Source: Arthrobacter sp. MYb227 (GTDB taxonomy: Bacteria; Actinomycetota; Actinomycetes; Actinomycetales; Micrococcaceae). Taken from it: 64,000 nucleotides of DNA. A model generated the notes under the pieces. That model worked only from the letters and a program-made list of their open reading frames with translations, searched no databases and was not told the origin of the DNA. Shown one piece after another: positions 1-64,000 of this stretch. Where the stretch lies: positions 62,001-126,000 of the forward strand of contig NZ_PCPT01000007.1 of the NCBI RefSeq assembly GCF_002975435.1, given 5' to 3'. Position 1 is the first letter of the stretch; each line of letters starts with the position of its first letter. Both the position numbers and the translations under genes were made by a program.

Positions 1-1
1 T

Positions 2-1855
2 GCCCGGGGGCTAATAGAGAGCCGCGGAAAATACTCTCGCACGGTGAGGGTAATTAGTACCTATCATTCGAGGGTCGCGATGGAGATGACACCGCCTGGC
101 CGGGCCCGCTCCTTATTGGAGAAGTTTCGGTCTCTAACAAACTCCGGCTACACACTTCCTTCCCTGACTCAGATGGTGTGGGAGCAGAGTTCCGGGATTC
201 GGCCCACCCAAGAATTAGTTGATGCTGCTGCGAAGGAAGCACTAGCCAACGGACAACTACAGCTTTGTCTAGAATTATTGGGTAACGCTGAAAAATCCGG
301 TCCCGAAATTGAACTTATTTATCTTGAAGCGTTGTTACGAGCGGGCTACCTAGAACGAGCGAAGGACAGTGTTCGTGTACTGAGGCTTTCCCTAGGGTCA
401 AGGCACAGTGAAGAATTTGGTGGACTAAATACAGACGAAGTGGCAAGCATTTTTCGGCTCGATTTCATCGAAGTTTTGATGCTTTCTAGGCAACCTGCCA
501 CCGTCTGGGAGACACTCGAAACTAAACTTGACGACGTTCGTCGCGATTATGAAAAATGGTCCAAGGAACATAGCGAACGCACACCTGTTCTGACAGAGCT
601 TGCGGGGCATCTCGATCTTCTCGAAGCCGAAATTTGTCACCGCTATGGTGAACTCCCACGCAGAGAGAAACCGTACAACCATCCGCAATTGGCCGGGGAA
701 GAGCTACTGCGTTGGCAGTTTTTGCACAATAGGCAAAGCATTCGGTCAGGAAAAACTCGGTTGGGGCTCAAACGTGGCCGTGAACTGGTGATGCTCTTGC
801 AACAAGAGCGTCTCTCCAAGACCGCAAGCCAGCAAGTAAAACAGGAACTAGCAGATCTGTACCTGATCTCGGGGGAATGGCAGGAAGCCCTCGGAGTGCT
901 TAACTCTGCCTGGGTGGGTGGAGAAGAGTCTCCACGCCTGACAGAAATTGATGGACTGTATTCGGCGGTGGCACAACTTTTCGAAGCCGACCCAGTCGCC
1001 GCCATGGAACTTCTGAGCGTCGAAATTGAGCAGCTTCGCCTTTATGATCCTTACGGCCATCTGACATTGGCTGCGGCAGCTGCTGCATTGGCAGCGGCCC
1101 GGCTGAAGACTCCCGATGCGGGACAACTCCTAGCCCAGTTTGAATCCCTCGACATTTCTACGGATTGGGAAATTTCCCAAGGGGCAACGATTCTCCATGC
1201 TGGGACAAAATTCGAGCTGGGTCGCAAGGAAGAAGCCCTAGAACAGTTACGACAGGCTGCCGAGATTAATGCCGAACGAGGCATCGTCAATCTTGAACTA
1301 TCAATCCGCTTGATGATGGCTCGATTCGGGGATACCGAGGGCAGCGCCAAGCTCTATGCCTGTGCCCAGCGCTGCGATAGTTCGATCGCAGAAAAGGTTC
1401 TGGCTAACATCGGGGGAAGTACCAAAACTAACGGTGAGAGGCCTTCACAACATATTGCCGACAACTGGTCAATGGAGCATCGAAATCAAAGCGTACAGGG
1501 CTACTCCACCGCTGAATTGATTGATACTCATGCACTTGGATCTCACAAGATCACTTCACATACGGCTCGGCAGGAAATCCCAGAGCAAGATTCTCAACAA
1601 CCAAGTAGTGCTGCACTCGCATTGTTCTCCTCTCTGACCGCCAGACAACAAAGAATCGTTGCAGAAGCGGCCACCGGAGCAAGCAGCCGGGAAATATCGG
1701 CACGCCTACACATTAGGGTACGCACAGTTGAGGGACATTTGTATCAGATCTATCAGCGGGTAAACGTCGGTAATCGAGCCGAACTTCTTCAGCTGTACCT
1801 CGATGCACGAGCAGCCATGCAGAGGCCAGAAACGACTCTTAGAGGAGGTACTTAA
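2..1855 (+). CDS. LuxR-family (LAL/MalT-like) transcriptional regulator, 5'-partial
   Basis: A DNA-binding regulator whose C-terminus carries a LuxR/GerE helix-turn-helix, within about the last 65 residues (motif RTVEGHLYQIYQRV). The middle is an alpha-helical TPR-like region. A GTG at 44 could serve as a start, but the frame is open back to base 2. The translated upstream part aligns with the region after the ATPase domain of the third regulator (4095-6737), sharing a GL(I/V) start and a PPGR(A/S) motif. I therefore infer that the window edge cuts a longer gene whose N-terminal ATPase domain lies outside. It is the first of three tandem paralogues just upstream of the polysaccharide genes, so control of that locus is a reasonable inference. 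The ligand is unknown. The regulator class is secure; the true start is not visible. Confidence 0.85.
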   Translation, partial: ARGLIESRGKYSRTVRVISTYHSRVAMEMTPPGRARSLLEKFRSLTNSGYTLPSLTQMVWEQSSGIRPTQELVDAAAKEALANGQLQLCLELLGNAEKSGPEIELIYLEALLRAGYLERAKDSVRVLRLSLGSRHSEEFGGLNTDEVASIFRLDFIEVLMLSRQPATVWETLETKLDDVRRDYEKWSKEHSERTPVLTELAGHLDLLEAEICHRYGELPRREKPYNHPQLAGEELLRWQFLHNRQSIRSGKTRLGLKRGRELVMLLQQERLSKTASQQVKQELADLYLISGEWQEALGVLNSAWVGGEESPRLTEIDGLYSAVAQLFEADPVAAMELLSVEIEQLRLYDPYGHLTLAAAAAALAAARLKTPDAGQLLAQFESLDISTDWEISQGATILHAGTKFELGRKEEALEQLRQAAEINAERGIVNLELSIRLMMARFGDTEGSAKLYACAQRCDSSIAEKVLANIGGSTKTNGERPSQHIADNWSMEHRNQSVQGYSTAELIDTHALGSHKITSHTARQEIPEQDSQQPSSAALALFSSLTARQQRIVAEAATGASSREISARLHIRVRTVEGHLYQIYQRVNVGNRAELLQLYLDARAAMQRPETTLRGGT

Positions 1856-1857
1856 GT

Positions 1858-1926
1858 ATGCGGGAAAGACAAACGAGTAGAGCAAGTAAGCGAACTACTG
1901 ATGTTAGGCCAGAGAACAAGGCATAA
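1858..1926 (+). CDS. Possible 22-residue micro-ORF between two regulator genes
   Basis: An ATG at 1858 opens a 22-codon frame ending in TAA at 1924-1926. Its ribosome binding site (AGGAGGT, 1843-1849, 8-base spacer) is the best match in this neighbourhood and lies inside the last codons of the preceding regulator gene. The peptide is short and basic (many Arg/Lys, no hydrophobic stretch). It is in the same frame as the next regulator (2005) but separated from it by several stops. It could therefore be a translated leader, or the original start of that regulator stranded by mutation. No family is recognised. Confidence 0.3.
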   Translation: MRERQTSRASKRTTDVRPENKA

Positions 1927-2004
1927 GATCTTGAACAGATGGTGAGGGGCTATCTTGGGGGTAGCCCGTGACCGACTTAGCCGGTATTGGGGAACGGGTG
2001 AAAA

Positions 2005-4098
2005 ATGCGTTGTAAGACGTGGCGTCCAAAATTTTCTGAGGTACGCATTGATATACGGGGGAAACTGCACGGAGAATCCTTGGGGGGAGAAACTCGCGAG
2101 AACTATTTAGAAACAATAGTTGCAGCACTACGCGAAAATTCGAGTAAGCCGATAGTTCTTTTGGGGGAACACGGCGATGATCGAGTAGAACTTATTACCG
2201 AGGCTCACCGACGTGTGGCGGGGCCCGGGAAAATTGTCCATATTGTTGGTACAACCTATGCCCAGAATTTGCAGTATGGGGCGTTAGCATTTTTGCTTGC
2301 AGATTTGGAGCCTTCGGAGACACCGGCTCCTGCCCAGGTCATGAAGGCGATATCCCGAAGTGTTGGGCACAGCACCGGTGGCATTGTGGTTTTGCAATAC
2401 CCGCAACTTCTTGATGTCCATTCACGAACTGTACTGGCACAGCTTGCCTATAATCGCGCGATTTTGTTGGTAGTTCTTGCCGAACATCCGGGAGTTCTTC
2501 CGGCGGCTTTTGCCCCCATTCTTCGGAGCAATGACCACCACGAACTACGGATCAAACCGCTGTCATTGGATGAAGCCCACCAACGATTGGCACAGGACTA
2601 TGCGGCTACACCCACACCACTTGCCGTGGTGGCCTTGTGGCAACGAAGCCAAGGGAATCCGGGCTGGCTCACGGCACTGACACATGACGCCCTGGCCAAT
2701 GGAAAACTCATCATTCGAGATGGCCATTTGGTTCTAGGTGCCGGCGCATGGCCCACGGGTGGACGACTTGAAGCCATGGCATTATCGCAAACCGTTGTCT
2801 TAGAAAAAAGTGAACGGGAGCTGTTGCTTTCCATAGCTAAGAACCGGCAGGTACCACTCGAAACCCTCAGCAGTTCCGAGCTAGACGCTCTGGACCGGCT
2901 CATTAGCTGGGGCTTCATTCGCCGGAACAACCTCAGCGATGAAACTATCGAAGTGAGTTCGAGCCTTTTGGCAACAGAGCTCGATACCGGATTCGCAGCA
3001 CGGGATTTACGCGAACTAGAAGCTCAACGCACGAGCAACGGACATTTCTACGATTTTATTGTCGCGCGCTCAAGCCTCGAGCAAGCGTTGAAGCTAAATC
3101 AAGATCTCGAATCCCTCGACGCACACAAGATTCTTAAGGAATTACGCACCGGTCTTCTCGAAGGCGAGCTTGGTCGTGCCAGAGAATGCACCACGAGCTT
3201 GCTGGGAAGCTATCATGGGACGCTTCCTGCGGAATTGGTCCAAGTAGTAGTGCTCGCCCAAGCTGTCCTAGACGTTATTGAGGTTTCTACGGGAGCGGCA
3301 CTACCAGCTCTTGAGGCGCTCGGTGCACAACTAGAAATCTCCGGCACGGCCTATGACCGTTGGTTAGTTCAATCAATGAGAAATTTTCTGCTTGAAGACG
3401 ACGACCCAGCGAAACACGCACCGATGGCCTTTGAACGGGACTGGGACAACGGCAGATGGTGGTTCAGCGAGCTGCTAGCCTCACGTGAAAGTACATTACT
3501 TCACCACGGTCTGGCGGAAAATCGTGGGGTGCTTTCGGGACGTTCTGCATTGCTAGAAATCCTTGTGGGCGTTCGCCATGGCTACACACCCATTCCAGCC
3601 TTAGAACACGTAGAACCGCTTCTTGCTGGCTCTAACGTTATGAAGGCGCTGGATCTGATGCTGTGTTCTAACGGGACATTATCGGAGAACAAGACTGCAA
3701 TTGGGTTGGAAGTACTCCTTGACGCAGGATTCGTGATCTTCGCCAGTCCTTGGAGCAATAACGCCTTTGATCTACTTTCGGAGATCGAACGCACTACCTT
3801 GACGAACCGGATCAAGCGACGCAAGCGCGAGGGACAACTTGTCGTGAATCCATTGCCCGAAAACCTTCAAGAATACGACTTTCCGGTTTTGGAGGTCCTG
3901 ACCAAACGCGAAAAATTTGTGGCTTCGGCAGCGGCTCAAGGACTGAACAATCAACAAATTGCTAATGACGCTGGAGTTTCTGTCAGGACTGTTGAGGGAC
4001 ACCTTTACCAGATTTATTCTAAGCTTGCGCTCACCGGTCGACGGGATCTCAGTACACTGGTAGCCACGCTTCAAGCGGGTAGCGAAGCACGTATATGA
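2005..4098 (+). CDS. LuxR-family (LAL-like) regulator with degenerate ATPase domain
   Basis: Second of three tandem regulators, 697 residues. The N-terminal 250 residues are arranged like the STAND/MalT-type ATPase of the third paralogue, but the Walker A position reads GEHGDDRV (residues 54-61), without the Lys and Ser/Thr that bind phosphate. The Walker B position (VVLQYPQLLD) lacks acidic DE residues. A helical middle follows, then a C-terminal LuxR HTH at about residues 630-690 (RTVEGHLYQIYSKL). ATP binding is therefore unlikely, while DNA binding should be intact. ATG 2005 is the furthest upstream start after the in-frame TGA at 1999. It has no good Shine-Dalgarno, so a later start such as TTG at 2083 is possible. 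The 3' end overlaps the next gene by ATGA. Control of the downstream polysaccharide block is inferred from position. Confidence 0.82.
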   Translation: MRCKTWRPKFSEVRIDIRGKLHGESLGGETRENYLETIVAALRENSSKPIVLLGEHGDDRVELITEAHRRVAGPGKIVHIVGTTYAQNLQYGALAFLLADLEPSETPAPAQVMKAISRSVGHSTGGIVVLQYPQLLDVHSRTVLAQLAYNRAILLVVLAEHPGVLPAAFAPILRSNDHHELRIKPLSLDEAHQRLAQDYAATPTPLAVVALWQRSQGNPGWLTALTHDALANGKLIIRDGHLVLGAGAWPTGGRLEAMALSQTVVLEKSERELLLSIAKNRQVPLETLSSSELDALDRLISWGFIRRNNLSDETIEVSSSLLATELDTGFAARDLRELEAQRTSNGHFYDFIVARSSLEQALKLNQDLESLDAHKILKELRTGLLEGELGRARECTTSLLGSYHGTLPAELVQVVVLAQAVLDVIEVSTGAALPALEALGAQLEISGTAYDRWLVQSMRNFLLEDDDPAKHAPMAFERDWDNGRWWFSELLASRESTLLHHGLAENRGVLSGRSALLEILVGVRHGYTPIPALEHVEPLLAGSNVMKALDLMLCSNGTLSENKTAIGLEVLLDAGFVIFASPWSNNAFDLLSEIERTTLTNRIKRRKREGQLVVNPLPENLQEYDFPVLEVLTKREKFVASAAAQGLNNQQIANDAGVSVRTVEGHLYQIYSKLALTGRRDLSTLVATLQAGSEARI

Positions 4099-6737
4099 GT
4101 TCCCGGGTTGCAGCTACTCATATTCCAGACCATAGCGTGGCACAGAGGGAAATCACAGAAATTCTGCAGAGTGATTCAAGTAATGGCGTGGTTATTTCGG
4201 GTCCGATTGGAAGTCGAAAGTCGGAGTTCTTGATTTCCTGTATTAACTCTGATTTTGCTTCCACGGTTCACTTGCTATGTTCTCCGGTCTCAGCAGAGAT
4301 TCCTTTTGGAGCTTTGGCACCGATGCTGATCGATATGGTTCAGCCGTTGCATGAGCTTAATGTGCTGCGGTTTCTAACGCACCGATTTGAAACCGCAACC
4401 GTGACCAAGCGACACCTGGTGCTCATCGAGGAAGCCCAGTTTCTTGATGTTGCAAGCGCATTTGTCCTTTCTCAGTTGGCACTGGCTAAGAAAATCAAAC
4501 TTGTCTTACTCACCGTCGGCATTGGTCGAAACGAACAGGTAGTGGCGAGCACCGAACTTGGGGCATTGCTGGGGCATGTAGCCATTGCTGCGCTCACCCC
4601 CGCTGAAGTCGCAAGTTTCTCAAGGATGATCCTTGGGAATCCAACCTCTGATTCGACGAACCAAGTAATCACAGCGGCTTGCTCAGGAAATCCGGTACTG
4701 GTCGAAGCCTTCATAGCCTCGTCACTTTCGCAGAATGTTCTTCGCGAAAGTCAGGGATGGTACTGCTTGACTCAGCCATACGTCGAAAATGATGAGGCGC
4801 TTCATGCTGTTGTCGCCGGTATACAGAAACGGCTCAGCGAATCCGATGCCGAAGCTCTAGAAATTCTTGCGCTCAATGGTGCGGAGGATTCGGCAGTATT
4901 AGTTAGAGTTTGTGCCACAGATACCGCGCGCCTCATAGGAACGGGACTAGTTGGTCACCTAGATGAAACACGTTTGTGCATTAGCTCCCCGCTATATTCC
5001 CAGGTGTTGCGGGAGCTGGTGCCACCGGGGCGAAGCAAACACCTGTGGTTGAAGCTCTCCGCGGACCGAGAACATCGTGGAGCATTACCTAATAGTTTGT
5101 TGTGGGCGCTGAGCAGTGGTGCAAGTGCCACCGATGACCAATTCTATGAAGCAATTGAAACAGCCCTGAATCACAATGACGAGGTTGGGGCCTGGAAACT
5201 ATACCAACTGGCAAAAACCTTGAATAAGAATCTTCAAAATGCTCAGCAAGGTGCCCGCGCGCTACTTGGACTGGGGCAATACCAGTTAGCCTTACGGGAA
5301 ATTGCCGAGGCGCTGGAAACCGAAGATGATCCACGCGAAGTTTTGAGACTTCGTTCCCTTGCAGCTACGGCGCTGTGGCGCACGGGAGACTCTGGTGACG
5401 GAATCGAAAAACTTCTCGATGATTGGAATAACCAATGCAAAACCTGGGGAGAAGATCCAAAGTCCCGGGATCAAACAGAAATTCAACGCAACTCTAGAGC
5501 AATAACATTATTACGCTTGTGGATAGCCGTTGCTCAGAGCGAGGATCTTGAAACGACTCTAGAACAAGCCCGATCCATTGAGATTGGTTCCCCAAAAGGT
5601 AGCTTGGAAGGGCTTTTAGCGGTAGATGCAAAGTGTCTGACGCTCTTGAGGCTCGGGAAATTTGTTGAAGCTTCCGATAGTGCCTTGGAAAATCTGAAGA
5701 ATATTGAAGAAGACTCGGACCTGGAGTCATATATTGGCTTTCAGATCATGGCTACCGCGCTGAGAGTGTTATTCGCAGTGGGGGAATATGCAAAGGTACG
5801 GTCAATAGTTGCCTCTGGTATGCCCAAGAATACTAAGGTTTATATGCAATGGGCGGGAACTATGCACTTGTGGTCGGCCCTTGCTGCGGTCCAAGAAGGC
5901 CGCTGGTCACTGGCAAGGACTCAACTGTATGAGGCACGAGCCGAACTTACATTTCATGATCCAGATAAGTTACTAGAACTTTGCCAAGCTCTGTGCTCAT
6001 TCGAGCAACAGCAGGTCTCGGGCCAAACGTCAGCGTCCCCCAGTTTTTCCTCTGAAAAGCATCTGCGGCGCGGGTGGGCAGCCGGAGAAAACACAGATGC
6101 GATCCTCCTGGCTCGGGGCTATCTGGCGTTAGCCGGAGCTCAAAAAGCACAAGGACAGCTTGCCGAACTCATTGACCGTGCTAGTGCTTCCATATGCCGT
6201 CACACGGAGTTGCAGCTGTCACTAATGTTATGGCGGAGTACAACTAACGTCGGCGAACGCGGCCCTGCCTTACGAGGTTTAGAAACGCTATGTGCGCCAC
6301 CGGTCGGTCGAAAAACTCCCGCTGTTCTATTGCTTACCCGCAGCGGAGACAAAACGCAGACCGAAGAATTAGTTGTAGTTGCGGAAGAACTGTTCAACCA
6401 CGGTGAAACGGGGTTGGGCGCCGAACTGCTGGCAAACATTCTCGGAACCTTGACCCATGATGGAGATGAACGCCAACGAGGAGTTCTACTGCGCAGACTC
6501 GCTGCCTGGATCGACGAATTGGGTGGGGTTCCTTGGGGTTCCTTATCCGGTGTGCTAAGCGAAAGAAATCTGACCGCCCGGGAAAAAGAGATTATCGATC
6601 TGGTCCAGCAAGGAATGAGCAATAAGGAAATTGCCAAGTTGCTGACGGTTTCACAACGCACAGTTGAAGGACATTTGTACCGGGTATTTGCAAAACTGGG
6701 GATAGCCGGGCGAGCTGAGCTTGATTCACTTCCCTAA
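4095..6737 (+). CDS. LuxR-family (LAL/MalT-like) regulator, ATPase-TPR-HTH
   Basis: Third tandem regulator, 880 residues. The N-terminal STAND-type ATPase domain has a P-loop-like GPIGSRKS (residues 36-43): Lys and Ser are kept, but the Gly before Lys is Arg. The Walker B-like strand HLVLIEEAQ (106-113) has Glu-Glu instead of Asp-Glu. A long helical TPR-like middle follows, then a LuxR/GerE HTH at about 818-878 (LTAREKEIIDLV, RTVEGHLYRVFAKL). The length is typical of LAL regulators. ATG 4095 overlaps the stop of the previous gene (ATGA), indicating translational coupling and one operon. It is the last gene before the polysaccharide leader, so it is the best candidate activator of that operon (inference). 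Its effector cannot be read from the sequence. Confidence 0.88.
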   Translation: MSSRVAATHIPDHSVAQREITEILQSDSSNGVVISGPIGSRKSEFLISCINSDFASTVHLLCSPVSAEIPFGALAPMLIDMVQPLHELNVLRFLTHRFETATVTKRHLVLIEEAQFLDVASAFVLSQLALAKKIKLVLLTVGIGRNEQVVASTELGALLGHVAIAALTPAEVASFSRMILGNPTSDSTNQVITAACSGNPVLVEAFIASSLSQNVLRESQGWYCLTQPYVENDEALHAVVAGIQKRLSESDAEALEILALNGAEDSAVLVRVCATDTARLIGTGLVGHLDETRLCISSPLYSQVLRELVPPGRSKHLWLKLSADREHRGALPNSLLWALSSGASATDDQFYEAIETALNHNDEVGAWKLYQLAKTLNKNLQNAQQGARALLGLGQYQLALREIAEALETEDDPREVLRLRSLAATALWRTGDSGDGIEKLLDDWNNQCKTWGEDPKSRDQTEIQRNSRAITLLRLWIAVAQSEDLETTLEQARSIEIGSPKGSLEGLLAVDAKCLTLLRLGKFVEASDSALENLKNIEEDSDLESYIGFQIMATALRVLFAVGEYAKVRSIVASGMPKNTKVYMQWAGTMHLWSALAAVQEGRWSLARTQLYEARAELTFHDPDKLLELCQALCSFEQQQVSGQTSASPSFSSEKHLRRGWAAGENTDAILLARGYLALAGAQKAQGQLAELIDRASASICRHTELQLSLMLWRSTTNVGERGPALRGLETLCAPPVGRKTPAVLLLTRSGDKTQTEELVVVAEELFNHGETGLGAELLANILGTLTHDGDERQRGVLLRRLAAWIDELGGVPWGSLSGVLSERNLTAREKEIIDLVQQGMSNKEIAKLLTVSQRTVEGHLYRVFAKLGIAGRAELDSLP

Positions 6738-7057
6738 ATGAACCACCAAATACGCCGTGAATCTATAGTGCGAGTGAATTCTACGTCGATACACGTATTG
6801 GCAATCGAACAATCAGGTAGTTCCTACGCGTGAGCTGGGTGAGGGACCCCGCCTAATGTTTGAAGTAGCCCGGTTTGGGCCTTCATAGAGCTCGGAATCA
6901 ATTAAGTGCACTTGATTCGTGACTAGGCTCGGGGGACCTCCGGGCAACAAGTGGTTTGTTCTACGATTCCACTTGACCGCAAAGGACTGGAGTCGGCGGT
7001 TGGCGATTTGCGCCCCAGCGCGCGATCGACCCCCCAGCAGCCGCCGGCTCCTTCCAC

Positions 7058-7095
7058 AGCCCCAAGGGAAGTACTACTTGGGGGCTCGTGTTTTT
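7058..7095 (+). terminator. Hairpin plus T5: terminator or attenuator 1
   Basis: AGCCCCAAG (7058-7066) pairs with CTTGGGGGCT (7077-7086, one extra G) around a 10-base loop, followed by TTTTT at 7091-7095. It is well placed to end transcription from the regulator operon or to attenuate transcription into the polysaccharide operon. Confidence 0.5.
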
Positions 7096-7214
7096 CCCAA
7101 ACAGTTGCGGCGCGAAACTCTGCTTGGATACTCATGGATCAGTGCCCTCACTTTGCTCCCCTGTTAGTTTGTCTGCGCGGGAGGTAAATGCCTTTTCAGT
7201 ACGGGATTTATTCC

Positions 7215-7247
7215 CATACTCGGCTGCATCATGAGTATGCGTTTTTT
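7215..7247 (+). terminator. Hairpin plus T6: terminator or attenuator 2
   Basis: A perfect CATACTC (7215-7221) / GAGTATG (7233-7239) stem with an 11-base loop is followed after two bases by TTTTTT (7242-7247). The stem is AT-rich and weaker than the hairpin at 7058. Two such elements in one leader suggest attenuation rather than simple termination, which is inference. Confidence 0.4.
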
Positions 7248-7381
7248 GGTTCGAGTACCTACTTGCGCAAGAAAGACAGTATTCGAGTGTTCGGTTACGC
7301 GTGTTCGCCGCATCACGCGGAACTAGGCTCAAAGTGAAGCGGTTGGGGAAAGCCGCTAACCACTTGGGGATTTGGGGAACA

Positions 7382-7456
7382 ATGAATTTCGCATTGGGCG
7401 CTTATGCGTCTTTGGCAGTATTTCATCTGTGCCTAGACAAGAGGCAGAACAGATGA
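7382..7456 (+). CDS. Putative 24-residue leader peptide coupled to the sugar transferase
   Basis: ATG at 7382 is preceded by two GGGGA/GGGG Shine-Dalgarno-like tracts (7366-7370 and 7374-7377). It opens a 24-codon frame with a hydrophobic centre and a basic end. Its TGA (7454-7456) overlaps the ATG of the sugar transferase at 7453 in an ATGA junction, the same coupling used between many genes in this locus. I infer a translated leader that controls or couples translation of the first enzyme. The peptide itself has no recognised family. Confidence 0.4.
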   Translation: MNFALGAYASLAVFHLCLDKRQNR

Positions 7457-8943
7457 CCGAGATAAATGATCCATTCGAATTTGAGACCAACACAAATTGG
7501 CTTCCGGTTCGAAGTACTACCCGTGGCCAACGGAAAACGACCGCAGTTGAGTTCCCGGCACGCGAATGGCGCAGAAGATTTACGTGGCGACTGATAGCCA
7601 CCGATGTGGCCATCATCGTGACGGTTTGTCTTTCCGCACTGTTCTTGGCACAAGAATCTTCACGCACCTTGATGTTTGAAGCGCTCGGAGTTTCACTATT
7701 TTGGATCGTGCTTCTAGCTCTTTACAGAACTCGCTCACTCCAGCGAATTGGCGTTGGCGCCATGGAATACAAACGAGTCGTTGATGCCACGGCGGTTGCC
7801 GCCGGCTGGACAGCGATACTTGTGGTTTTCACCGGTTCTTTTCAAGTTCGGTGGATGCTCGTTGTGGTATTCCCGGTTGGACTTGCCGCTTTACTGCTGG
7901 CCCGCTGGTTGTGGCGCGGATGGCTAAACAGGCAGAGTATGAAGTCGGGTCACTACCTATCCCGGGTTGTTGTAGTGGGACAGAAAACCGACATTGACTA
8001 TGTAACTAATAGGCTCGCTCAACATTCCGGGCCGGCCTACAAAGTTGTCGGTGTAGTTTTCGACGAAGCAACAGTGTCTGGTACAAATGCTAGCTACCCG
8101 CAACGTGCGGGACTGGCAACGCTTGAAAGCGTTGTTGCCGGTACCGGTGCCGACGCAGTGATAGTTGCAGGAAGCCTGCGTGAGGGAAACCAAGCCATAA
8201 GAAATCTTGGGTGGCGCCTTGAAGAATCTCGTACGCAGATCATTTTGGTTTCTAGTCTGACAAATGTTGCAGGTCCACGGATTCGTATGCGTCCGGTAGA
8301 AGGACTGCCACTGATGCATGTTGATTTGCCTAATTTTGAAGGCGGCCATCATGTAATCAAGCGTGGCATGGATGTAGTTCTTTCTGCCGTGGCTCTTATT
8401 GCTTTATCCCCGGTATTCGTGGTGCTGGCATTAATCGTCAAGCAGGACAGCACGGGGCAGGCTTTCTTCTCACAGCAGAGGGTGGGACGGGACGGCGAAC
8501 TATTCAAGATGTACAAGTTTCGTTCCATGGTGGTTGATGCGGAAGCACAACTTGAAGAACTACGTGAACTCAATGAGGGACATGGGCATCTTTTCAAAAT
8601 GAAAGAAGACCCAAGGATCACTACTTCTGGTCGCTGGCTGCGTAAATATTCACTAGACGAACTGCCCCAGCTATATAACGTGTTCAAGGGTGATATGTCC
8701 TTGGTTGGACCGCGCCCGCCATTAGCAAGTGAAGTAGCCCAATACGAGGGTCCGACTCAGCGCCGCCTCTACATCAAACCAGGTGTTACAGGTTTGTGGC
8801 AGACACGTGGCCGTTCCGAACTACCCATGGATGAGAGCATCCGACTTGATCTCTACTATGTAGAAAATTGGTCGGTGACCGGAGATCTCATGATCATGTG
8901 GCGAACCCTGAAAATCATGATTAAGCCGGAAGGTGCCTACTAA
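7453..8943 (+). CDS. Undecaprenyl-phosphate sugar-1-phosphate transferase (polyprenyl glycosylphosphotransferase)
   Basis: Priming enzyme of polysaccharide synthesis: it moves a sugar-1-phosphate from a nucleotide sugar to undecaprenyl phosphate in the membrane. From ATG 7453 it has 496 residues. Hydrophobic segments make up the N-terminal part, a CoA-binding-like Rossmann region lies in the middle, and the last 200 residues are a bacterial sugar transferase domain. That domain shows KRGMDVVLS at its membrane entry, QQRVGRDG, YKFRSM, the DELPQLYNV segment, LVGPRPP and PGVTGLWQ. This domain order is that of WbaP/CpsE/ExoY-type enzymes. The frame extends upstream to a TTG at 7372, but ATG 7453 is preferred because it has AGAGG nine bases upstream and ATGA coupling to a short leader frame. 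It is the first enzyme gene of block A. The exact sugar cannot be told from sequence. Confidence 0.92.
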   Translation: MTEINDPFEFETNTNWLPVRSTTRGQRKTTAVEFPAREWRRRFTWRLIATDVAIIVTVCLSALFLAQESSRTLMFEALGVSLFWIVLLALYRTRSLQRIGVGAMEYKRVVDATAVAAGWTAILVVFTGSFQVRWMLVVVFPVGLAALLLARWLWRGWLNRQSMKSGHYLSRVVVVGQKTDIDYVTNRLAQHSGPAYKVVGVVFDEATVSGTNASYPQRAGLATLESVVAGTGADAVIVAGSLREGNQAIRNLGWRLEESRTQIILVSSLTNVAGPRIRMRPVEGLPLMHVDLPNFEGGHHVIKRGMDVVLSAVALIALSPVFVVLALIVKQDSTGQAFFSQQRVGRDGELFKMYKFRSMVVDAEAQLEELRELNEGHGHLFKMKEDPRITTSGRWLRKYSLDELPQLYNVFKGDMSLVGPRPPLASEVAQYEGPTQRRLYIKPGVTGLWQTRGRSELPMDESIRLDLYYVENWSVTGDLMIMWRTLKIMIKPEGAY

Positions 8944-10025
8944 TGTCAAATACAACGCAACCGCTGAAAGTAGCTGTCATTGGAGCCGGTTATTGGGGGC
9001 CAAATCTCGCGAGGAATTTCGCTACCTCAGATTTATGGGAACTCGTGGCCATCTGTGACTTGGATATTCAACGCGCGTCAGCATTGGCAGCCAAAGTAGG
9101 TCACCCCGCTGTTGTTCCAAACATTGATCAATTGTTCAATGATTACGAGATTGATGCAGTTGCCATTGCCACTCCCGCCCGCACCCACCATGGCATTGCC
9201 ATGGCCGCTATGGCTGCAGGAAAACATGTTCTCGTGGAAAAGCCGTTGGCAGATACCACGAAAGCCGGGCAAGAAATGGTCGATACCGCAGCGACCTCAG
9301 GGCTGGTTCTGATGGCAGATCACACCTATTGCTATACCCCTGCAGTGCTCAAGATTCGTGAATTGATTCAGTCAGGAGATTTGGGAGAGATCCTCTATAT
9401 CGACTCGGTACGGATTAACCTAGGGCTTGTTCAGCCGGATGTTGATGTTTTTTGGGACCTGGCTCCGCATGACTTATCGATCCTTGATTTCATTCTTCCC
9501 GAGGGACTGAGCCCTTTGACCGTTACCGCTCAAGCAGCCGATCCGTTGGGATCCGGTAAAGCTTGCGTGGGCTATCTGTCGATACCACTACCTGGGGGTG
9601 CCTTGGCACATATTCATGTGAATTGGCTTAGCCCCACCAAGATCCGTTCCATGGTCATTGGTGGCTCCAAGCGAACTCTGGTTTGGGACGATTTGAATCC
9701 GCAGCAGCGTTTGAGCATCTATGACCGAGGTGTTGATCTGCAATGCCAAGAACTAACTAACGAAGACACCTCGGATCGACGCAATGCCTCGATTTCCTAC
9801 AGGTTGGGCGATACCTGGTCTCCGGCGTTGGAAGAATTTGAACCGTTGGGGCGTATGGTCACTCAATTCCATTCAAGCATTCAAAATGCTCAGGAATCTC
9901 CCACCGACGGGCGCTCGGCAATGCGAGTGCTCTCGGTACTGGAAGCCACAAGCCGATCGTTGGCCAAGGGTGGGCGTCGAGCACGAGTCATAGGCGAAAG
10001 TTTGAGACTAGCCGAAGCAAATTAA
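8943..10025 (+). CDS. Gfo/Idh/MocA-family NAD-dependent oxidoreductase (nucleotide-sugar dehydrogenase)
   Basis: 360 residues. The N-terminal Rossmann fold has VIGAGYWGPNL (GxGxxG at 14-19) and the family motif EKPLA at 99-103. The C-terminal half holds the substrate domain with a conserved WDLAPHDLSI segment containing the likely catalytic His. Relatives in sugar loci (WbpB/WlbA) oxidise the 3-hydroxyl of UDP-GlcNAc-uronate before transamination. Downstream aminotransferases and a WbpD-like acetyltransferase at 44782-45366 fit that route, but no UDP-GlcNAc 6-dehydrogenase is visible in the window. The ATG overlaps the previous stop by one base (TAATG). The family is secure; the substrate is inferred. 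Confidence 0.88.
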   Translation: MSNTTQPLKVAVIGAGYWGPNLARNFATSDLWELVAICDLDIQRASALAAKVGHPAVVPNIDQLFNDYEIDAVAIATPARTHHGIAMAAMAAGKHVLVEKPLADTTKAGQEMVDTAATSGLVLMADHTYCYTPAVLKIRELIQSGDLGEILYIDSVRINLGLVQPDVDVFWDLAPHDLSILDFILPEGLSPLTVTAQAADPLGSGKACVGYLSIPLPGGALAHIHVNWLSPTKIRSMVIGGSKRTLVWDDLNPQQRLSIYDRGVDLQCQELTNEDTSDRRNASISYRLGDTWSPALEEFEPLGRMVTQFHSSIQNAQESPTDGRSAMRVLSVLEATSRSLAKGGRRARVIGESLRLAEAN

Positions 10026-10057
10026 TTTAGCAGTACACAAAGAAAGCTGGGGGCATC

Positions 10058-11104
10058 ATGCAGGAAAATAGCAACGGCCGGAGCAACATCTCGGCCGCAC
10101 TGGCAGGTGGAAAGTATTTGGTTACGGGTGGGGCCGGAACTATCGGATCTGAAATCGTAGATCAGCTGCTTGCCGCGGGCGCCGCGGAAGTACAAGTTCT
10201 GGACAACTTGGTTCGTGGCAGGAAGGCGAATCTCGATTCGGCTCTGACTAGTGGTAAATGCACTCTTGTTGAGGGTGATATCGGGGATAGGGCACTTGTT
10301 GCCAAACTTGTTCGCGGCAAAAACATAGTCTTCCATCAGGCGGCAATCCGGATTACTCAGTGTGCCGAAGAACCCCGTCTGGCCCTTGACGTATTGGTTA
10401 ATGGAACCTTTAACGTTCTTGAAGCTTCGGCAGCGGCAAACGTGTCCAAAGTAGTGGCAGCTTCTAGTGCCTCGGTCTATGGGCAAGCGGAAGAATTTCC
10501 CACCACCGAACGACACCACCACCTGAATAACGACACCTTCTATGGGGCAGCAAAAAGCTTTAATGAAGGAATGCTGCGCTCATTCCGTGCCATGACCGGA
10601 TTGAACTACGTGGCATTGCGCTACTTCAATGTTTACGGTCCTCGGATGGACGTGCACGGTGCCTACACCGAGGTATTGGTGCGTTGGATGGAACGCATAG
10701 CAGATGGCTTACCCCCACTTATTTTCGGGAATGGTGAGCAGACCATGGACTTTGTCTTTACCGAAGATATTGCCAGGGCTAACCTGCTTGCCGCTGCCGG
10801 AAACATCAATGAAGGAATATACAACGTTGCAAGCGGAACCGAGACGAGTCTGTTAGAACTTGCCCAAGCACTTTTGAAAGTCATGGGATCCGAGCTGTCG
10901 GTTGAACACGGTCCAGAACGCGCGGTCAACGGTGTGGCGCGTCGACTTGCCGACACTTCTACTGCGCAGCGAGAACTGGGTTTTAGCTCCCGGGTAGGAC
11001 TTGAAGAAGGGCTGGCTCGGCTGGTGACCTGGTGGGAGCCACTGCGCGAGGAAGTCGCTGCAGGACGTCTGACCGACATTAAAAGTGGGGTGGGGCTGAA
11101 ATGA
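10058..11104 (+). CDS. NAD-dependent epimerase/dehydratase (extended SDR)
   Basis: 348-residue nucleotide-sugar epimerase or dehydratase of the extended SDR family. The NAD motif GGAGTIG is at residues 24-30, the catalytic Tyr162-x3-Lys166 lies in FYGAAKSFNE, and the RYFNVYGPR substrate-loop motif is present. This is the arrangement of GalE/WbpP-like 4-epimerases and UDP-glucuronate decarboxylases. ATG 10058 follows a GCTGGGGG ribosome binding site about six bases upstream. It sits between the Gfo/Idh oxidoreductase and an aminotransferase that it overlaps (ATGA), so it probably supplies a precursor sugar of the same repeat unit. Which reaction it catalyses cannot be decided from sequence. 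Confidence 0.88.
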   Translation: MQENSNGRSNISAALAGGKYLVTGGAGTIGSEIVDQLLAAGAAEVQVLDNLVRGRKANLDSALTSGKCTLVEGDIGDRALVAKLVRGKNIVFHQAAIRITQCAEEPRLALDVLVNGTFNVLEASAAANVSKVVAASSASVYGQAEEFPTTERHHHLNNDTFYGAAKSFNEGMLRSFRAMTGLNYVALRYFNVYGPRMDVHGAYTEVLVRWMERIADGLPPLIFGNGEQTMDFVFTEDIARANLLAAAGNINEGIYNVASGTETSLLELAQALLKVMGSELSVEHGPERAVNGVARRLADTSTAQRELGFSSRVGLEEGLARLVTWWEPLREEVAAGRLTDIKSGVGLK

Positions 11105-12267
11105 GTTTGGTTAGCACGAACGGGGAGACACCAACCCTTGAACGTGTCAATGTGATGAAGCCTTGGCTAGGCGAAGAAGAAGCCCAAGCCATTGCCGAAG
11201 TTGTTGCCTCGGGCTGGGTTGCTCAGGGACCGAAGACCGCTGCCTTTGAACAAGCATTTGCACAGCATCAACAGGTGGAACACGCAGTAGCAACCTCAAG
11301 TTGCACCACCGCACTGCAATTGGCGTTATTGGTCGCCGGAGTCAAACCTGGGGATGATGTATTGGTCCCGTCCTTCTCGTTTATTGCAACCGCCAACGCA
11401 CCAACTTATGTTGGTGCGCACCCCATATTCGTTGATGTCGATGAAGCCACCGGAAACGTCACGGCGCAAACTCTGGACCGTGGACTGACGGTTGCCACCA
11501 CAGCGGTAATAGTCGTGGATCAGGGTGGGATTCCTGTAGATCTGGCCCCTATTCGTCAATGGTGCGATCTACATGGCCTAAAACTCATTGAAGATGCAGC
11601 ATGCGGTGCAGGTTCAACCTACCGGGGGCACCCGGTGGGTCATGGCGCAGATGTCAGTGCCTGGTCATTTCACCCGCGAAAATTGCTGACAACCGGTGAA
11701 GGCGGGATGCTGACCACCAATAACCAACAGTGGGCGGATCGGGCTCGCACACTTCGCGAACATGCAATGGGTATTTCTGCGGCGGAGCGTCACTCCGCAC
11801 TTGTGGCACCACCGGAAAGTTATGCGGAGATTGGTTATAACTTCCGGATGACCGATTTGCAGGCGGCCATGGGGTTGGTACAGCTTGGAAAGCTTGATGC
11901 GATGGTCGCCAGACGTCGCGAGCTTGTGGAAATCTACCGCAGAGCGATCGACGATATTAAAGGATTGGAACTAGTAGCAGATCCGGACTATGGAACCTCA
12001 AACTTCCAATCATGTTGGATCAAGGTGCTTCCAGAGTATGGATTGGATCGCGAAGAGCTTCTTGAACATCTGGGGCACCGCGGAATCTCTGCACGCCGCG
12101 GCATCATGGCAGCGCACCTCCAGCCCGCGTATTCGGGCCTGAAGAATATTGGTTTACCGGTGACCGAGTCCTTGACCAACAACACGCTGATTCTTCCGTT
12201 ATTTCATCAGCTCGGGGCTGCCGAACAACAACGCGTCATAGACGCACTTTCGAATCCGGGGGGATAG
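11101..12267 (+). CDS. DegT/DnrJ/EryC1/StrS-family PLP aminotransferase (first copy)
   Basis: 388-residue sugar aminotransferase that converts a keto nucleotide sugar to an amino sugar with PLP. The PLP-binding Lys194 lies in SFHPRKLLTTGEGG, Asp165 in EDAACG contacts the cofactor nitrogen, and TSSCTTALQLAL is the phosphate-binding stretch. Length and motifs fit the PglE/PseC/ArnB group. It overlaps the epimerase by ATGA and is followed two bases later by a NeuD/PglD-type acetyltransferase. The pair probably makes an N-acetylated amino sugar, as in bacillosamine-like pathways (inference). A second, more WbpE/FdtB-like aminotransferase lies at 14196. Confidence 0.9.
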   Translation: MSLVSTNGETPTLERVNVMKPWLGEEEAQAIAEVVASGWVAQGPKTAAFEQAFAQHQQVEHAVATSSCTTALQLALLVAGVKPGDDVLVPSFSFIATANAPTYVGAHPIFVDVDEATGNVTAQTLDRGLTVATTAVIVVDQGGIPVDLAPIRQWCDLHGLKLIEDAACGAGSTYRGHPVGHGADVSAWSFHPRKLLTTGEGGMLTTNNQQWADRARTLREHAMGISAAERHSALVAPPESYAEIGYNFRMTDLQAAMGLVQLGKLDAMVARRRELVEIYRRAIDDIKGLELVADPDYGTSNFQSCWIKVLPEYGLDREELLEHLGHRGISARRGIMAAHLQPAYSGLKNIGLPVTESLTNNTLILPLFHQLGAAEQQRVIDALSNPGG

Positions 12268-12269
12268 AA

Positions 12270-12971
12270 ATGTCAAGGGTGTTGCTGCTTGCCGCTGGGG
12301 GGCTGGCCCGCGAGACAGCATCTTCGATTGCCGCAACCGGGGACCACCAGATCCTTGGCATGCTTGATGATTCGCCGACGCTCCATGGCCAGTTTGTTGC
12401 CGGACTCGAAGTTCTGGGCGGCATAGAACAGGCCACAACTATTGATGCTCAGCTCTTGATCTGCGCCGGATCCGGCGCAGCACGGCAAAGCATTGTTGCT
12501 TCCCTTGCTCGTCTGGGAGTAGAAAACACGCGGTATGCCACCCATGTCAGTGATGCCGCTCAGCTCGGCGCGCGAACAACGCTAGGACGGGGCAGCATTA
12601 TTCTGCCCGGCTGCGTTTTGACGTGTGACATCGAAGTGGGCCGCCACGTGGTGCTCATGCCAAATGTTGTACTCACCCACGATAACTGGTTGGGGGATTA
12701 CGCAACGCTGGCCGCAGGGGTAACCCTCGGTGGCAGTACTCAAATTGGTGCTCTGTCCTACGTGGGGATGCAGGCAAGTGTGCGCCAAGGACTGGTGATT
12801 GGCGATGGGGCGACTTTGGGCATGGGCTCGGTGCTATTGCAAGACCAACCAGCACATAGCATCTGGGCCGGAAATCCGGCACGAATGCTAAAACATCACC
12901 CGGATCAATCAACTACCGGAAAATCTACATCATCAAAAACAACGATTGAAGACACACAATGTGTTTCCTAA
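12270..12971 (+). CDS. NeuD/PglD-family sugar acetyltransferase
   Basis: 233 residues. The N-terminal part (about 1-85) has a Rossmann-like nucleotide-sugar binding motif starting LLLAAGGLARE. The C-terminal part is a left-handed beta-helix built of hexapeptide repeats (IILPGCVLTCDIEVG, VVLTHDNWLG). It ends with a typical WAGNPARML cap. Such enzymes transfer acetyl from acetyl-CoA to the amino group of a nucleotide-activated sugar. It starts two bases after the aminotransferase stop, so the two are probably translated together and act in sequence. The last 20 residues are a low-complexity Ser/Thr-rich tail. The family is secure and the acceptor sugar unknown. Confidence 0.88.
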   Translation: MSRVLLLAAGGLARETASSIAATGDHQILGMLDDSPTLHGQFVAGLEVLGGIEQATTIDAQLLICAGSGAARQSIVASLARLGVENTRYATHVSDAAQLGARTTLGRGSIILPGCVLTCDIEVGRHVVLMPNVVLTHDNWLGDYATLAAGVTLGGSTQIGALSYVGMQASVRQGLVIGDGATLGMGSVLLQDQPAHSIWAGNPARMLKHHPDQSTTGKSTSSKTTIEDTQCVS

Positions 12972-12993
12972 ACGCTCTTGGGGAGTGAAATAA

Positions 12994-14199
12994 ATGAGAA
13001 TACTGGTTTGCCCACACCAAATGGGCATGGGAGGCTCGCAGCTTAATGCCATCGAGTTAGCCGCAAAGGTCAGGGACCTTGGACATGAGGTCACCATCTA
13101 CGCACCCGAGGGGACGCTTGTGGCGATGGTCAAGGACTTGGGGATCGGCTATGAGAGAGCTCCCGAAGACGGCAACAACAGGGCATGGCGAGCAGGACTG
13201 AACCGAGTCATTGAGCAGTACCGGATCGACTTGGTACACGCCTACGAATGGGGTCCAAGCCTTGCCGCAAGTTTTTCCGCGGGGATTCGCAACAGCACCC
13301 CGGTGGTCGCCTCGGTCATGTCAATGAAAGTACCCGAATTCTTGCCCCGCCACGTACCAATTATTGTTGGTACCCCCGCTCTGGCCAGTGTGCAAGCATG
13401 GGCGCACCGCACCGCCTTCCTACTTGAACCGCCGGTGGATATGGAAGCGAACCGCACCCTGGATGCAGCAGCTGCCCGTCAAGAACTTGGCATAGCTGAA
13501 CACGAACTTGTTGTTTCGATTGTCTCCATGTTGAGCACGGACCTGGAAAAGCTTCAAGGTATTCTCAGCGCTATGGCGTTGGTGGATCGCCTGGCAGCCG
13601 AATACCCGGTGCGTTTGCTGATTGCTGGAGATGGGGAAGGCAAAGCACAAGTCCAAAGCCGTGCCGAGAGCATTAACGCACTGCACCAGCGCACCGTGAT
13701 AGACGTGCGAGGATTTCTGCAGGACCCACGACTGGCATACGCTGCCGCCGATATCGTCTTGGGCATGGGGACCTCGGCCATCAAGGGACTTGCCCACTCC
13801 AAAGCACTGATCGTCCAGGGCGAAGCCGGCTACTGGCAGATGCTCAGTGAAGAAAACGCCGAGGAATTCCTATCCAATGGATGGTTTGGCTATGAAGGGC
13901 GCGGCGTAGCCGATCTTGACGACGCATTAGTGAAATTACTCAATGATGCGGCCCTACGCAGACGGATGGGTCTTTTTGGCCGTGAACTTGTCGAATCCCG
14001 CTACAACCTTGAACGCAGCGCAAACGAACTGACCAAGATCTACTTTGATCTGCTTGCCCACCGCAACCACAGCTCACGCAGTTCTCGCGCACGTTCGCTT
14101 CTGCGCTCGGCCATCGAAGTCTCGCGATTTCGTTCCTCAATGAAATCGGGAGCACCAACAGAACGTGAAAAATGGAGCCACAGCGGGGTAGAACTATGA
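12994..14199 (+). CDS. GT4-like glycosyltransferase (GT-B fold), copy 1
   Basis: 401 residues, a cytoplasmic glycosyltransferase with GT-B architecture. The N-terminus shows the glycine-rich donor/acceptor loop MGMGGSQLNAIELA. The C-terminal half has the nucleotide-sugar domain (LLIAGDGEGKAQVQ; then a segment around VLGMGTSAIKGLAHSKA), where GT4 enzymes carry the EX7E-type region. The usual first Glu of that motif is not obvious, which is unusual. It is a clear paralogue of the gene at 15350 (same CPH...MGGSQ start, HAYEWGPS vs HTYEWAPS). Its end overlaps the next aminotransferase by ATGA. It probably adds one sugar of the block A repeat unit. Confidence 0.85.
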   Translation: MRILVCPHQMGMGGSQLNAIELAAKVRDLGHEVTIYAPEGTLVAMVKDLGIGYERAPEDGNNRAWRAGLNRVIEQYRIDLVHAYEWGPSLAASFSAGIRNSTPVVASVMSMKVPEFLPRHVPIIVGTPALASVQAWAHRTAFLLEPPVDMEANRTLDAAAARQELGIAEHELVVSIVSMLSTDLEKLQGILSAMALVDRLAAEYPVRLLIAGDGEGKAQVQSRAESINALHQRTVIDVRGFLQDPRLAYAAADIVLGMGTSAIKGLAHSKALIVQGEAGYWQMLSEENAEEFLSNGWFGYEGRGVADLDDALVKLLNDAALRRRMGLFGRELVESRYNLERSANELTKIYFDLLAHRNHSSRSSRARSLLRSAIEVSRFRSSMKSGAPTEREKWSHSGVEL

Positions 14200-15353
14200 A
14201 AACCGAAACCAGTATGCTGAACATTCCGCTAGTTGACCTGCGGGCACAGCAGGAAGAAATAAGCGCGGAAGTAACCAGTGGACTGGCCGAAGTCTTTGCC
14301 ACAACTTCCTTCATTGGTGGGGCCCCGGTAACCGAATTCGAGAGCAGCTATGCAGAATTCTTAGGTGCCAAACACTGCATTGGTACCAGCAACGGAACCG
14401 ATGCACTAGAACTAGCCTTACGAGCCGCTGACATCCACGCAGGAGATGAAGTCATCCTGCCGGCGAACACATTCATCGCTACAGCCGAGGCCGTCTGCCG
14501 CATTGGCGCCATCCCGGTGCTTGTAGATGTTGACCCTCAATACCTACTCATCGACCCACAAGCAGTGGAACGCGCGGTGACGAAAAAAACCAGGGCAATC
14601 ATGCCGGTTCACCTTTATGGGCAAAGCGCCTTCATAGAACAGCTAGAACCCCTAGCCGCAGTGCATGAACTTGCAATCATCGAAGATGCGGCACAGTCTC
14701 AAGGTGCCACACGGCACGGCAGAGCTGCCGGAACCATTGGAGTTGCAGCGGGCACCAGCTTCTACCCGGGCAAAAACCTTGGTGCGGCAGGAGACGCTGG
14801 GGCAGTGATTACCAATGACCCTGCGCTCGCCGAACGTGCACGGATCCTTGGTGCACACGGAAGCTCCACCAAATATGAGCATGACGTGGTGGGCTTTAAC
14901 GCTCGGATGGATACGCTTCAGGCAGTTGTTCTCAATGCAAAACTTAAGCGATTGGCCGGATGGAATGCGAAGCGGCGGCAAGCCGCCGATCTGTATGGGC
15001 AGCTGTTGGCCGAGCTGCCAGACGTTGTAGTTCCACAGAGTGCACCGGGCAACGAGGACGTCTGGCATCTATATGTCATTCAAGTCCCCACACGTGATCG
15101 AGTACTTAGGGCGTTGAACCAGGCAGGTATCGGAGCAGGGATTCACTACCCCTACCCGTTGCACCTGACTAAGGCCTTCGCCTCTCTGGGGCAACAGACC
15201 GGTAGCTTCCCGGTGGCGGAACAAGCAGCAACTCGGATTTTGTCTCTTCCCCTGCACCCGCACATCACCGCCGAAGAACAACACCGTGTTATTGAACAAC
15301 TTCGAAAGATACTCGGCTCAGATTCAACTAGTTCCATGTGGGCAGATACATGA
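14196..15353 (+). CDS. DegT/DnrJ/EryC1/StrS-family aminotransferase (second copy, WbpE/FdtB-like)
   Basis: 385 residues from ATG 14196. The frame reaches back to 14172, but 14196 overlaps the previous stop as ATGA and matches the usual family N-terminus (IPLVDLRAQ). The PLP Lys193 lies in SFYPGKNLGAAGDAG and Asp164 in IIEDAAQSQGA. The GTSFYPGKNLGA signature resembles WbpE- and FdtB-type enzymes that aminate C3 of a 3-keto nucleotide sugar. It would therefore be the natural partner of the Gfo/Idh 3-dehydrogenase at 8943 and the WbpD-like acetyltransferase at 44782 (inference). It is followed by the second GT4 copy. Confidence 0.9.
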   Translation: MKTETSMLNIPLVDLRAQQEEISAEVTSGLAEVFATTSFIGGAPVTEFESSYAEFLGAKHCIGTSNGTDALELALRAADIHAGDEVILPANTFIATAEAVCRIGAIPVLVDVDPQYLLIDPQAVERAVTKKTRAIMPVHLYGQSAFIEQLEPLAAVHELAIIEDAAQSQGATRHGRAAGTIGVAAGTSFYPGKNLGAAGDAGAVITNDPALAERARILGAHGSSTKYEHDVVGFNARMDTLQAVVLNAKLKRLAGWNAKRRQAADLYGQLLAELPDVVVPQSAPGNEDVWHLYVIQVPTRDRVLRALNQAGIGAGIHYPYPLHLTKAFASLGQQTGSFPVAEQAATRILSLPLHPHITAEEQHRVIEQLRKILGSDSTSSMWADT

Positions 15354-16528
15354 GAATCATCGTATGTCCACATGAGCTGGCTATGGGTGGAAGCCAAATT
15401 AATGCCATTGAGTTAGCTGCTGCAATTCGAGATCGTGGCAACGAAGTCATAATCTATGCACCGGCAGGGGAACTGTCCCAGAAAATATCCAATCTTGGAC
15501 TTAAATTGGTTCTTTCGCCGAGCGGAATAGAGCTTTCGCTAGCGTGGGCTCGAGGGCTCAGACTCCTTGCGCAAGAATTTGACCCGGACATCGTTCATAC
15601 CTATGAATGGGCACCAAGCATGAATGCAGCATGTGGATTCCGGTCAATTCGAAATGCGTGTCAGGTGATCACGGTCTTATCTATGGACGTTCCCAAGTTC
15701 TTGCCGACGCATCTTCATCTAACAGTTGGCACTCGCCAGCTTGCAGAATCAATGAAGCGGAACATAGCCGTGCATGTTATTGAACCACCTATCGATACGC
15801 AAGCGAACAGAACCGTTGACTTGTGCACAGCACGGCGTCAGATTCGAGCAAGCAATGAAGAGTTCGTGGTTTCAATTATCTGCCGAATGACTAATGAACT
15901 AGATAAAGCCAATGGGGTCCTGAACGCCATCGAAGCAATTGAATACCTTGCGCAGTATATGTCAATCCGATTACTTGTTGTCGGCGATGGACCGGAATTG
16001 ACAAGAATTTCTAATCAAGCAGATGCAGTCAACACTAAACTCGGCAGAACCGTTATTGAGATAACGGGGAGTGTCTTAGATCCTGGGGTTTTTTATGAAG
16101 GGTCGGACGTGGTGCTTGGTATGGGAAGTTCGATCTTACGAGGCATGGCCTATGGCAAACCAGTTGTGGTGCAGGGCTCAGATGGATATTGGGAGCTGCT
16201 GACACCGGACACACTGGATACATTCCTAGATGTAGGTTTCTTTGGAAATGGTGGCGCGGGGGCGTCAGCCTTGCTATCAATTTTGAAAGATTTAGTATCA
16301 AATCCTGCTACAAATTCTTCTCTCGGATCGTGGAATAGAGAGCTAGTTGAGTCCAAATTTAGTCTAGTTTCGGCTGCAGACAGGTTGGAAAGGATATACA
16401 AGGATGCCCAGTTTGAACCACGTCGAAAAGGAGCAATTTTGTTATCGATTCTTCGCTCAATCGCAGGTTTAACTAAGTTCAGAATGTTGAAAATGACGAA
16501 ATCGCTCAAAGACAGAGCGGCCATCTGA
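15350..16528 (+). CDS. GT4-like glycosyltransferase, copy 2 (paralogue of 12994-14199)
   Basis: 392 residues from ATG 15350, which overlaps the previous stop (ATGA); a GTG at 15338 is a weaker alternative. The N-terminus starts MRIIVCPHELAMGGSQINA, nearly the same as copy 1. The C-terminal nucleotide-sugar domain (RLLVVGDGPEL, VLGMGSSILRGMAYGKPV) also parallels it. The order aminotransferase, glycosyltransferase, aminotransferase, glycosyltransferase suggests a tandem duplication with divergence. The second copy is visibly AT-richer in its last third. Role: probable addition of a second, related amino sugar to the lipid-linked repeat. Confidence 0.85.
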   Translation: MRIIVCPHELAMGGSQINAIELAAAIRDRGNEVIIYAPAGELSQKISNLGLKLVLSPSGIELSLAWARGLRLLAQEFDPDIVHTYEWAPSMNAACGFRSIRNACQVITVLSMDVPKFLPTHLHLTVGTRQLAESMKRNIAVHVIEPPIDTQANRTVDLCTARRQIRASNEEFVVSIICRMTNELDKANGVLNAIEAIEYLAQYMSIRLLVVGDGPELTRISNQADAVNTKLGRTVIEITGSVLDPGVFYEGSDVVLGMGSSILRGMAYGKPVVVQGSDGYWELLTPDTLDTFLDVGFFGNGGAGASALLSILKDLVSNPATNSSLGSWNRELVESKFSLVSAADRLERIYKDAQFEPRRKGAILLSILRSIAGLTKFRMLKMTKSLKDRAAI

Positions 16529-18018
16529 TGTCGGAAATCAGTGTTCGTGTTGGAATCAGCAGGGGTCTCGCCTGGAGCTCAATCAACGCTCTAGTGCTTC
16601 GTATCGGGACCTTCGGCGTCGGTATTTTCTTAGCACGGTTGCTATCACCCGAACAATTCGGTGTTTTTGCTATCGCGTTGACGGTTCAAGCCGTGCTTAT
16701 GACGTTGGCAGATTTCGGTCTAAGCACGGATCTCATCAGATCTCAGGACCATGCACGCAAGGCTCCAACGGTAGCGACGATGGGAGTTGTCACAGGTACT
16801 TCTCTAACTATTTTGATGGTTATTTCGGCCCAAAGCATGGCACAGCTTTTGGGAAGTCCTGAAGCCGGGCCCGTAATTGCGGTTATGTCTGGCACACTCC
16901 TTCTGGCCGGATGCGGCGTTGTACCTTATGCAAAGCTCCAGAGAAACTTCATGCAGAAGCAGCTCTTCATTATTAGTCTGGTTGATTTCTTCGTTGGAAC
17001 TGCGATTACCGTTTTGCTACTCATGAGTGGCTGGGGTGTCATGGCGTTGGCCATTTCAAGGGTCACTGCACAGTTCGTGACGCTGATGCTTCAGTACATA
17101 TTTGCAGGGGAACGTCCGAAATTTGGCTTTAATCGTACGCTTACTCGCCAAGTACTGGGCTTTGGACTCCCTGTAGCGGGGGCAAACCTCCTTTCGTGGG
17201 TTCTCTTGAACGCTGACAACGTAGTGGTGTCACGAATGGCTGGGCCGACAGCATTAGGGTTCTACTTCTTGGCGTTCAATATTTCTAGCTGGCCGATGAA
17301 CGCTATTGGCCAGGTTATTAGGTCAATTTCGCTACCTGCTTTTTCGCGAGCGAATACCTCACCACAACGCATACTTAGCGATTCGATTGCGCCAGCATGG
17401 ACGATCATTTTGTTTGCAGGACTGATGCTTGGACTGTTGGCGGCTCCGGTGATCGAACTTGTCTACGGAAGAAAATGGCTTCTGGCAGTTCCAGTACTTG
17501 CCATCTTAGGAATCTTCGGCGCGCTTCGAACAATTTTTGATATGGCAGCAGCATTTCTGCTCGCAAATGGGCGGTCATCTGTCGTACTCATAATCCAAAT
17601 GATCTGGTTGGTATGCCTCGTACCGCTCATGATAGTAGGAACAAACTTAGCTGGGATCGTTGGGGCAGCCGCTGCTCATTTAGCTTGCGCGGTACTTTTC
17701 GTTCTTCCCAGTTACTGCTGGGGACTTTCACGTATCGGCGCTAGTTTGAATGCGCTTTGGGCGGCTTTTTGGCCACCTCTTATCGCGGCGGTTCCCACTG
17801 CGCTAGCTACTGTTCTTGCTTCTTCTATGACCGACTCGCTATCTATCCGCTTAGTTCTTGGGGGGAGTGTCGGGTGCCTTGTTTACGTTATTTGCATCGG
17901 AAGTTGGTTCAAACGAAAGCTAAAGGTGATCACGAAGTATGGGGCCGTCAATGAATCTGTTGGAGTTTCGGTGCCAACGGTTCTTAATAAGACTTCAACA
18001 CGCAAGGGTGGTGTTTAA
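16528..18018 (+). CDS. Wzx-type polysaccharide flippase (MOP superfamily), block A
   Basis: 496-residue multi-spanning membrane protein of the polysaccharide transporter (PST/MOP) family, with about 12-14 hydrophobic segments. The N-terminus (RGLAWSSINALVLRIGTFGVGIFLARLLSPEQFGVF in parts) carries the typical helix-LSPEQFG turn. The LSWVLLNADNVVVSRMAG region is typical of translocases of undecaprenyl-linked oligosaccharides. It would flip the block A repeat unit across the membrane before polymerisation by the Wzy protein at 21905. ATG 16528 shares one base with the previous stop (TGATG). A second Wzx for block B lies at 40687. A long C-terminal hydrophilic tail (about residues 465-496) is ordinary for the family. 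Confidence 0.88.
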   Translation: MSEISVRVGISRGLAWSSINALVLRIGTFGVGIFLARLLSPEQFGVFAIALTVQAVLMTLADFGLSTDLIRSQDHARKAPTVATMGVVTGTSLTILMVISAQSMAQLLGSPEAGPVIAVMSGTLLLAGCGVVPYAKLQRNFMQKQLFIISLVDFFVGTAITVLLLMSGWGVMALAISRVTAQFVTLMLQYIFAGERPKFGFNRTLTRQVLGFGLPVAGANLLSWVLLNADNVVVSRMAGPTALGFYFLAFNISSWPMNAIGQVIRSISLPAFSRANTSPQRILSDSIAPAWTIILFAGLMLGLLAAPVIELVYGRKWLLAVPVLAILGIFGALRTIFDMAAAFLLANGRSSVVLIIQMIWLVCLVPLMIVGTNLAGIVGAAAAHLACAVLFVLPSYCWGLSRIGASLNALWAAFWPPLIAAVPTALATVLASSMTDSLSIRLVLGGSVGCLVYVICIGSWFKRKLKVITKYGAVNESVGVSVPTVLNKTSTRKGGV

Positions 18019-18021
18019 CCG

Positions 18022-19155
18022 ATGAACAAACGAGAATTTCTGCCGTCGAAGCAAACTGCTCAGTGTCTCCGGAGCGTTGGAACTTTAGATGAATCTCTGG
18101 TCATAAAATTCAACAAAGAGGTATTGAAGCCAGCGCTTGTTAGCGTCGTAATACCTTGTTTCAACTACGGACGATACTTATCCGATGCCGTACAAAGTGT
18201 GCTCTCTCAAGCTGGTGTCGAGATAGAAATAATTATTGTTGATGACTGTTCAACTGATGGTAGTCAGGAAATTGCCAACGATCTTGCCGCGAATTATGCA
18301 TGTGTTCAAGTTGTTCTTCACGAGACAAACTTAGGCCCTGTAAAGACATTCAACGACGGGTTAGCTCTTGCAACGGGGGAATTTTTAGTTCGCCTCGATG
18401 CTGACGATCTACTAACACCTGGTGCATTACAACGAGCAGTTCGAGTATTTCTGGATCATCGAAACGTAGGGCTGGTCTATGGTCGTCCCATACATTTTTC
18501 GGGGTCGATCCTGCCAACTGCTCGTCAGAAAGCGACAAAAGTCGTGTTGTGGCCTGGACTCTCATGGTTGGAACGGCGCTGTAGAGATGGATTGAATGTC
18601 ATTACCTCTCCCGAGGTTGTAATGAGGAAATCGGTAGTGGACATGGTGGGGGGACAAATGCCGCTGGCTCACACACATGACATGGAAATGTGGTTTCGAA
18701 TATCTGCTTTTTCGGATGTCGCTTATGTTCGAGGCTGTGACCAGGCTTGGCATCGTGAACACGCATTGAGTTTGTCGACTCGATTAGTGGACATCCTCAC
18801 AGACCTTGAAGAACGGCGAGCGGCATTCGACATGCTATTTTCCGGTATCGCGGCAACCGAATCGTGGGTTCCGAAGCTACAAGTCCTTGCCGCGGAGGCA
18901 TTGGATTCTGCAAGTTTGTCTTTGGCTTCTCATGAACTTGATCTCGGAGCTCCAAACCGTGGATTACTTGATTCTTTGTTAAAGGAAGCTCGGGGTTCGA
19001 ATGAGAGAAACCTTCAAACAGTAGAGCGACTGCGGGCACGGATCGAAGGTGCTGACTCTGTTCATAATCAATTAGTCGGGTTTCTTCACCGAATTTGGGG
19101 GAGAGCTCAGGCAGCGTTGTCTCGAAGGCGATGGCTCCGGTATGGCGAGTATTGA
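18022..19155 (+). CDS. GT2-family glycosyltransferase
   Basis: 377 residues, GT-A fold. After an unusually long 35-residue lead the catalytic domain begins with LVSVVIPCFNYGRYLSDAV. It continues with IIVDDCSTDGSQ and the metal-binding FLVRLDADDLLTPGA (DxD at about residue 130). The C-terminal 120 residues are helical and without a recognised domain. It starts three bases after the flippase stop and would add a sugar on the cytoplasmic side. The ribosome binding site GGTGG lies upstream of ATG 18022. The donor is unknown. AT-rich codon use is shared with neighbours to 25546. Confidence 0.88.
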   Translation: MNKREFLPSKQTAQCLRSVGTLDESLVIKFNKEVLKPALVSVVIPCFNYGRYLSDAVQSVLSQAGVEIEIIIVDDCSTDGSQEIANDLAANYACVQVVLHETNLGPVKTFNDGLALATGEFLVRLDADDLLTPGALQRAVRVFLDHRNVGLVYGRPIHFSGSILPTARQKATKVVLWPGLSWLERRCRDGLNVITSPEVVMRKSVVDMVGGQMPLAHTHDMEMWFRISAFSDVAYVRGCDQAWHREHALSLSTRLVDILTDLEERRAAFDMLFSGIAATESWVPKLQVLAAEALDSASLSLASHELDLGAPNRGLLDSLLKEARGSNERNLQTVERLRARIEGADSVHNQLVGFLHRIWGRAQAALSRRRWLRYGEY

Positions 19156-19181
19156 ATTCATTTTGAGAATTAGGGGAAATC

Positions 19182-20480
19182 ATGGCAGCTCAAGATATGT
19201 TCCAAACGCTTATAGTAAGGTTGAAAGATTTTGGCTTCTCGGGTGTAGTACGCCGGATAGGCATGAAAGCCGCGCAACGGGCCGAATCACGATTTGGGTG
19301 GGCAGACCTTAGTTTCCCGCTTCGGCCTGAAGATATCGAGTCACTGGAAACAGTACGAACAAGCCGGGGACATAGTGAAGCCGCCGATAGACTACGGGTA
19401 GCCTGGGTTTGTGCTCCGCCTGGGGCTGGGTCGGGTGGTCACACCACTCTATTCCGAATGGTGGAGGCCATGGAATCGCGAGGCCATGAGTGTACTCTTT
19501 TGCTGTACGAACGAGATTCTGACGAGGCAGCTCGCCATGAACTACTCATTCGAGCAAATTGGCCACAGATTTCAGCGCGGGTGGCCAGCGCCACGACGTC
19601 TCATCAGAGGTTTGACGCCATCGTAGCCAGCTCTTGGGTCAGTGCACATGTCGTTTCTCGCCGGTTCGCGGACGTAATTAATAAATTCTATTTTATTCAA
19701 GATTATGAGCCATATTTCTATCCTCGTGGATATCTCTACACTTTGGCCGAGATGACCTATGAATTTGGTTTCATGAACATTGCCTTGGGTGAGATGGTTG
19801 CCAATGAGATCCGGACGCGAAACAGCATTGATCCTGAACTGACGGTGCCTTTCGGTTGTGATAACGACGTGTATCAAATAAAGGCTCGAGCGACAGGAAC
19901 TTTGAAGCGAAACGGCGTCGTGTATTACGCGAAGCAGTCGGTGGACCGCCGCGGGTACTTACTGGCTAAAGCCGCTTTGGAACGTTTCCATGAATTGTGT
20001 CCGGACCAAGAAATCCATATTGTCGGAGATAAGATACGTGGCTGGAAAATCCCTGTAATTAATCACGGTTCAATGCGACCATCGGATCTAAATGATTTGT
20101 ACAACTGCACTATTGCTGGATTAGCAATGTCATTCACTAATGTTTCCCTTGTACCTGGTGAACTATTGGCCGCCGGAAATGTTCCAGTTCTAAACTCTGA
20201 CCCCGATGTACAACGAGATTTAGCATCTAGCGAAGTTATTTGGGCTGCGCCGAATCCTGAAGCGCTGGCACGAGGACTTGTGAAGGCTGTCAGCCGACCC
20301 GAGCTCGAAGAGCATGCACGTCGCGCCGGAGCTGGGGCCCCTGTTGGCTGGGGGGCAGCCCAACAGATGGTTACAGAATTCATTGAAAGTCAGACTGGAG
20401 CACCTAGCGAAAATACTTCTAGCGGAAACCTGCCGATAGTAGCCCAGACTCAAGAAAGCCCGTTGCGTCATGTTGAATGA
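19182..20480 (+). CDS. WsaF-like glycosyltransferase (rhamnosyltransferase family, GT4)
   Basis: 432 residues. The middle shows the motif set of WsaF-type enzymes: WVCAPPGAGSGGHTTLFRM, then KFYFIQDYEPYFYP and FPFGCDNDVY-like and VYYAKQ elements. In place of the canonical C-terminal donor-binding segment is a region around GLAMSFTNVSLVPGELLAAGNVPV. WsaF adds beta-linked rhamnose in S-layer glycans; the activity here is inferred from family only. ATG 19182 has AGGGGA about six bases upstream. The gene overlaps by 11 bases the following acyltransferase remnant. Confidence 0.8.
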   Translation: MAAQDMFQTLIVRLKDFGFSGVVRRIGMKAAQRAESRFGWADLSFPLRPEDIESLETVRTSRGHSEAADRLRVAWVCAPPGAGSGGHTTLFRMVEAMESRGHECTLLLYERDSDEAARHELLIRANWPQISARVASATTSHQRFDAIVASSWVSAHVVSRRFADVINKFYFIQDYEPYFYPRGYLYTLAEMTYEFGFMNIALGEMVANEIRTRNSIDPELTVPFGCDNDVYQIKARATGTLKRNGVVYYAKQSVDRRGYLLAKAALERFHELCPDQEIHIVGDKIRGWKIPVINHGSMRPSDLNDLYNCTIAGLAMSFTNVSLVPGELLAAGNVPVLNSDPDVQRDLASSEVIWAAPNPEALARGLVKAVSRPELEEHARRAGAGAPVGWGAAQQMVTEFIESQTGAPSENTSSGNLPIVAQTQESPLRHVE

Positions 20481-20988
20481 CAAACATGGTAAAAGCCTAA
20501 CCCCGACAACGCCTACGTTAAGACGCATTGACGGGCTCTATGTGACCACTCGGGTGAATCTGCAAATGGGACCAGCCGTTGCCTTCTGGGTTGCTGTAGT
20601 CGGCGTTGGCAAGCTGGGGACTGCCGCGAGATTCTTATCTTTTCGCCCGCATGTTCTTATCGGACAATACGCATTTGGTTGTTATTTAAGTTATTCGATA
20701 GTCCTAGGGTTAGTAGGTACTTGGCTTGTCAGTCCGCTGGAGATGATGCAGAGAAGCACCTTGTTGGTACTTCTTGTTGTGGGAATTTCCTGCACTTTGA
20801 TAGGGACCTACAACACCTACGTTGTTAGTGAGAGCCCTTTCCTGAAGATTCAGTCAAACCATAATTCGAAAGGTATTTCTTGCAAGCTAGCGCTGATGAT
20901 TTTGGTGTGGAGGCCAAAACAAAATACGAATGATTCGGATTCGCAAATATCTGGAGTCTCCCGAATAGTGAGAAGTAGGAAATCATGA
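20470..20988 (+). pseudogene. Remnant of an acyltransferase-3 (OafA-type) gene, apparently internally deleted
   Basis: 172 codons against about 350-400 for the family. The C-terminal part (from LSFRPHVLIGQYAFGCYLSYSIV) looks like the last membrane helices of acyltransferase-3 proteins, ending in ESPFLK, like the family's ERPF. Shortly after the start, LRRIDGLYVTTRV resembles the N-terminal RxxDGLRxxA motif of the same family. Head and tail appear joined with the catalytic middle missing, which points to an in-frame deletion. Two to three membrane segments remain. Acetyl transfer is unlikely. It overlaps both neighbours (11 bases upstream, 4 bases downstream), so it may be kept only for translational coupling. 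A short functional membrane protein is the alternative. Confidence 0.55.
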
Positions 20989-21908
20989 AGACCGCTGTCA
21001 TATTAACCCCGTCGTTTCTCCCAGATATTGTCAGCTTCGAGAGACTTCATGCCTCTGTCTTGCGTCATGCCGATGAATCGATCATGCATCATGTCATCGT
21101 CCCCAAACGCGATCTCGAAGCGTTTCAGGCCATTAAATCGCACCGATTACAAGTCTGGAGTGAAAACGAGTTTCTTCCAACTGGGTTTGTTGCAACGGGA
21201 AGCATTTCTGCTTTGGGAAGAAGGCTGCCTTTTTGGCCACGGACGTTGAACTGCAGCGCAATTAACTTGCGATATCCATGGCCACCGCTTAGGGGCTGGG
21301 TACTGCAACAGATTCTCAAACTATCAGCAGCTACACAATTGGGGAGCGACTGTATTGTCATCATCGATTCGGACGTCGTACTAATTAAGAAACTGAATGC
21401 CAGCCAGTTTTACTCGGGTGCTACCGTTCGGCTTTACGAACAACCAGCAGTTGTCCACGAGGGGATGGCTCGACACCGAGTGTGGACGCGCGTTGCCCGC
21501 GAAATGCTTGGATTATGCGGAACCGACGATGCTACTTTTCCTGACTATGTCGGTGGAATTGTTTCATGGGATCCAGCTCTTGTGAGAGACTGCCTTCACC
21601 GAGTTGAAACCGTGTCGGGGATCCCTTGGGCGAGTGCACTTTCCAAACAGCTGCACTTTAGCGAGTTCATTCTTTACGGTACCTATGTACGCAACTTTGG
21701 AACATTAGAACAGCAGTCCTACGTAAAGCCCAATACTCTGTGTCACAGTTATTGGTCGCCAATTCCTTTAGACAGGTCTGGAGCTTCCCGATTCATCGAA
21801 GCCTACGATAAAAATGATATTGCAGTGCATATTCAATCCAATTCTGAAACACCGCAAGAGATCATCGCTGGAATCGTAAATCATTTGTCGGAGGAGCAAC
21901 GATCGTGA
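20985..21908 (+). CDS. DUF6492-like putative glycosyltransferase
   Basis: 307 residues, resembling DUF6492 proteins found in polysaccharide loci. The N-terminus starts TAVILTPSFLPDIVSFERL. A metal-site-like IVIIDSDVVLIKKL (DSD at about residue 126) with a preceding hydrophobic strand suggests a GT-A-like nucleotide-sugar fold. Later motifs are FPDYVGGIVSWDP and HFSEFILYGTYV, which resemble acceptor-site segments. There is no signal peptide or membrane segment, so it is probably cytoplasmic. It overlaps its neighbours by ATGA (20985) and GTGA (21905). Glycosyltransferase activity is inferred, not demonstrated by a recognised catalytic family. Confidence 0.7.
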   Translation: MKTAVILTPSFLPDIVSFERLHASVLRHADESIMHHVIVPKRDLEAFQAIKSHRLQVWSENEFLPTGFVATGSISALGRRLPFWPRTLNCSAINLRYPWPPLRGWVLQQILKLSAATQLGSDCIVIIDSDVVLIKKLNASQFYSGATVRLYEQPAVVHEGMARHRVWTRVAREMLGLCGTDDATFPDYVGGIVSWDPALVRDCLHRVETVSGIPWASALSKQLHFSEFILYGTYVRNFGTLEQQSYVKPNTLCHSYWSPIPLDRSGASRFIEAYDKNDIAVHIQSNSETPQEIIAGIVNHLSEEQRS

Positions 21909-23287
21909 GAGAGATCCTGCCGACATTCTCAGCAATGAGCAATACCTCGGGTTCCCCGCGGCTTCTAAGAATTACACTCATAGCAATCCTAATCCTTCCG
22001 TCGTACATGGTGTTTGGGCCGCTTGGCGCCAGCGGCGGTGTTGGACAGATACTGTCACTTATGATTTTCGTAGTTTGGGTATCCGCGGCAGCTTTCGGGC
22101 TTCATAATCCATGGAAATATGGACATCCTGGACGTGCGGTATTACTCGTCTGGATCTTTGCCTCATGCCTAAGCTATGTTGCTTTATTTTCTGGATTTAG
22201 CGGTGGTAGCGACAGTATCCAACGGGCTGCAGCAGACCGTTGGTTGCTGCTAATTGTTGCCGGCGCTGGCATCACACTTATGACTACAGAGTCTGTCAGG
22301 AGTATCCACGACCTTAGAGAAATCGTGCGCACGGTGATTATTGGCACCTCAATTTCTTGCGTAATTGCTTTATTGCAATTTACCCTCAGCGTGAATCCTA
22401 TGGAGTGGATCGCAACATTGATGCCAGGGTTTCAAGATATTGGTTCGGGAACGCCGTTTCAGGACAGAGGTTCTTTTGCTCGCGTAGCGGGCGCGACAAT
22501 GCATCCCATTGAGCTTGGGGTTGTCGTATCTATGATGCTCCCTCTTTCTCTTTGGTGGGCGAAATACGACACGGAAATGCCGAGGTGGTTTCGTGTCTTA
22601 GCACCAATTCTCCTGTTCGCGGGCAATATCATGACAGTTTCTCGAACTGGAATGATTGGTCTTGCCGTGGTAGCGCTCATTACTATTCCATTTATGCCGA
22701 AGATTTTTAAACAATGGGCAGTAGTAGTTGTGCCAGTTGGCTTTATGGCGCTATTTCTTATGGTTCCGGGTATGGTAACAACCCTATTTTCTTCCGCTAC
22801 GGCAGGTTCAAGTGATACATCTATTACTTATAGAACTGACGACTACCCTCTAGCGTGGAAGTTGTTCTTTGATCACCCGCTCTTTGGATTGGGTCCGGGT
22901 GCTTGGATTCCCACCGATCAGAAAAACATCTTTGACAACCAATATCTCTTAACTGTGGTAACGCTAGGATGTCTCGGATTGGTCGCTTTTCTTCTCTATT
23001 TGCTGGTGCCAGCCTTTGCCGCCCTTATGTCAGCTCGGTATGCAGTTTCTGAAGAACTAAGGTACTTGGCGGGCAGCATTGCAGGAGCAATGTTTGTGGC
23101 AGCGATATCGTCAGGTACGTTCGACGCGATGTCATTTCAGACGTTCGCTTTGATTACCCCATTCTTCATAGGAATTCAAGGAACCGTGTGGTTAACTGTG
23201 AAAAATCATCCAGATTACATCGAAAAATCAAGATTATTTCATTTGAACACAAAATCTAAAGTTGGGGGAACGTCATGGATCCGTTGA
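21905..23287 (+). CDS. Wzy-like O-antigen/polysaccharide polymerase, block A
   Basis: 460-residue membrane protein with 10-12 predicted helices and the large periplasmic-type loop of O-antigen ligase/polymerase proteins between about 270 and 350. That loop holds TYRTDDYPLAWKLFFDHPLFGLGPGAW (in pieces); the FGxGxG-like GLGPG stretch is typical of the O-antigen ligase (Wzy_C) domain. It would polymerise flipped repeat units outside the membrane. GTG 21905 is chosen because GGAGGAG lies about ten bases upstream and it forms a GTGA overlap with the previous stop; ATG 21935 is possible but has no ribosome binding site. The next gene starts 13 bases before its end. Confidence 0.87.
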   Translation: MREILPTFSAMSNTSGSPRLLRITLIAILILPSYMVFGPLGASGGVGQILSLMIFVVWVSAAAFGLHNPWKYGHPGRAVLLVWIFASCLSYVALFSGFSGGSDSIQRAAADRWLLLIVAGAGITLMTTESVRSIHDLREIVRTVIIGTSISCVIALLQFTLSVNPMEWIATLMPGFQDIGSGTPFQDRGSFARVAGATMHPIELGVVVSMMLPLSLWWAKYDTEMPRWFRVLAPILLFAGNIMTVSRTGMIGLAVVALITIPFMPKIFKQWAVVVVPVGFMALFLMVPGMVTTLFSSATAGSSDTSITYRTDDYPLAWKLFFDHPLFGLGPGAWIPTDQKNIFDNQYLLTVVTLGCLGLVAFLLYLLVPAFAALMSARYAVSEELRYLAGSIAGAMFVAAISSGTFDAMSFQTFALITPFFIGIQGTVWLTVKNHPDYIEKSRLFHLNTKSKVGGTSWIR

Positions 23288-24156
23288 CAGTTTTAAACAC
23301 GCTTTGGCGACACAAATGGACAGCAATTCCGATAATCATTCTGACGCTTCTTGGGTGTGTGTACGTGTATATGTTTGCTCCACGAACTTATGAAGCTAGC
23401 ATGTCCTATGCACTTGCCGCTCCAAAGATTCCATCGGATTATGAACTTCAACAGAATAAAGAGCTATCAAAATTAAATTCAGATAATCCATATCTGCGGT
23501 CGGGGGATAGCTCACTATTATCACAAGTCGTGATTGCCCAGCTTTCGGATCCTAGCGTAGCGGAAGAGCTGGAAGCTACAGGTCTTGGTAATGAATTCAC
23601 GATTGCTCCAGTCGCCAATCTTGGGATGGGTCTCGTGAAAATTACCGGAACTGCGAATACTGCAGATATCGCAGTGGAGACGGCTCGGGTACTTGGCAAG
23701 AAATTCCAGGAAACCATTAAGGTGGTTCAAGAAGTTAATGATGCGGATTCTTCATATTTGTATTCTGCATTGCCGGTTCAAGGCCCCGGTCCCGCTGAGG
23801 AACTATACTCCAGTCGGCTGAGGTCTTTGATCATGGTGGGCATCGCTGGAGCGGTTTTACTGTTTGGTGCAGTTTCGATTGCTCAGTCCATTTCCATCCG
23901 TAAAGTTCAGAGACGTGCGGTCGACGCAGCAGAGCAAGTAGCCGTCGCTCAAGTTGTGCATATTCAAGAGAACTTGGGAGGTTACCAAATTGACGATGCA
24001 AAGAGTCGGTATAGACCCATCGTTGAGCCAGATAGCGGTCAAATTTTTGTAACTAATCTAAAACCTATGCAACTAGACGAACACGTTGTGCCTAGGAGTA
24101 AGAAAGTTTCAGGTGGGAGTTCTATATCGGCAAAACAATCGGACGAGAAATCTTAA
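23275..24156 (+). CDS. Wzz-like polysaccharide co-polymerase, block A
   Basis: 293 residues. One membrane helix lies near residue 15-35 (WTAIPIIILTLLGCVYVYMF) and a second at about 186-206. Between them is an extracytoplasmic domain with YEASMSYALAAPKIP, the usual Wzz/YveK-type arrangement that sets chain length. The cytoplasmic C-terminal tail (about 85 residues) has no kinase domain, and no separate BY-kinase or low-Mr phosphatase is present in the window. ATG 23275 has GGGGGA six bases upstream and overlaps the polymerase gene. Chain-length control is known for the family and inferred here. Confidence 0.8.
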   Translation: MDPLTVLNTLWRHKWTAIPIIILTLLGCVYVYMFAPRTYEASMSYALAAPKIPSDYELQQNKELSKLNSDNPYLRSGDSSLLSQVVIAQLSDPSVAEELEATGLGNEFTIAPVANLGMGLVKITGTANTADIAVETARVLGKKFQETIKVVQEVNDADSSYLYSALPVQGPGPAEELYSSRLRSLIMVGIAGAVLLFGAVSIAQSISIRKVQRRAVDAAEQVAVAQVVHIQENLGGYQIDDAKSRYRPIVEPDSGQIFVTNLKPMQLDEHVVPRSKKVSGGSSISAKQSDEKS

Positions 24157-24157
24157 A

Positions 24158-25546
24158 ATGTTAGCTAAACTCCTTCGAATATTCTGGGAATATCAATTTA
24201 TTGTTTCCAAACATTTACGTTCAATTATCGTTCCTCTTTTTGCGGGGATTATGGCGTGTTTACTTGTCAGTTGTTCGACCAGCTTCCATCCAGATGTCGA
24301 CTCTTCGGATGATTACGGAATAACTACCGGAAATGAAATTCCGGAGCTGGGCATATCAGATAAAACCATGCTTAGGGCACCTGATGGAGGATCCGAGTAT
24401 CTTGAAAAATTCCATTTTAGACTGCCCTCCGGAGAATCATTTTTTCCTATAGGAGTTTGGTTAGAAAGCATTGTAGATCCGGCGGATCTTGAAAAGGATT
24501 CTGACGTTGGCTTGAATACTTATGTAGACCTGACTACTAACTCAAATCTTGAGCTGTTGTCCGGAACTGATTCACTCGTACTAGCGAGCTGGCCTGTTCC
24601 GGGCCAAGTTGGCGCAGTGCTTGCTGATGAAGTCGACATGTGGGCGGGCCCTGGTGAAAGTGTTTGGACTGGGAATTGGCCTGGGCAAGGCGAAGCCTGT
24701 TCTCCATCAAATGCTAAATGTGGGTATAGCGTGCAGAGCCAATTATCTCAATCGGTGCCGAGCGGGACCATGCGCTATGCAAACTATGGGAAAGGTGTCA
24801 CCTTTTGGGAATCTGACGAAGAAGCAGGACGCTTTGTGAATGATTTTCAAGATATTGTTTCCGCCGATAACTATTGGTTTACAGATCCTGACATTTGCGG
24901 CGAATCTCAGGGCGGAACATTACTAGAAAATCCAAGGCCGTTGACTGAAAGCGAATGTCGCCATCCGTCCAACTATGGCTGGACTGTTGAGCGTCTCCGG
25001 GGTCTTGTCAAACCTGCTGGTAGTCTTCCCGTTTGGTCGTTCATCGAAGTTGGTCATCCATTTACTGAATCTGATGCTCCGACGATTAATGGATCTCAAA
25101 TTCGTTCCGCAGTTTGGAGCAGCATTATTCACGGAGCTCGTGGAATTATCTATTTCAACCACAACTTCTCGGGTGATTGTCCGTCTCAGCATGTACTTAG
25201 AGAATGCGGCGATGATTTGCGTGACGCCGTTCGAAAGGTAAATTCCGAGCTTACGGCTCTATCTTCCGTACTAAATGCGCCCTTTTTGGACACTGCCGTT
25301 AACGTTGTTGGTTCGGTAGACGCTTCAGTTAAAGTGTACGAAAACGATCTGTATATCTTAGCTGGCGTATCAACCGGAAACGATACCGAGTCTCAAATTA
25401 GTTCGAGATGCATGCCGGATGGGTACGTCGAAGTTCTATTTGAGGAAAGACGTATACCCGTAATAAACGGTTCCTTTAAAGATGAATTTGCCGATTCAAA
25501 TACTGTCCATATCTATAAATCGGCAGGAAACTCATGCATGCTGTAA
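24158..25546 (+). CDS. Secreted lipoprotein, glycosidase-like, unknown specificity
   Basis: 462 residues from ATG 24158, one base after the previous stop with GGACGAG upstream; the frame also extends back inside the Wzz gene to 24086. A signal peptide with lipobox LVSC (Cys at about residue 39) predicts lipid anchoring outside the membrane. The mature part resembles TIM-barrel glycoside hydrolase proteins: FFPIGVWLESIVDPADLE at the start, later VWSFIEVGHPF and RSAVWSSIIHGARGIIYFNH, which look like barrel strands, but no catalytic pair could be assigned. It could trim or process the exported polysaccharide (inference from position as last gene of block A). It is strongly AT-rich: 24181-24240 has 17 G/C in 60 bases. 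Confidence 0.65.
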   Translation: MLAKLLRIFWEYQFIVSKHLRSIIVPLFAGIMACLLVSCSTSFHPDVDSSDDYGITTGNEIPELGISDKTMLRAPDGGSEYLEKFHFRLPSGESFFPIGVWLESIVDPADLEKDSDVGLNTYVDLTTNSNLELLSGTDSLVLASWPVPGQVGAVLADEVDMWAGPGESVWTGNWPGQGEACSPSNAKCGYSVQSQLSQSVPSGTMRYANYGKGVTFWESDEEAGRFVNDFQDIVSADNYWFTDPDICGESQGGTLLENPRPLTESECRHPSNYGWTVERLRGLVKPAGSLPVWSFIEVGHPFTESDAPTINGSQIRSAVWSSIIHGARGIIYFNHNFSGDCPSQHVLRECGDDLRDAVRKVNSELTALSSVLNAPFLDTAVNVVGSVDASVKVYENDLYILAGVSTGNDTESQISSRCMPDGYVEVLFEERRIPVINGSFKDEFADSNTVHIYKSAGNSCML

Positions 25547-25599
25547 AGCTGGATCTCATGACTCTGCAGGTTGTGTGCATTCCTGAGGAATAGTGCGAG

Positions 25600-28377
25600 C
25601 TACGAACGGCTGCTGACATCCCGTTCCCATACGGGGATGGCTATCTTTGCAGAGAGACGTTTCTGCTTGAGCCTGGCGCTTGCAACGAAAAATGCGTAGA
25701 TAGCTGCATCGAAAGCGCTTCCGGGGCCGCGAACGGAACCCAGCAACTCGCGGGTAGTACGTCGAGATCCAATGTCACCACTTCCCAAAAACGCAGTAGG
25801 TACAGGTACCGATTGGGGTAACTTCTTGGCATTTTCCGTGAACTCGGTCTGACCACGGTAGTTGCGTTGCAAGATAGCCGAGAGACTCGCAACCGTGCGG
25901 GGCGTCACGACGCGTACCGGTGGAGTGTTGAGGACAACTTTCTCCCAGGTCTCGAATTGTTGGTCGACAAACAAGTCATCGGCGGTAAGCGTTGGGAATG
26001 CGCCAAATTTTGCGTGTCCTTCCTTGCTCAGCCCGTATACCCCGGCTCCCCACAGAGCTTGGCTAGTTGAAGGAATCCGACGACGAGCACGGTAAAAGGC
26101 TCGCACCAGTGCTGACGCGCGTGAATCGTCGTATTCGAAGGCTGGTCGGGCAGCCAAAGCACCGCTATGGGTCAACCGGTCGAGAACCATTTTCACTGCG
26201 GTAGGGCTCATCTCGATGTCCGCGTCCAGATAGACACGCGGCCATCGGGTTGCAACTTCGTCTGCAGCATTCAATGCGGCGACTTTCGAAGCCTCCTCTA
26301 CTTCAATGACCTTGACACCGGGGAATGAAGAAGCGATTGAGGCTGTTCGATCCGTGCATCCGTTACAGGCCACAATGACTTGAACGGAACCTGAAGCGGC
26401 AAGGACAGCTAAATGGTGCAAAGTTCTAGCTATCACGGACTCCTCATTGTGTGCAGGAATGATGATGGTCCCTGAGGGGAAATCTGCCAAAGCATCCTGA
26501 TTTTGTGGAACAACACTGGGCCGGGGCAGTTCTCCCCAGCTACTTTCGTCCAAGATCGTTTTGAAGATCCCACGACGGTTCGGTTTGAAAGCCCGAAGGC
26601 CCTCAGCCAAAAGAACAGCGGAACGGAATGCCGAAGCATAATTCTTGGTGTGGTACTTTCGTACGTATCGAATCCGGTTGACTGCCATCAAAGCGCTCAA
26701 AGCGGTCGACGCCCCTGACCCGCCCATGTGGTGTGTCATCCGAGCCGCAGGCTCGTACCAAATACTTTCACCGCCTTCCCTAGCACGGCGGAAATAGTCA
26801 ACTTCTTCGGAATACAGGAAGAACTGCTCGTCCCAGGCACCAAGTCGTTGTGCCAGGGAACCATTAATTAGCAACGCGGCTCCAGTCGCCCAATCAATCC
26901 GATGCGGATGCTGGTAACTTTCTGCATCGTAGTCAAGCTCGGAAGCCCAACTTGGGCGACCCGTGAACCTGGCGCCGCACAAGGCATCACCGATGGCCGT
27001 AAAAATGCTGGGTTCGCGGCGCAGCGAGATATATGTTGAACCGTCTGATTCTAAGAGTTGTGGGACAACGATACCTGCACCTGAACGTCGCATACGGTCT
27101 AACAAGAGCGATATGGCTTGGGGTTGCACCATCAAGTCCGGATTGAGCACTAGGACTGCTTCACAGCCTCTGGCTAAATGCATGACTGTGTTCAATCCTC
27201 CGGCATAGCCGAGGTTTCCTCCGGTGCGAACCGTTATGACATCTGGATGTTGGGCCAGTAGCTCTAGCGTTGAATCGCTGGAACCGTTGTCCGCGACCAC
27301 TACCCGCAACGATAATGCCTCGGTCTCAGCACGTAAGGTCGCAATGAGTTCCTCAATGGTGTCAGCATTGTTGAAAGTCACCGCCAAAACTGTTACATCT
27401 ACCTGTTGACCATGGGGGCTAAAACATCTGGCGAGAGGGCTTCGGTCCAATTCCGATAGTGTTTCTGAAGTCGATCCGTCTAACGCCGCTGCAACAAACT
27501 CGTTTTCGCTTGGTGGGTTCAATGAATTCGAAGTGATTAAACGACTTTCTCGACGTAGCCGCAGCAGGCTGGGCGGGTCATCGACAAGGTATCGCCGCGC
27601 CAGTCGACGTGGCTCAAGAGCCAGACGCCAAGCCCACTCCAAGCCATTTTCGCTGGCCCAGCTTGGCGCACGCTGGATGCTTCCTGCAAGGAAATCGACT
27701 ACCGCGCCGAATGCCAGCAAAACATTGGCGCCGGTGGTTGGCCCATACTTAGCCATCCAGAGTTCCTGGCGTGGTTTTCCCAAGCCCACCACGAGTATCT
27801 GAGTGCGTGCGGAACGAATTGAATCGGCGAGCCGAAGCGATGCCTCGTGGTCGATGAGCTCCTTGCGATCCGGTGCCCAATAACCGCTAACTTTCAGGCT
27901 GGGACGGGTTCTGGTGACCGAGCGAGAAAGCACTCGCTGCACAACGTACGAACCCCCGAGAAAACCAACGCTCAAACCCTCGGTCTCAGCTCGGTCCAAC
28001 AACGGCCCGATAATGTCACTTCCAGCAAGTCGGGGCCACGTTTTCCCAGTGAGTCGGGTTGCTTCGGCAACTAGAGGAGCGCCGTCTAATAGGACAAGCC
28101 AGTCATCGCTGTTGCTTCCGTGCTGAACTGCGCAACTGACATTGGGCATGCCAAGTGAATAGTCCAAGGTGTCATACCAACGTCCGAGACGACCGAACTG
28201 GGCAATATGATCAAGATTTGCCGACACAACAGAGAGCGGCCGGACCTCGGACCCATGTTCTTGCGTAGCGAGGGCTCGCTGAGTGACACGGTCCAAGGCA
28301 TCTTCCAACCCCAACAGATCCACTACGACACCCACAAGATCAACTTGTTGCATTGCGCCCCCCAAGGCAGTAAACAT
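25600..28377 (-). CDS. Three-domain glycosyltransferase fusion: WecG/TagA/CpsF + GT2 + GT2
   Basis: 925 residues. Residues 1-270 are a WecG/TagA/CpsF domain (VSANLDHIAQF near 52-61, GFLGGSYVVQ, LVVGLGKPRQELWMAKYG at 195-212). Residues 325-600 are a rhamnosyltransferase-like GT2 (VTVLAVTFNNADT, VVADNGSSDST, LNPDL at 411-415, WATGAALLI, FFLYSEEVDYFRR). Residues 635-925 are a second GT2 with GTIIIPAHNEESV, CNGCTDRT, VYLDADIEMS (DAD 718-720) and GAGVYGLSKEG. TagA-type domains add N-acetylmannosamine-like sugar to undecaprenyl-PP-GlcNAc; the two GT2 domains could extend it. The three steps would then be carried out by one cytoplasmic protein. ATG 28353 (residue 9) has GGGGGG just upstream and may be the true start. 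It runs against the + strand blocks. Confidence 0.9.
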   Translation of the reverse strand: MFTALGGAMQQVDLVGVVVDLLGLEDALDRVTQRALATQEHGSEVRPLSVVSANLDHIAQFGRLGRWYDTLDYSLGMPNVSCAVQHGSNSDDWLVLLDGAPLVAEATRLTGKTWPRLAGSDIIGPLLDRAETEGLSVGFLGGSYVVQRVLSRSVTRTRPSLKVSGYWAPDRKELIDHEASLRLADSIRSARTQILVVGLGKPRQELWMAKYGPTTGANVLLAFGAVVDFLAGSIQRAPSWASENGLEWAWRLALEPRRLARRYLVDDPPSLLRLRRESRLITSNSLNPPSENEFVAAALDGSTSETLSELDRSPLARCFSPHGQQVDVTVLAVTFNNADTIEELIATLRAETEALSLRVVVADNGSSDSTLELLAQHPDVITVRTGGNLGYAGGLNTVMHLARGCEAVLVLNPDLMVQPQAISLLLDRMRRSGAGIVVPQLLESDGSTYISLRREPSIFTAIGDALCGARFTGRPSWASELDYDAESYQHPHRIDWATGAALLINGSLAQRLGAWDEQFFLYSEEVDYFRRAREGGESIWYEPAARMTHHMGGSGASTALSALMAVNRIRYVRKYHTKNYASAFRSAVLLAEGLRAFKPNRRGIFKTILDESSWGELPRPSVVPQNQDALADFPSGTIIIPAHNEESVIARTLHHLAVLAASGSVQVIVACNGCTDRTASIASSFPGVKVIEVEEASKVAALNAADEVATRWPRVYLDADIEMSPTAVKMVLDRLTHSGALAARPAFEYDDSRASALVRAFYRARRRIPSTSQALWGAGVYGLSKEGHAKFGAFPTLTADDLFVDQQFETWEKVVLNTPPVRVVTPRTVASLSAILQRNYRGQTEFTENAKKLPQSVPVPTAFLGSGDIGSRRTTRELLGSVRGPGSAFDAAIYAFFVASARLKQKRLSAKIAIPVWERDVSSRS

Positions 28378-28426
28378 GGAACCATCACTCGGTAACGGTT
28401 CTCCCCATATAAACCCAATCTATGCT

Positions 28427-28885
28427 TTAGCGGGGGTACTGAACAGGTGCATTAGTGACTTTACGTACTCTAATTTCTATAACTATCCACGTAAGTAGTA
28501 CGCCGAAACCCGCTCCAATGCTGTTGCAAATGACGTCGCGAATCGAACCGACACGATTACTGAGGATAATGAATTGGACAGATTCAACCGCCACCGAAAT
28601 AGCAAAACAGGTAAACAACGCGGTGACCCATTGACGGGTCTTGAACCACAGTGGTAATAATGCTCCTAGTGGTATGAAGAACAATATGTTTGCGGCAGCT
28701 TCGATATGACCGAAACGCACCCTGTCTGAAAAACCGTACTTTTGCATGGATTTAAGGGCCGTTGAGATAACTTCCGGTAAATGTAAATCGTTTATCTTGA
28801 TAAAGAAGACGACAAAAAAGACCAATAGAAGATACCCGAGTATGAGTACGCCTATCCAAGTACGGGAAAAGAACGTTTTTCTCAC
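28427..28885 (-). CDS. VanZ-like membrane protein
   Basis: 152 residues with about four membrane helices and the VanZ-family signature stretch AANILFFIPLGALLPLWF followed by SVAVESVQFIILSNRVGSIRDVICNSIGAGFGVLL. VanZ domains occur in many cell-envelope proteins; the molecular activity is not established. GTG 28885 overlaps the stop of the upstream acetyltransferase pseudogene (GTGA), so the two were once coupled, and the fusion glycosyltransferase follows 49 bases downstream on the same strand. A second VanZ-family gene lies at 53981-54478. Confidence 0.85.
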   Translation of the reverse strand: MRKTFFSRTWIGVLILGYLLLVFFVVFFIKINDLHLPEVISTALKSMQKYGFSDRVRFGHIEAAANILFFIPLGALLPLWFKTRQWVTALFTCFAISVAVESVQFIILSNRVGSIRDVICNSIGAGFGVLLTWIVIEIRVRKVTNAPVQYPR

Positions 28886-29510
28886 CTTCGAGTGTCCCTA
28901 ACGTTTGATAGATCGTGGGGATCCAGTGTCATGGAACATTTCCGAGAATGATCTGCAAAAATCCAAAGGTGACTTACATTGCTTACCCATCCACCGCATT
29001 TGGCAGCGAAGCCAGCAATTTTTGCATAGTTGAACACGTCCTTGACGATGTAAACGCCAGCCACAACTGTTGTACATTTTCCGATGTTTACCGGAGCAAT
29101 ACACGGTGCATGTGCCCCAGTCTCTACTCCGGTTGAAATCTGCGCCCCAACTATGTCCCAAACTTCACTTAAGTTAGCCGATCTCGCCAGTTCCCTGGTG
29201 CGCGGAAAGCTACTGTTACCTAACACGACGGCAGGTCCAATGAATAGTCCAATAAAATATCCCGTCGCTTGGAACCAAAGTGCATACACGAGTGCTGAGT
29301 TTTGAATCGTGCATCAGTTGCCGGTTTGACGCTTGAGCTGATGTAGGCACCACGTCCCACATTGCGTTCAATAACTAGCGTTGTCTTTTCTCTAGCTGGG
29401 GTCGCACACCAGATAGTAGCTCCAGTTTCCAAAACTTCGTCGATGGATACAACGGCAGTCGGTTCAATATGAGTCAAGAAAATCCCCCCGGAATTTTTCA
29501 AGTAGAGCAA
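28882..29510 (-). pseudogene. Frameshifted WbpD/WlbB-like sugar N-acetyltransferase
   Basis: Two overlapping frames, 29220-29510 and 28882-29289, together align over their length with the intact acetyltransferase at 44782-45366. The first begins LTHIEPTAVVSIDEVLETGA (intact: MIHVEPSADVAFDAFLGAG) and reaches NVGRGAYI. The second takes over near 29290 with YALWFQATG and continues through FIGPAVVL, WDIVGAQISTGVETGAHA and CIAPVNIGK. A frameshift at about 29290 explains the switch. A further frame change near 28990 is possible, since a third frame gives SPLDF where the intact gene has HPLAF. Several hexapeptide positions are also altered. I infer a decayed duplicate that no longer makes enzyme. 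It was the first gene of the - strand unit with VanZ and the fusion glycosyltransferase. Confidence 0.8.
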
Positions 29511-29722
29511 TCGTATCTACATTCCAACCATGGGGGAGAACATCGGTTCGGCGCAAGAGAGAACCTGAAACCCAGTATGAGTAATGCTTGGTCCGAGTAC
29601 CATTCAGCGAGAATACCCACTTTAATACCTAAAATTCGAGTACGCGTGACCGATGCAAACATGCGCGCCCGATACCTAATGTAGGGAACAGGGGCATCTG
29701 CGAAACATCGGCGCAGCATCTC

Positions 29723-30382
29723 ATGGGGGAACAAGAACCAATGACACGACAGGGGCAGGATCGTAATTCCGCTAGGGTACGTGATTTACTAGCGTCGAAG
29801 GCTTTGCCCGAACCTAATTCCCCTGAACATGCGGGAACGATTGCAAACATTGGGTTCGGTGATTCGAAAACAAATGTGCGGTTCAAAACCGGGCCAGCGA
29901 TTTCCGGACCAATCGATGATGACACCACCGAGAGAAACTGGCCTAATTCATTGAAGGTGGGCTATGCGGCAGGTGCCTATGATCTCTTCCATATTGGGCA
30001 TCTTAATATTCTTCGCGCAGCCAAACAACGCTGTGACTTTCTTATTGCTGGTGTCGTCTCTGACGAAATGTGTGAGCTGAGCAAAGGCATCAAACCATTC
30101 ATCCCGGAAGACGAGCGCCTAGAGATTGTCCGGAGCATTAGTTATGTTGATGAAGCAGTCATTGAATCCTTACCAGACAAACTCGACACATGGAAAATGC
30201 TTAGATTTACCGTTTTCTTTAAAGGCGAAGACTGGCGGGAAACTCCCAGAGGTATTGACCTTGAGAACCGATTCCACGGTGTCGGAGTGGAAGTTGAGTA
30301 TTTTCCTTATACGTTGCGTACTTCGTCTACAAAGCTCAGGCTCGCGCTTGAAAATTTTGATCGACTTTCGCACCGACAGTAG
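29723..30382 (+). CDS. TagD-like cytidylyltransferase with long N-terminal extension
   Basis: 219 residues. The nucleotidyltransferase domain starts near residue 78 with VGYAAGAYDLFHIGHLNIL (HIGH at 90-93) and ends with YTLRTSSTKLRLAL, which resembles the RTEGISTT/ISSTKIR motif. Glycerol-3-phosphate cytidylyltransferases (TagD) and related enzymes make CDP-alcohols from CTP. The first 75 residues are hydrophilic with no recognised domain, and TagD proteins normally begin almost directly with this motif. Translation from ATG 29723 or 29741, or a much later start, is thus open; ATG 29741 has GGGGGA ten bases upstream. The product may feed the CDP-alcohol transferase at 37651 (inference). Confidence 0.8.
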   Translation: MGEQEPMTRQGQDRNSARVRDLLASKALPEPNSPEHAGTIANIGFGDSKTNVRFKTGPAISGPIDDDTTERNWPNSLKVGYAAGAYDLFHIGHLNILRAAKQRCDFLIAGVVSDEMCELSKGIKPFIPEDERLEIVRSISYVDEAVIESLPDKLDTWKMLRFTVFFKGEDWRETPRGIDLENRFHGVGVEVEYFPYTLRTSSTKLRLALENFDRLSHRQ

Positions 30383-30841
30383 GGAAAAGGACAAGAAGGG
30401 AACAGCAAACCCTCAAGTTATCGTCTAAACCAACGATCGGAGTATAGATAGGACTTTGACTCTGGCTACCCATATTTTGCGGTTCTCTACTCAGTCGCCT
30501 CTTCTACGAGCCAGGCCTGTATCTGGAAATTTACTTGCGGTTCCCACGACATTGTTGGTTCTAATTTGCCAAGTAAATCATGCGTCTCAAGTGCAGCATT
30601 CTTGAAATCTACGGTTGCAAGAATGCTCGTCTGGCTAACTTTTCTTAAGTAGTGCCTAAGTAATGTTTAGAGTACCGCAGGGCCGGAATTCACATGAATA
30701 AGGTTCAAATGAAGTAGACGCTTCCCGTGCTTGTTGGACAGTACATACGTAGGCTGAACATCAACTGGGAGTATCAGAGTTGTACGTGCAGATCGATGTT
30801 GGCCATTACAGGTCTCCCTGTGACGAGGGGGGGCACAAACC
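30383..30841. promoter_or_regulatory. Non-coding region before polysaccharide block B
   Basis: About 460 bases with no convincing gene. It holds a perfect 10-base dyad AGCATTCTTG (30595-30604) / CAAGAATGCT (30618-30627) and a CAAGTG (30588-30593) beside it. A direct repeat of TAAGTA follows a little downstream (around 30644-30662). The block B operon starts with a GAGGGGGGG ribosome binding site just before GTG 30842. I infer a promoter and operator region, with no -35/-10 fixed. Confidence 0.4.
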
Positions 30842-32170
30842 GTGCAGGAATATAAGCAGTCAATGCTGTTATCAGAAATATGGCGACGAATCATATATCG
30901 CTGGAAGACTGTATGCATTGTTCTCATTATCTCGGTCTTATCCGCATTGGTAGTGGCGACAGTAAACGGAACCAACTACTCGGCTAAGACAGTCCTGACT
31001 GTCAACCCCCTGACTATTAACCCCTTCTCAACTGCTACGGCTAACCAACAGATCAACATCGCAACCGAACGAGCCATTCTAAGTTCCGGCGAAGTAGCAC
31101 GGATGGCCGCTAAAAGTTTGGGTGAGGACATTAGCGCAGCCTTGTTGAGTCAGAATGCCAGCATCGAGGCACCCCAAGGCTCACAGGTTTTGACGGTGAC
31201 CGTAGTCGATAGCAATGCGGAGAGGGCCGCCCAAAAAGCCAATGCCTTGGCAACTGCCTACTTGGCGTTTCGCTCCGAGGGTGCTTCCCAAGTTGCAAAC
31301 ACTTATATTAAGGCAATTGACAAGCGCATTGCAGAGCTCGATCAGGCCGCGAAAAACGGATCGGCTTCTTCCTTGGTTCTCTCGGATCTCATTAACCAGC
31401 GCAACGACCTTGCCCTCGTTGCCGAAAACCCGGGGAGAATCATCGGGTTTGCCGATGCCTCCGATTTGGGGTCATACCCAGGAATCACCATCTACTTAGC
31501 CGCCGGTCTCACAGGCGGACTCATTCTTGGGTTGCTCGCCGCGGTTTTCAAAGACCGGGTCAGCCGAAAGACAGAAAATGCCCAGCGTCTGGCAGAGCGC
31601 ACGGGTAAGAAGATCATCAGCATGACCGAACCCACCGATATGGAAGGGATACGTTGGGTAGTCAGGTCCCTTCAAATTGACTCAGGGGCCCAAACGAGAA
31701 GACACCGTAGGGCAATCGGCGTTCTGAGTCTTGGTCAAACTTCGGAAACACGGTTTCGGGCGCTATTAGCGCATGTTTTAGAAGCACGAAACATACGTTG
31801 CCATAGCCAATCCCTTGCCTCGGTGACACCTGGTGATATTGACCGAGGGTGGCCAGAAGGATTTGAACAAAACGTCTGGCCTGAGGCTGGGGCTGTACTC
31901 ATAGGAATTCCTCCCGGCATTGAAAATGCAAGGGTCGCAGTGCTGTGCGACAGGTTTATGGATGCCGCGGCAATCTTCGTCGATGCATCGACACCGCTTT
32001 TAACGGTGCAACGCCAACTCGAAACCTGCAGCGGGATTGACCCCGAATCGTTGTGCCTCGTCTTTGTAGAAAAGCACCGGAAACGTCGCGAAAGGGAACT
32101 TTGGCCGGTAATTCGTACAGAGCAGGCGGGAGAAAAAATGCATACAACTACAACAGTTGAGAGCACTTAA
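30842..32170 (+). CDS. Wzz-like co-polymerase with degenerate ATPase-like C-terminus, block B
   Basis: 442 residues from GTG 30842 (strong GAGGGGGGG nine bases upstream). One membrane helix is near 23-43 (VCIVLIISVLSALVV), a Wzz extracytoplasmic domain follows (YSAKTVLTVNPLTINPF; TVVDSNAERAAQKANALA), and a second helix lies at about 217-240. The cytoplasmic C-terminal 190 residues sit where BY-kinases have their ParA-like ATPase. However, the expected P-loop reads IGVLSLGQTSETRFRALL, with no GKS/T, and no tyrosine cluster follows. It looks like a catalytically dead relative of the CapB/EpsB-type kinase. It opens the block B operon and would control chain length. Confidence 0.8.
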   Translation: MQEYKQSMLLSEIWRRIIYRWKTVCIVLIISVLSALVVATVNGTNYSAKTVLTVNPLTINPFSTATANQQINIATERAILSSGEVARMAAKSLGEDISAALLSQNASIEAPQGSQVLTVTVVDSNAERAAQKANALATAYLAFRSEGASQVANTYIKAIDKRIAELDQAAKNGSASSLVLSDLINQRNDLALVAENPGRIIGFADASDLGSYPGITIYLAAGLTGGLILGLLAAVFKDRVSRKTENAQRLAERTGKKIISMTEPTDMEGIRWVVRSLQIDSGAQTRRHRRAIGVLSLGQTSETRFRALLAHVLEARNIRCHSQSLASVTPGDIDRGWPEGFEQNVWPEAGAVLIGIPPGIENARVAVLCDRFMDAAAIFVDASTPLLTVQRQLETCSGIDPESLCLVFVEKHRKRRERELWPVIRTEQAGEKMHTTTTVEST

Positions 32171-32200
32171 TTTCTAGTCAAACTGGAAAGGACGCGTCAG

Positions 32201-32650
32201 ATGAAAATCCTACTTGTTACATCGCCCGGTGGACACCTGGCCCAACTGCTTTCGCTGAGCTCATGGTGGGAACAATTCACCCATGAATGGGTGACGTTCC
32301 ATCAGCCCGAAGTGGTCTCGGCTCTGGATGGCGAACAAATTACATGGGCACATTTTCCAACAACGCGAAATGCCCGAAATGCGATCAAGAACTTTTGGCT
32401 GGCATGGCCAACATTGCGGAGAACTCGACCCGATGTGGTGATCTCGAACGGTGCCGGAGTCAGCGTCCCATTCTTTATCGTATGCAAGTTCTTGAAAATC
32501 AGAACCGTCTATGTTGAGTGTTTTGACCGGATCACCTTGCCAACGCTGAGCGGAAGAATTTGTTATCCGATAAGTGACCTGTTTTGCGTGCAGTGGGAAG
32601 AACAAATCCAGTTCTATCCGGATGCCATCAACATTGGACACTTACTATGA
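32201..32650 (+). CDS. PssD/Alg14-like glycosyltransferase subunit
   Basis: 149 residues. The N-terminal MKILLVTSPGGHLAQLLSL is the Alg14/PssD signature, followed by VISNGAGVSVPFFI and YVECFDRI, which form the membrane-associated docking half. Alg14-type proteins recruit the catalytic Alg13/PssE half to the membrane so that it can transfer a sugar from a UDP-sugar to the lipid-linked acceptor. The ATG at 32201 follows GGAAAGGA-like sequence. Its stop overlaps the ATG of the partner gene (ATGA), which supports a complex made in fixed ratio. Confidence 0.88.
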   Translation: MKILLVTSPGGHLAQLLSLSSWWEQFTHEWVTFHQPEVVSALDGEQITWAHFPTTRNARNAIKNFWLAWPTLRRTRPDVVISNGAGVSVPFFIVCKFLKIRTVYVECFDRITLPTLSGRICYPISDLFCVQWEEQIQFYPDAINIGHLL

Positions 32651-33354
32651 AGAACCTGGAAGAAGTGCTCGACGGTATCCAACCTGAAATCGTAGTATCC
32701 GTTGGTACAGATTTTCATCTATTCAATCGGCTCATTGACTGGGTGGACAATTGGTTGGTTCAGCAAGAGAAACGCCCTACTTGCCTGGTGCAATATGGGG
32801 CTAGCCGCGAACCTACCCATGCTCTGGGAGTATCTCGAATGTCGCGTGATGAATTGCTTGGACTGTACGCAGGCGCGAAGGTTGTAATCGTGCAAGGTGG
32901 CCCAGGATCGATTCTTGATGCACGCGAAGTCGGAATGCTACCGATTGCTGTTCCACGCCGGCCAGAGAACCAAGAAGTTGTTGACGGGCACCAGATTGCC
33001 TTTACAAGAACCATGGAACTGCATGGAGAAGCCATTGCGGCTAATACCGAGCAGGAGCTTCGAACGTGCCTAGAATCAGCACTTCGAACTCCAGAACAGT
33101 TCCACAAAAGTCCACGTATCGGTAATCCCGAGGAGGCTGCCCATTTTTTGGGCGAGGAAATTGAGAAGATGCTCGGAGAACCGCGGCATCCGGAGGCGCT
33201 CCGACGAGCCTGGCGATTGATGATTGCGAGGAGAAACACCCAGCGAAACAAACCAGAAAATATTCCGCAGCATCAAGAACCACCACCGGTCAAAAAGCCG
33301 GTCTTGAAACTAGGAGCACAACGAAGCATCATCCAGAATCGAGCAGAACAATGA
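32647..33354 (+). CDS. PssE/Alg13-like glycosyltransferase subunit
   Basis: 235 residues from ATG 32647, which overlaps the upstream stop (ATGA); the frame reaches back to 32584. The glycosyltransferase-28 C-terminal domain shows VSVGTDFHLFNRL at the start and VIVQGGPGSILDAREVGMLPIAVPRRPENQE near the middle, the usual UDP-binding and HGGPG-like loop. With the preceding PssD-like protein it should form the catalytic pair that adds a sugar (in rhizobia, glucuronate) to the lipid carrier. The C-terminal 50 residues are basic and low-complexity. The donor is unknown. Confidence 0.88.
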   Translation: MKNLEEVLDGIQPEIVVSVGTDFHLFNRLIDWVDNWLVQQEKRPTCLVQYGASREPTHALGVSRMSRDELLGLYAGAKVVIVQGGPGSILDAREVGMLPIAVPRRPENQEVVDGHQIAFTRTMELHGEAIAANTEQELRTCLESALRTPEQFHKSPRIGNPEEAAHFLGEEIEKMLGEPRHPEALRRAWRLMIARRNTQRNKPENIPQHQEPPPVKKPVLKLGAQRSIIQNRAEQ

Positions 33355-34121
33355 AAATGAAATGGTGGATTGTGGTTCCACCTCTGGCAATTGCCGCGAT
33401 GCTTGTCACGGGAACTACCGGCTGTGTGTCGGAACCTCCCCAGTCATTGCCCCATGCACAAATAGGAACACCAACAAATTCAGCTCAGTCATCCGCGCCG
33501 GCTGATCCGTCACCTAAACCAGCTGCGGACCCATCTCCAAACGGATCATTGGTCATAAAGCCTTCAACACCAACATCGAGCAGCAAAGATTCACAGGCGA
33601 AAAAGACGAAGACCGCTGAGGTCTCACAGACCGCTCAAAAACCACCCAAAACGTGGCCGAAAGAATCTCGCAAAAGTGATAGTCGGGAAAAAGCAAGCAC
33701 TAAAGGGTTCGTTGAAAAAACCGAAAAGATGACATCACCAAATTTCGGTAAGATCATCAAATCTCCCGAAAACACGATCCCGAAACCACCGGACTACAGT
33801 GACGTCGCCAAAGGTGTGGCAATGGGCGAACTCGAGGCTCAATTTGCAGAGTATGCAAACAACAATTGGAAGCAATCAGGCGAAGTTCTAGTCGTCGGTG
33901 AACCAAAGGTTGAAGACTTAGTCATAGACGGAGTCACAACCCACAGAGTATATCTTTGCTTGGATTCCAGCAGTCTTGAGGTGACGGAATCCGACGGATT
34001 TGTTGTGACGCCGAAATCGGCGCCAGGAACGCGTACCGCGCTGAATATCTATGACCTTCAGGAACAAAGCGGGCAACTCGTTGTTGCCAATCACCTATTT
34101 CCTGAAGACCCGAACTGTTGA
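33351..34121 (+). CDS. Secreted lipoprotein of unknown function, block B
   Basis: 256 residues. A signal peptide of about 24 residues ends in lipobox TTGC (cleavage before Cys25), predicting a lipid-anchored surface protein. Residues 30-120 are rich in Pro, Ser, Thr and Lys and look like an unstructured cell-wall-spanning linker. The last 110 residues form a compact-looking domain (EAQFAEYANNNWKQSG to the end) that I do not recognise. ATG 33351 overlaps the previous stop (ATGA). It sits between the PssE subunit and the large fibrinogen-domain protein, so a surface role in handling the polymer or its partner is plausible. Function unknown. Confidence 0.75.
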   Translation: MKMKWWIVVPPLAIAAMLVTGTTGCVSEPPQSLPHAQIGTPTNSAQSSAPADPSPKPAADPSPNGSLVIKPSTPTSSSKDSQAKKTKTAEVSQTAQKPPKTWPKESRKSDSREKASTKGFVEKTEKMTSPNFGKIIKSPENTIPKPPDYSDVAKGVAMGELEAQFAEYANNNWKQSGEVLVVGEPKVEDLVIDGVTTHRVYLCLDSSSLEVTESDGFVVTPKSAPGTRTALNIYDLQEQSGQLVVANHLFPEDPNC

Positions 34122-34142
34122 TTCAAGTCTTGGGGAAAAACC

Positions 34143-37100
34143 ATGAAATTATCATCAACCACGATTCGTTCAGGTGTAACTAGCAAAATCCTTTGCGCAA
34201 TCATTGCAACAGCCTTCATCGCAACGGGTATGAGCTTCACGATGCAACCGGCATATGCGGAGGGGACCGCAGTATTCGACGGACTGAGCGAACAGAACGC
34301 TGCTGCCTCATGCTGGGAAGCCAAAAAAGTCAGGCCAACCGCCGACTCCGGAATTTATTGGTTGCAGACTCCCGTTATGTCCGCCCCTGCACAGTTCTAC
34401 TGTGATCAAGTTACTGACGGCGGTGGGTGGGTCCTGATCGGTAGGGGCCGTCAAGGGTGGAAAGAAATGTATGAAGGACTTGGAACCACGGCCCAAGTTC
34501 GTTCTGCAGTCACCGGAACTGCGGCGTTTACACCCAAACAACTTTCCTCTAGTGTCATCGACCAATTGCTTAATGGTCAGTCTGCTCAATCGCTAAGCGA
34601 TGGAATTCGACTTCGCCGGGCATTGAACACCGCAGGGAGCCAATGGCAGGAAGTCCGTTTCCAGACGAACAAGCGCGAACGGTGGACCTGGACATTTTCC
34701 TCGGAAACTCCGGTGAAAAACTACAAGTTTGACAGCGTGACAGGTGCCGGCGGAGCCACCTCGAACTTTGGCTCGGGACAAGGGGCTAACAGGATCGACA
34801 CACGAGAATCGCAGGCCCAAGGATGGACTCAGGGGTGGGCATTTGGTTCAAGCATCACAGGTACGAACTCCAGTACCAACTATTTGTGGTCAGCGACCTC
34901 GGGCGTTGGCAATGCCAGACCATTTACTCAAATGTATTTGCGTCCCAAGCTGCTACAAGCAAATCTTCAGTTCGGGTCGATTCCAGATACTGGAACCCCA
35001 AAATATGAGCAGCGTTCGGTACAAGAGACCGGAGCCATGCCAACCGTTTGGGGAGTTAATGGGCTTGTCTCGGGCAGTGGCGAATTACGCACCGAAGCCC
35101 AAACTTTTGCACAAGTTGGAAACACGGTATTTGTCGGTGGAAACTTCAAGTATGTGCAAAAAACTTCCAGTGGTGGCAGTCGCGTCGGACAATCCTATGT
35201 CGCCGGCTTTGACGTTGTTACCGGCGAATTTAAGCCGGGGTTTGCTCCCACCTTTAATGGGCAGGTCAAAGAGCTCATCGCACTTCCCAACGGCCTACTA
35301 ATCGCAGGTGGCGAGTTTACCGTTGTGAACGGCAAACCCGCGGTTGGGATTGTCGCATTGAATCCTACGACCGGTGCTACATCTTCTAGCTGGAAAGTGA
35401 ACATGGAGAACCGGATTTCCGGTGGTGCGGTCTCCGTAAGGGCCTTCGGCATCTATGGCAATTGGCTATACGTCGGTGGTGCCTTCACGCATTTGACCGG
35501 TGGCACGAACACCAGCCCCGTATATGCTCGATCCGCAGCCAGAGTATCAATCGCCGATGGCACCGTTGACCGCAACTGGAATCCGGCCTTCAACGGAACC
35601 GTGCTTGATGTTGCGCCGTCAAAAGACGGCAACCGGTTATATGCATCGGGCTACTTCACCGCTTCAAACAGCACACCAACGGATGCTGCCGCTGCAATTC
35701 GCACCAGCGTCAATGCCCCGGTAGATACCTGGAGCTGGACTCCGAGCGCCTCGGCCCACTTCCAGTTTGGTGTGGCAGATGAAGGCGGCAGAGTATGGCT
35801 GGGTGGTTCCGAACATAGCTTATTTAGTTTTAGCCCTTCCTCGTTCCAACGGCTGTCGAGCAATATCACCCGAGCCGGTGGAGACTTCCAAGACGTCACA
35901 GGCCAAAACGGTCTGATTTATGCCGGATGCCATTGCGGAAATTGGAATTACACGGATGGAACGATCTGGCCCGGACCTGGCCCCAACTGGACTATCGCCG
36001 ACAAGATCAACCTCGTTGGGATCTGGGATGCAAGCACAGGAGCCTATTTGCCGCAATTCAACCCGGTAATTAAGGGCCGCGGTGGATACGGAATATGGGG
36101 CAACTTCGTTGACAGCCGCGGTGTGCTGTGGAGCGGAGGAGACCTCGTCTCCTCGGTGCGTACGAACGGTTCGGGCCAATGGTCTGGAGGGTTTGCCAGA
36201 TTCGCGCTCAACGATTCGACCGCACCGGGTATACCCGGAACCGTCAAGGCTGAAAGCAACGGAACTATAGATACCCTCACCTGGACGGCTTCAAGCGGTT
36301 CGCCCTCTGCCTACCAGATACTGCGTGATGATCGGGTGGTCGCCACGACCACCGCCCGTAGCATTGCCGTTGACCACCAAGATGCGGCTCGGTACTTCGT
36401 TCGTGCAGTTGATGCAGCGGGAAACCGGTCGGCTTCATCGAAGGTTGTTCGTGCAACAATGGGCACGGTACCCGCTGGAACGTTCCAGTACATTGGGAGC
36501 GCAGAAAACTGGAAGTATCGATTTGTAAACAGTGCACCACCGGCGAGCTGGACTACCGCTACCTTTGATGATTCTTCGTGGGGTTCGGGCAAGGCACCTC
36601 TGGGGTGGGGGACCTCGAGTATTCAAACAACCCTCAATGTCCCGGGCACCAAACCGTTGTCTTACCAGTTGCGCAAGAGCTTCAGCGTGACCGATGCAAG
36701 CAACATTGCCAGCCTAGAATTCTCGACACGGGCCGATGATGGGATTGTTGCATACCTTAACGGAGTTGAAGTTCTGCGATCCAATATGGGTACGGGAAAT
36801 ATCGCTTACAACTCATATGCGACAACTGCACCCAGCACCGCAACTGCCCAGTCCAATCCCGTGAAAGCTACGGTTCCCGGATGGGTGGTGCACGACGGAA
36901 ACAATGTTCTCAGTGTGGAAGTCCATTCCAACTATCGAAGTACGCCCAACTCCTCATTCGATTTTGAGCTCAAAGCGACGCTTGGGGATCAGCCCACACC
37001 ACCGGTGACACCCCCGAAGACCGAGCCAGCAATGGCTGTTGATACCGGTTCCACATGGAAATACAAATTCGAAAATGCGGCACCCGGTACAACATGGATG

Positions 37101-37589
37101 GCTACCAACACCAATGATTCGGGATGGGACCAAGGCAAGGCACCCCTGGGATGGGGCAGCACATCAATTGCTACAGAACTTGCTAGTGCGGGGACTAAAC
37201 CGCTGACAAGTTATTACCGCAAGAGCTTCACGGTTGCTGATCCAACCGCGGTACAGGAAATGAAAATTACGACGAGAGCCGATGATGGGATAGCCATCTA
37301 CGTCAATGGCACGGAGGTCGGCAGAAAAAACCTGCCAACCTCCATCTTGAGCTACCTGACGTACGCAACCGCGGCACCCTCAACCGGATCGGCACAGAAT
37401 GCTCCCTTACAGATCACGGTGCCCGGGAGCGCACTGCATTCCGGCACCAACGTCATTGGTGCCGAGGTGCATTCAAATTGGCGTACATCGCCCAACGTGA
37501 GCTTTGAACTGCAAGCCGAGTTGGTGAGCGGGGGGCATGGCGCAAAACATGATGAAGGAAGGACTACAAAAGCAGGGCTTGCTGGATGA
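34143..37589 (+). CDS. Large secreted protein: fibrinogen-related domain, beta-propeller-like repeats, FN3-like and tandem C-terminal beta domains
   Basis: 1148 residues with a signal peptide cleaved after AYA (residue 39). Residues 53-300 begin SCWEAKKVRPTADSGIYWL and include FYCDQVTDGGGWVLIGRGR, with Cys57 and Cys84, matching the start of a fibrinogen-related domain (FReD). Residues 330-690 contain repeated GNTVFVGGNF/GLLIAGGEF/NWLYVGGAF/NRLYASGYF strands like a beta-propeller of the delta-60-repeat kind. A short FN3-like stretch (about 695-765) follows. Two near-identical units of about 170 residues end the protein (777-949 and 960-1132; both hold APLGWG, TRADDGI and EVHSN). No LPXTG anchor. 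It is co-transcribed with transport and polymerisation genes. A lectin-like or adhesive surface role is inferred. Confidence 0.82.
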   Translation: MKLSSTTIRSGVTSKILCAIIATAFIATGMSFTMQPAYAEGTAVFDGLSEQNAAASCWEAKKVRPTADSGIYWLQTPVMSAPAQFYCDQVTDGGGWVLIGRGRQGWKEMYEGLGTTAQVRSAVTGTAAFTPKQLSSSVIDQLLNGQSAQSLSDGIRLRRALNTAGSQWQEVRFQTNKRERWTWTFSSETPVKNYKFDSVTGAGGATSNFGSGQGANRIDTRESQAQGWTQGWAFGSSITGTNSSTNYLWSATSGVGNARPFTQMYLRPKLLQANLQFGSIPDTGTPKYEQRSVQETGAMPTVWGVNGLVSGSGELRTEAQTFAQVGNTVFVGGNFKYVQKTSSGGSRVGQSYVAGFDVVTGEFKPGFAPTFNGQVKELIALPNGLLIAGGEFTVVNGKPAVGIVALNPTTGATSSSWKVNMENRISGGAVSVRAFGIYGNWLYVGGAFTHLTGGTNTSPVYARSAARVSIADGTVDRNWNPAFNGTVLDVAPSKDGNRLYASGYFTASNSTPTDAAAAIRTSVNAPVDTWSWTPSASAHFQFGVADEGGRVWLGGSEHSLFSFSPSSFQRLSSNITRAGGDFQDVTGQNGLIYAGCHCGNWNYTDGTIWPGPGPNWTIADKINLVGIWDASTGAYLPQFNPVIKGRGGYGIWGNFVDSRGVLWSGGDLVSSVRTNGSGQWSGGFARFALNDSTAPGIPGTVKAESNGTIDTLTWTASSGSPSAYQILRDDRVVATTTARSIAVDHQDAARYFVRAVDAAGNRSASSKVVRATMGTVPAGTFQYIGSAENWKYRFVNSAPPASWTTATFDDSSWGSGKAPLGWGTSSIQTTLNVPGTKPLSYQLRKSFSVTDASNIASLEFSTRADDGIVAYLNGVEVLRSNMGTGNIAYNSYATTAPSTATAQSNPVKATVPGWVVHDGNNVLSVEVHSNYRSTPNSSFDFELKATLGDQPTPPVTPPKTEPAMAVDTGSTWKYKFENAAPGTTWMATNTNDSGWDQGKAPLGWGSTSIATELASAGTKPLTSYYRKSFTVADPTAVQEMKITTRADDGIAIYVNGTEVGRKNLPTSILSYLTYATAAPSTGSAQNAPLQITVPGSALHSGTNVIGAEVHSNWRTSPNVSFELQAELVSGGHGAKHDEGRTTKAGLAG

Positions 37590-37650
37590 CTAACAAGTTC
37601 TGGATCCGGCTTGGGCATGAATCGTATGTCATTGGAATCAGGGGGAAACA

Positions 37651-38427
37651 GTGGGAACGCAGGAAATGTCGATTTCTAAGGGAGGGCAGTCGAAGTTTGT
37701 GCAGGTCTTGCATGAGCTTGAGCATGCGCAAAAACCGGGAGTCGGCGTTCCTGCCTACACACGATGGATCAACCGGCGTGCGGCAAGGGCTTTTGCTGCC
37801 GGTGCCGTGGCCAGCGGGCTTGGACCCAATACCGTTTCACTACTGAGCGCGTGCTCGAGCCTTGTGGGGTTGGTTCTGTTGGTTCTTCTTCCCGCGAGCT
37901 GGGGAACAGGCATTGCCACCGCATGTTTTCTGGCACTTGGATACATTATGGACTCCGCCGATGGCCAGGTCGCCAGGGTAACCGGCACGGGCAGTCCTGC
38001 AGGTGAATGGCTTGACCACGTGATAGATGCAGTTCGGACCCCGGCACTTCATCTTGCCGTGTTTACGGGATTTCAGCGTTGGTTCGAACTCGATACGGCA
38101 CTGTATTTCCTGCCGTTGGCTTTCGCCTTGCTTGCCATCGGGCATTTCATGAGCCAGATACTAGCCGAACAGCTGACCCGCCAACACACTCTGCGCGCCG
38201 GATCACCCGATGTCAAAGTGCATCCCCAGGATCAGACGCTCAAAAGCAACCTTTGGTCGGTGCTGATCCTTCCGATAGATACCGGCGTAATGTGCTGGGT
38301 TTTTGTATTTTGGGGGAGCCCCGTGGCCTTTATTGCATGCTACGTATTCCTCTTTGTCTTTGGCCTTGTTTTTGCCGGTATCTCGGCACATCGTAAATAC
38401 CGCCAGCTTGGAGCCCTGGCGAAATGA
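37651..38427 (+). CDS. CDP-alcohol phosphatidyltransferase family membrane enzyme
   Basis: 258 residues from GTG 37651 (GGGGG about seven bases upstream). The full family motif D-x2-DG-x2-AR-x8-G-x3-D-x3-D is present within DSADGQVARVTGTG and the residues following it, near residue 105-130. Five to six hydrophobic segments place it in the membrane. These enzymes join a CDP-activated group to an alcohol, as in phospholipid synthesis. Its place inside a polysaccharide operon, rather than beside lipid genes, points to a phospho-alcohol decoration or linkage of the polymer. The TagD-like gene at 29723 could supply the CDP-alcohol. The substrate is not readable. Confidence 0.88.
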   Translation: MGTQEMSISKGGQSKFVQVLHELEHAQKPGVGVPAYTRWINRRAARAFAAGAVASGLGPNTVSLLSACSSLVGLVLLVLLPASWGTGIATACFLALGYIMDSADGQVARVTGTGSPAGEWLDHVIDAVRTPALHLAVFTGFQRWFELDTALYFLPLAFALLAIGHFMSQILAEQLTRQHTLRAGSPDVKVHPQDQTLKSNLWSVLILPIDTGVMCWVFVFWGSPVAFIACYVFLFVFGLVFAGISAHRKYRQLGALAK

Positions 38428-39383
38428 ACTATCAGGAAAACGGTGCGTGGCTGCGCCTCGAAGAACCCCACTCGTTGAGCAGCGTCAGCGCGATCATCAC
38501 CACCTGCGGACGTCCCGAGCTGCTGCGCAAAGCCATTAGATCGATCCTCAACCAAAACTATGAGGCAGAAATTGAGGTTGTTGTTGTATTCGACAAGATT
38601 TCGGTGGATGAACTAAAAGACGTGGAAGTACCCCCGGGGCGTCGACTCACCACCATGGCCAATTCACGCTCCTCGGGATTGGCCGGCGGACGAAACACCG
38701 GGATCCGTGCTGCCAGCGGACAGATCATCGGCTTTTGTGATGACGACGATGATTGGCATCCAGAAAAGCTCGCGCAACAAATGAACACATGGAAAGACGC
38801 GCCCCATGCGGTGGCCGTCGCCAGCGGTATCAATATCCGCACCGACGGGACGAACATCATTCGTATGCCACCTCAACGAGTTACCTTCGAGAACTTCCTG
38901 CGCTCACGGGTCACGGCTATCCATCCCTCAACGATGTTGTTTCGCAGGGAGGACTTGATAGGACGAATCGGCCCGGTCGATGAGGAACTTCCAGCAGGTT
39001 ACGGAGAAGACTACGACTTGCTCTTACGGGCGACGCGTTTCGGAGACATTTACTCGACTCAAGAACCTCTCGTTGGTGTCTTGTGGGACAGACCGTCATT
39101 TTTTGCCGGCCGCTGGGAGAACATATCTGCGGGACTGACCTACATTCTTCGCAAGTTTCCAGAATTTGAGCGTAGCCCCAAGGGAATTTCCAGAATTGCC
39201 GGCCAGGTGGCTTTCGCGCACGCCGCCCAGGGAAACGGCCGCGCCGCACGACTGTGGGCCAGAAGCTCAATGCACCGGGACTGGAGGCAATTGCGAGCTT
39301 ACGCAGCCCTAGTTGTATCAACAGGATTTGTTGATGCAGCCTGGCTGGTGCGGCAAATGCAAAAAGTGGGGCGGGGACTTTGA
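38424..39383 (+). CDS. GT2-family glycosyltransferase, block B
   Basis: 319 residues, GT-A fold. VSAIITTCGRPELLRKAI opens the domain. LAGGRNTGIRAASGQIIGF precedes the metal site CDDDDDWHPEKL near residue 110, and EELPAGYGEDYDLLLRATR is the acceptor-side motif. ATG 38424 overlaps the previous stop (ATGA). It is the only complete GT2 enzyme in block B apart from the PssD/E pair, so the block B repeat unit probably needs few sugars or shares transferases with other loci. The donor is unknown. Confidence 0.88.
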   Translation: MNYQENGAWLRLEEPHSLSSVSAIITTCGRPELLRKAIRSILNQNYEAEIEVVVVFDKISVDELKDVEVPPGRRLTTMANSRSSGLAGGRNTGIRAASGQIIGFCDDDDDWHPEKLAQQMNTWKDAPHAVAVASGINIRTDGTNIIRMPPQRVTFENFLRSRVTAIHPSTMLFRREDLIGRIGPVDEELPAGYGEDYDLLLRATRFGDIYSTQEPLVGVLWDRPSFFAGRWENISAGLTYILRKFPEFERSPKGISRIAGQVAFAHAAQGNGRAARLWARSSMHRDWRQLRAYAALVVSTGFVDAAWLVRQMQKVGRGL

Positions 39384-40690
39384 CGCTCAGCGGGCAACGT
39401 TTTGCCGTGCCGTTTGAGAGCCGACACGGGACATTTGTCTCAGATTCCCTGAACCTGGAGGCGGCTCCCGCAAGCGTCCTTCCACGGTGGCCAATCTTTG
39501 TCCTTATCGTAGGGTTTCCACTGTGGTGGGCCCTAGGAGTCATACCTCTGGTTCCGCTGGTCATGGTCACCATCATGGTTTTCTATTTGATGAATTCCAC
39601 TGGGGTCAGGATGCTTCCCGGCATGGCACCGTGGTTCTTTTTCCTAATCTGGGTGCTTGCCGCAGCCATCAATGTCCACGGTGCCGCAGACCTTGCAGGT
39701 TTTGGCATGCGCGCCATGGAATTGCTGCTGGTCGGTGTGAGCATGCTTTACATAGCAAACGCTGGGATTTCCTTGCCCAAGAAGCGCATTGTTAATTACC
39801 TCGTACTCGTTTGGATCGCCATTGTGGGTCTGGGATTTCTCGCGTTGGTGATGCCCGAAGTGCGTTTGAAAACACCGTTGGGAGCTTTTCTTCCCGAGTC
39901 AATTACGTCAAATGAATTGGTCAGAAATCTAGTTTTTCCACCGTTGGCAGAAGTTCAACAACCTTGGGGCGCCCCCGAACCGTTCATTCGTCCCGCCGCG
40001 CCGTTCCCATATGCAAATAGCTGGGGAGCCGCGTTCGCGGTCTTGGTTCCCGTGGTCATTTCACGCATGGTTACACTGCGCAACCGAAAGCTGGCAGTCT
40101 CGCTCGGAGTGTTGCTGGCTTTGTCGTTTATCCCTGCCGTGGCAACCAGTAATCGAGGAATGTTTGTTGGCTTGGCCATTGCCATTGGGTATGCCCTGAT
40201 GCGCCATCTGGGGCACGGACATTGGCAGCTTGCCGCAATAATTGGTGCAGGCGCGGTGGTTCTTGGAGTAATGCTGGTTTCCAGCGGAGCAATCAGTGGA
40301 ATTCTGGGCCGGCAGGATTACAGTGACTCCACCGGTGGGCGATTGGCACTGTATGAAAAGACCTGGGAACAAAGCCTGCAAGCACCGGTCTTGGGTCATG
40401 GTAGTCCACGCATTGACCCCACCATCGGAGTTTCGCTCGGGTCCCAGGGTTACTTATGGACCTTGATGTTTTGCTATGGGTTTGTTGGTCTTTCGTTGTT
40501 CCTCTATTTTATTGTCAACGGAATCTTGCGTACCTGGCGTTTGGCGAACACTGCAGATATTTGGTTGCATGCTTCGCTCATCGCGGGGCTTTCACTGACA
40601 CCGTTCTATGGGCTCTCAGCCATGCAACTAACTTCTCTGGCCGTCGTCCTTGCAATGTTGTTGCGGCAAAGATATCTGGATCACAAATGA
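39380..40690 (+). CDS. Wzy-like polysaccharide polymerase, block B
   Basis: 436 residues with 10-11 hydrophobic segments and an O-antigen ligase/polymerase-like region around residues 285-350 (GRLALYEKTWEQSLQAPVLGHGSPRID, including the GHGS turn seen in such proteins). It would polymerise the block B repeat unit outside the membrane. The start is TTG 39380, overlapping the GT2 stop (TTGA) with GGGGCGGGG upstream; no in-frame ATG lies near. Its stop overlaps the Wzx ATG. It shares only general features with the block A polymerase at 21905, so the two sets probably handle different repeat units. Confidence 0.82.
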   Translation: MTLSGQRFAVPFESRHGTFVSDSLNLEAAPASVLPRWPIFVLIVGFPLWWALGVIPLVPLVMVTIMVFYLMNSTGVRMLPGMAPWFFFLIWVLAAAINVHGAADLAGFGMRAMELLLVGVSMLYIANAGISLPKKRIVNYLVLVWIAIVGLGFLALVMPEVRLKTPLGAFLPESITSNELVRNLVFPPLAEVQQPWGAPEPFIRPAAPFPYANSWGAAFAVLVPVVISRMVTLRNRKLAVSLGVLLALSFIPAVATSNRGMFVGLAIAIGYALMRHLGHGHWQLAAIIGAGAVVLGVMLVSSGAISGILGRQDYSDSTGGRLALYEKTWEQSLQAPVLGHGSPRIDPTIGVSLGSQGYLWTLMFCYGFVGLSLFLYFIVNGILRTWRLANTADIWLHASLIAGLSLTPFYGLSAMQLTSLAVVLAMLLRQRYLDHK

Positions 40691-42261
40691 GTGACCCGAT
40701 GTTGGCGGCAAAACGTGCCAAGGGAGAGCCCAGCACGGCAAGAACCACGGTGCTGACTTTTTCCAGTGTGCTAGGTGGTGCAGTTCTGGCCTTTGCTACA
40801 GCGCTCTACTTGGGCAACCAAGTTGGTGAAGCTGGCGCTGGCATCTTCTTCCAGATCATGGCGTTTTTCTCCATAGTAGTGGTGGCATCCACCTTCGGAG
40901 CCGATACCGGGCTGGTGCGGAACCTCGCGGCACAACGGGTCCTTGGCACTAGAAAAAACTTGCAGCGCACCATCGTCATAGCCGGTCTACCGGTACTGCT
41001 TCTCTCTATGCTTCTGGGGCTCGTATTGTGGGTGAACGCTGAGTCCCTGGAACAGTCAGCACACGTTCCCGGGTTGGCGGCCGCCATTAGGCTGGCAGCG
41101 CCATTGCTAGTTCCTGCGGCAATCATGAACGTGGCGTTTGGCGCCATGCGCGGCCTGGGCCAGGTGGCAAGTTTTAGTGCGATCCAGAACCTCTTGTTGC
41201 CCACGCTCCGGTTTGGTGCAGTTGCGCTGGCAATTTTGCTGGGTGGAACTTTGCTGCAGCTCACTGCGGCATGGACTCTTCCCGTCCTGTTGGGAGTATC
41301 TCTAGCGTGCGTAGCCACTTGGCTGTCAATTCGGGGGTTCCATCCCGTCGGCGCAAACGTCCTCGTTGGAACGGGTACGCCCAATGATCCGCAGGTATCG
41401 TTTTGGTCCTTCTGGGGGTTCTCCTCGGCTCGCGGGATGAGTGCACTAGTGGAGACCACACTGGAATGGGTCGATGTTATCGCTGTTGCTGTTTTCATGG
41501 GACCTGCTGCGGCAGGAATCTATGGTGCGGTCAATAGGTGCGTGAGAATGGGGGTAATGCTTGAACACACAGCACGGTTGGTGACAGGTCCAATGCTTAG
41601 TGCTTGCCTAGCTATTGGAAACCATTCGGAGGCTCGGCGTCTTTTCAATGACACAGCCAAGCTGCTGGTTGGCTGTGCCTGGCCTTTTTACCTCACGCTT
41701 GGAATTTTTGGGCAGACGGTACTTTCACTCTTTGGCTCGGGTTTCAGTGCTGGAGCGGTGCCCTTGGCGATCATAAGCATTGTTATGATGCTTGCGGTTT
41801 CGGCCGGGGGAGTACAGAGCATGCTGCTGATGGGAGGCAAAAGCCGCTGGCAGTTGGGCAACAAAGCTTGTGCATTATCCGCAGCCTTGATACTTAATTT
41901 ATTGTTGGTTCCACTCTGGGGATTGCTGGGCGCCGTTACTGCGTGGTCTGTTGCAATACTCGTGGATTGTTCCTTGGCGACACTGCAGGTGGCACGGGTC
42001 ATGGGTTTTGGTGCCCCGGTGCGCGAGTTGCTTCCACTGGCGGGGATCTGTCTGATTGTTTTTGGGGCCGGGGGGCTGGCCTGGCGGATTGTTCTCGGTC
42101 CGACCTTGCTTGCAGCCGGTCTACAACTGGCCATCGGAATGCCGATCTACTTGATGCTCTGCATTCGCTTTGGCAAGCGGTTGGGGCTTGAAGAACTCTT
42201 GGCGCAGCTGCTGCAGACTTTTCGCAAAGCTAGGCCAAAAACGGAAAACCCGGTTCGGTAA
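40687..42261 (+). CDS. Wzx-type polysaccharide flippase (MOP superfamily), block B
   Basis: 524 residues from ATG 40687, which overlaps the polymerase stop (ATGA); the frame runs further upstream to 40456 inside that gene. It has 12-14 hydrophobic helices, with VLTFSSVLGGAVLAFATALYLG at the N-terminus and a FWGFSSARGMSALVETTLEWVDVIAVAVFMGP region typical of MOP flippases. It would translocate the block B lipid-linked repeat. It is the last gene of the block, followed by a strong bidirectional terminator. Confidence 0.87.
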   Translation: MSDPMLAAKRAKGEPSTARTTVLTFSSVLGGAVLAFATALYLGNQVGEAGAGIFFQIMAFFSIVVVASTFGADTGLVRNLAAQRVLGTRKNLQRTIVIAGLPVLLLSMLLGLVLWVNAESLEQSAHVPGLAAAIRLAAPLLVPAAIMNVAFGAMRGLGQVASFSAIQNLLLPTLRFGAVALAILLGGTLLQLTAAWTLPVLLGVSLACVATWLSIRGFHPVGANVLVGTGTPNDPQVSFWSFWGFSSARGMSALVETTLEWVDVIAVAVFMGPAAAGIYGAVNRCVRMGVMLEHTARLVTGPMLSACLAIGNHSEARRLFNDTAKLLVGCAWPFYLTLGIFGQTVLSLFGSGFSAGAVPLAIISIVMMLAVSAGGVQSMLLMGGKSRWQLGNKACALSAALILNLLLVPLWGLLGAVTAWSVAILVDCSLATLQVARVMGFGAPVRELLPLAGICLIVFGAGGLAWRIVLGPTLLAAGLQLAIGMPIYLMLCIRFGKRLGLEELLAQLLQTFRKARPKTENPVR

Positions 42262-42292
42262 CTGCCTTATGACAGCTACCGAACCGGGTTTT
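42245..42292. terminator. Bidirectional terminator between Wzx and GH16 genes
   Basis: A perfect 16-base inverted repeat, with arms 42245-42260 and 42277-42292 and a 16-base loop. The left arm begins AAAACCCGG and the right arm ends CCGGGTTTT, so each strand reads a GC stem followed by a T-run. It separates convergent genes. Confidence 0.9.
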
Positions 42293-42304
42293 CAGAAGTA
42301 CGTC

Positions 42305-43981
42305 TTAACCCTTGTAGGCCCAGACACGAACGTAGTCGATCTTGTAATCCGCGGTGTTCTTAGTTGTGGAGTCCGGCATGCCCCAGTAGGGGGATCCGTA
42401 CTGCATGTTCAGCCGAATATGGAACTTGGCAGCGGTTTCGAAAGCCTTTTCGTAGGCCGCATTGCCTTCACGCTTTACCGTCTTGTATGGCTTGCCATCA
42501 AACAACCACGTCATCCCGCTAGGAGTCCATTCGAATGCCCACGTATGGTATCCGCCGGAGAGGTCGGTTACAGGGATCCATGAATTGGTCTTACTCTTGC
42601 CAGTCTGGTCGTAGTGGAGGGTTCCTTCGCTACGGTTGAACGGGTTAAAGTTGGTGTTTGCGGTGTGCGGAGTGCCATAGGCCTCCATGATGTCGATTTC
42701 TCCGCCAGTTTTGGCTCCATCTGGGCGGAGCCAAAATGCCGGCCAGACCCCCTTGGCATTATCTTTGGTTAGCGGCAATTGCGCACGCATTTCCCAACGG
42801 CCATATTTTTGCGAGAATTTTCCGATGCTGTCGACATATCCGGTGGAGAATTCACGCAACCCGCCCTTATTGACCGGCGTTGCCATGCGCTTACCTTGAA
42901 TGCTCAGGACGCCATCCTTGGTGACTGCATTTTCCTTTTTGATGATCGCACGGTCATAGGAGAGGACTCCATGCGTTGCATCGTCGCGAACTGTCCACTT
43001 TGAAAGTGAGCCACTGAACTCGTCTTGCCAAACGGGAGTCCCCCAACCAGCTAGGTACCCATCCGAGGCCGATGGCGGCGGAGTAGGTGCCGTTGTTGGA
43101 GGTGGGGTAGGTGCAGTCGTCGGCGGTGGGTTAGGGGTAGTAGTCGTTGGTGGCTTCGTCGATGTGCTTGAGGCAGCCAGAGGCGCGATGACCAAGTCGT
43201 CGTATGAAAGCGCCGAGACTGGGCTATTACTGCCACGGAACGCACTAACTTGTACGGTGCCAACGCCGGTTAGTGCATCACTAGTCGAATCCGTGGCCGA
43301 AGTAGTCCAAGCCGTTGGCTCGGTAGTGCCAACTGGCCATGCCTTCGCCCGTACACTTACGGCGGGCTTTCCGGCGACTTCAAGCTTCATGTTTACCTGC
43401 TTGTTCGCAGCGACATTGAATCCCAATTTTACCGGGTTCGTCAGCGATTTCATGCCTTTGCTGGTCCAGCGGTTAAGCTCTAGGTAGCTAACTCCCTGAG
43501 GAGAAATTCGTAGCGTGGCGCGGTAATCACCGGCAGTTGATTTGCGTGCGTGAAGTGAAGAGTAGATTCCAGCACCGCTGGTGGCAAGCTTATTCGTGGA
43601 GACCTTGTACGTTGCCACTAAATCTTGCAGTTTATAGCTGGCATTGACGCCACTAGTTTTGCCTGAGGCTGGCAACGCGATGAGTGCTCGGGAACCGTTG
43701 ACGGAAAACTCTGAACCGTTGCTGATATACGAGACGGCAGAAGATGCCTTGCCCCAGCCAGATGCCTGAGTGCGGCTCATAGAATCAGATACAACAGCTT
43801 TGCCGACCGTGTACTTTGTGGCAGCTTCCGCAATGGCTGGCTTGCCAATTACTGGCGCAATGACAGCTACTGCTGTGGCTAGAGCCGCAGTAGCTGCGAC
43901 GGCCTGAACCATGCGTTTTTTGTAAGTTTTGGGTTGCAAAGCTGAGGGTTGGTTAGCGTTTTTCGTCAAAGAAAGTCTCAA
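42305..43981 (-). CDS. Secreted GH16-family glycoside hydrolase (beta-glucanase type)
   Basis: 558 residues. A signal peptide with KKR then a hydrophobic run is cleaved near AIAEA (about residue 53). Residues 57-270 form a beta-rich domain that looks carbohydrate-binding or laminin-G-like. A Pro/Thr linker (about 275-305) follows, then the catalytic GH16 domain with GGEIDIMEAYG: Glu428 nucleophile, Asp430, Glu433 acid/base. GH16 enzymes cut beta-1,3/1,4-glucans, galactans and related polymers. It lies at the end of a polysaccharide locus and may release or trim the polymer (inference). The start is TTG 43981: no upstream ATG is usable, and the later ATG 43912 would remove the basic n-region of the signal peptide. 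Confidence 0.9.
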   Translation of the reverse strand: MRLSLTKNANQPSALQPKTYKKRMVQAVAATAALATAVAVIAPVIGKPAIAEAATKYTVGKAVVSDSMSRTQASGWGKASSAVSYISNGSEFSVNGSRALIALPASGKTSGVNASYKLQDLVATYKVSTNKLATSGAGIYSSLHARKSTAGDYRATLRISPQGVSYLELNRWTSKGMKSLTNPVKLGFNVAANKQVNMKLEVAGKPAVSVRAKAWPVGTTEPTAWTTSATDSTSDALTGVGTVQVSAFRGSNSPVSALSYDDLVIAPLAASSTSTKPPTTTTPNPPPTTAPTPPPTTAPTPPPSASDGYLAGWGTPVWQDEFSGSLSKWTVRDDATHGVLSYDRAIIKKENAVTKDGVLSIQGKRMATPVNKGGLREFSTGYVDSIGKFSQKYGRWEMRAQLPLTKDNAKGVWPAFWLRPDGAKTGGEIDIMEAYGTPHTANTNFNPFNRSEGTLHYDQTGKSKTNSWIPVTDLSGGYHTWAFEWTPSGMTWLFDGKPYKTVKREGNAAYEKAFETAAKFHIRLNMQYGSPYWGMPDSTTKNTADYKIDYVRVWAYKG

Positions 43982-44781
43982 ATCATAGAACTATCTGAGA
44001 GCGATGCGTCGGGCGTACTTACGCATGAAACTCAAGATATGGAGGGTGTGTGTTGCTCTGTGGGCAGTTCACCGCATCGGACTTCAAACATGGTGACATG
44101 CATCCAATATCGTTAGCAAACCGTTGTAATTGGAGCAGGGTTCATTGAAATTACGGGCATTTCAAATTTTTAGCGCTTCGACGCAAGCGAAGTCTGGGTG
44201 TGTACCGAGGAGCCAAAAGAATGTTGACAAGTGACATTCGGGCGTCGTGAATTTTGGTGGGCAACGAGCTCTGATTCGCGGAAGAGATGCCCAAACACTT
44301 CGCTACCCCGCCGCGGATGGTGAGGTAACTCACTCAGGGTGGGTGCTTGCGCCGTAACGCGAATTCACCGTGTATGCCTTCATCGGTGGGGCGGTCGGAA
44401 TCGCACACCGCAGTTTTGGGGAGGGTACTTGGATTATTCCGCCTGCGGGTTAGGGCCATGCGGTGGTGCGGTTGTGTTGGAGCCGGCCGCTGGTACTCAA
44501 GCACCCGGGGCTGCTCTTCGCAGAAAGGAACCAAGTATTCATGACGGGATGGCGCAGCGAAAAGATGGATTCGGCCAGGCATCCTTACTGTTTGGTCCAA
44601 ACAGTTAGGAATTGATATTGCCCCTGCGGCGAAAAGGGGTGACGTTCCGGGTCGCCTTCGGTGCTGTCGCATTGCTGCAGTGAGGTCCGGTACCCCGAAT
44701 ATGAGTTTTGGTAAGCGCCACGACCATGACGAGGCACTTTAAGGAAATACGGCACCAGTGCGACTGGGGGGGGCTGACGAT
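43982..44781. other. Gap without a recognisable intact gene
   Basis: About 800 bases. A small dyad ATGCGT (44004-44009) / ACGCAT (44021-44026) lies in the leader of the GH16 gene. On the + strand one frame from about 44235 is open over long stretches with only two in-frame stops until about 44609 (for example NFGGQRALIRGRDAQTLRY). This may be a decayed coding sequence, but I recognise no family. The frames called on either strand here look like chance. Confidence 0.4.
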
Positions 44782-45366
44782 TTACTCCGCCTGCAAGGCG
44801 CCATCACTTTCCACATATCGGTTTTTGGTGACCGGACAAATCCACGATCCGTCAACGAACGCCAGCGGATGGCCAGCTTCACCAACCCATCCCACGCGCT
44901 TGGCTGGCACCCCGGCAACTACCGCATAATCCGGCACATCCTTGGTGACCACAGCGCCGGCCGCGATCGTTGCCCATTTGCCAATGCGAAGCGGGGCAAT
45001 GCATACAGCCCTAGCGCCAATGGAGGCTCCTGTTTCGATATTTACACCCACCAGGTCCCAGTCGTCCCCGGTCTTCAAGGTCCCATTGGGATTAATTGCG
45101 CGAGGAAATAAGTCATTGGTCAAGACAACGGCTGGGCCAATGAATACCCCATCAGCAAGGACCGCTGGTTCATAGACCAGCGCATAGTTTTGGATCTTGC
45201 AACGATCACCTAAGTGGACCCCCGGGCCGATGTAGGCTCCGCGCCCAACATTGCATTCGGCGCCAAGCACTGCCTTTTCCCTCACTTGTGCCAGGTGCCA
45301 GATATTTGTTCCGGCGCCCAAAAATGCATCAAAGGCAACATCGGCACTTGGCTCAACATGAATCAT
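44782..45366 (-). CDS. WbpD/WlbB-like UDP-sugar N-acetyltransferase
   Basis: 194 residues from ATG 45366 (GGGGGT nine bases upstream; the frame extends to 45420). Left-handed beta-helix of hexapeptide repeats: MIHVEPSADVAF, NVGRGAYIGPGVHLGDRC, FIGPAVVLTNDLFPRA, then VCIAPLRIGKWATIAAGAVVTKDV with the YAVVAGVPAKRVGW cap. This matches acetyltransferases that N-acetylate UDP-2-acetamido-3-amino-2,3-dideoxyglucuronate. It is the intact counterpart of the pseudogene at 28882-29510. It probably completes the pathway begun by the Gfo/Idh enzyme (8943) and an aminotransferase in block A although it lies 30 kb away (inference). Confidence 0.88.
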   Translation of the reverse strand: MIHVEPSADVAFDAFLGAGTNIWHLAQVREKAVLGAECNVGRGAYIGPGVHLGDRCKIQNYALVYEPAVLADGVFIGPAVVLTNDLFPRAINPNGTLKTGDDWDLVGVNIETGASIGARAVCIAPLRIGKWATIAAGAVVTKDVPDYAVVAGVPAKRVGWVGEAGHPLAFVDGSWICPVTKNRYVESDGALQAE

Positions 45367-45471
45367 GTTATCTACCCCCAGGCGGTTCGTTACGGAATGA
45401 TCCCGTCTATTCCTAACCATGGGCCAAGAGGCGGTGTTGAGGCAAGAGGCTATATGCGGGAATCTTATTGG

Positions 45472-46134
45472 CTAAAGCTGTTCGGGTTCACCGGATTGTC
45501 CTTCACGTAACCCCGGTTCTTTGCGCAGACCGGTCAATCCGTACCAGGCAAGATTCACTACATGCGCGGCAACCGTGCGCTTATCGGGGTTTCTTGCATC
45601 AAGCCACCATTGTGCCGTCATGGCAACCATCCCAACGAGCATCTGTGCGTAAATCGAGCCATCCTCGGCACTAAACCCGCGACGGGAGAACTCGTCAGCC
45701 AAAATATGCTCGACCTGTTCGGTGACCTTGGTCAGCAGCGTCGAGTAGGTGCCCTCGGGTTGTGATGGGGGAGCGTCCCGGACCAAGATGCGGAACCCCT
45801 CGGTGCTGTCCTCAATATAGGTGAGCAGCGCCAGGGCTGCCTTCTCTAGGAAGACTCGTGAGGAGTCATCTCCGGAGAGAGACTCGGTGATGCGTGTCAA
45901 AAGCTCTCGGTACTCATTTGTCACCACCTCCATATAGAGGGCTTCTTTGGAACCAAAGTGCTCATAAACAACCGGCTTGGAAACTCCGGCGGCCGTAGCA
46001 ATTTCTTCAATGGTTGTACCATCGACACCACGCAATGAAAATAGCGATCTAGAAATTTCCAGAAGCTGCAGACGGCGTTGCACACCTGTCATGCGGGTAC
46101 GTGTGCGCGGGCGTGAGGAAGGGCTCATGGTCAT
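45472..46134 (-). CDS. TetR-family transcriptional regulator
   Basis: 220 residues from ATG 46134 (the frame extends to 46203; ATG 46128 is a close alternative). The N-terminal HTH reads RLQLLEISRSLFSLRGVDGTTIEEIATAAGVSKPVVYEHFGSKEALYMEV in pieces, the classic TetR pattern. The C-terminal ligand domain (about 80-220) has no recognisable ligand signature. It is divergent from tRNA-Gln and glmU and close to no obvious target gene, so a role is not assigned; autoregulation is common for this family. Confidence 0.92.
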   Translation of the reverse strand: MTMSPSSRPRTRTRMTGVQRRLQLLEISRSLFSLRGVDGTTIEEIATAAGVSKPVVYEHFGSKEALYMEVVTNEYRELLTRITESLSGDDSSRVFLEKAALALLTYIEDSTEGFRILVRDAPPSQPEGTYSTLLTKVTEQVEHILADEFSRRGFSAEDGSIYAQMLVGMVAMTAQWWLDARNPDKRTVAAHVVNLAWYGLTGLRKEPGLREGQSGEPEQL

Positions 46135-46270
46135 TATGTTACGCAGGAAACGGCGGGAGTGAGGGCCAATAAAAAGCGTCGATGACACGCGAGTTATCCT
46201 CAAGTCGCGTCAAGGGGGTCAGACGTGGCAGAATAGTTGACTGTGTCAGTGAGGGTAACTCCACGCACAA

Positions 46271-46342
46271 TCCGCCCTGGTGTAATGGCAGCACCCCAGC
46301 CTTTGGAGCTGTGGAGTATAGGTTCGAATCCTATGGGCGGAA
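46271..46342 (+). tRNA. tRNA-Gln (anticodon UUG)
   Basis: 72-base cloverleaf. The acceptor TCCGCCC (46271-46277) pairs with GGGCGGA (46335-46341). The D-arm contains GTGTAATGGCAGCAC, the anticodon loop CTTTGGA gives UUG, and the T-arm has GGTTCGAATCC. The discriminator base is A and CCA is not encoded. One mismatch (C-U) is present at the base of the anticodon stem. It lies just before glmU. Confidence 0.93.
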
Positions 46343-46424
46343 CGCATCACACAAACGAATTTCCGGTTAATTCCCGGGATAGACTGGTGAAGCCAGGCTC
46401 GGCCGGTCCGGCTAGTCAAAGTAC

Positions 46425-47903
46425 ATGGGAGTACCAATCTTGAGCGTTCAAGCCAACGCACCAGCAGCCGTCATCGTCCTCGCCGCAGGCGCAGGAACCC
46501 GAATGAAATCGGCGAAGCCCAAGATCCTTCACGAAATCGGCGGACGTTCCATGGTGGGCCACGCGCTCGCCGCGGCCCGTGGACTAGAACCACAGAAGCT
46601 TGTAGCAGTGGTCCGTCACGAACGTGATCGCGTCGTTGAGCACCTGCTGCAGATCAATCCAGACCTCCTCATTGCCGACCAGGACGAGATTCCCGGAACT
46701 GGCCGTGCGGTTCAGCAGGGCTTGGAACAGCTCGATGAAAATCTTGAAGGCACTGTAGTAGTCACCTACGGCGATGTCCCGCTACTGACCACCGAACTTC
46801 TTTCCGAACTCGTCATTGCCCATGATCGTGATGGTAACGCAGTAACAGTCCTTACGGCCTTGCTTGAAGATGCAACAGGATACGGCCGTATCCTGCGCGC
46901 CGATGATGACACGGTTCTTGGCATTCGCGAACACAAGGATGCAAGTGCAGCAGAGCATGCCATCCGCGAAGTAAACTCCGGAATCTACGCATTTGATGCG
47001 CAGGTTCTACGCTCGGCGCTTACCGAGGTCACCACCGAGAACGCTCAAGGTGAAATGTACCTGACCGATGTGCTGGGCATTGCTCGCACCAACGGTGGCC
47101 GCGTGGCAGCAGTTGTTACCGAGGACGCCTGGCAGGTTGAAGGCGCCAACGATCGAGTACAACTTGCAGCATTGGGTAAGGAAATGAACCGCCGCACGCT
47201 CGAAGCTTGGATGCGCGCCGGAGTTTCCATCATTGACCCGGATAGCACCTGGATCGATGTTGAGGTTGCTCTTTCCAGTGATGTCACCATCAAGCCCGGT
47301 ACCCAGCTGCATGGTTCCACTGCTATCGGCACCGATGCAATCATCGGACCGGACAGCACCATCACCAACACCCTTGTGGGTCGCGGTGCAAAGGTAGTCC
47401 GCTCGGACGTTACCGATTCAAAGATTGCCGAAAACGCATCGGTAGGCCCCTTTGCTTACCTGCGCCCGAAGACGAACCTTGGCCCCGATGCAAAAATCGG
47501 CGCTTTCTACGAAACCAAGAACATCGTTGTTGGTCGTGGATCGAAGCTCTCGCACCTCGGCTACGCCGGGGATGCCGAAATCGGTGAATACACAAACATC
47601 GGTTGTGGCAACATCACAGCCAACTACGACGGTGTTAATAAGCACCGCACGGTTATTGGCTCGCACGTACGTACCGCCTCCAACACCGTATTCGTCGCCC
47701 CAGTTACCATCGGGGATGGCGCATACACGGGGGCCGGCGCGATCGTGCGCAAAAACGTTCCGGCGGGGGCACTTGCCCTCACCGTGGCACCGCAACGAAA
47801 TGCCGAGGGCTGGACGCTATCCAAGCGCCCAGGCACCCCCGCCGCAGAAGCTGCCTTCAAGTCGGCCCTTGATTCTGGCGAATCAACGGAACCGGCGAAG
47901 TAA
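46425..47903 (+). CDS. glmU: GlmU, bifunctional UDP-N-acetylglucosamine pyrophosphorylase / glucosamine-1-phosphate N-acetyltransferase
   Basis: 492 residues. The N-terminal uridylyltransferase domain shows VIVLAAGAGTRMKSAKPKILH near residues 16-36 and GDVPLLT. The C-terminal left-handed beta-helix acetyltransferase domain holds IGPFAYLRPK-like repeats and NYDGVNKHRTVIG, with the catalytic region. It makes UDP-GlcNAc from glucosamine-1-phosphate, acetyl-CoA and UTP, the precursor of peptidoglycan and of the amino sugars of the upstream polysaccharide locus. ATG 46425 has no clear ribosome binding site; TTG 46440, preceded by GGGAG, is a credible alternative start. Downstream is prs, 44 bases away. 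Confidence 0.97.
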   Translation: MGVPILSVQANAPAAVIVLAAGAGTRMKSAKPKILHEIGGRSMVGHALAAARGLEPQKLVAVVRHERDRVVEHLLQINPDLLIADQDEIPGTGRAVQQGLEQLDENLEGTVVVTYGDVPLLTTELLSELVIAHDRDGNAVTVLTALLEDATGYGRILRADDDTVLGIREHKDASAAEHAIREVNSGIYAFDAQVLRSALTEVTTENAQGEMYLTDVLGIARTNGGRVAAVVTEDAWQVEGANDRVQLAALGKEMNRRTLEAWMRAGVSIIDPDSTWIDVEVALSSDVTIKPGTQLHGSTAIGTDAIIGPDSTITNTLVGRGAKVVRSDVTDSKIAENASVGPFAYLRPKTNLGPDAKIGAFYETKNIVVGRGSKLSHLGYAGDAEIGEYTNIGCGNITANYDGVNKHRTVIGSHVRTASNTVFVAPVTIGDGAYTGAGAIVRKNVPAGALALTVAPQRNAEGWTLSKRPGTPAAEAAFKSALDSGESTEPAK

Positions 47904-47947
47904 AAAAACATCACCTTCGATCCCCGTTCGAGCGAGAAAGCGATCCC

Positions 47948-48928
47948 ATGAGCGAATTGAGCCATAACGTCGATAAGAAGCTGGTACTAGCTTCAGGGCG
48001 TGCCCACCCGGAACTAGCCGAAGAAGTTGCAGCGGCTCTTGGTACCGAACTGCTTCCGGTCAGCGCCTACGACTTCGCCAATGGCGAGATCTACGTACGC
48101 TCGGGTGAATCTGTACGTGGCAAGGAAGTCTTCATCATCCAGGCCCACCCGGCACCGCTAAATAACTGGTTGATGGAACAGCTGATCATGGTTGACTCCA
48201 TGAAGCGCGCCTCCGCCCGCCGCATTACTGTAGTTGCACCGTTCTACCCTTACGCACGTCAGGACAAGAAGGGCCGTGGCCGCGAGCCGATCTCGGCACG
48301 CCTTGTGGCGGATATGTTCAAGGTTGCCGGTGCGGATCGCATCATGAGCGTGGATCTGCACACCGCGCAAATCCAGGGCTTCTTCGATGGCCCGGTTGAT
48401 CACCTCTTCGGTATCCCGCTACTCGCCGACTACATCCGCGATGCTGTGGGCGACGAGCCGGTGACCGTTGTCTCCCCGGATACCGGTCGCGTACGCGTGG
48501 CCGAGCAGTGGGCCGAGCGTCTTGGCGGTGCACCGCTGGCATTCGTCCACAAGTCTCGTGACCTCACGGTTCCGAACCAAGCCGAATCCAAGACCGTTGT
48601 TGGTCAGGTTGAGGGTCGTACCTGTGTCTTGATCGATGACATGATCGACACCGGTGGCACCATTGCCGGTGCGGTCAAGGTTTTGAAGGACGCCGGAGCC
48701 AAGGATGTCATCATCGCGGCAACGCACGCAGTCTTCTCGGATCCGGCAACTCAGCGTCTGGCCGAATGTGGTGCCCGCGAAGTAGTTGTTACCAACACCC
48801 TTCCGATTCCGGAATCCAAGCGATTCCCGACCCTGAAGGTCCTTTCGATTGCTCCATTGCTGGCACGCGCCATCAAGGAAGTATTCGAAGACGGCTCGGT
48901 GACCAGCCTCTTTGACGGCAACGCCTAA
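47948..48928 (+). CDS. prs: Ribose-phosphate pyrophosphokinase (PRPP synthase)
   Basis: 326 residues, the usual length. It makes PRPP from ribose-5-phosphate and ATP for nucleotide, His and Trp synthesis. Signatures: IMSVDLHTAQIQGFF (the PRPP synthase signature) and the PRPP-binding loop VLIDDMIDTGGTIAG at about residues 225-240, plus KKGRGREPISARL in the ATP flexible loop. It follows glmU, an order common in Actinobacteria. The start codon ATG 47948 is 44 bases after the glmU stop. Confidence 0.97.
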   Translation: MSELSHNVDKKLVLASGRAHPELAEEVAAALGTELLPVSAYDFANGEIYVRSGESVRGKEVFIIQAHPAPLNNWLMEQLIMVDSMKRASARRITVVAPFYPYARQDKKGRGREPISARLVADMFKVAGADRIMSVDLHTAQIQGFFDGPVDHLFGIPLLADYIRDAVGDEPVTVVSPDTGRVRVAEQWAERLGGAPLAFVHKSRDLTVPNQAESKTVVGQVEGRTCVLIDDMIDTGGTIAGAVKVLKDAGAKDVIIAATHAVFSDPATQRLAECGAREVVVTNTLPIPESKRFPTLKVLSIAPLLARAIKEVFEDGSVTSLFDGNA

Positions 48929-49226
48929 AGTTTAGAGTTACGTATTCATATGGGGTTCTTCCGCGCCGCCGGCGTGGGAGGGCCCCTATGGCGTTAAAAT
49001 GAGGCCCAGTGCTCCGGGCGCTGACCAGTGATTTCTTGGTGGAGCACCAAGCCTGCTAAAATAGTTGATTGTGCCCAGGCGAGGGAACCACATGAGAATG
49101 TGGGTCCGTTATCGACGAGGCTAGAAACGCACTAGCGTCCTTCTCCTTGAAAAGGAATCGGATGGTGATGCTTCTAGGCCCGAGCGGGGCAAGAACCAAT
49201 TCATCATCTTCCTTTAGGAGAACATC
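48929..49226. promoter_or_regulatory. Leader/promoter region of rplY
   Basis: About 300 bases without a gene. A long interrupted dyad is present: GTGCTCC (49009-49015) with GGAGCAC (49041-49047), with inner ACCA/TGGT pairing. An extended -10 motif TGC-TAAAAT (49054-49062) follows about 160 bases before the ATG. No good -35 was found. The ribosome binding site AGGAG lies eight bases before ATG 49227. A structured 5' leader that regulates L25 is possible but unproven. Confidence 0.4.
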
Positions 49227-49802
49227 ATGGCTAACACCATCAAGCTTGACGCCTCACTGCGCACCGACTTCGGTAAGGGTGCCGCACGACAGGCCCGCCG
49301 CGCAGGCCAGATCCCTGCAGTTATCTACGGTCACGGTACCGAAGCTGTTCGCATCCTGCTTCCGGCAGCTGCAACCACCCTTGCTGTTCGCGGCTCCAAC
49401 GCCCTGCTGAACATCTCGGTTGAGGGCGAAGAAACCATCACCCTGGTGAAGGACATCCAGCGTCACGCACTGCGTCAGACCGTTGACCACCTTGACCTGC
49501 TGATCGTCAAGAAGGGCGAGAAGGTTATCGTTGAGGTTTCCGTTCGCATCGAAGGCGAACTCACCGCTGGCTCTGCACTGTCCCTGGACCACGCTGTTAT
49601 CGCAGTTGAAGCAGAAGCTATCGCCATCCCGGAGCACGTTGTTGCAAACATCGCTGGCGTCAAGGCCGGCTCGCAGATCCTTGCTTCGGACCTGATCCTC
49701 CCTGAGGGCACCGCACTTGCCATCCCAGGCGACGTTGTTGTTGCAACCATCGATGCAGCAGCGTCGTCTTCGGAAGATGAAGAAGTAGCATCTGCCGAGT
49801 AG
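49227..49802 (+). CDS. rplY: 50S ribosomal protein L25 / general stress protein Ctc
   Basis: 191 residues, the long Ctc form with a TL5-type C-terminal extension. The N-terminal L25 domain (about 1-95; IKLDASLRTDFGKGAARQARR, IPAVIYGHG) binds 5S rRNA. The C-terminal beta domain (about 96-180) ends in an acidic tail. Its neighbour pth follows 21 bases downstream, the standard ctc-pth order. Codon use is GC-rich and typical of highly expressed genes (43 G/C in 60 bases at 49261-49320). Confidence 0.96.
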   Translation: MANTIKLDASLRTDFGKGAARQARRAGQIPAVIYGHGTEAVRILLPAAATTLAVRGSNALLNISVEGEETITLVKDIQRHALRQTVDHLDLLIVKKGEKVIVEVSVRIEGELTAGSALSLDHAVIAVEAEAIAIPEHVVANIAGVKAGSQILASDLILPEGTALAIPGDVVVATIDAAASSSEDEEVASAE

Positions 49803-49823
49803 TCTTCAGGTATTCTTCATCGC

Positions 49824-50405
49824 ATGACTAGCGATACCTGGCTTGTAGCCGGGCTCGGAAACCCCGGGCCCGGCTACATGCATAACAGGCACAATGTCGG
49901 ACAGATGGTTGTTGATGAATTAGCCACCAGAATTGGTGGAAAATTCAAAACCCACAGCTCGCGCGCTCAAATTCTTGAGGGCCGGTTGGGGATTGGTGGA
50001 CCAAAACTTATTTTGGCTAAGCCCATGACGTATATGAACCTCTCTGGAGGACCGGTAGGAAACCTCGCTAAGTTCTTTGGTGTTTCGCCGGACCACGTGA
50101 TTGCGGTTCATGATGAGATCGATATTCCCTTCGACGCTGTGAAGCTTAAGCTCGGCGGCGGTGAAGGTGGGCACAATGGCCTACGCGATATTTCTAAGGC
50201 GTTGGGCACCAAAGACTACCTGCGTGTACGCGTAGGAGTGGGACGTCCACCCGGACGCATGGAAACAGCAGACTACGTTCTGAAAGATTTTTCGAAGGAC
50301 GAGAAAAAGTCGCTGCCGTTTTTGATCGACAACTCGGCAGACGCTGTCGAAGAAATTGTTCGATCGGGCTGGGATGCTGCACAGAAGAAAATTAATACTA
50401 CGTAA
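49824..50405 (+). CDS. pth: Peptidyl-tRNA hydrolase
   Basis: 193 residues. It releases peptides from peptidyl-tRNA dropped by ribosomes. The N-terminus GLGNPGPGYMHNRHNVG carries the catalytic His23, and KPMTYMNLSG and HDEIDIPFDAVKLKLGGGEGGHNGL hold the other active-site residues (Asn and Asp). It is co-directional with rplY and ends before the terminator at 50545-50607. Confidence 0.97.
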   Translation: MTSDTWLVAGLGNPGPGYMHNRHNVGQMVVDELATRIGGKFKTHSSRAQILEGRLGIGGPKLILAKPMTYMNLSGGPVGNLAKFFGVSPDHVIAVHDEIDIPFDAVKLKLGGGEGGHNGLRDISKALGTKDYLRVRVGVGRPPGRMETADYVLKDFSKDEKKSLPFLIDNSADAVEEIVRSGWDAAQKKINTT

Positions 50406-50776
50406 TACCCAATGATCGAAATGTGTGAACAAGATTCCGGGCGAGCACCTCTCTGTGGTGGGAAGACTCGCCGGGTACTGATCGATTTGTTCGATTATCA
50501 TGTTGCTCATACACTGAACTAGTGCCATTTTGGTCCCAAAGCAAGGGGCCGGTAACAGGCGGCCTCCGAGACTGGGCCACCCCCAACCTGTTTCCGGCCT
50601 CTTTTTTGTTCCCTAAAATTGGTCGGTAAGGCACGGCTTACGTGCGGCCTCACCGTGATACGTGGAATAATTAGCGAAGAAAATGATGCCGTAATCACAA
50701 ATGAGTGCTAGTTGAAATCTGCTTTGTCAGCAGTTCGGCACTCGGCACGGCATGAACGCAGACTTCGGAGGATTCC
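50406..50776. other. Intergenic region between pth and sufS
   Basis: About 370 bases without a gene, including the terminator at 50545-50607. A further dyad GGCGAG/CTCGCC with inner CACC/GGTG pairing occurs near 50438-50474 without a T-run. The last 70 bases before sufS should hold its promoter. The ribosome binding site GGAGGA precedes ATG 50777. Nothing else is recognisable. Confidence 0.4.
50545..50607 (+). terminator. Rho-independent terminator after pth
   Basis: GGGGCCGGTAACAGG (50545-50559) pairs with CCTGTTTCCGGCCTC (50587-50601) and is followed by six T (50602-50607). The stem has one T/T mismatch. It ends the rplY-pth unit. Confidence 0.85.
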
Positions 50777-52096
50777 ATGACATCTAGTGCCACGCACCCA
50801 AATCACGATGACAGTATCCAACCGATCAACGACATCGAAGCATCGCGCCTACGTGCCGATTTCCCCATCCTTGAACGTACTATCAACGGTTCGGCGCTGA
50901 TCTATCTAGATTCCGGTGCTACCTCACAGAAGCCCACCTGCGTCTATGAGGCAGAACAGCAGTACTACGAGACCTTTAACGCGGCAGTTCACCGTGGAGC
51001 CCACTCTTTGTCGGTGGAAGCAACGGATATCTTTGAACAAGCCCGCAGCACGGTTGCGCGCTTTATTGGTGCCAAAGACAATGAGCTTGTCTGGACCTCA
51101 AACGCTACCGAGGCGTTAAACCTCATCACCTACTCGTTCGCCAATGCCAGTGCCGGTCTCGGGGGCGAAGCTGCACGCCAATTTGCGCTGGGCCCGGGGG
51201 ATGAAATCGTCGTGACCGAGCTCGAACACCACGCAAACCTTATCCCATGGCAGGAACTGGCTTTCCGCACCGGTGCCACGCTGAAATACATTCCAGTGGA
51301 TGAGCATGGTGTGCTGCGCATGGAATTAGCCGGTGAGATCATCACCGAACGCACCCGCATCCTTGCCTTCACCCACGTCTCGAACGTCTTGGGCACCATC
51401 ACCGAGGTTCCCAAGTTGGTTGCCCTAGCAGCTACAGTTGGCGCGCTAACAGTCTTGGATGGCTGTCAATCGGTTCCGCACCTACCGGTCGACGTCAAGG
51501 CACTGGGAATAGATTTCATGGCGTTCTCCGGACACAAGATGCTCGGCCCCACAGGAATCGGCGGACTCTATGGGCGAGCAGAACTTCTTGATGCCATGCC
51601 ACCGTTTTTGACCGGTGGTTCAATGATCACCTCGGTCACCATGGAAAAAGCCGAGTATCTTCCCTCACCCATGCGCTTTGAAGCAGGTACCCAGCGCATC
51701 GCCCAGGCCCACGGGCTAGCAACTGCCGTTGGGTATCTCGATGAAGTCGGTATGAACCGCATCGAAGCCTGGGAAGAACACCTGGGCCAACGCATGATCA
51801 GCGGATTGCAGAGCATCGATGGAGTTACGCTTCTGGGCCCCGGAACCGGGGTTACCCGGATTGGTACCGCTCCCTTTGCCGTGCAAGGGGTACACCCACA
51901 CGATGTTGGCCAGTTCCTCGATGCGCGCGGCATTGCCGTGCGCGTAGGTCACCACTGTGCTCAGCCCCTGCACCGCGCACTAGGCGTGAACTCGAGCACC
52001 AGGGCAAGTACTTATCTTTACAACACCACTAGCGACATCGACGCGTTGCTCAACGCCGTGGCCGACGTGCGCGGATACTTTGGAGTGAGCTCATGA
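50777..52096 (+). CDS. sufS: Cysteine desulfurase SufS
   Basis: 439 residues, PLP enzyme that takes sulfur from cysteine for Fe-S cluster assembly. PLP Lys254 lies in FSGHKMLGPTG, the sulfur-accepting Cys394 in VGHHCAQPLH, and THVSNVLGT is the active-site stretch. The group-II context and its partner sufU identify it as SufS. The ribosome binding site GGAGGA precedes ATG 50777. It overlaps sufU by ATGA, so the two are coupled. The N-terminal 30 residues are longer than in the usual family. Confidence 0.94.
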   Translation: MTSSATHPNHDDSIQPINDIEASRLRADFPILERTINGSALIYLDSGATSQKPTCVYEAEQQYYETFNAAVHRGAHSLSVEATDIFEQARSTVARFIGAKDNELVWTSNATEALNLITYSFANASAGLGGEAARQFALGPGDEIVVTELEHHANLIPWQELAFRTGATLKYIPVDEHGVLRMELAGEIITERTRILAFTHVSNVLGTITEVPKLVALAATVGALTVLDGCQSVPHLPVDVKALGIDFMAFSGHKMLGPTGIGGLYGRAELLDAMPPFLTGGSMITSVTMEKAEYLPSPMRFEAGTQRIAQAHGLATAVGYLDEVGMNRIEAWEEHLGQRMISGLQSIDGVTLLGPGTGVTRIGTAPFAVQGVHPHDVGQFLDARGIAVRVGHHCAQPLHRALGVNSSTRASTYLYNTTSDIDALLNAVADVRGYFGVSS

Positions 52097-52542
52097 GCGA
52101 ACTAGACCAGCTGTACCAGCAGATCATTCTTGACCATGCCAAGGCCCGGAAAGGCGATGGTCTGCTTGAGGGCGCCCCGGGCACCCAAACCGGCGAGTCG
52201 ATGCAGCACAATCCCGTATGCGGCGATCAGATTCGCCTGCGCGTCCATATGGAGGGCAGCATCATTAAAGATGTTTCCTGGGAAGGAGATGGTTGTTCGA
52301 TCTCCATGGCCTCGGCCTCGGTGCTTACCGAACTTGCCAGCGGGCATGAACGCGAAGAATTCTTGAACGTGCTTGGAGAATTCCGAGAACTCATGCGATC
52401 ACGCGGCACCATGGCCGGAGATGAAGAAATTCTTGAAGATGCGGCGGCCTTTGCTGGCGTCTCCAAGTTCCCGGCTCGGGTCAAATGCGCGATGTTGGCC
52501 TGGGTCGCCGCGGAAGCTGCGCTCCTTGCCGCTAACAGCTAA
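52093..52542 (+). CDS. sufU: SufU, Fe-S assembly sulfurtransferase/scaffold protein
   Basis: 149 residues. Zinc/cluster-site Cys43 (NPVCGDQ), Asp45, Cys68 (GDGCSISMASAS) and Cys132 (VKCAMLAW) match SufU proteins, which accept sulfur from SufS. The ATG overlaps the sufS stop. The other suf genes are not in the window. The strong hairpin at 52568 follows immediately. Confidence 0.94.
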   Translation: MSELDQLYQQIILDHAKARKGDGLLEGAPGTQTGESMQHNPVCGDQIRLRVHMEGSIIKDVSWEGDGCSISMASASVLTELASGHEREEFLNVLGEFRELMRSRGTMAGDEEILEDAAAFAGVSKFPARVKCAMLAWVAAEAALLAANS

Positions 52543-52567
52543 GAACCCGACATAGCGACTTATTGAC

Positions 52568-52622
52568 AACGTAAGTGTGGCTCCGTACCAAGAAAATCTT
52601 GGTACGGAGCCACACTTACGTT
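52568..52622. terminator. Very long bidirectional terminator hairpin between sufU and nhaA
   Basis: A perfect 26-base inverted repeat with a 3-base loop (52568-52593 and 52597-52622). On + it ends in TTT; on - it ends in TT. It separates the convergent sufU and nhaA genes. The length and the short loop are unusual for a terminator. Confidence 0.85.
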
Positions 52623-52642
52623 TAATACTTAGTGCCTAAGGC

Positions 52643-53971
52643 CTATTGGAAGATATCCGGGATGCCGTCATGGTCTTTATCGACGGCATTGCGCTGTGCG
52701 ATCTGCTTATAGCGACGGTTACGCGGGATCAACCACAACGAACCCAAGACCGCAGCGGCGAGCGAACCCATGAGAATAGCTACCTTGGCGTGATCATAGT
52801 GTGGTGAGGCAAGACCGAACGAAAGCTCGGAAACTAGCAACGAGACGGTGAATCCGATACCCGCGAGCAGGGTGACACCAAAGAGATCTCCCCACTTCAC
52901 ATCCGGGTCAAGGTTCGCCTTGGCGCTGCGAGTGACCAGCCACGTTGAACCCATGATGCCCAGCGGCTTACCGAAGATCAGACCCAACACAATGCCCCAC
53001 AGCACCGGGTCACCGAGTGCCGAAGCAATTCCATCGGCACCACCAATTGCAACACCGGCTGCGAAGAATGCGAAGACGGGGACACAGAAACCACTGGAAA
53101 GTGGGCGGAAACGGTGCTCAAACTTCTCGGCTAGACCCGGCTTTTCTGGTTCATCACGGCGCAAGACCGGAACACAGAAGCCAAGCACAACACCGGCGAT
53201 GGTCGCGTGAATACCGGAACCAAACACCAAGGCCCAAGTCATGATGCCCAAGGGCAACAGGATCAGCCACGGTGCCCAACGCTTGGAGGCGAAGAACTTG
53301 GGCCACTTGTGGGTCAGGAAGGTGTAGAGCGCGATCGGTGCCAGAGCCATGAGCAGGTAGGGTGGACGCAGATCATCGGTGAAGACAAACGCGATAATGA
53401 CAATGGCAATCAGGTCATCAACCACGGCTAGAGTCAGCAAGAAAATACGTAGTGGGGATGGCAAGTTTGAACCAATGACCGCCAATACCGCTACCGCGAA
53501 GGCAATGTCGGTTGCGGTAGGAATTGCCCAACCGCGTAGTGTCTCTCCACCGCTGCTGAGGTTGAGAGCAACAAAGATCAATGCCGGAACTAGCACGCCA
53601 CCAAAGGCCGCGGCTACCGGAACCACCGCACGTTTGAAATCGCGCAGATCCCCGGCAACAAATTCCTTTTTCAGTTCAAGACCAACAAGGAAGAAGAACA
53701 CCGCAAGCAAGCCATCGGCTGCCCAATGGCCCAAGGAAAGATTTAGATCAATGCCTGCAACTTCAAAACCAATCGTGAAGTCACGCAAGGCAAAGTAAGC
53801 GTTCGATGCAGATGAATTGGCCCAAATGATGGCAACTACCGCGCCGATGATCAGCACTAGGCCGCCAACGGTTTCCTTACGAAGGATCTCGCCGATGCGC
53901 AGGTGTTCGGCATAGCTACCGCGGCCAAGAATGGTCCGTGATTTAGGGGTGGGGGGTTGAGGCAGGCTCAT
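52643..53971 (-). CDS. nhaA: Na+/H+ antiporter NhaA
   Basis: 442 residues with 11-12 membrane helices. It exchanges sodium for protons at alkaline pH and in salt. The ion-site pair Asp185-Asp186 is in [10 protein letters not shown], the assembly Asp155 is in [10 protein letters not shown], and [13 protein letters not shown] is the conserved helix. ATG 53971 has only a weak ribosome binding site. The VanZ-like gene lies 9 bases upstream on the same strand, so the two may be co-transcribed. Confidence 0.96.
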
Positions 53972-53980
53972 GAATTTCTA

Positions 53981-54478
53981 TCAATTCTTTTCGGGGTCAA
54001 CTGAACTATCGCCGACCAGACTTCCCGGCACACCGTTGACAACCCTAACGTGTTTTTGACGGAAAAATACCAAAATGACCAAAATTGATGCTCCAACAAG
54101 TGTTCCAAGCGTATTTGCAAGCACATCAAGAACGCTTGCGCTCCGCTGGGCAAAGAACACCAATTGCGCGGATTCAATGGCCGCAGAAAGCGCAAACCCC
54201 AGCGTTGTTGTTTTCAAGATGCGCCATTTTTTGAACAGCTGAGCAACTAAAAATCCAAGTGGAAGAAACATCACAACATTTGAGAGCCACTCGACCAGAG
54301 CATAGTTAAACCATCGCGGAATCCCATGCTCGTGCAACCAGCCCAAGATCAAACTGAGCTGTTTACCCGAAGACTGATCAACGGGAGTTGGCCACAACAC
54401 CACAAGGGCCAAGGCCACCAGATAGAGCACTAAAAGACTCAGTAAAATTCGATGGCCCGGGCGCAACATCTTGAACAT
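53981..54478 (-). CDS. VanZ-family membrane protein (second copy)
   Basis: 165 residues, about four membrane helices. Family stretch NVVMFLPLGFLVAQLFKKWRI, then SAAIESAQLVFFAQRSASVLDVLANTLGTLVGA, closely parallel to the copy at 28427 but not identical. Function unknown; teicoplanin-resistance links known for VanZ itself should not be assumed here. ATG at 54478 is the first of two close Met codons. A hairpin at 54510-54535 separates it from the upstream gene. Confidence 0.87.
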   Translation of the reverse strand: MFKMLRPGHRILLSLLVLYLVALALVVLWPTPVDQSSGKQLSLILGWLHEHGIPRWFNYALVEWLSNVVMFLPLGFLVAQLFKKWRILKTTTLGFALSAAIESAQLVFFAQRSASVLDVLANTLGTLVGASILVILVFFRQKHVRVVNGVPGSLVGDSSVDPEKN

Positions 54479-54509
54479 CGTCTCAGATCGATTCGCTTTG
54501 GCTAATTCC

Positions 54510-54535
54510 GGCCGAGAACCCCACGGCTCTCGGCC
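54510..54535 (-). terminator. Hairpin downstream of the DUF2505 gene
   Basis: GGCCGAGA (54510-54517) pairs with TCTCGGCC (54528-54535) around a 10-base loop. No good T-run follows on the - strand, so termination efficiency is uncertain. Confidence 0.5.
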
Positions 54536-54555
54536 AGAACGTAGCTGTGAATGTG

Positions 54556-55053
54556 TTAGCCGCGTTCAATCCACGAGGAAACCTTGGCGCCCTGCAGGGT
54601 CAAGGCCTTGGAAATGAACGGCTCGGCAGCAGCAGCGATCTTGCCGCCAACAAAGGGGATCGAGGAAGAAACAGTAGCATCAATGCCAAGTGCGGAACCC
54701 TGTGCTGTTGCACGCAACGATTCGCTGCCTGCAACGGAAACCGGAAGCGATCCGACGGTGACCTTTAAGGTTGCCTCGCGGGAACCATCGGACGCCGGGG
54801 CGCTCCATGATTCAACTTGAGTTACCTCAACGCTCTGGCCAACAAATTTGCGAGCGATTTCCGGTGCACGGTCGGTAGGTAGTGCGCGCACGGTGGTCAG
54901 CGTGAATGCTGCAGCGGTGTCGCCAGCAATTTCAAAGCTCTTGAGCTCTCCGCCCACCAAGGAGGTCAGGTGCTCCGCAAAGGCGCGGTCGGTCAGGGTG
55001 GCGATGACTGCCTCGGGGGCATGCATCAAATCGGTTGTGGCGTTAAGGGCCAT
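54556..55053 (-). CDS. DUF2505 family protein
   Basis: 165 residues from ATG 55053 (GGAG nine bases upstream; the frame extends to 55239, overlapping mfd, but that extension is unlikely). The sequence resembles DUF2505/START-like proteins: LNATTDLMHAPEAVIATLTDRAFAEHLTSL at the start and GKIAAAAEPFISKALTLQG near the end. These are small cytoplasmic proteins that may bind lipids; the function is unknown. It is divergent from mfd, with which it shares a short promoter region (55054-55227). Confidence 0.82.
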   Translation of the reverse strand: MALNATTDLMHAPEAVIATLTDRAFAEHLTSLVGGELKSFEIAGDTAAAFTLTTVRALPTDRAPEIARKFVGQSVEVTQVESWSAPASDGSREATLKVTVGSLPVSVAGSESLRATAQGSALGIDATVSSSIPFVGGKIAAAAEPFISKALTLQGAKVSSWIERG

Positions 55054-55150
55054 GGGGCAAACTCCGTAAAATAGATCGGCCGAAGCAAACTTTCTTGCGC
55101 ATCCTAGAGTACCCGGCTCATCTGACAAGAGCTGTACGCTTGAAGTTGCG

Positions 55151-55181
55151 TACCCCCGGGATCCATCTGGATTCCCGGGTA
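55151..55181. other. Hairpin in the mfd leader
   Basis: TACCCCCGGGATCC (55151-55164) pairs imperfectly with GGATTCCCGGGTA (55169-55181) around a 4-base loop, 47 bases before the mfd ATG. No clear T-run follows. It may be a small regulatory structure or a weak terminator. Confidence 0.35.
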
Positions 55182-55227
55182 GTTGTGTTGTATTTGGAAC
55201 CAGAAAATCTTGAAAGGTAACTAGTCG

Positions 55228-58200
55228 ATGGCGCTTCATGGTCTGCGCAGTGCATTGCGAGCCGATACCTCTTTCTCACGGGTGCATTCAAATGCTGCAA
55301 CAGACTATGCGGCACGTGCTAATCAACTTGAGATCGCGGCCCCCTCTGGGATGCGACCGGTAATCACCGCCGAAATTATTGAGGCACTACACACCAAAGT
55401 TTCTGGCGGAATCGTTCTTGCGGTGACCTCCACGGGACGTGAGGCCGAGGAACTCGTTGCCGGTCTTGCCAGCTATCTGCCCGAAAAAGCGGTCGTCGAA
55501 TTCCCCTCCTGGGAGACGCTGCCGCATGAGCGACTTTCCCCACGCTCGGACACGGTGGGTCGCCGCCTAGCGGTTTTGCGTCGCTTGGAACTCAAGGATC
55601 CGTTGCTGCAGGTCATCGTTGCGCCGATTCGAGCCGTCATTCAACCCCTGGTTGCAGGACTTGGCAAACTTGAAACAGTAGATCTGAAGGTTGGTGATGA
55701 ATACGCCTTCTCCAATGTTGTGCGCTCTCTAGCCGATGCCGCGTACGCGCGTGTTGATATGGTGACCCACCGTGGTGAATTTGCCGTCCGTGGTGGCATC
55801 CTCGATGTCTTTCCACCCACCTATAACCACCCGGTACGCATTGATTTCTTTGGTGATGAAATCGATGCGATGCGTTTCTTCTCAATTGCCGATCAGCGCT
55901 CACTTGACCATGAACCGCCATTGTCGATTCAGGCGCCACCGTGCCGCGAACTGCTGATCACCCCCTCCGTCATGTCCAAGGCCGCCAAGCTGCAAGAACA
56001 AATGCCCGCGGCGCGTGACATGTTGGCCAAGATTGCCGGCGGCGTTGCCGTTGAAGGCATGGAGTCTTTGGCTCCGGTACTTGTCGAAGCGATGGTGCCG
56101 CTGCTGAGCCAACTGCCAGCACAATCAATTGCCTTGGTGATGGAACCCGAGCGTGTGCGTGCTCGCGCCCATGATCTTGAGGCAACGAATGCCGAGTTCC
56201 TGGCCGCGGCCTGGGCTACTGCCTCAGATGGAGGGGCTGCCCCGCTTGATCTTTCACAGGCCCAAGCCCAAGCAGCGGCCGACGAACTTGAAGCAGGGAA
56301 CTTCACCTCCCTGACGCAAACACTTCTCGATGCCCAAAACGCGCAGGTCTCATGGTGGTCACTGACCTCGCTGGGTACCGATACCGAACTGGTTCCCGAA
56401 GTTGACGCGGTTCGTATTGATGCTCGTGAACCGCGCGGCTACCAAGGCGATGTTGCCGAAATGATGCAGTTCATTTCCTCACGCATCAAGGATGACTGGC
56501 GCATTGTTGTTGCAACCGATGGACCAGGCCCTGCCCAACGCCTTGCCGAGCTCTTCCACGACGCGAACATTCCAACTCACCGCATTGCCTCCCTCGATGA
56601 GCAACCCACCGAGGGACTGATCGAGATCACTACGGGTCAGGCGGGCCGTGGTTTCGTACTAGATTCTTTGAAACTTGGTCTGCTGACCGAGGCCGATCTG
56701 CTGGGTCGCTCTAGCGCCTATGCGCCGCGCGGTGCCAAGCGTATGGCTGCCAAACGGCGTAATGCTGTTGACCCGCTATCCCTGGTGGAGGGCGACTATG
56801 TGGTTCACGAACAGCACGGTATTGCCAAGTTTGTTGAACTCATCGCCCGTAAGGTGGCCGGTGGGGCGGAAGCCAAGCGCGAATATTTGGTTCTTGAGTA
56901 TGCGCCGTCAAAGCGTGGCGCACCGGGGGATAAGCTCTTTGTTCCCACCGACCAACTTGATCAGATCACTCGTTATGTCGGTGGCGAGACACCAACACTG
57001 TCCAAGATGGGTGGATCGGACTGGGCCAGCACCAAGTCCAAGGCGCGCAAAGCGGTCAAGGAGATCGCTGGGGATCTGATCCGGCTTTACTCCGCCCGCA
57101 TGGCGACCCGCGGGCACACCTTTGCCAAGGACACCCCGTGGCAGTCCGAGCTTGAGGAAGCCTTCGCCTATGTGGAGACCCCGGACCAGCTGACCACCAT
57201 CAACGAAGTTAAAGCGGACATGGAACGCGAAATCCCCATGGACCGGCTCATCTCCGGCGATGTAGGCTTCGGCAAGACCGAGATTGCCGTACGAGCAGCA
57301 TTCAAAGCGGTACAGGACTCCAAACAGGTCGCGGTGTTGGTTCCAACCACGCTGCTGGCCTCCCAACACCAGCAGACCTTCACCGAACGTTACGCCGGCT
57401 TCCCGGTGCGCGTACGCACGCTCTCACGCTTCCAAAGCGCCAAGGAGTCTAAGGGCATCATTGAGGAGCTAAAAAACGGCACAGTTGATGTGGTCATTGG
57501 CACCCACCGGTTGCTCTCGGACACCGTGCAGTTTAAGGACTTGGGGTTGGTGATTGTCGATGAGGAACAGCGCTTCGGTGTTGAGCACAAGGAACAGCTC
57601 AAAAAAATGCGCACCAACGTCGATGTGCTCTCCATGTCCGCAACCCCGATCCCGCGCACCCTGGAGATGTCGCTGACCGGTATCCGCGAGACCTCCACGC
57701 TGGCCACCCCGCCGGAGGAACGCCACCCGGTGCTCACCTATGTGGGTCCGCGCACCGACAAACAGATTTCCGCGGCCATCCGCCGCGAATTGATGCGTGA
57801 CGGGCAGGTGTTCTTCGTGCACAACCGGGTCTCCTCGATCGACAAGGTAGCAGCCGAACTGCGCGAACTGGTCCCCGAGGCCCGGGTGGAGGTGGCACAC
57901 GGCAAGATGAGCGAATCCCGGCTGGAAAAGATCATCCAGGACTTCTGGGAGAAGAAATTCGATGTGCTGGTCTCTACCACCATCATCGAGACCGGCCTTG
58001 ATATTTCAAACGCCAATACCTTGATTGTCGATAAGGCGGATAACTACGGGCTGTCCCAGCTGCACCAGTTGCGTGGACGCGTGGGACGTGGCCGCGAACG
58101 TGCCTACGCCTACTTCCTCTGGAACGCTGAGAAACCCTTGGGTGAGGTCGCGCTGGAGCGTCTCAAGGCCGTTGCCGCGCACAACGAATTGGGCTCCGGT

Positions 58201-58842
58201 TACCAGCTGGCCATGAAGGACCTGGAAATCCGCGGTGCCGGTAATCTGCTCGGCGGCGAACAATCCGGGCACATTGCCGGGGTTGGCTTCGACTTGTATC
58301 TACGTCTGGTGGGCGAGGCGGTTGCCGATTTCAAGGGCGAGAGCGAGGAAAAGACCGCGGAGATGAAGATCGAGTTGCCGGTGAATGCTCATCTTCCCCA
58401 CGATTACGTGCCCGGCGAGCGGCTGCGCCTGGAGGCCTACCGGAAGATTGCCGCGGCCACAGACTTTGAGGGGCTCGAGGAGGTGCACGCGGAGCTGGTG
58501 GACCGCTATGGTCAGCCGCCGGCACCCGTGGTGAACCTGCTGGAGGTTGCGCGAATTCGTATTCGGGCCCGAGCTCTGGGGCTGACCGATGTAGCAATGG
58601 TGGGTAACTTTATTAAGTTTGCCCCGGCGGCTATCCCGAATCTTCCGGATTCGCGCCAGCTGCGTATTGCCCGCATGTATAAGGGCGCTGCCGATAAGCA
58701 GGCCTTGGAGGCAATCTTCATTCCCAAGCCCAAATCTTCCCCGGTGGGTGGGCGGGATCTTGTTGATGAGCAGATTCTTGAGTGGGTTTCCTCGGTGCTT
58801 TCAAATATCTTTGAGCCGGAACCGCTGCGCGTTAAGAGCTAA
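55228..58842 (+). CDS. mfd: Transcription-repair coupling factor Mfd
   Basis: 1204 residues, within the usual length. It displaces RNA polymerase stalled at DNA lesions and recruits UvrA. UvrB-like N-terminus, then the RNA-polymerase-interacting (CarD-like) domain near residue 512 (GDYVVHEQHGIAKF). The SF2 helicase has Walker A GDVGFGKTE (about 676) and VIVDEEQRFGV (about 774). The RecG-like second half has STTIIETGLDISNANT and GRVGRGRERAYAY, and the TRCF C-terminal domain follows. ATG 55228 has AAAGG upstream. It ends in a strong terminator (58864-58913). Confidence 0.97.
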   Translation: MALHGLRSALRADTSFSRVHSNAATDYAARANQLEIAAPSGMRPVITAEIIEALHTKVSGGIVLAVTSTGREAEELVAGLASYLPEKAVVEFPSWETLPHERLSPRSDTVGRRLAVLRRLELKDPLLQVIVAPIRAVIQPLVAGLGKLETVDLKVGDEYAFSNVVRSLADAAYARVDMVTHRGEFAVRGGILDVFPPTYNHPVRIDFFGDEIDAMRFFSIADQRSLDHEPPLSIQAPPCRELLITPSVMSKAAKLQEQMPAARDMLAKIAGGVAVEGMESLAPVLVEAMVPLLSQLPAQSIALVMEPERVRARAHDLEATNAEFLAAAWATASDGGAAPLDLSQAQAQAAADELEAGNFTSLTQTLLDAQNAQVSWWSLTSLGTDTELVPEVDAVRIDAREPRGYQGDVAEMMQFISSRIKDDWRIVVATDGPGPAQRLAELFHDANIPTHRIASLDEQPTEGLIEITTGQAGRGFVLDSLKLGLLTEADLLGRSSAYAPRGAKRMAAKRRNAVDPLSLVEGDYVVHEQHGIAKFVELIARKVAGGAEAKREYLVLEYAPSKRGAPGDKLFVPTDQLDQITRYVGGETPTLSKMGGSDWASTKSKARKAVKEIAGDLIRLYSARMATRGHTFAKDTPWQSELEEAFAYVETPDQLTTINEVKADMEREIPMDRLISGDVGFGKTEIAVRAAFKAVQDSKQVAVLVPTTLLASQHQQTFTERYAGFPVRVRTLSRFQSAKESKGIIEELKNGTVDVVIGTHRLLSDTVQFKDLGLVIVDEEQRFGVEHKEQLKKMRTNVDVLSMSATPIPRTLEMSLTGIRETSTLATPPEERHPVLTYVGPRTDKQISAAIRRELMRDGQVFFVHNRVSSIDKVAAELRELVPEARVEVAHGKMSESRLEKIIQDFWEKKFDVLVSTTIIETGLDISNANTLIVDKADNYGLSQLHQLRGRVGRGRERAYAYFLWNAEKPLGEVALERLKAVAAHNELGSGYQLAMKDLEIRGAGNLLGGEQSGHIAGVGFDLYLRLVGEAVADFKGESEEKTAEMKIELPVNAHLPHDYVPGERLRLEAYRKIAAATDFEGLEEVHAELVDRYGQPPAPVVNLLEVARIRIRARALGLTDVAMVGNFIKFAPAAIPNLPDSRQLRIARMYKGAADKQALEAIFIPKPKSSPVGGRDLVDEQILEWVSSVLSNIFEPEPLRVKS

Positions 58843-58863
58843 GGGTGGCTTAGGAAACCAGCG

Positions 58864-58913
58864 ACAGATGGCTGTGTCCCCACACCAAAGCGGTGGGGGA
58901 CACAGCCATCTGT
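58864..58913. terminator. Bidirectional terminator between mfd and the usp gene
   Basis: A hairpin of 17 or more base pairs: ACAGATGGCTGTGTCCCC (58864-58881) against GGGGACACAGCCATCTGT (58896-58913). TT follows on each strand. It ends convergent transcripts. Confidence 0.85.
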
Positions 58914-58933
58914 TAATGACTTGTGTTGAAGTC

Positions 58934-59371
58934 TTACTTCTCGGTCTTTTCGCCGTGGTGAATCAGAACAGGGCAGTGCGCGTGGGCAGCAAGCGAACTG
59001 GAAACCGAACCGAGGAGCAGCCCCTTGAAGCCTCCGCGACCGCGGGTTCCCATGATGAGCATCGCTGCGTCCTTTGAGGCATCAATCAGGGTTGGTGCCG
59101 CAGGACCCATGACTACTTCGCGCGTCAGGTTTTCCGGCACATTCTCACCGAAGGCCTGGGTGATTGCTGCATCCAGTGCGGTGCGGGCATCTGCTTCGGG
59201 GGCCCAATCGGGGGTGTAGTCTTCAAGCGCAATGCGCGGCAGCCATGATGCAAACGCCTGCAGTTCGTGCCCCAGCGCCTTGGATAGTGGTGCTGCGTAG
59301 CGTAGGGCTTCAATTGACTGAGGCGATCCGTCAACACCAACGATGATTTTGGTGCTTGGGGTGTTTTCCAT
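58934..59371 (-). CDS. Universal stress protein (UspA family)
   Basis: 145 residues. The N-terminal KIIVGVDGSPQSIEALRYA and the C-terminal nucleotide-binding loop MGTRGRGGFKGLLLGSVSSSL-HCPVLI (G-2x-G-9x-G(S/T) pattern) identify an ATP-binding Usp. Usp proteins accompany stress and starvation responses. It stands alone between a terminator and other - strand genes. Confidence 0.95.
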   Translation of the reverse strand: MENTPSTKIIVGVDGSPQSIEALRYAAPLSKALGHELQAFASWLPRIALEDYTPDWAPEADARTALDAAITQAFGENVPENLTREVVMGPAAPTLIDASKDAAMLIMGTRGRGGFKGLLLGSVSSSLAAHAHCPVLIHHGEKTEK

Positions 59372-59533
59372 GTGAAGCTCTCATTTCTGCAGCTAGCGGA
59401 TCTATATCGGATCACCAATGATCCGTTGACTTCATCATACCCGTCATCGTCAGGCCTTTTCTACGTGCTGTAGAAATGTTGCTGAGGGTGATGCCAGAAG
59501 ACTTTTCATGCTCCGAGTACCCGATTAAACAAC

Positions 59534-59600
59534 TCAGGACGCCTACTTCCCCCCCGTGCCACCACAACGCTGCGGGGGATGGGGGAAGTAAGCGTCCTGA
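59534..59600 (-). terminator. Terminator of the small membrane-protein gene
   Basis: TCAGGACGCCTACTTCCCCC (59534-59553) pairs with GGGGGAAGTAAGCGTCCTGA (59581-59600), one C/A mismatch, around a 27-base loop. It lies directly after the stop of the - strand gene at 59617. Confidence 0.75.
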
Positions 59601-59616
59601 AGGGAGTTGAAACGCC

Positions 59617-59862
59617 CTACTTCTTTGAGGCTGCCTCGGCGGGATCGCGATCCGAGATGCCCATGATGTGCTGCGGAATTGCGAAAGCCAGCACGAAGAG
59701 CACGAAGCAAGAAATGCCCGGGATCCAAGCATTTTCCAGCGTCCAGAACGACAGCGAGTAGATCGCGCCGCAGAAGATGGCCAGGAAGACGATAGTAGCG
59801 ATCAGGTTACCAACGAAGCGTCCCTGACCCGAGTGGGCCAGATTCTTGCCGTTCGAGTACAC
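59617..59862 (-). CDS. Small membrane protein of unknown function
   Basis: 81 residues from GTG 59862 (AGGAG upstream). Two hydrophobic helices (about 18-40 and 45-65) with a short hydrophilic tail (SDRDPAEAASKK). No recognised family. It lies 47 bases downstream of deoC on the same strand and may be co-transcribed. Confidence 0.7.
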   Translation of the reverse strand: MYSNGKNLAHSGQGRFVGNLIATIVFLAIFCGAIYSLSFWTLENAWIPGISCFVLFVLAFAIPQHIMGISDRDPAEAASKK

Positions 59863-59909
59863 AGCGATTCTCCTTGAAAGTATGTTCTATGCCGAGGGAC
59901 GTACGAGGA

Positions 59910-60599
59910 TTAGTAGCCTTCGGTTCCGAGTTCACCCTCTACAATAGCAACTCCGGAGCTCGAACCGAGCCTCGTGGCCCCGGCAGCAATCATTGCGCGC
60001 GCAGTTTCAAGTGAACGTACACCGCCCGAGGCCTTGACCCCGAGGTCGGGACCGACGGTTGCGCGCATTAATGCTACGTCTTGCAGTGTTGCTCCACCTC
60101 CGGCAAACCCGGTTGAGGTCTTCACAAAGTCGGCTCCGGCACTCACCGATGCGCGGCAGGCCAACACCTTTTCATCGTCGGTCAGTAGCGAGGTTTCGAT
60201 GATGACCTTCAAAATGGCGCCACTTTCGTGAACCGCATCGGCGATCGCCGAAATATCTGCAACCAGGGCCGCCTCGTCTCCGGCCTTGGCCGCAGCGATA
60301 TTGATGACCATATCGATTTCCTTGGCACCATCGGCAATTGCTCCGCGAGCCTCAAAGACCTTTGACGCGGTGGTGGTGGCACCAAAGGGGAATCCAATGA
60401 CCGAGCACGTCAAGACACCGCTGCCGGCCAACGCCTCGGTGACCGTGGAAACCCACAGTGGGTTCACGCATACCGAGAAGAACTTGTATTTTGCTGCCTC
60501 GGCACAAATGCGCTGGATATCTGCACCCGATGCGTCAGCAGCCAAGATGGTGTGGTCAATGTAGGAAGCGATGTTGGCGCTCGTTGGTTCGTTGCTCAT
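59910..60599 (-). CDS. deoC: Deoxyribose-phosphate aldolase
   Basis: 229 residues, class I aldolase that cleaves 2-deoxyribose-5-phosphate to acetaldehyde and glyceraldehyde-3-phosphate. Schiff-base Lys160 is in DFVKTSTGF, with Asp97 (EIDMVINI) and Lys189 ([10 protein letters not shown]) completing the site. The AGGAG ten bases before ATG 60599 supports the start. With the mutase and purine nucleoside phosphorylase upstream it forms a nucleoside breakdown pathway. Confidence 0.97.
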
Positions 60600-60730
60600 C
60601 AGGTTCTGACTCCTTGAGATAGGTAGGCCGTGGGGGGCATGGGAAAAATGAAATGAGTACCTTGGGCGAGGAACTGGCGCTACCGTAAAAAATGGTAGGT
60701 CTACGTTCTCACCGGATTCTTGATCGGGAG

Positions 60731-62476
60731 CTATCCGGCCAACAGCCGTGAAAGCTCTCGTTTAATGGTGTCCAGCTTTTCTTGACCCGCTACGCGCAAG
60801 GATGGCAGCTGCTGCGCGTCCGTGGCCTGCGAAATAATTTCGAGGTAGCACTTGAGTTTTGGTTCCGTTCCCGAGGGACGAATGATCACACGGGTATTGG
60901 CCTCGGTCAGAAATAGCAGCCCATCGGTGGGTGGCAGGTGAGCGCCTAAACTCAAATCCTCGAACTGGGCAACGGTTTCACCAGCTAATTCCCTAGGTGG
61001 GTTGGCACGTAACGACTCCATCATGGTTCCCAGTAGCCCCAGATCTTTGACCCGCAACGATAATTGATCGGTTTGGTGGGCGCCGTGAGCCAAAGCCAGC
61101 GCATCTAGTACCTGCGGGAAGCCGGAATTCGCTGCCTTGAGCTCGGCAGCGTATTCGGCAAGTAGCAGGGCCGCTGAAATGCCATCCTTGTCACGGACCA
61201 AATCCGGAGCAACGCAATAGCCAAGGGCTTCTTCGTAACCGTATGCCAGGTCGGGGGTGCGTGAAATCCATTTGAATCCGGTCAACGTCTGCCGATGCCC
61301 CAAGCCCCGCAGTGCAGCAATCGAGGCAAGCATGCGAGAAGAGACTATTGAGTTAGCAAAGACCGAGTCCTGGGAAGCCGTTTGGGCGATGCGTGTGCCC
61401 AGTAACCATCCGACCTCGTCCCCGCGCAGCATTCGCCATCCGGTGTCCGGGAAGTTTACCGCCGCGGCACAACGATCGGCATCGGGGTCATTGGCAATCA
61501 CCAGATCTGCGCCGGTGCGCTGGGCTAGGGCCACCGCAAGATCTATGGCCCCGGGTTCTTCCGGATTGGGAAAAGCCACGGTGGGAAAATCAGGATCCGG
61601 GTGTTCTTGTTCGGCAACGATTGCCACGTGAGAAAAACCTGAAGCGGCAAAGCCGGTGGCCATGGTGTGCCCACCAACTCCATGCATGGGAGTCAGCACT
61701 ATTTTTAGTGCAGCACGTGCCAGGGCAAGATCCGCCGTTGGCGCATCCTCAATAGCCGTGAGCAGCCCGGTGATCTTTTCAAGGTATGCGGCCTCAATAT
61801 CACCGGGTTCGGCCCGGCCCGGCAGGACCTTCCATCCGGTGTGTGCGAGTGCAATATCGATCATTGGTTCATCGTGATTGATTTGGGCCGCGATCTGCGC
61901 ATCGGCAGGGGTGACGATCTGCGCACCGGAACCCCAGCCGGGCTCGGCCTTGCCGCCCAGATACACCTTGTACCCATTATCTGCCGGTGGATTATGGCTT
62001 GCGGTGACCATGATCCCGGCATCGGCCGCAAATTCTCGCACCGCCCAGGCCAGCACGGGAGTAGGAAGAGCCATCGGCATCAAAGAAACCGTGATCCCCG
62101 CCGCGGTAAGGATGGCCGCCGACTCGGAAGCAAAAACATCGGAGTTGTAGCGCGCATCAAAACCAATGACTGCCGAGGGCACATAGGTGCCCTTGGCGCG
62201 CTGACGTAGGAAGCGGCCGATCCCCGCAGCGGTACGCCGCACCACCATTGAATTCATCCGGTTAGGTCCCGCGCCTAGTTCTGCTCGCAACCCGGCCGTA
62301 CCAAAGGCAAGGTTTCCGGCAAACCTATCGGCAAGCTCCAGCGCAGCGCTGTCATCACCGCTTCGAACCTTTTCACATAACTGCCGCAGCTGGGCCTGGG
62401 TGTTTTCATCGGGGTCCTGCTGTGCCCACGCGCTGGCGCGCTCAAGGAGCTCGGTGAGTGAAGGGTCCTGCATCAT
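60731..62476 (-). CDS. Phospho-sugar mutase (phosphoglucomutase/phosphomannomutase family)
   Basis: 581 residues, alpha-D-phosphohexomutase superfamily. Phospho-Ser160 is in [14 protein letters not shown], the metal loop is DPDADRC (Asp330, 332, 334), ending in a [12 protein letters not shown] phosphate-binding motif. Members interconvert sugar 1- and 6-phosphates, and some act on ribose/deoxyribose phosphates. Between punA and deoC it may act as a phosphopentomutase (inference from context). ATG 62476 is followed by a second ATG; AAAGGA upstream fits either. Confidence 0.93.
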
Positions 62477-62521
62477 CGGATGGTTCCTTTGAAAAATGCT
62501 GCGGCGGTCAGGGGAGCTTGT

Positions 62522-63331
62522 TTAGAGCTTGGCGATGATCTGCGCCAAGAGGGCCGAAATGCGTGGCCCTGCTGCGGCTCCGGCTTCGATGACTTCCTCG
62601 TGGCTCAAAGCTGTCTTAGAGATGCCCGCGGCAAGGTTGGTGACCAGCGAGATGCCAAAGACTTCCATGCCTGCATGGCGTGCTGCAATTGCTTCAAGCG
62701 CCGTTGACATGCCAACCAGGTCGGCACCGATAACCTTTGCGTACTGCACCTCGGCCGGGGTCTCGTAATGCGGGCCGGTGAACTGGGCATAGACACCCTG
62801 ATCGAGGGTGGAATCTACCTCACGGGCAAGATCGCGAATGCGTGAAGAGTATAGATCTGTTAAGTCAACGAATGTTGCGCCCTCCAGCGGGGAGGTGGCG
62901 GTGAGGTTAATATGATCGGCAATCAGTACCGGAGTCCCGGGGGTCCAGGCCGGGTTCAAACCGCCACAGCCATTGGTCAGCACCATGGTCTTGGCCCCGG
63001 CGGCTGCTGCGGTGCGCACTCCGTGAACAACCGCGCGTACGCCCTGACCTTCATAGAAGTGGGTACGTGCACCGAGCACCAGCACGCGCTTGCCTCCGGT
63101 GGTCAGCACCGAAGAGATGGTTCCAACATGGCCCGGGACCGAGGCTGCATGGAAGCCGGGAAGTTCCGTGGCCTCGATGCGGTGGGTTGTTTCACCGATG
63201 AGGTTTGCGGCATCCCCCCAGCCGGAGCCCAGCACCAAGGCAATGTCGTGGGAAGGTACACCGGTAATGTCGGCGATCTTGTGGGCGGCGGCGGTGGCCA
63301 GGGCAAAGGGGTCAATAGCGTTATCCATCAC
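62522..63331 (-). CDS. Purine nucleoside phosphorylase
   Basis: 269 residues, trimeric PNP family. It splits purine (deoxy)nucleosides with phosphate to base and (deoxy)ribose-1-phosphate. IALVLGSGWGDAANLI is the phosphate-binding start, VLTNGCGGLNPAWTPGTPVLIADHINLT contains the base site, and VGMSTALEAIAARH the purine/ribose region. GTG 63331 is directly followed by ATG 63328; either may start. Its neighbour on the same strand is the phospho-sugar mutase 45 bases downstream. Confidence 0.95.
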   Translation of the reverse strand: MMDNAIDPFALATAAAHKIADITGVPSHDIALVLGSGWGDAANLIGETTHRIEATELPGFHAASVPGHVGTISSVLTTGGKRVLVLGARTHFYEGQGVRAVVHGVRTAAAAGAKTMVLTNGCGGLNPAWTPGTPVLIADHINLTATSPLEGATFVDLTDLYSSRIRDLAREVDSTLDQGVYAQFTGPHYETPAEVQYAKVIGADLVGMSTALEAIAARHAGMEVFGISLVTNLAAGISKTALSHEEVIEAGAAAGPRISALLAQIIAKL

Positions 63332-63500
63332 GAGGTTAAACCTACAGCTGTAAGCGCTTAATGTCAGCTAGTTAGCCACCACACACCACACGGTGTTAGA
63401 ACCGCTAGTAACCATCGGACACCCAAGAATTGATCTCAGGTGGGCACGAGAAACCCAAGGGTTGTGCACTATTGGCTTAGGTAGGGGAGAATAAGGGATC

Positions 63501-64000
63501 GTGAGTGCACAACACGATTTCAGTTCCCATAGGCTTGTAATTCTAGGTGGCGGCCCCGGCGGCTATGAGGCGGCCATGGTTGGCGCTCAGCTTGGAGCGC
63601 AGGTCACCATCGTCGAACGCGCGGGAATGGGCGGCTCGGCCGTTTTGACCGACGTAGTTCCTTCTAAAACGCTGATCGCCACCGCGGATGCCATGCGCCG
63701 CGTCTCGGGCGCGCGTGAATTCGGTGTCAAGGTTGGTGAAGATACCACCGAAGCCGTTGCAAACCTTTCAATAGTCAACGCTCGACTGCTCAAGCTTGCC
63801 CGGGATCAGTCCTCGGACATCCATGTTGGCCTTGAACGCGTTGGAGTACGCGTTGTCATTGGCGAAGGCAAGCTTCTCGATGCCAAAACCGTTGAGGTAT
63901 CGCGTGCCGATGGCAGCACCGAGCGCATTGAGGCAGACGCCCTGCTCATCTCCGTTGGCGCACACCCGCGCGAACTGCCCACCGCGGTTCCCGATGGGGA
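63501..64000 (+). CDS. NAD(P)H-quinone dehydrogenase of LpdA type, 3'-partial
   Basis: First 166 codons of a flavoprotein disulfide-reductase-like enzyme; the rest lies beyond the window. GTG 63501 starts it. The FAD motif LVILGGGPGGYEAAM is followed by GGSAVLTDVVPSKTLIATADAMR. In lipoamide dehydrogenases that stretch has a redox CxxxxC pair; here both Cys are absent (Ala/Val in their place). That pattern is known for the mycobacterial LpdA (Rv3303c) quinone reductase group. It probably reduces quinones with NAD(P)H, but this needs the missing C-terminus. It is divergent from punA. Confidence 0.85.
   Translation, partial: MSAQHDFSSHRLVILGGGPGGYEAAMVGAQLGAQVTIVERAGMGGSAVLTDVVPSKTLIATADAMRRVSGAREFGVKVGEDTTEAVANLSIVNARLLKLARDQSSDIHVGLERVGVRVVIGEGKLLDAKTVEVSRADGSTERIEADALLISVGAHPRELPTAVPDG

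Follow-up and report, generated by a model that had tools for sequence, protein, structure and literature searches.

The protein encoded at positions 34143–37589 of the window, P0001, is best explained as an extracellular accessory of anionic Wzx/Wzy polysaccharide loci, whose fibrinogen-related domain (FReD) and tail modules would bind and whose β-propeller core would act (probability about 0.55). The window is the whole stretch of DNA analysed, 64,000 nt of Arthrobacter sp. MYb227 (contig NZ_PCPT01000007.1, 62,001–126,000, forward strand). The analysis establishes the domain architecture, a conserved locus, an either/or pairing with two kinds of enzyme and a His/Asp/Gln set in the propeller, and a secreted lectin-propeller protein of this build, with tail modules of a sugar-binding type, is encoded in such loci by many actinobacteria and probably binds or processes the polysaccharide of its locus outside the cell. 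What is best understood of Wzx/Wzy loci takes place in the cytoplasm and the membrane, and to our knowledge little is known of how the polymer is handled outside the actinobacterial cell. A locus-bound secreted protein that tracks polymer-modifying enzymes offers a direct handle on the extracellular step, and points to actinobacterial polysaccharides that carry phospho-alcohol or sulfate.

Table 1 Features of P0001 and of its host locus, in window coordinates
Feature	Position	Strand	Evidence and remarks
Alcohol-phosphate cytidylyltransferase	29723..30382	+	PF01467; start probably internal, near residue 78
Wzz-like chain-length protein	30842..32170	+	PF02706 24.2 bits, just below cut-off 25.5
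PssD/Alg14-like glycosyltransferase subunit	32201..32650	+	PF08660
PssE/Alg13-like glycosyltransferase subunit	32584..33354	+	PF04101; start uncertain
LP256, small putative lipoprotein directly upstream of P0001	33351..34121	+	lipobox-like GTTGC
P0001, FReD-propeller-Fn3-tail-module protein, apparently secreted	34143..37589	+	ORF, 1148 aa
Putative signal peptide, residues 1–40	34143..34262	+	hydrophobic stretch, AYA-EG junction
FReD, residues ~50–270	34290..34952	+	NF040941, PDB profile (intelectins first), conservation over 73 proteins
β-Propeller, residues 301–690, seven GG motifs	35043..36212	+	GG motifs, weak DUF5122, conservation, Foldseek of low-confidence model
Fn3 domain, residues 691–776	36213..36470	+	profile match to chitinase A1 Fn3 1k85, E 8.3e-7
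Tail module 1, β-sandwich/jelly-roll type by its relative	36492..37007	+	profile match to GH78 rhamnosidase 3w5m, E 6.4e-10
Tail module 2	37020..37541	+	47% identity with tail module 1
CDP-alcohol phosphotransferase (CDPol)	37651..38427	+	PF01066; AF2299 4o6m, E 1.1e-11
GT2 glycosyltransferase	38424..39383	+	PF00535
Wzy-like polymerase	39380..40690	+	PF04932 34.5 bits, cut-off 31.7
Wzx-like flippase	40687..42261	+	PF01943 32.4 bits, cut-off 28.2; likely ATG 40687, ORF 40456–42261
GH16 glycanase, convergent with operon	42305..43981	-	PF00722

Domain architecture of P0001

P0001 apparently carries a signal peptide and is secreted, the computed hydropathy peaking at residue 16, ahead of the AYA-EG junction. 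The mature protein opens with the FReD, in which residues 56–99 match the family NF040941, "fibrinogen-like YCDxxxxGGGW", with 64.9 bits (cut-off 30, E 4.9e-18), and the same profile scores 62.6 to 80.0 bits in all seven relatives scanned. PF00147 (Fibrinogen_C), in contrast, reaches 16.1 bits in P0001 and 15.1 to 21.2 bits in the five relatives scanned, under its gathering score of 22. Cys-57 and Cys-87 are invariant in an alignment of 73 proteins, and the domain bears the YCDxxxxGGGW signature. A PDB profile search with the FReD placed the intelectins first (XEEL, E 3.5e-8; hITLN1, E 1e-5), the alignment covering about 46 residues (58–103) and the profile similarity stopping near residue 103; the C-terminal border of the domain was set by the protein alignment alone. 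The fibrinogen relationship claimed by the sequence-only reading is thus upheld by NF040941 and by the intelectin-led PDB matches, with PF00147 staying silent at its own threshold. Across FReD residues 200–270 the alignment of the 73 proteins lacks any Asp, Glu or His with a conservation of at least 60%, which makes an intelectin-type calcium site doubtful; calcium-dependent binding of that type may be absent from these FReDs. Phage FReD proteins display the same core and are uninformative on the locus.

Seven hydrophobic-GG motifs, beginning at residues 329, 385, 442, 499, 551, 591 and 662, follow the FReD and are read as the seven blades of a propeller. They bear out the propeller-like strands noted earlier, whereas the DUF5122 profile remains under its Pfam gathering score of 27, with 12 bits in P0001 and 14.9 to 24.4 bits in the four of five scanned relatives that gave a hit. 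His-558, Asp-581, Gln-583 and His-597 are kept in 73/73 aligned FReD-propeller proteins and His-450 in 72/73, a near-invariant set that suggests a metal or active site. Two structure models were built, one of the FReD and propeller from 3 close sequences (mean pLDDT 37.1) and one of the FReD from 8 sequences including phage relatives (mean pLDDT 45.5); both are poor, and the predicted propeller site is therefore not visible in three dimensions. In the FReD model the block means are 60–81 over the first 60 modelled residues, which match FReDs, and most of the remainder lies below 50. Foldseek with this model gave human intelectin-1 as the top row (E 2.6e-3), none of its matches reaching E 0.001, and with the low-confidence P0001 model it returned propellers of several kinds. 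Together these searches give weak backing to the FReD core and indicate a propeller of no particular kind. The C-terminal modules exist as described from the sequence, but at 47% identity "near-identical" was an overstatement. An Fn3 domain, absent from that description, lies between the propeller and these modules.

Host locus and its conservation

The flippase and polymerase score over their cut-offs and the chain-length gene just under, which together identify a Wzx/Wzy locus in the window. The ORFs from PssE to Wzx are co-directional, with overlaps of 4 bases at PssE/LP256, CDPol/GT2 and GT2/Wzy; 21 bases separate the P0001 gene from its upstream neighbour and 61 from its downstream one. 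A scan in which sites in the region as a whole exceed shuffles found no plus-strand terminator-like site in either gap, and P0001 sits in a putative PssE–Wzx operon. No Pfam family matched LP256. The cytidylyltransferase matches the profiles of ethanolamine-phosphate (3elb, E 2.4e-30) and glycerol-3-phosphate (1coz, E 7.1e-17) cytidylyltransferases. In CDPol the residues Asp-104, Gly-105, Ala-108, Arg-109, Gly-118, Asp-122 and Asp-126 are invariant in 25/25 sequences, within DGxxAR-8x-GxxxDxxxD (Asp-104 to Asp-126), which we take to be the CDP-alcohol phosphotransferase motif. On these assignments the locus looks to build a charged surface polysaccharide. A GH16 homologue also lies near the operon in loci L031–L034, convergent in L031 and L032 and on the other side in L033 and L034.

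Taking all raw ORFs of at least 60 aa in the fetched regions, Wzx/Wzy-locus genes are present near 61 of 67 FReD + propeller loci (Wzx in 57, Wzy in 56, GT2 in 55, Wzz in 52, LP256 in 50 and CDPol in 48); the remaining six comprise five second copies elsewhere in the genome and one 3.3-kb contig. LP256, found in 50 of the 61 polysaccharide loci, lies on the same strand directly upstream of the FReD-propeller gene in 42, and CDPol on the same strand directly downstream in 38. The FReD-propeller gene recurs in such loci in other families of the class. The placement within a polysaccharide operon proposed by the sequence-only reading therefore holds well beyond the window, and the homologues are not always found outside polysaccharide loci, the finding named there as fatal to the proposal. 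Some loci carry tandem copies of the gene, and its distribution is patchy: of 15 genomes from the genus of the window, 4 give a FReD-type match, and 50 of the 89 family genomes that carry CDPol give none. Among the matches listed in a literature search that left most subscription journals outside, no paper described a locus of this kind with a protein of fibrinogen-like or propeller type.

Two locus types and a shared propeller core

Among genomes of the window's family, CDPol is present in 39 of the 46 with a strong FReD-type match (at most 10 kb away in 38) and in 50 of the other 249. All seven FReD-type genomes that lack CDPol contain a sulfotransferase, which was found in 0/39 of the CDPol-bearing ones, a blank that means little by itself but comes from the same query that was positive in 7 of 8 genomes when the CDPol-less ones were searched; no FReD-type genome among the 46 was found with both enzymes. 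On the protein tree 2 changes account for the locus-type label, where shuffled labels take 11.2 on average, the tree and the co-occurrence counts both including kin, whose near-copies cluster labels on the tree. The protein lineage follows the CDPol or sulfotransferase type of its locus, and the sulfotransferase loci without CDPol mean that no single chemistry fits all members.

The propeller also occurs without the FReD. CDPol is present in 10 of the 11 propeller-only regions fetched first (L091, matching by its tail module only, being left out). In 28 of the 89 CDPol genomes a first, single-sequence search gave no propeller match; an HMM detects a propeller protein in all 12 loci sampled from those 28 (E at most 2.9e-20), and on this sample CDPol loci without a propeller were set aside as a class. 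A CHGD...H.H.C motif, placed by us at the matching spot, is present in 21 of 29 propeller-only proteins and absent from 8. Because FReD-less propeller proteins occupy related loci, the propeller rather than the FReD appears to be the shared core, with the FReD as an optional binding head.

Proposed role and alternatives

In the mechanism that we propose, a Wzx/Wzy locus would make an anionic polysaccharide charged by a phospho-alcohol or a sulfate, the phospho-alcohol route running through a cytidylyltransferase and a CDP-alcohol phosphotransferase, as in the window. The FReD-propeller protein would be exported, its FReD and tail modules would hold it on the finished polymer or the cell wall, and the propeller would use a polar site, one that probably binds metal, to act on the extracellular polymer, with trimming, modification or cross-organisation of its chains as the likeliest effect. 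If true, a FReD lectin-type domain would serve in a self-glycan role in bacteria. A bolder generalisation, which we consider somewhat unlikely, makes the whole family an extracellular processing and organising factor that turns a metazoan-style lectin domain on a self-glycan and carries a new metal-dependent site for phospho-alcohol-substituted or sulfated glycans, with lineages matched to the charge chemistry.

A structural or adhesive matrix protein, in which FReD, propeller and tails only bind and cross-link chains or cells without catalysis, is a serious contender that we judge to have less than even odds. Those modules of P0001 that can be recognised serve for binding or as scaffolds, 76 proteins have between 0 and 3 tail modules each, and neither Pfam nor NCBIfam gave P0001 a match to a catalytic family; the near-invariant propeller residues nevertheless look like more than a scaffold, and an Asp and a His are apparently kept in many FReD-less relatives too. 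The FReD might instead specifically recognise, as an intelectin would, an acyclic 1,2-diol in terminal position on the cell's own polymer, for example phosphoglycerol. By profile its closest relatives of solved structure are the intelectins, human intelectin-1 is the leading Foldseek row, and PMC8185196 and PMC12800186 describe intelectin-1 as binding exocyclic 1,2-diols through calcium. The locus is also predicted to be able to make a CDP-activated small alcohol, and the MYb227 genome gave no match to UDP-galactopyranose mutase (PF03275; control search positive in 4 of 14 genomes), leaving a phospho-alcohol as one candidate ligand; galactofuranose was set aside on the same result. Such self-recognition is nonetheless improbable, given the short aligned stretch, the absence of a Foldseek match at the 0.001 level, the lack of conserved acidic or His residues at 200–270, an alcohol that could be the diol-free ethanolamine, and the presence of the FReD in sulfotransferase loci as well. 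It is very doubtful that P0001 has nothing to do with the polymer and rides in the locus by linkage, whether as an adhesin of the cell surface, a receptor for phage or a protein that binds nutrients: the gene turns up in such loci in several families of the class and varies together with the polymer-modifying enzymes. The five second copies outside loci and the tandem copies lend the idea some weight.

Comparison with known systems

A locus close in its kinds of parts is the wps-1 cluster of Actinoplanes missouriensis, all of whose genes but wpsD are needed for normal sporangia according to the text of PMC13390465. As described there, wps-1 encodes Wzx/Wzy/Wzz, a GT2, a heparan-sulfate-type sulfotransferase and a kinase-like protein, as in the sulfotransferase variant found here, together with a predicted GH26 enzyme, WpsE; the likeness is one of parts only, and the words fibrinogen and propeller are absent from the main text on the cluster (PMC13390465). 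NF040941 (GGGWT_bact) has in common with P0001 the 46-residue YCDxxxxGGGW signature, but covers one domain and its entry as shown gives no architecture, locus or role. The intelectins (X-type lectins; 4wmo, 4wmq, 6usc, 7e1e) have the same Cys + GGGW core. In contrast to them, P0001 is bacterial, fuses its FReD to a propeller and tail modules within a biosynthetic locus, and belongs with relatives that conserve neither an acidic residue nor a His at 200–270. The DUF5122/delta-60 propeller proteins have the blade motif in common with P0001, at a weak profile match, whereas the FReD-type proteins have their own near-invariant His/Asp/Gln set. Propeller oxidases of the GlxA type are secreted and encoded beside cslA in Streptomyces. 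They resemble P0001 by analogy, as secreted propeller enzymes encoded with a polysaccharide producer.

Domain architecture and structure models

The product of ORF 34143-37589, which combines a fibrinogen-related domain (FReD) with a propeller, is a real and recurrent secreted-type component of certain actinobacterial loci, which probably make anionic Wzx/Wzy polysaccharides. The source genome comprises 27 contigs (4.3 Mb), and the closest named relatives of the ORF, from Paeniglutamicibacter psychrophenolicus and Glutamicibacter protophormiae, display 75% identity. As read from the sequence, residues 1-40 form a putative signal peptide, after which come the FReD, the propeller, one Fn3 domain and a pair of tail modules, all domain types that are already known. 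At residues 56-99 the NCBIfam model NF040941 (fibrinogen-like YCDxxxxGGGW domain) scores 64.9 bits, well over its cut-off of 30, which is also passed by 7/7 scanned relatives; the window protein does not reach the gathering score of Pfam PF00147 (16.1 against 22). With a profile of 56 family members the top solved structures are intelectin-type lectins (XEEL, E 3.5e-8; lamprey serum lectin, 4e-7; human intelectin-1, 1e-5), behind which rank angiopoietins, tenascins and fibrinogen, while residues 708-786 match the Fn3 of chitinase A1. Seven hydrophobic-GG motifs, starting from residue 329 to 662, and weak DUF5122 matches mark a propeller that is probably seven-bladed. The tail modules, 47% identical to each other, match the GH78 rhamnosidase 3w5m (E 6.4e-10).

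The AlphaFold2 models are poor, with few usable sequences as input. Block means for the first 60 residues of the FReD model are 60-81, and Foldseek ranks human intelectin-1 first for this model (46 columns, 1.4 A, E 2.6e-3), with no match at E 0.001 or better. The other poor model, of FReD plus propeller, matches many kinds of propellers (best E 2.2e-6). A ligand site is seen in neither of these poor models.

Features of the window and of compared loci
Sequence	Position	Strand	Feature
Window	7372-25546	+	Second Wzx, Wzy, Wzz-like set and initiating sugar transferase, ahead of the described locus
Window	25600-28377	-	925-aa fusion: WecG/TagA/CpsF transferase and two GT2 stretches
Window			Upstream of the ORF: cytidylyltransferase, Wzz-like protein, PssD, PssE, LP256 (small putative lipoprotein)
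Window	34143-37589	+	FReD-propeller protein, 1148 aa
Window			Downstream of the ORF: CDP-alcohol phosphotransferase (CDPol), GT2, Wzy, Wzx
Window	42305-43981	-	GH16 glycanase gene converging on the operon end; homologue also close to the operon in L031-L034
L081	3294-4898	-	Glycerophosphodiesterase-like protein (PF03009); kin in other propeller-only loci
L093 (viral)	4962-5804		GGGW/FReD-domain protein
L094 (viral)	4908-5738		GGGW/FReD-domain protein; passes NF040941

Distribution and conservation of the locus

At family level the protein has a match (E 0.001 or better) in 79/295 genomes, of which 46 show a FReD-type match at E 1e-130 or better. The distribution of the gene is patchy, as only 4/15 genomes of the window's own genus carry it. 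At class level the GGGW domain occurs at E 0.001 or better in 21/394 genomes, 20 of them over the cut-off; G000 and G002 were already covered and G640, a contig-end fragment, was left out. Among the 18 regions fetched, 16 encode FReD and propeller with locus genes close by, and the architecture is absent from two (G609, G646).

The 79 loci examined (window, L031-L092, L122-L137) contain 76 FReD-propeller genes, distributed over 67 loci. Polysaccharide-locus genes are present in 61 of the 67: Wzx in 57, Wzy in 56, GT2 in 55, Wzz in 52, LP256 in 50, CDPol in 48, PssD and PssE in 37 each and cytidylyltransferase in 32, counts that are lower bounds because regions other than the window, L031 and L032 extend to at most about 20 kb. 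The six loci without such genes are a 3.3-kb contig (L073) and five second copies (L063, L066, L069, L071, L076), whose neighbours read as putative sufBCD. Three FReD-propeller genes lie near one another in each of L052, L058 and L064. Viral contigs, including many of L140-L219, also encode GGGW/FReD-domain proteins, and for those of L093, L094, L144, L146 and L147 the alignment with the bacterial FReD runs as far as its C-terminal end.

The propeller as core

The propeller is the shared core. The analysis also covered twelve regions lacking a FReD-type gene; in one of these, L091, only the tail module gives the match, and CDPol is present in 10 of the 11 others, the propeller-only regions. 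Six of the 11 hold a glycerophosphodiesterase-cluster gene, one cluster member being confirmed by PF03009, hinting at a glycerol-phosphate polymer in some propeller-only loci. A single-sequence search found no relative in 28/89 CDPol genomes, and an HMM found a propeller protein in 12/12 sampled from these 28. Residues H558, D581, Q583 and H597 are invariant over 73 FReD-type proteins and H450 is kept in 72. The motif CHGD...H.H.C, at what we read as the equivalent place, occurs in 21/29 propeller-only proteins and is absent from 8. This conserved His/Asp/Gln pattern suggests a candidate metal or active site.

Pairing with phosphate- or sulfate-adding enzymes

With the cytidylyltransferase profile, matches are obtained to cytidylyltransferases for ethanolamine-phosphate (E 2.4e-30) and for glycerol-3-phosphate (E 7.1e-17). 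CDPol is similar to AF2299 (E 1.1e-11), and its catalytic motif is kept in 25/25. Synthesis and transfer of some small phospho-alcohol by the locus are therefore plausible. CDPol (E 1e-30) is present in 39/46 FReD-type genomes, at most 10 kb from the FReD gene in 38 of the 39 and on another contig in G087. It also occurs in 50/249 remaining family genomes and thus does not require the FReD. A sulfotransferase (query protein of Pfam PF00685) is encoded by 7/7 FReD-type genomes without CDPol and by 0/39 with it; it lies near the FReD gene in five of the seven, whereas in G052 and G239 it sits on a different contig, close to a tail-module match. The two enzymes occur together in no examined locus. 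The 16 class-level loci contain CDPol in 10, sulfotransferase in five and neither in one (L122).

In a quick phylogeny of 72 FReD-propeller domains, with L047 and L050 labelled sulfate from the genome sulfotransferase search and six rows unlabelled, the locus type changes 2 times against 11.2 in shuffles (0/500 as low). On a starred branch, seven proteins of sulfate type from the window's family cluster with L132 and L136 from other families. Co-inheritance of locus and protein may be the whole explanation, and the protein would then still belong to the locus.

Intelectin binds phosphoglycerol, and one idea suggested by a locus for a CDP-activated alcohol is that the FReD may serve as a self-lectin for this group. 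Intelectin-1 binds exocyclic 1,2-diols through calcium (PMC8185196, PMC12800186). Across residues 200-270 the FReD keeps aromatics, Gly, Gln, Arg, Pro and the like, and conservation of 60% or more is reached by none of Asp, Glu and His. The FReD is found in sulfate-type loci too, and both observations argue against a phosphoglycerol self-lectin.

Comparison with known systems

No earlier report of such a component was found among the literature matches listed. The new part is the architecture, the locus fidelity and the pairing with phosphate- or sulfate-adding enzymes. The FReD-propeller protein is inferred to act on the polymer. The word fibrinogen is absent from the main text describing the wps-1 cluster of Actinoplanes missouriensis, of which all genes but wpsD are reported to be needed for normal sporangia (PMC13390465). 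In the kinds of genes described there, wps-1 agrees with the sulfate variant of these loci (PMC13390465).
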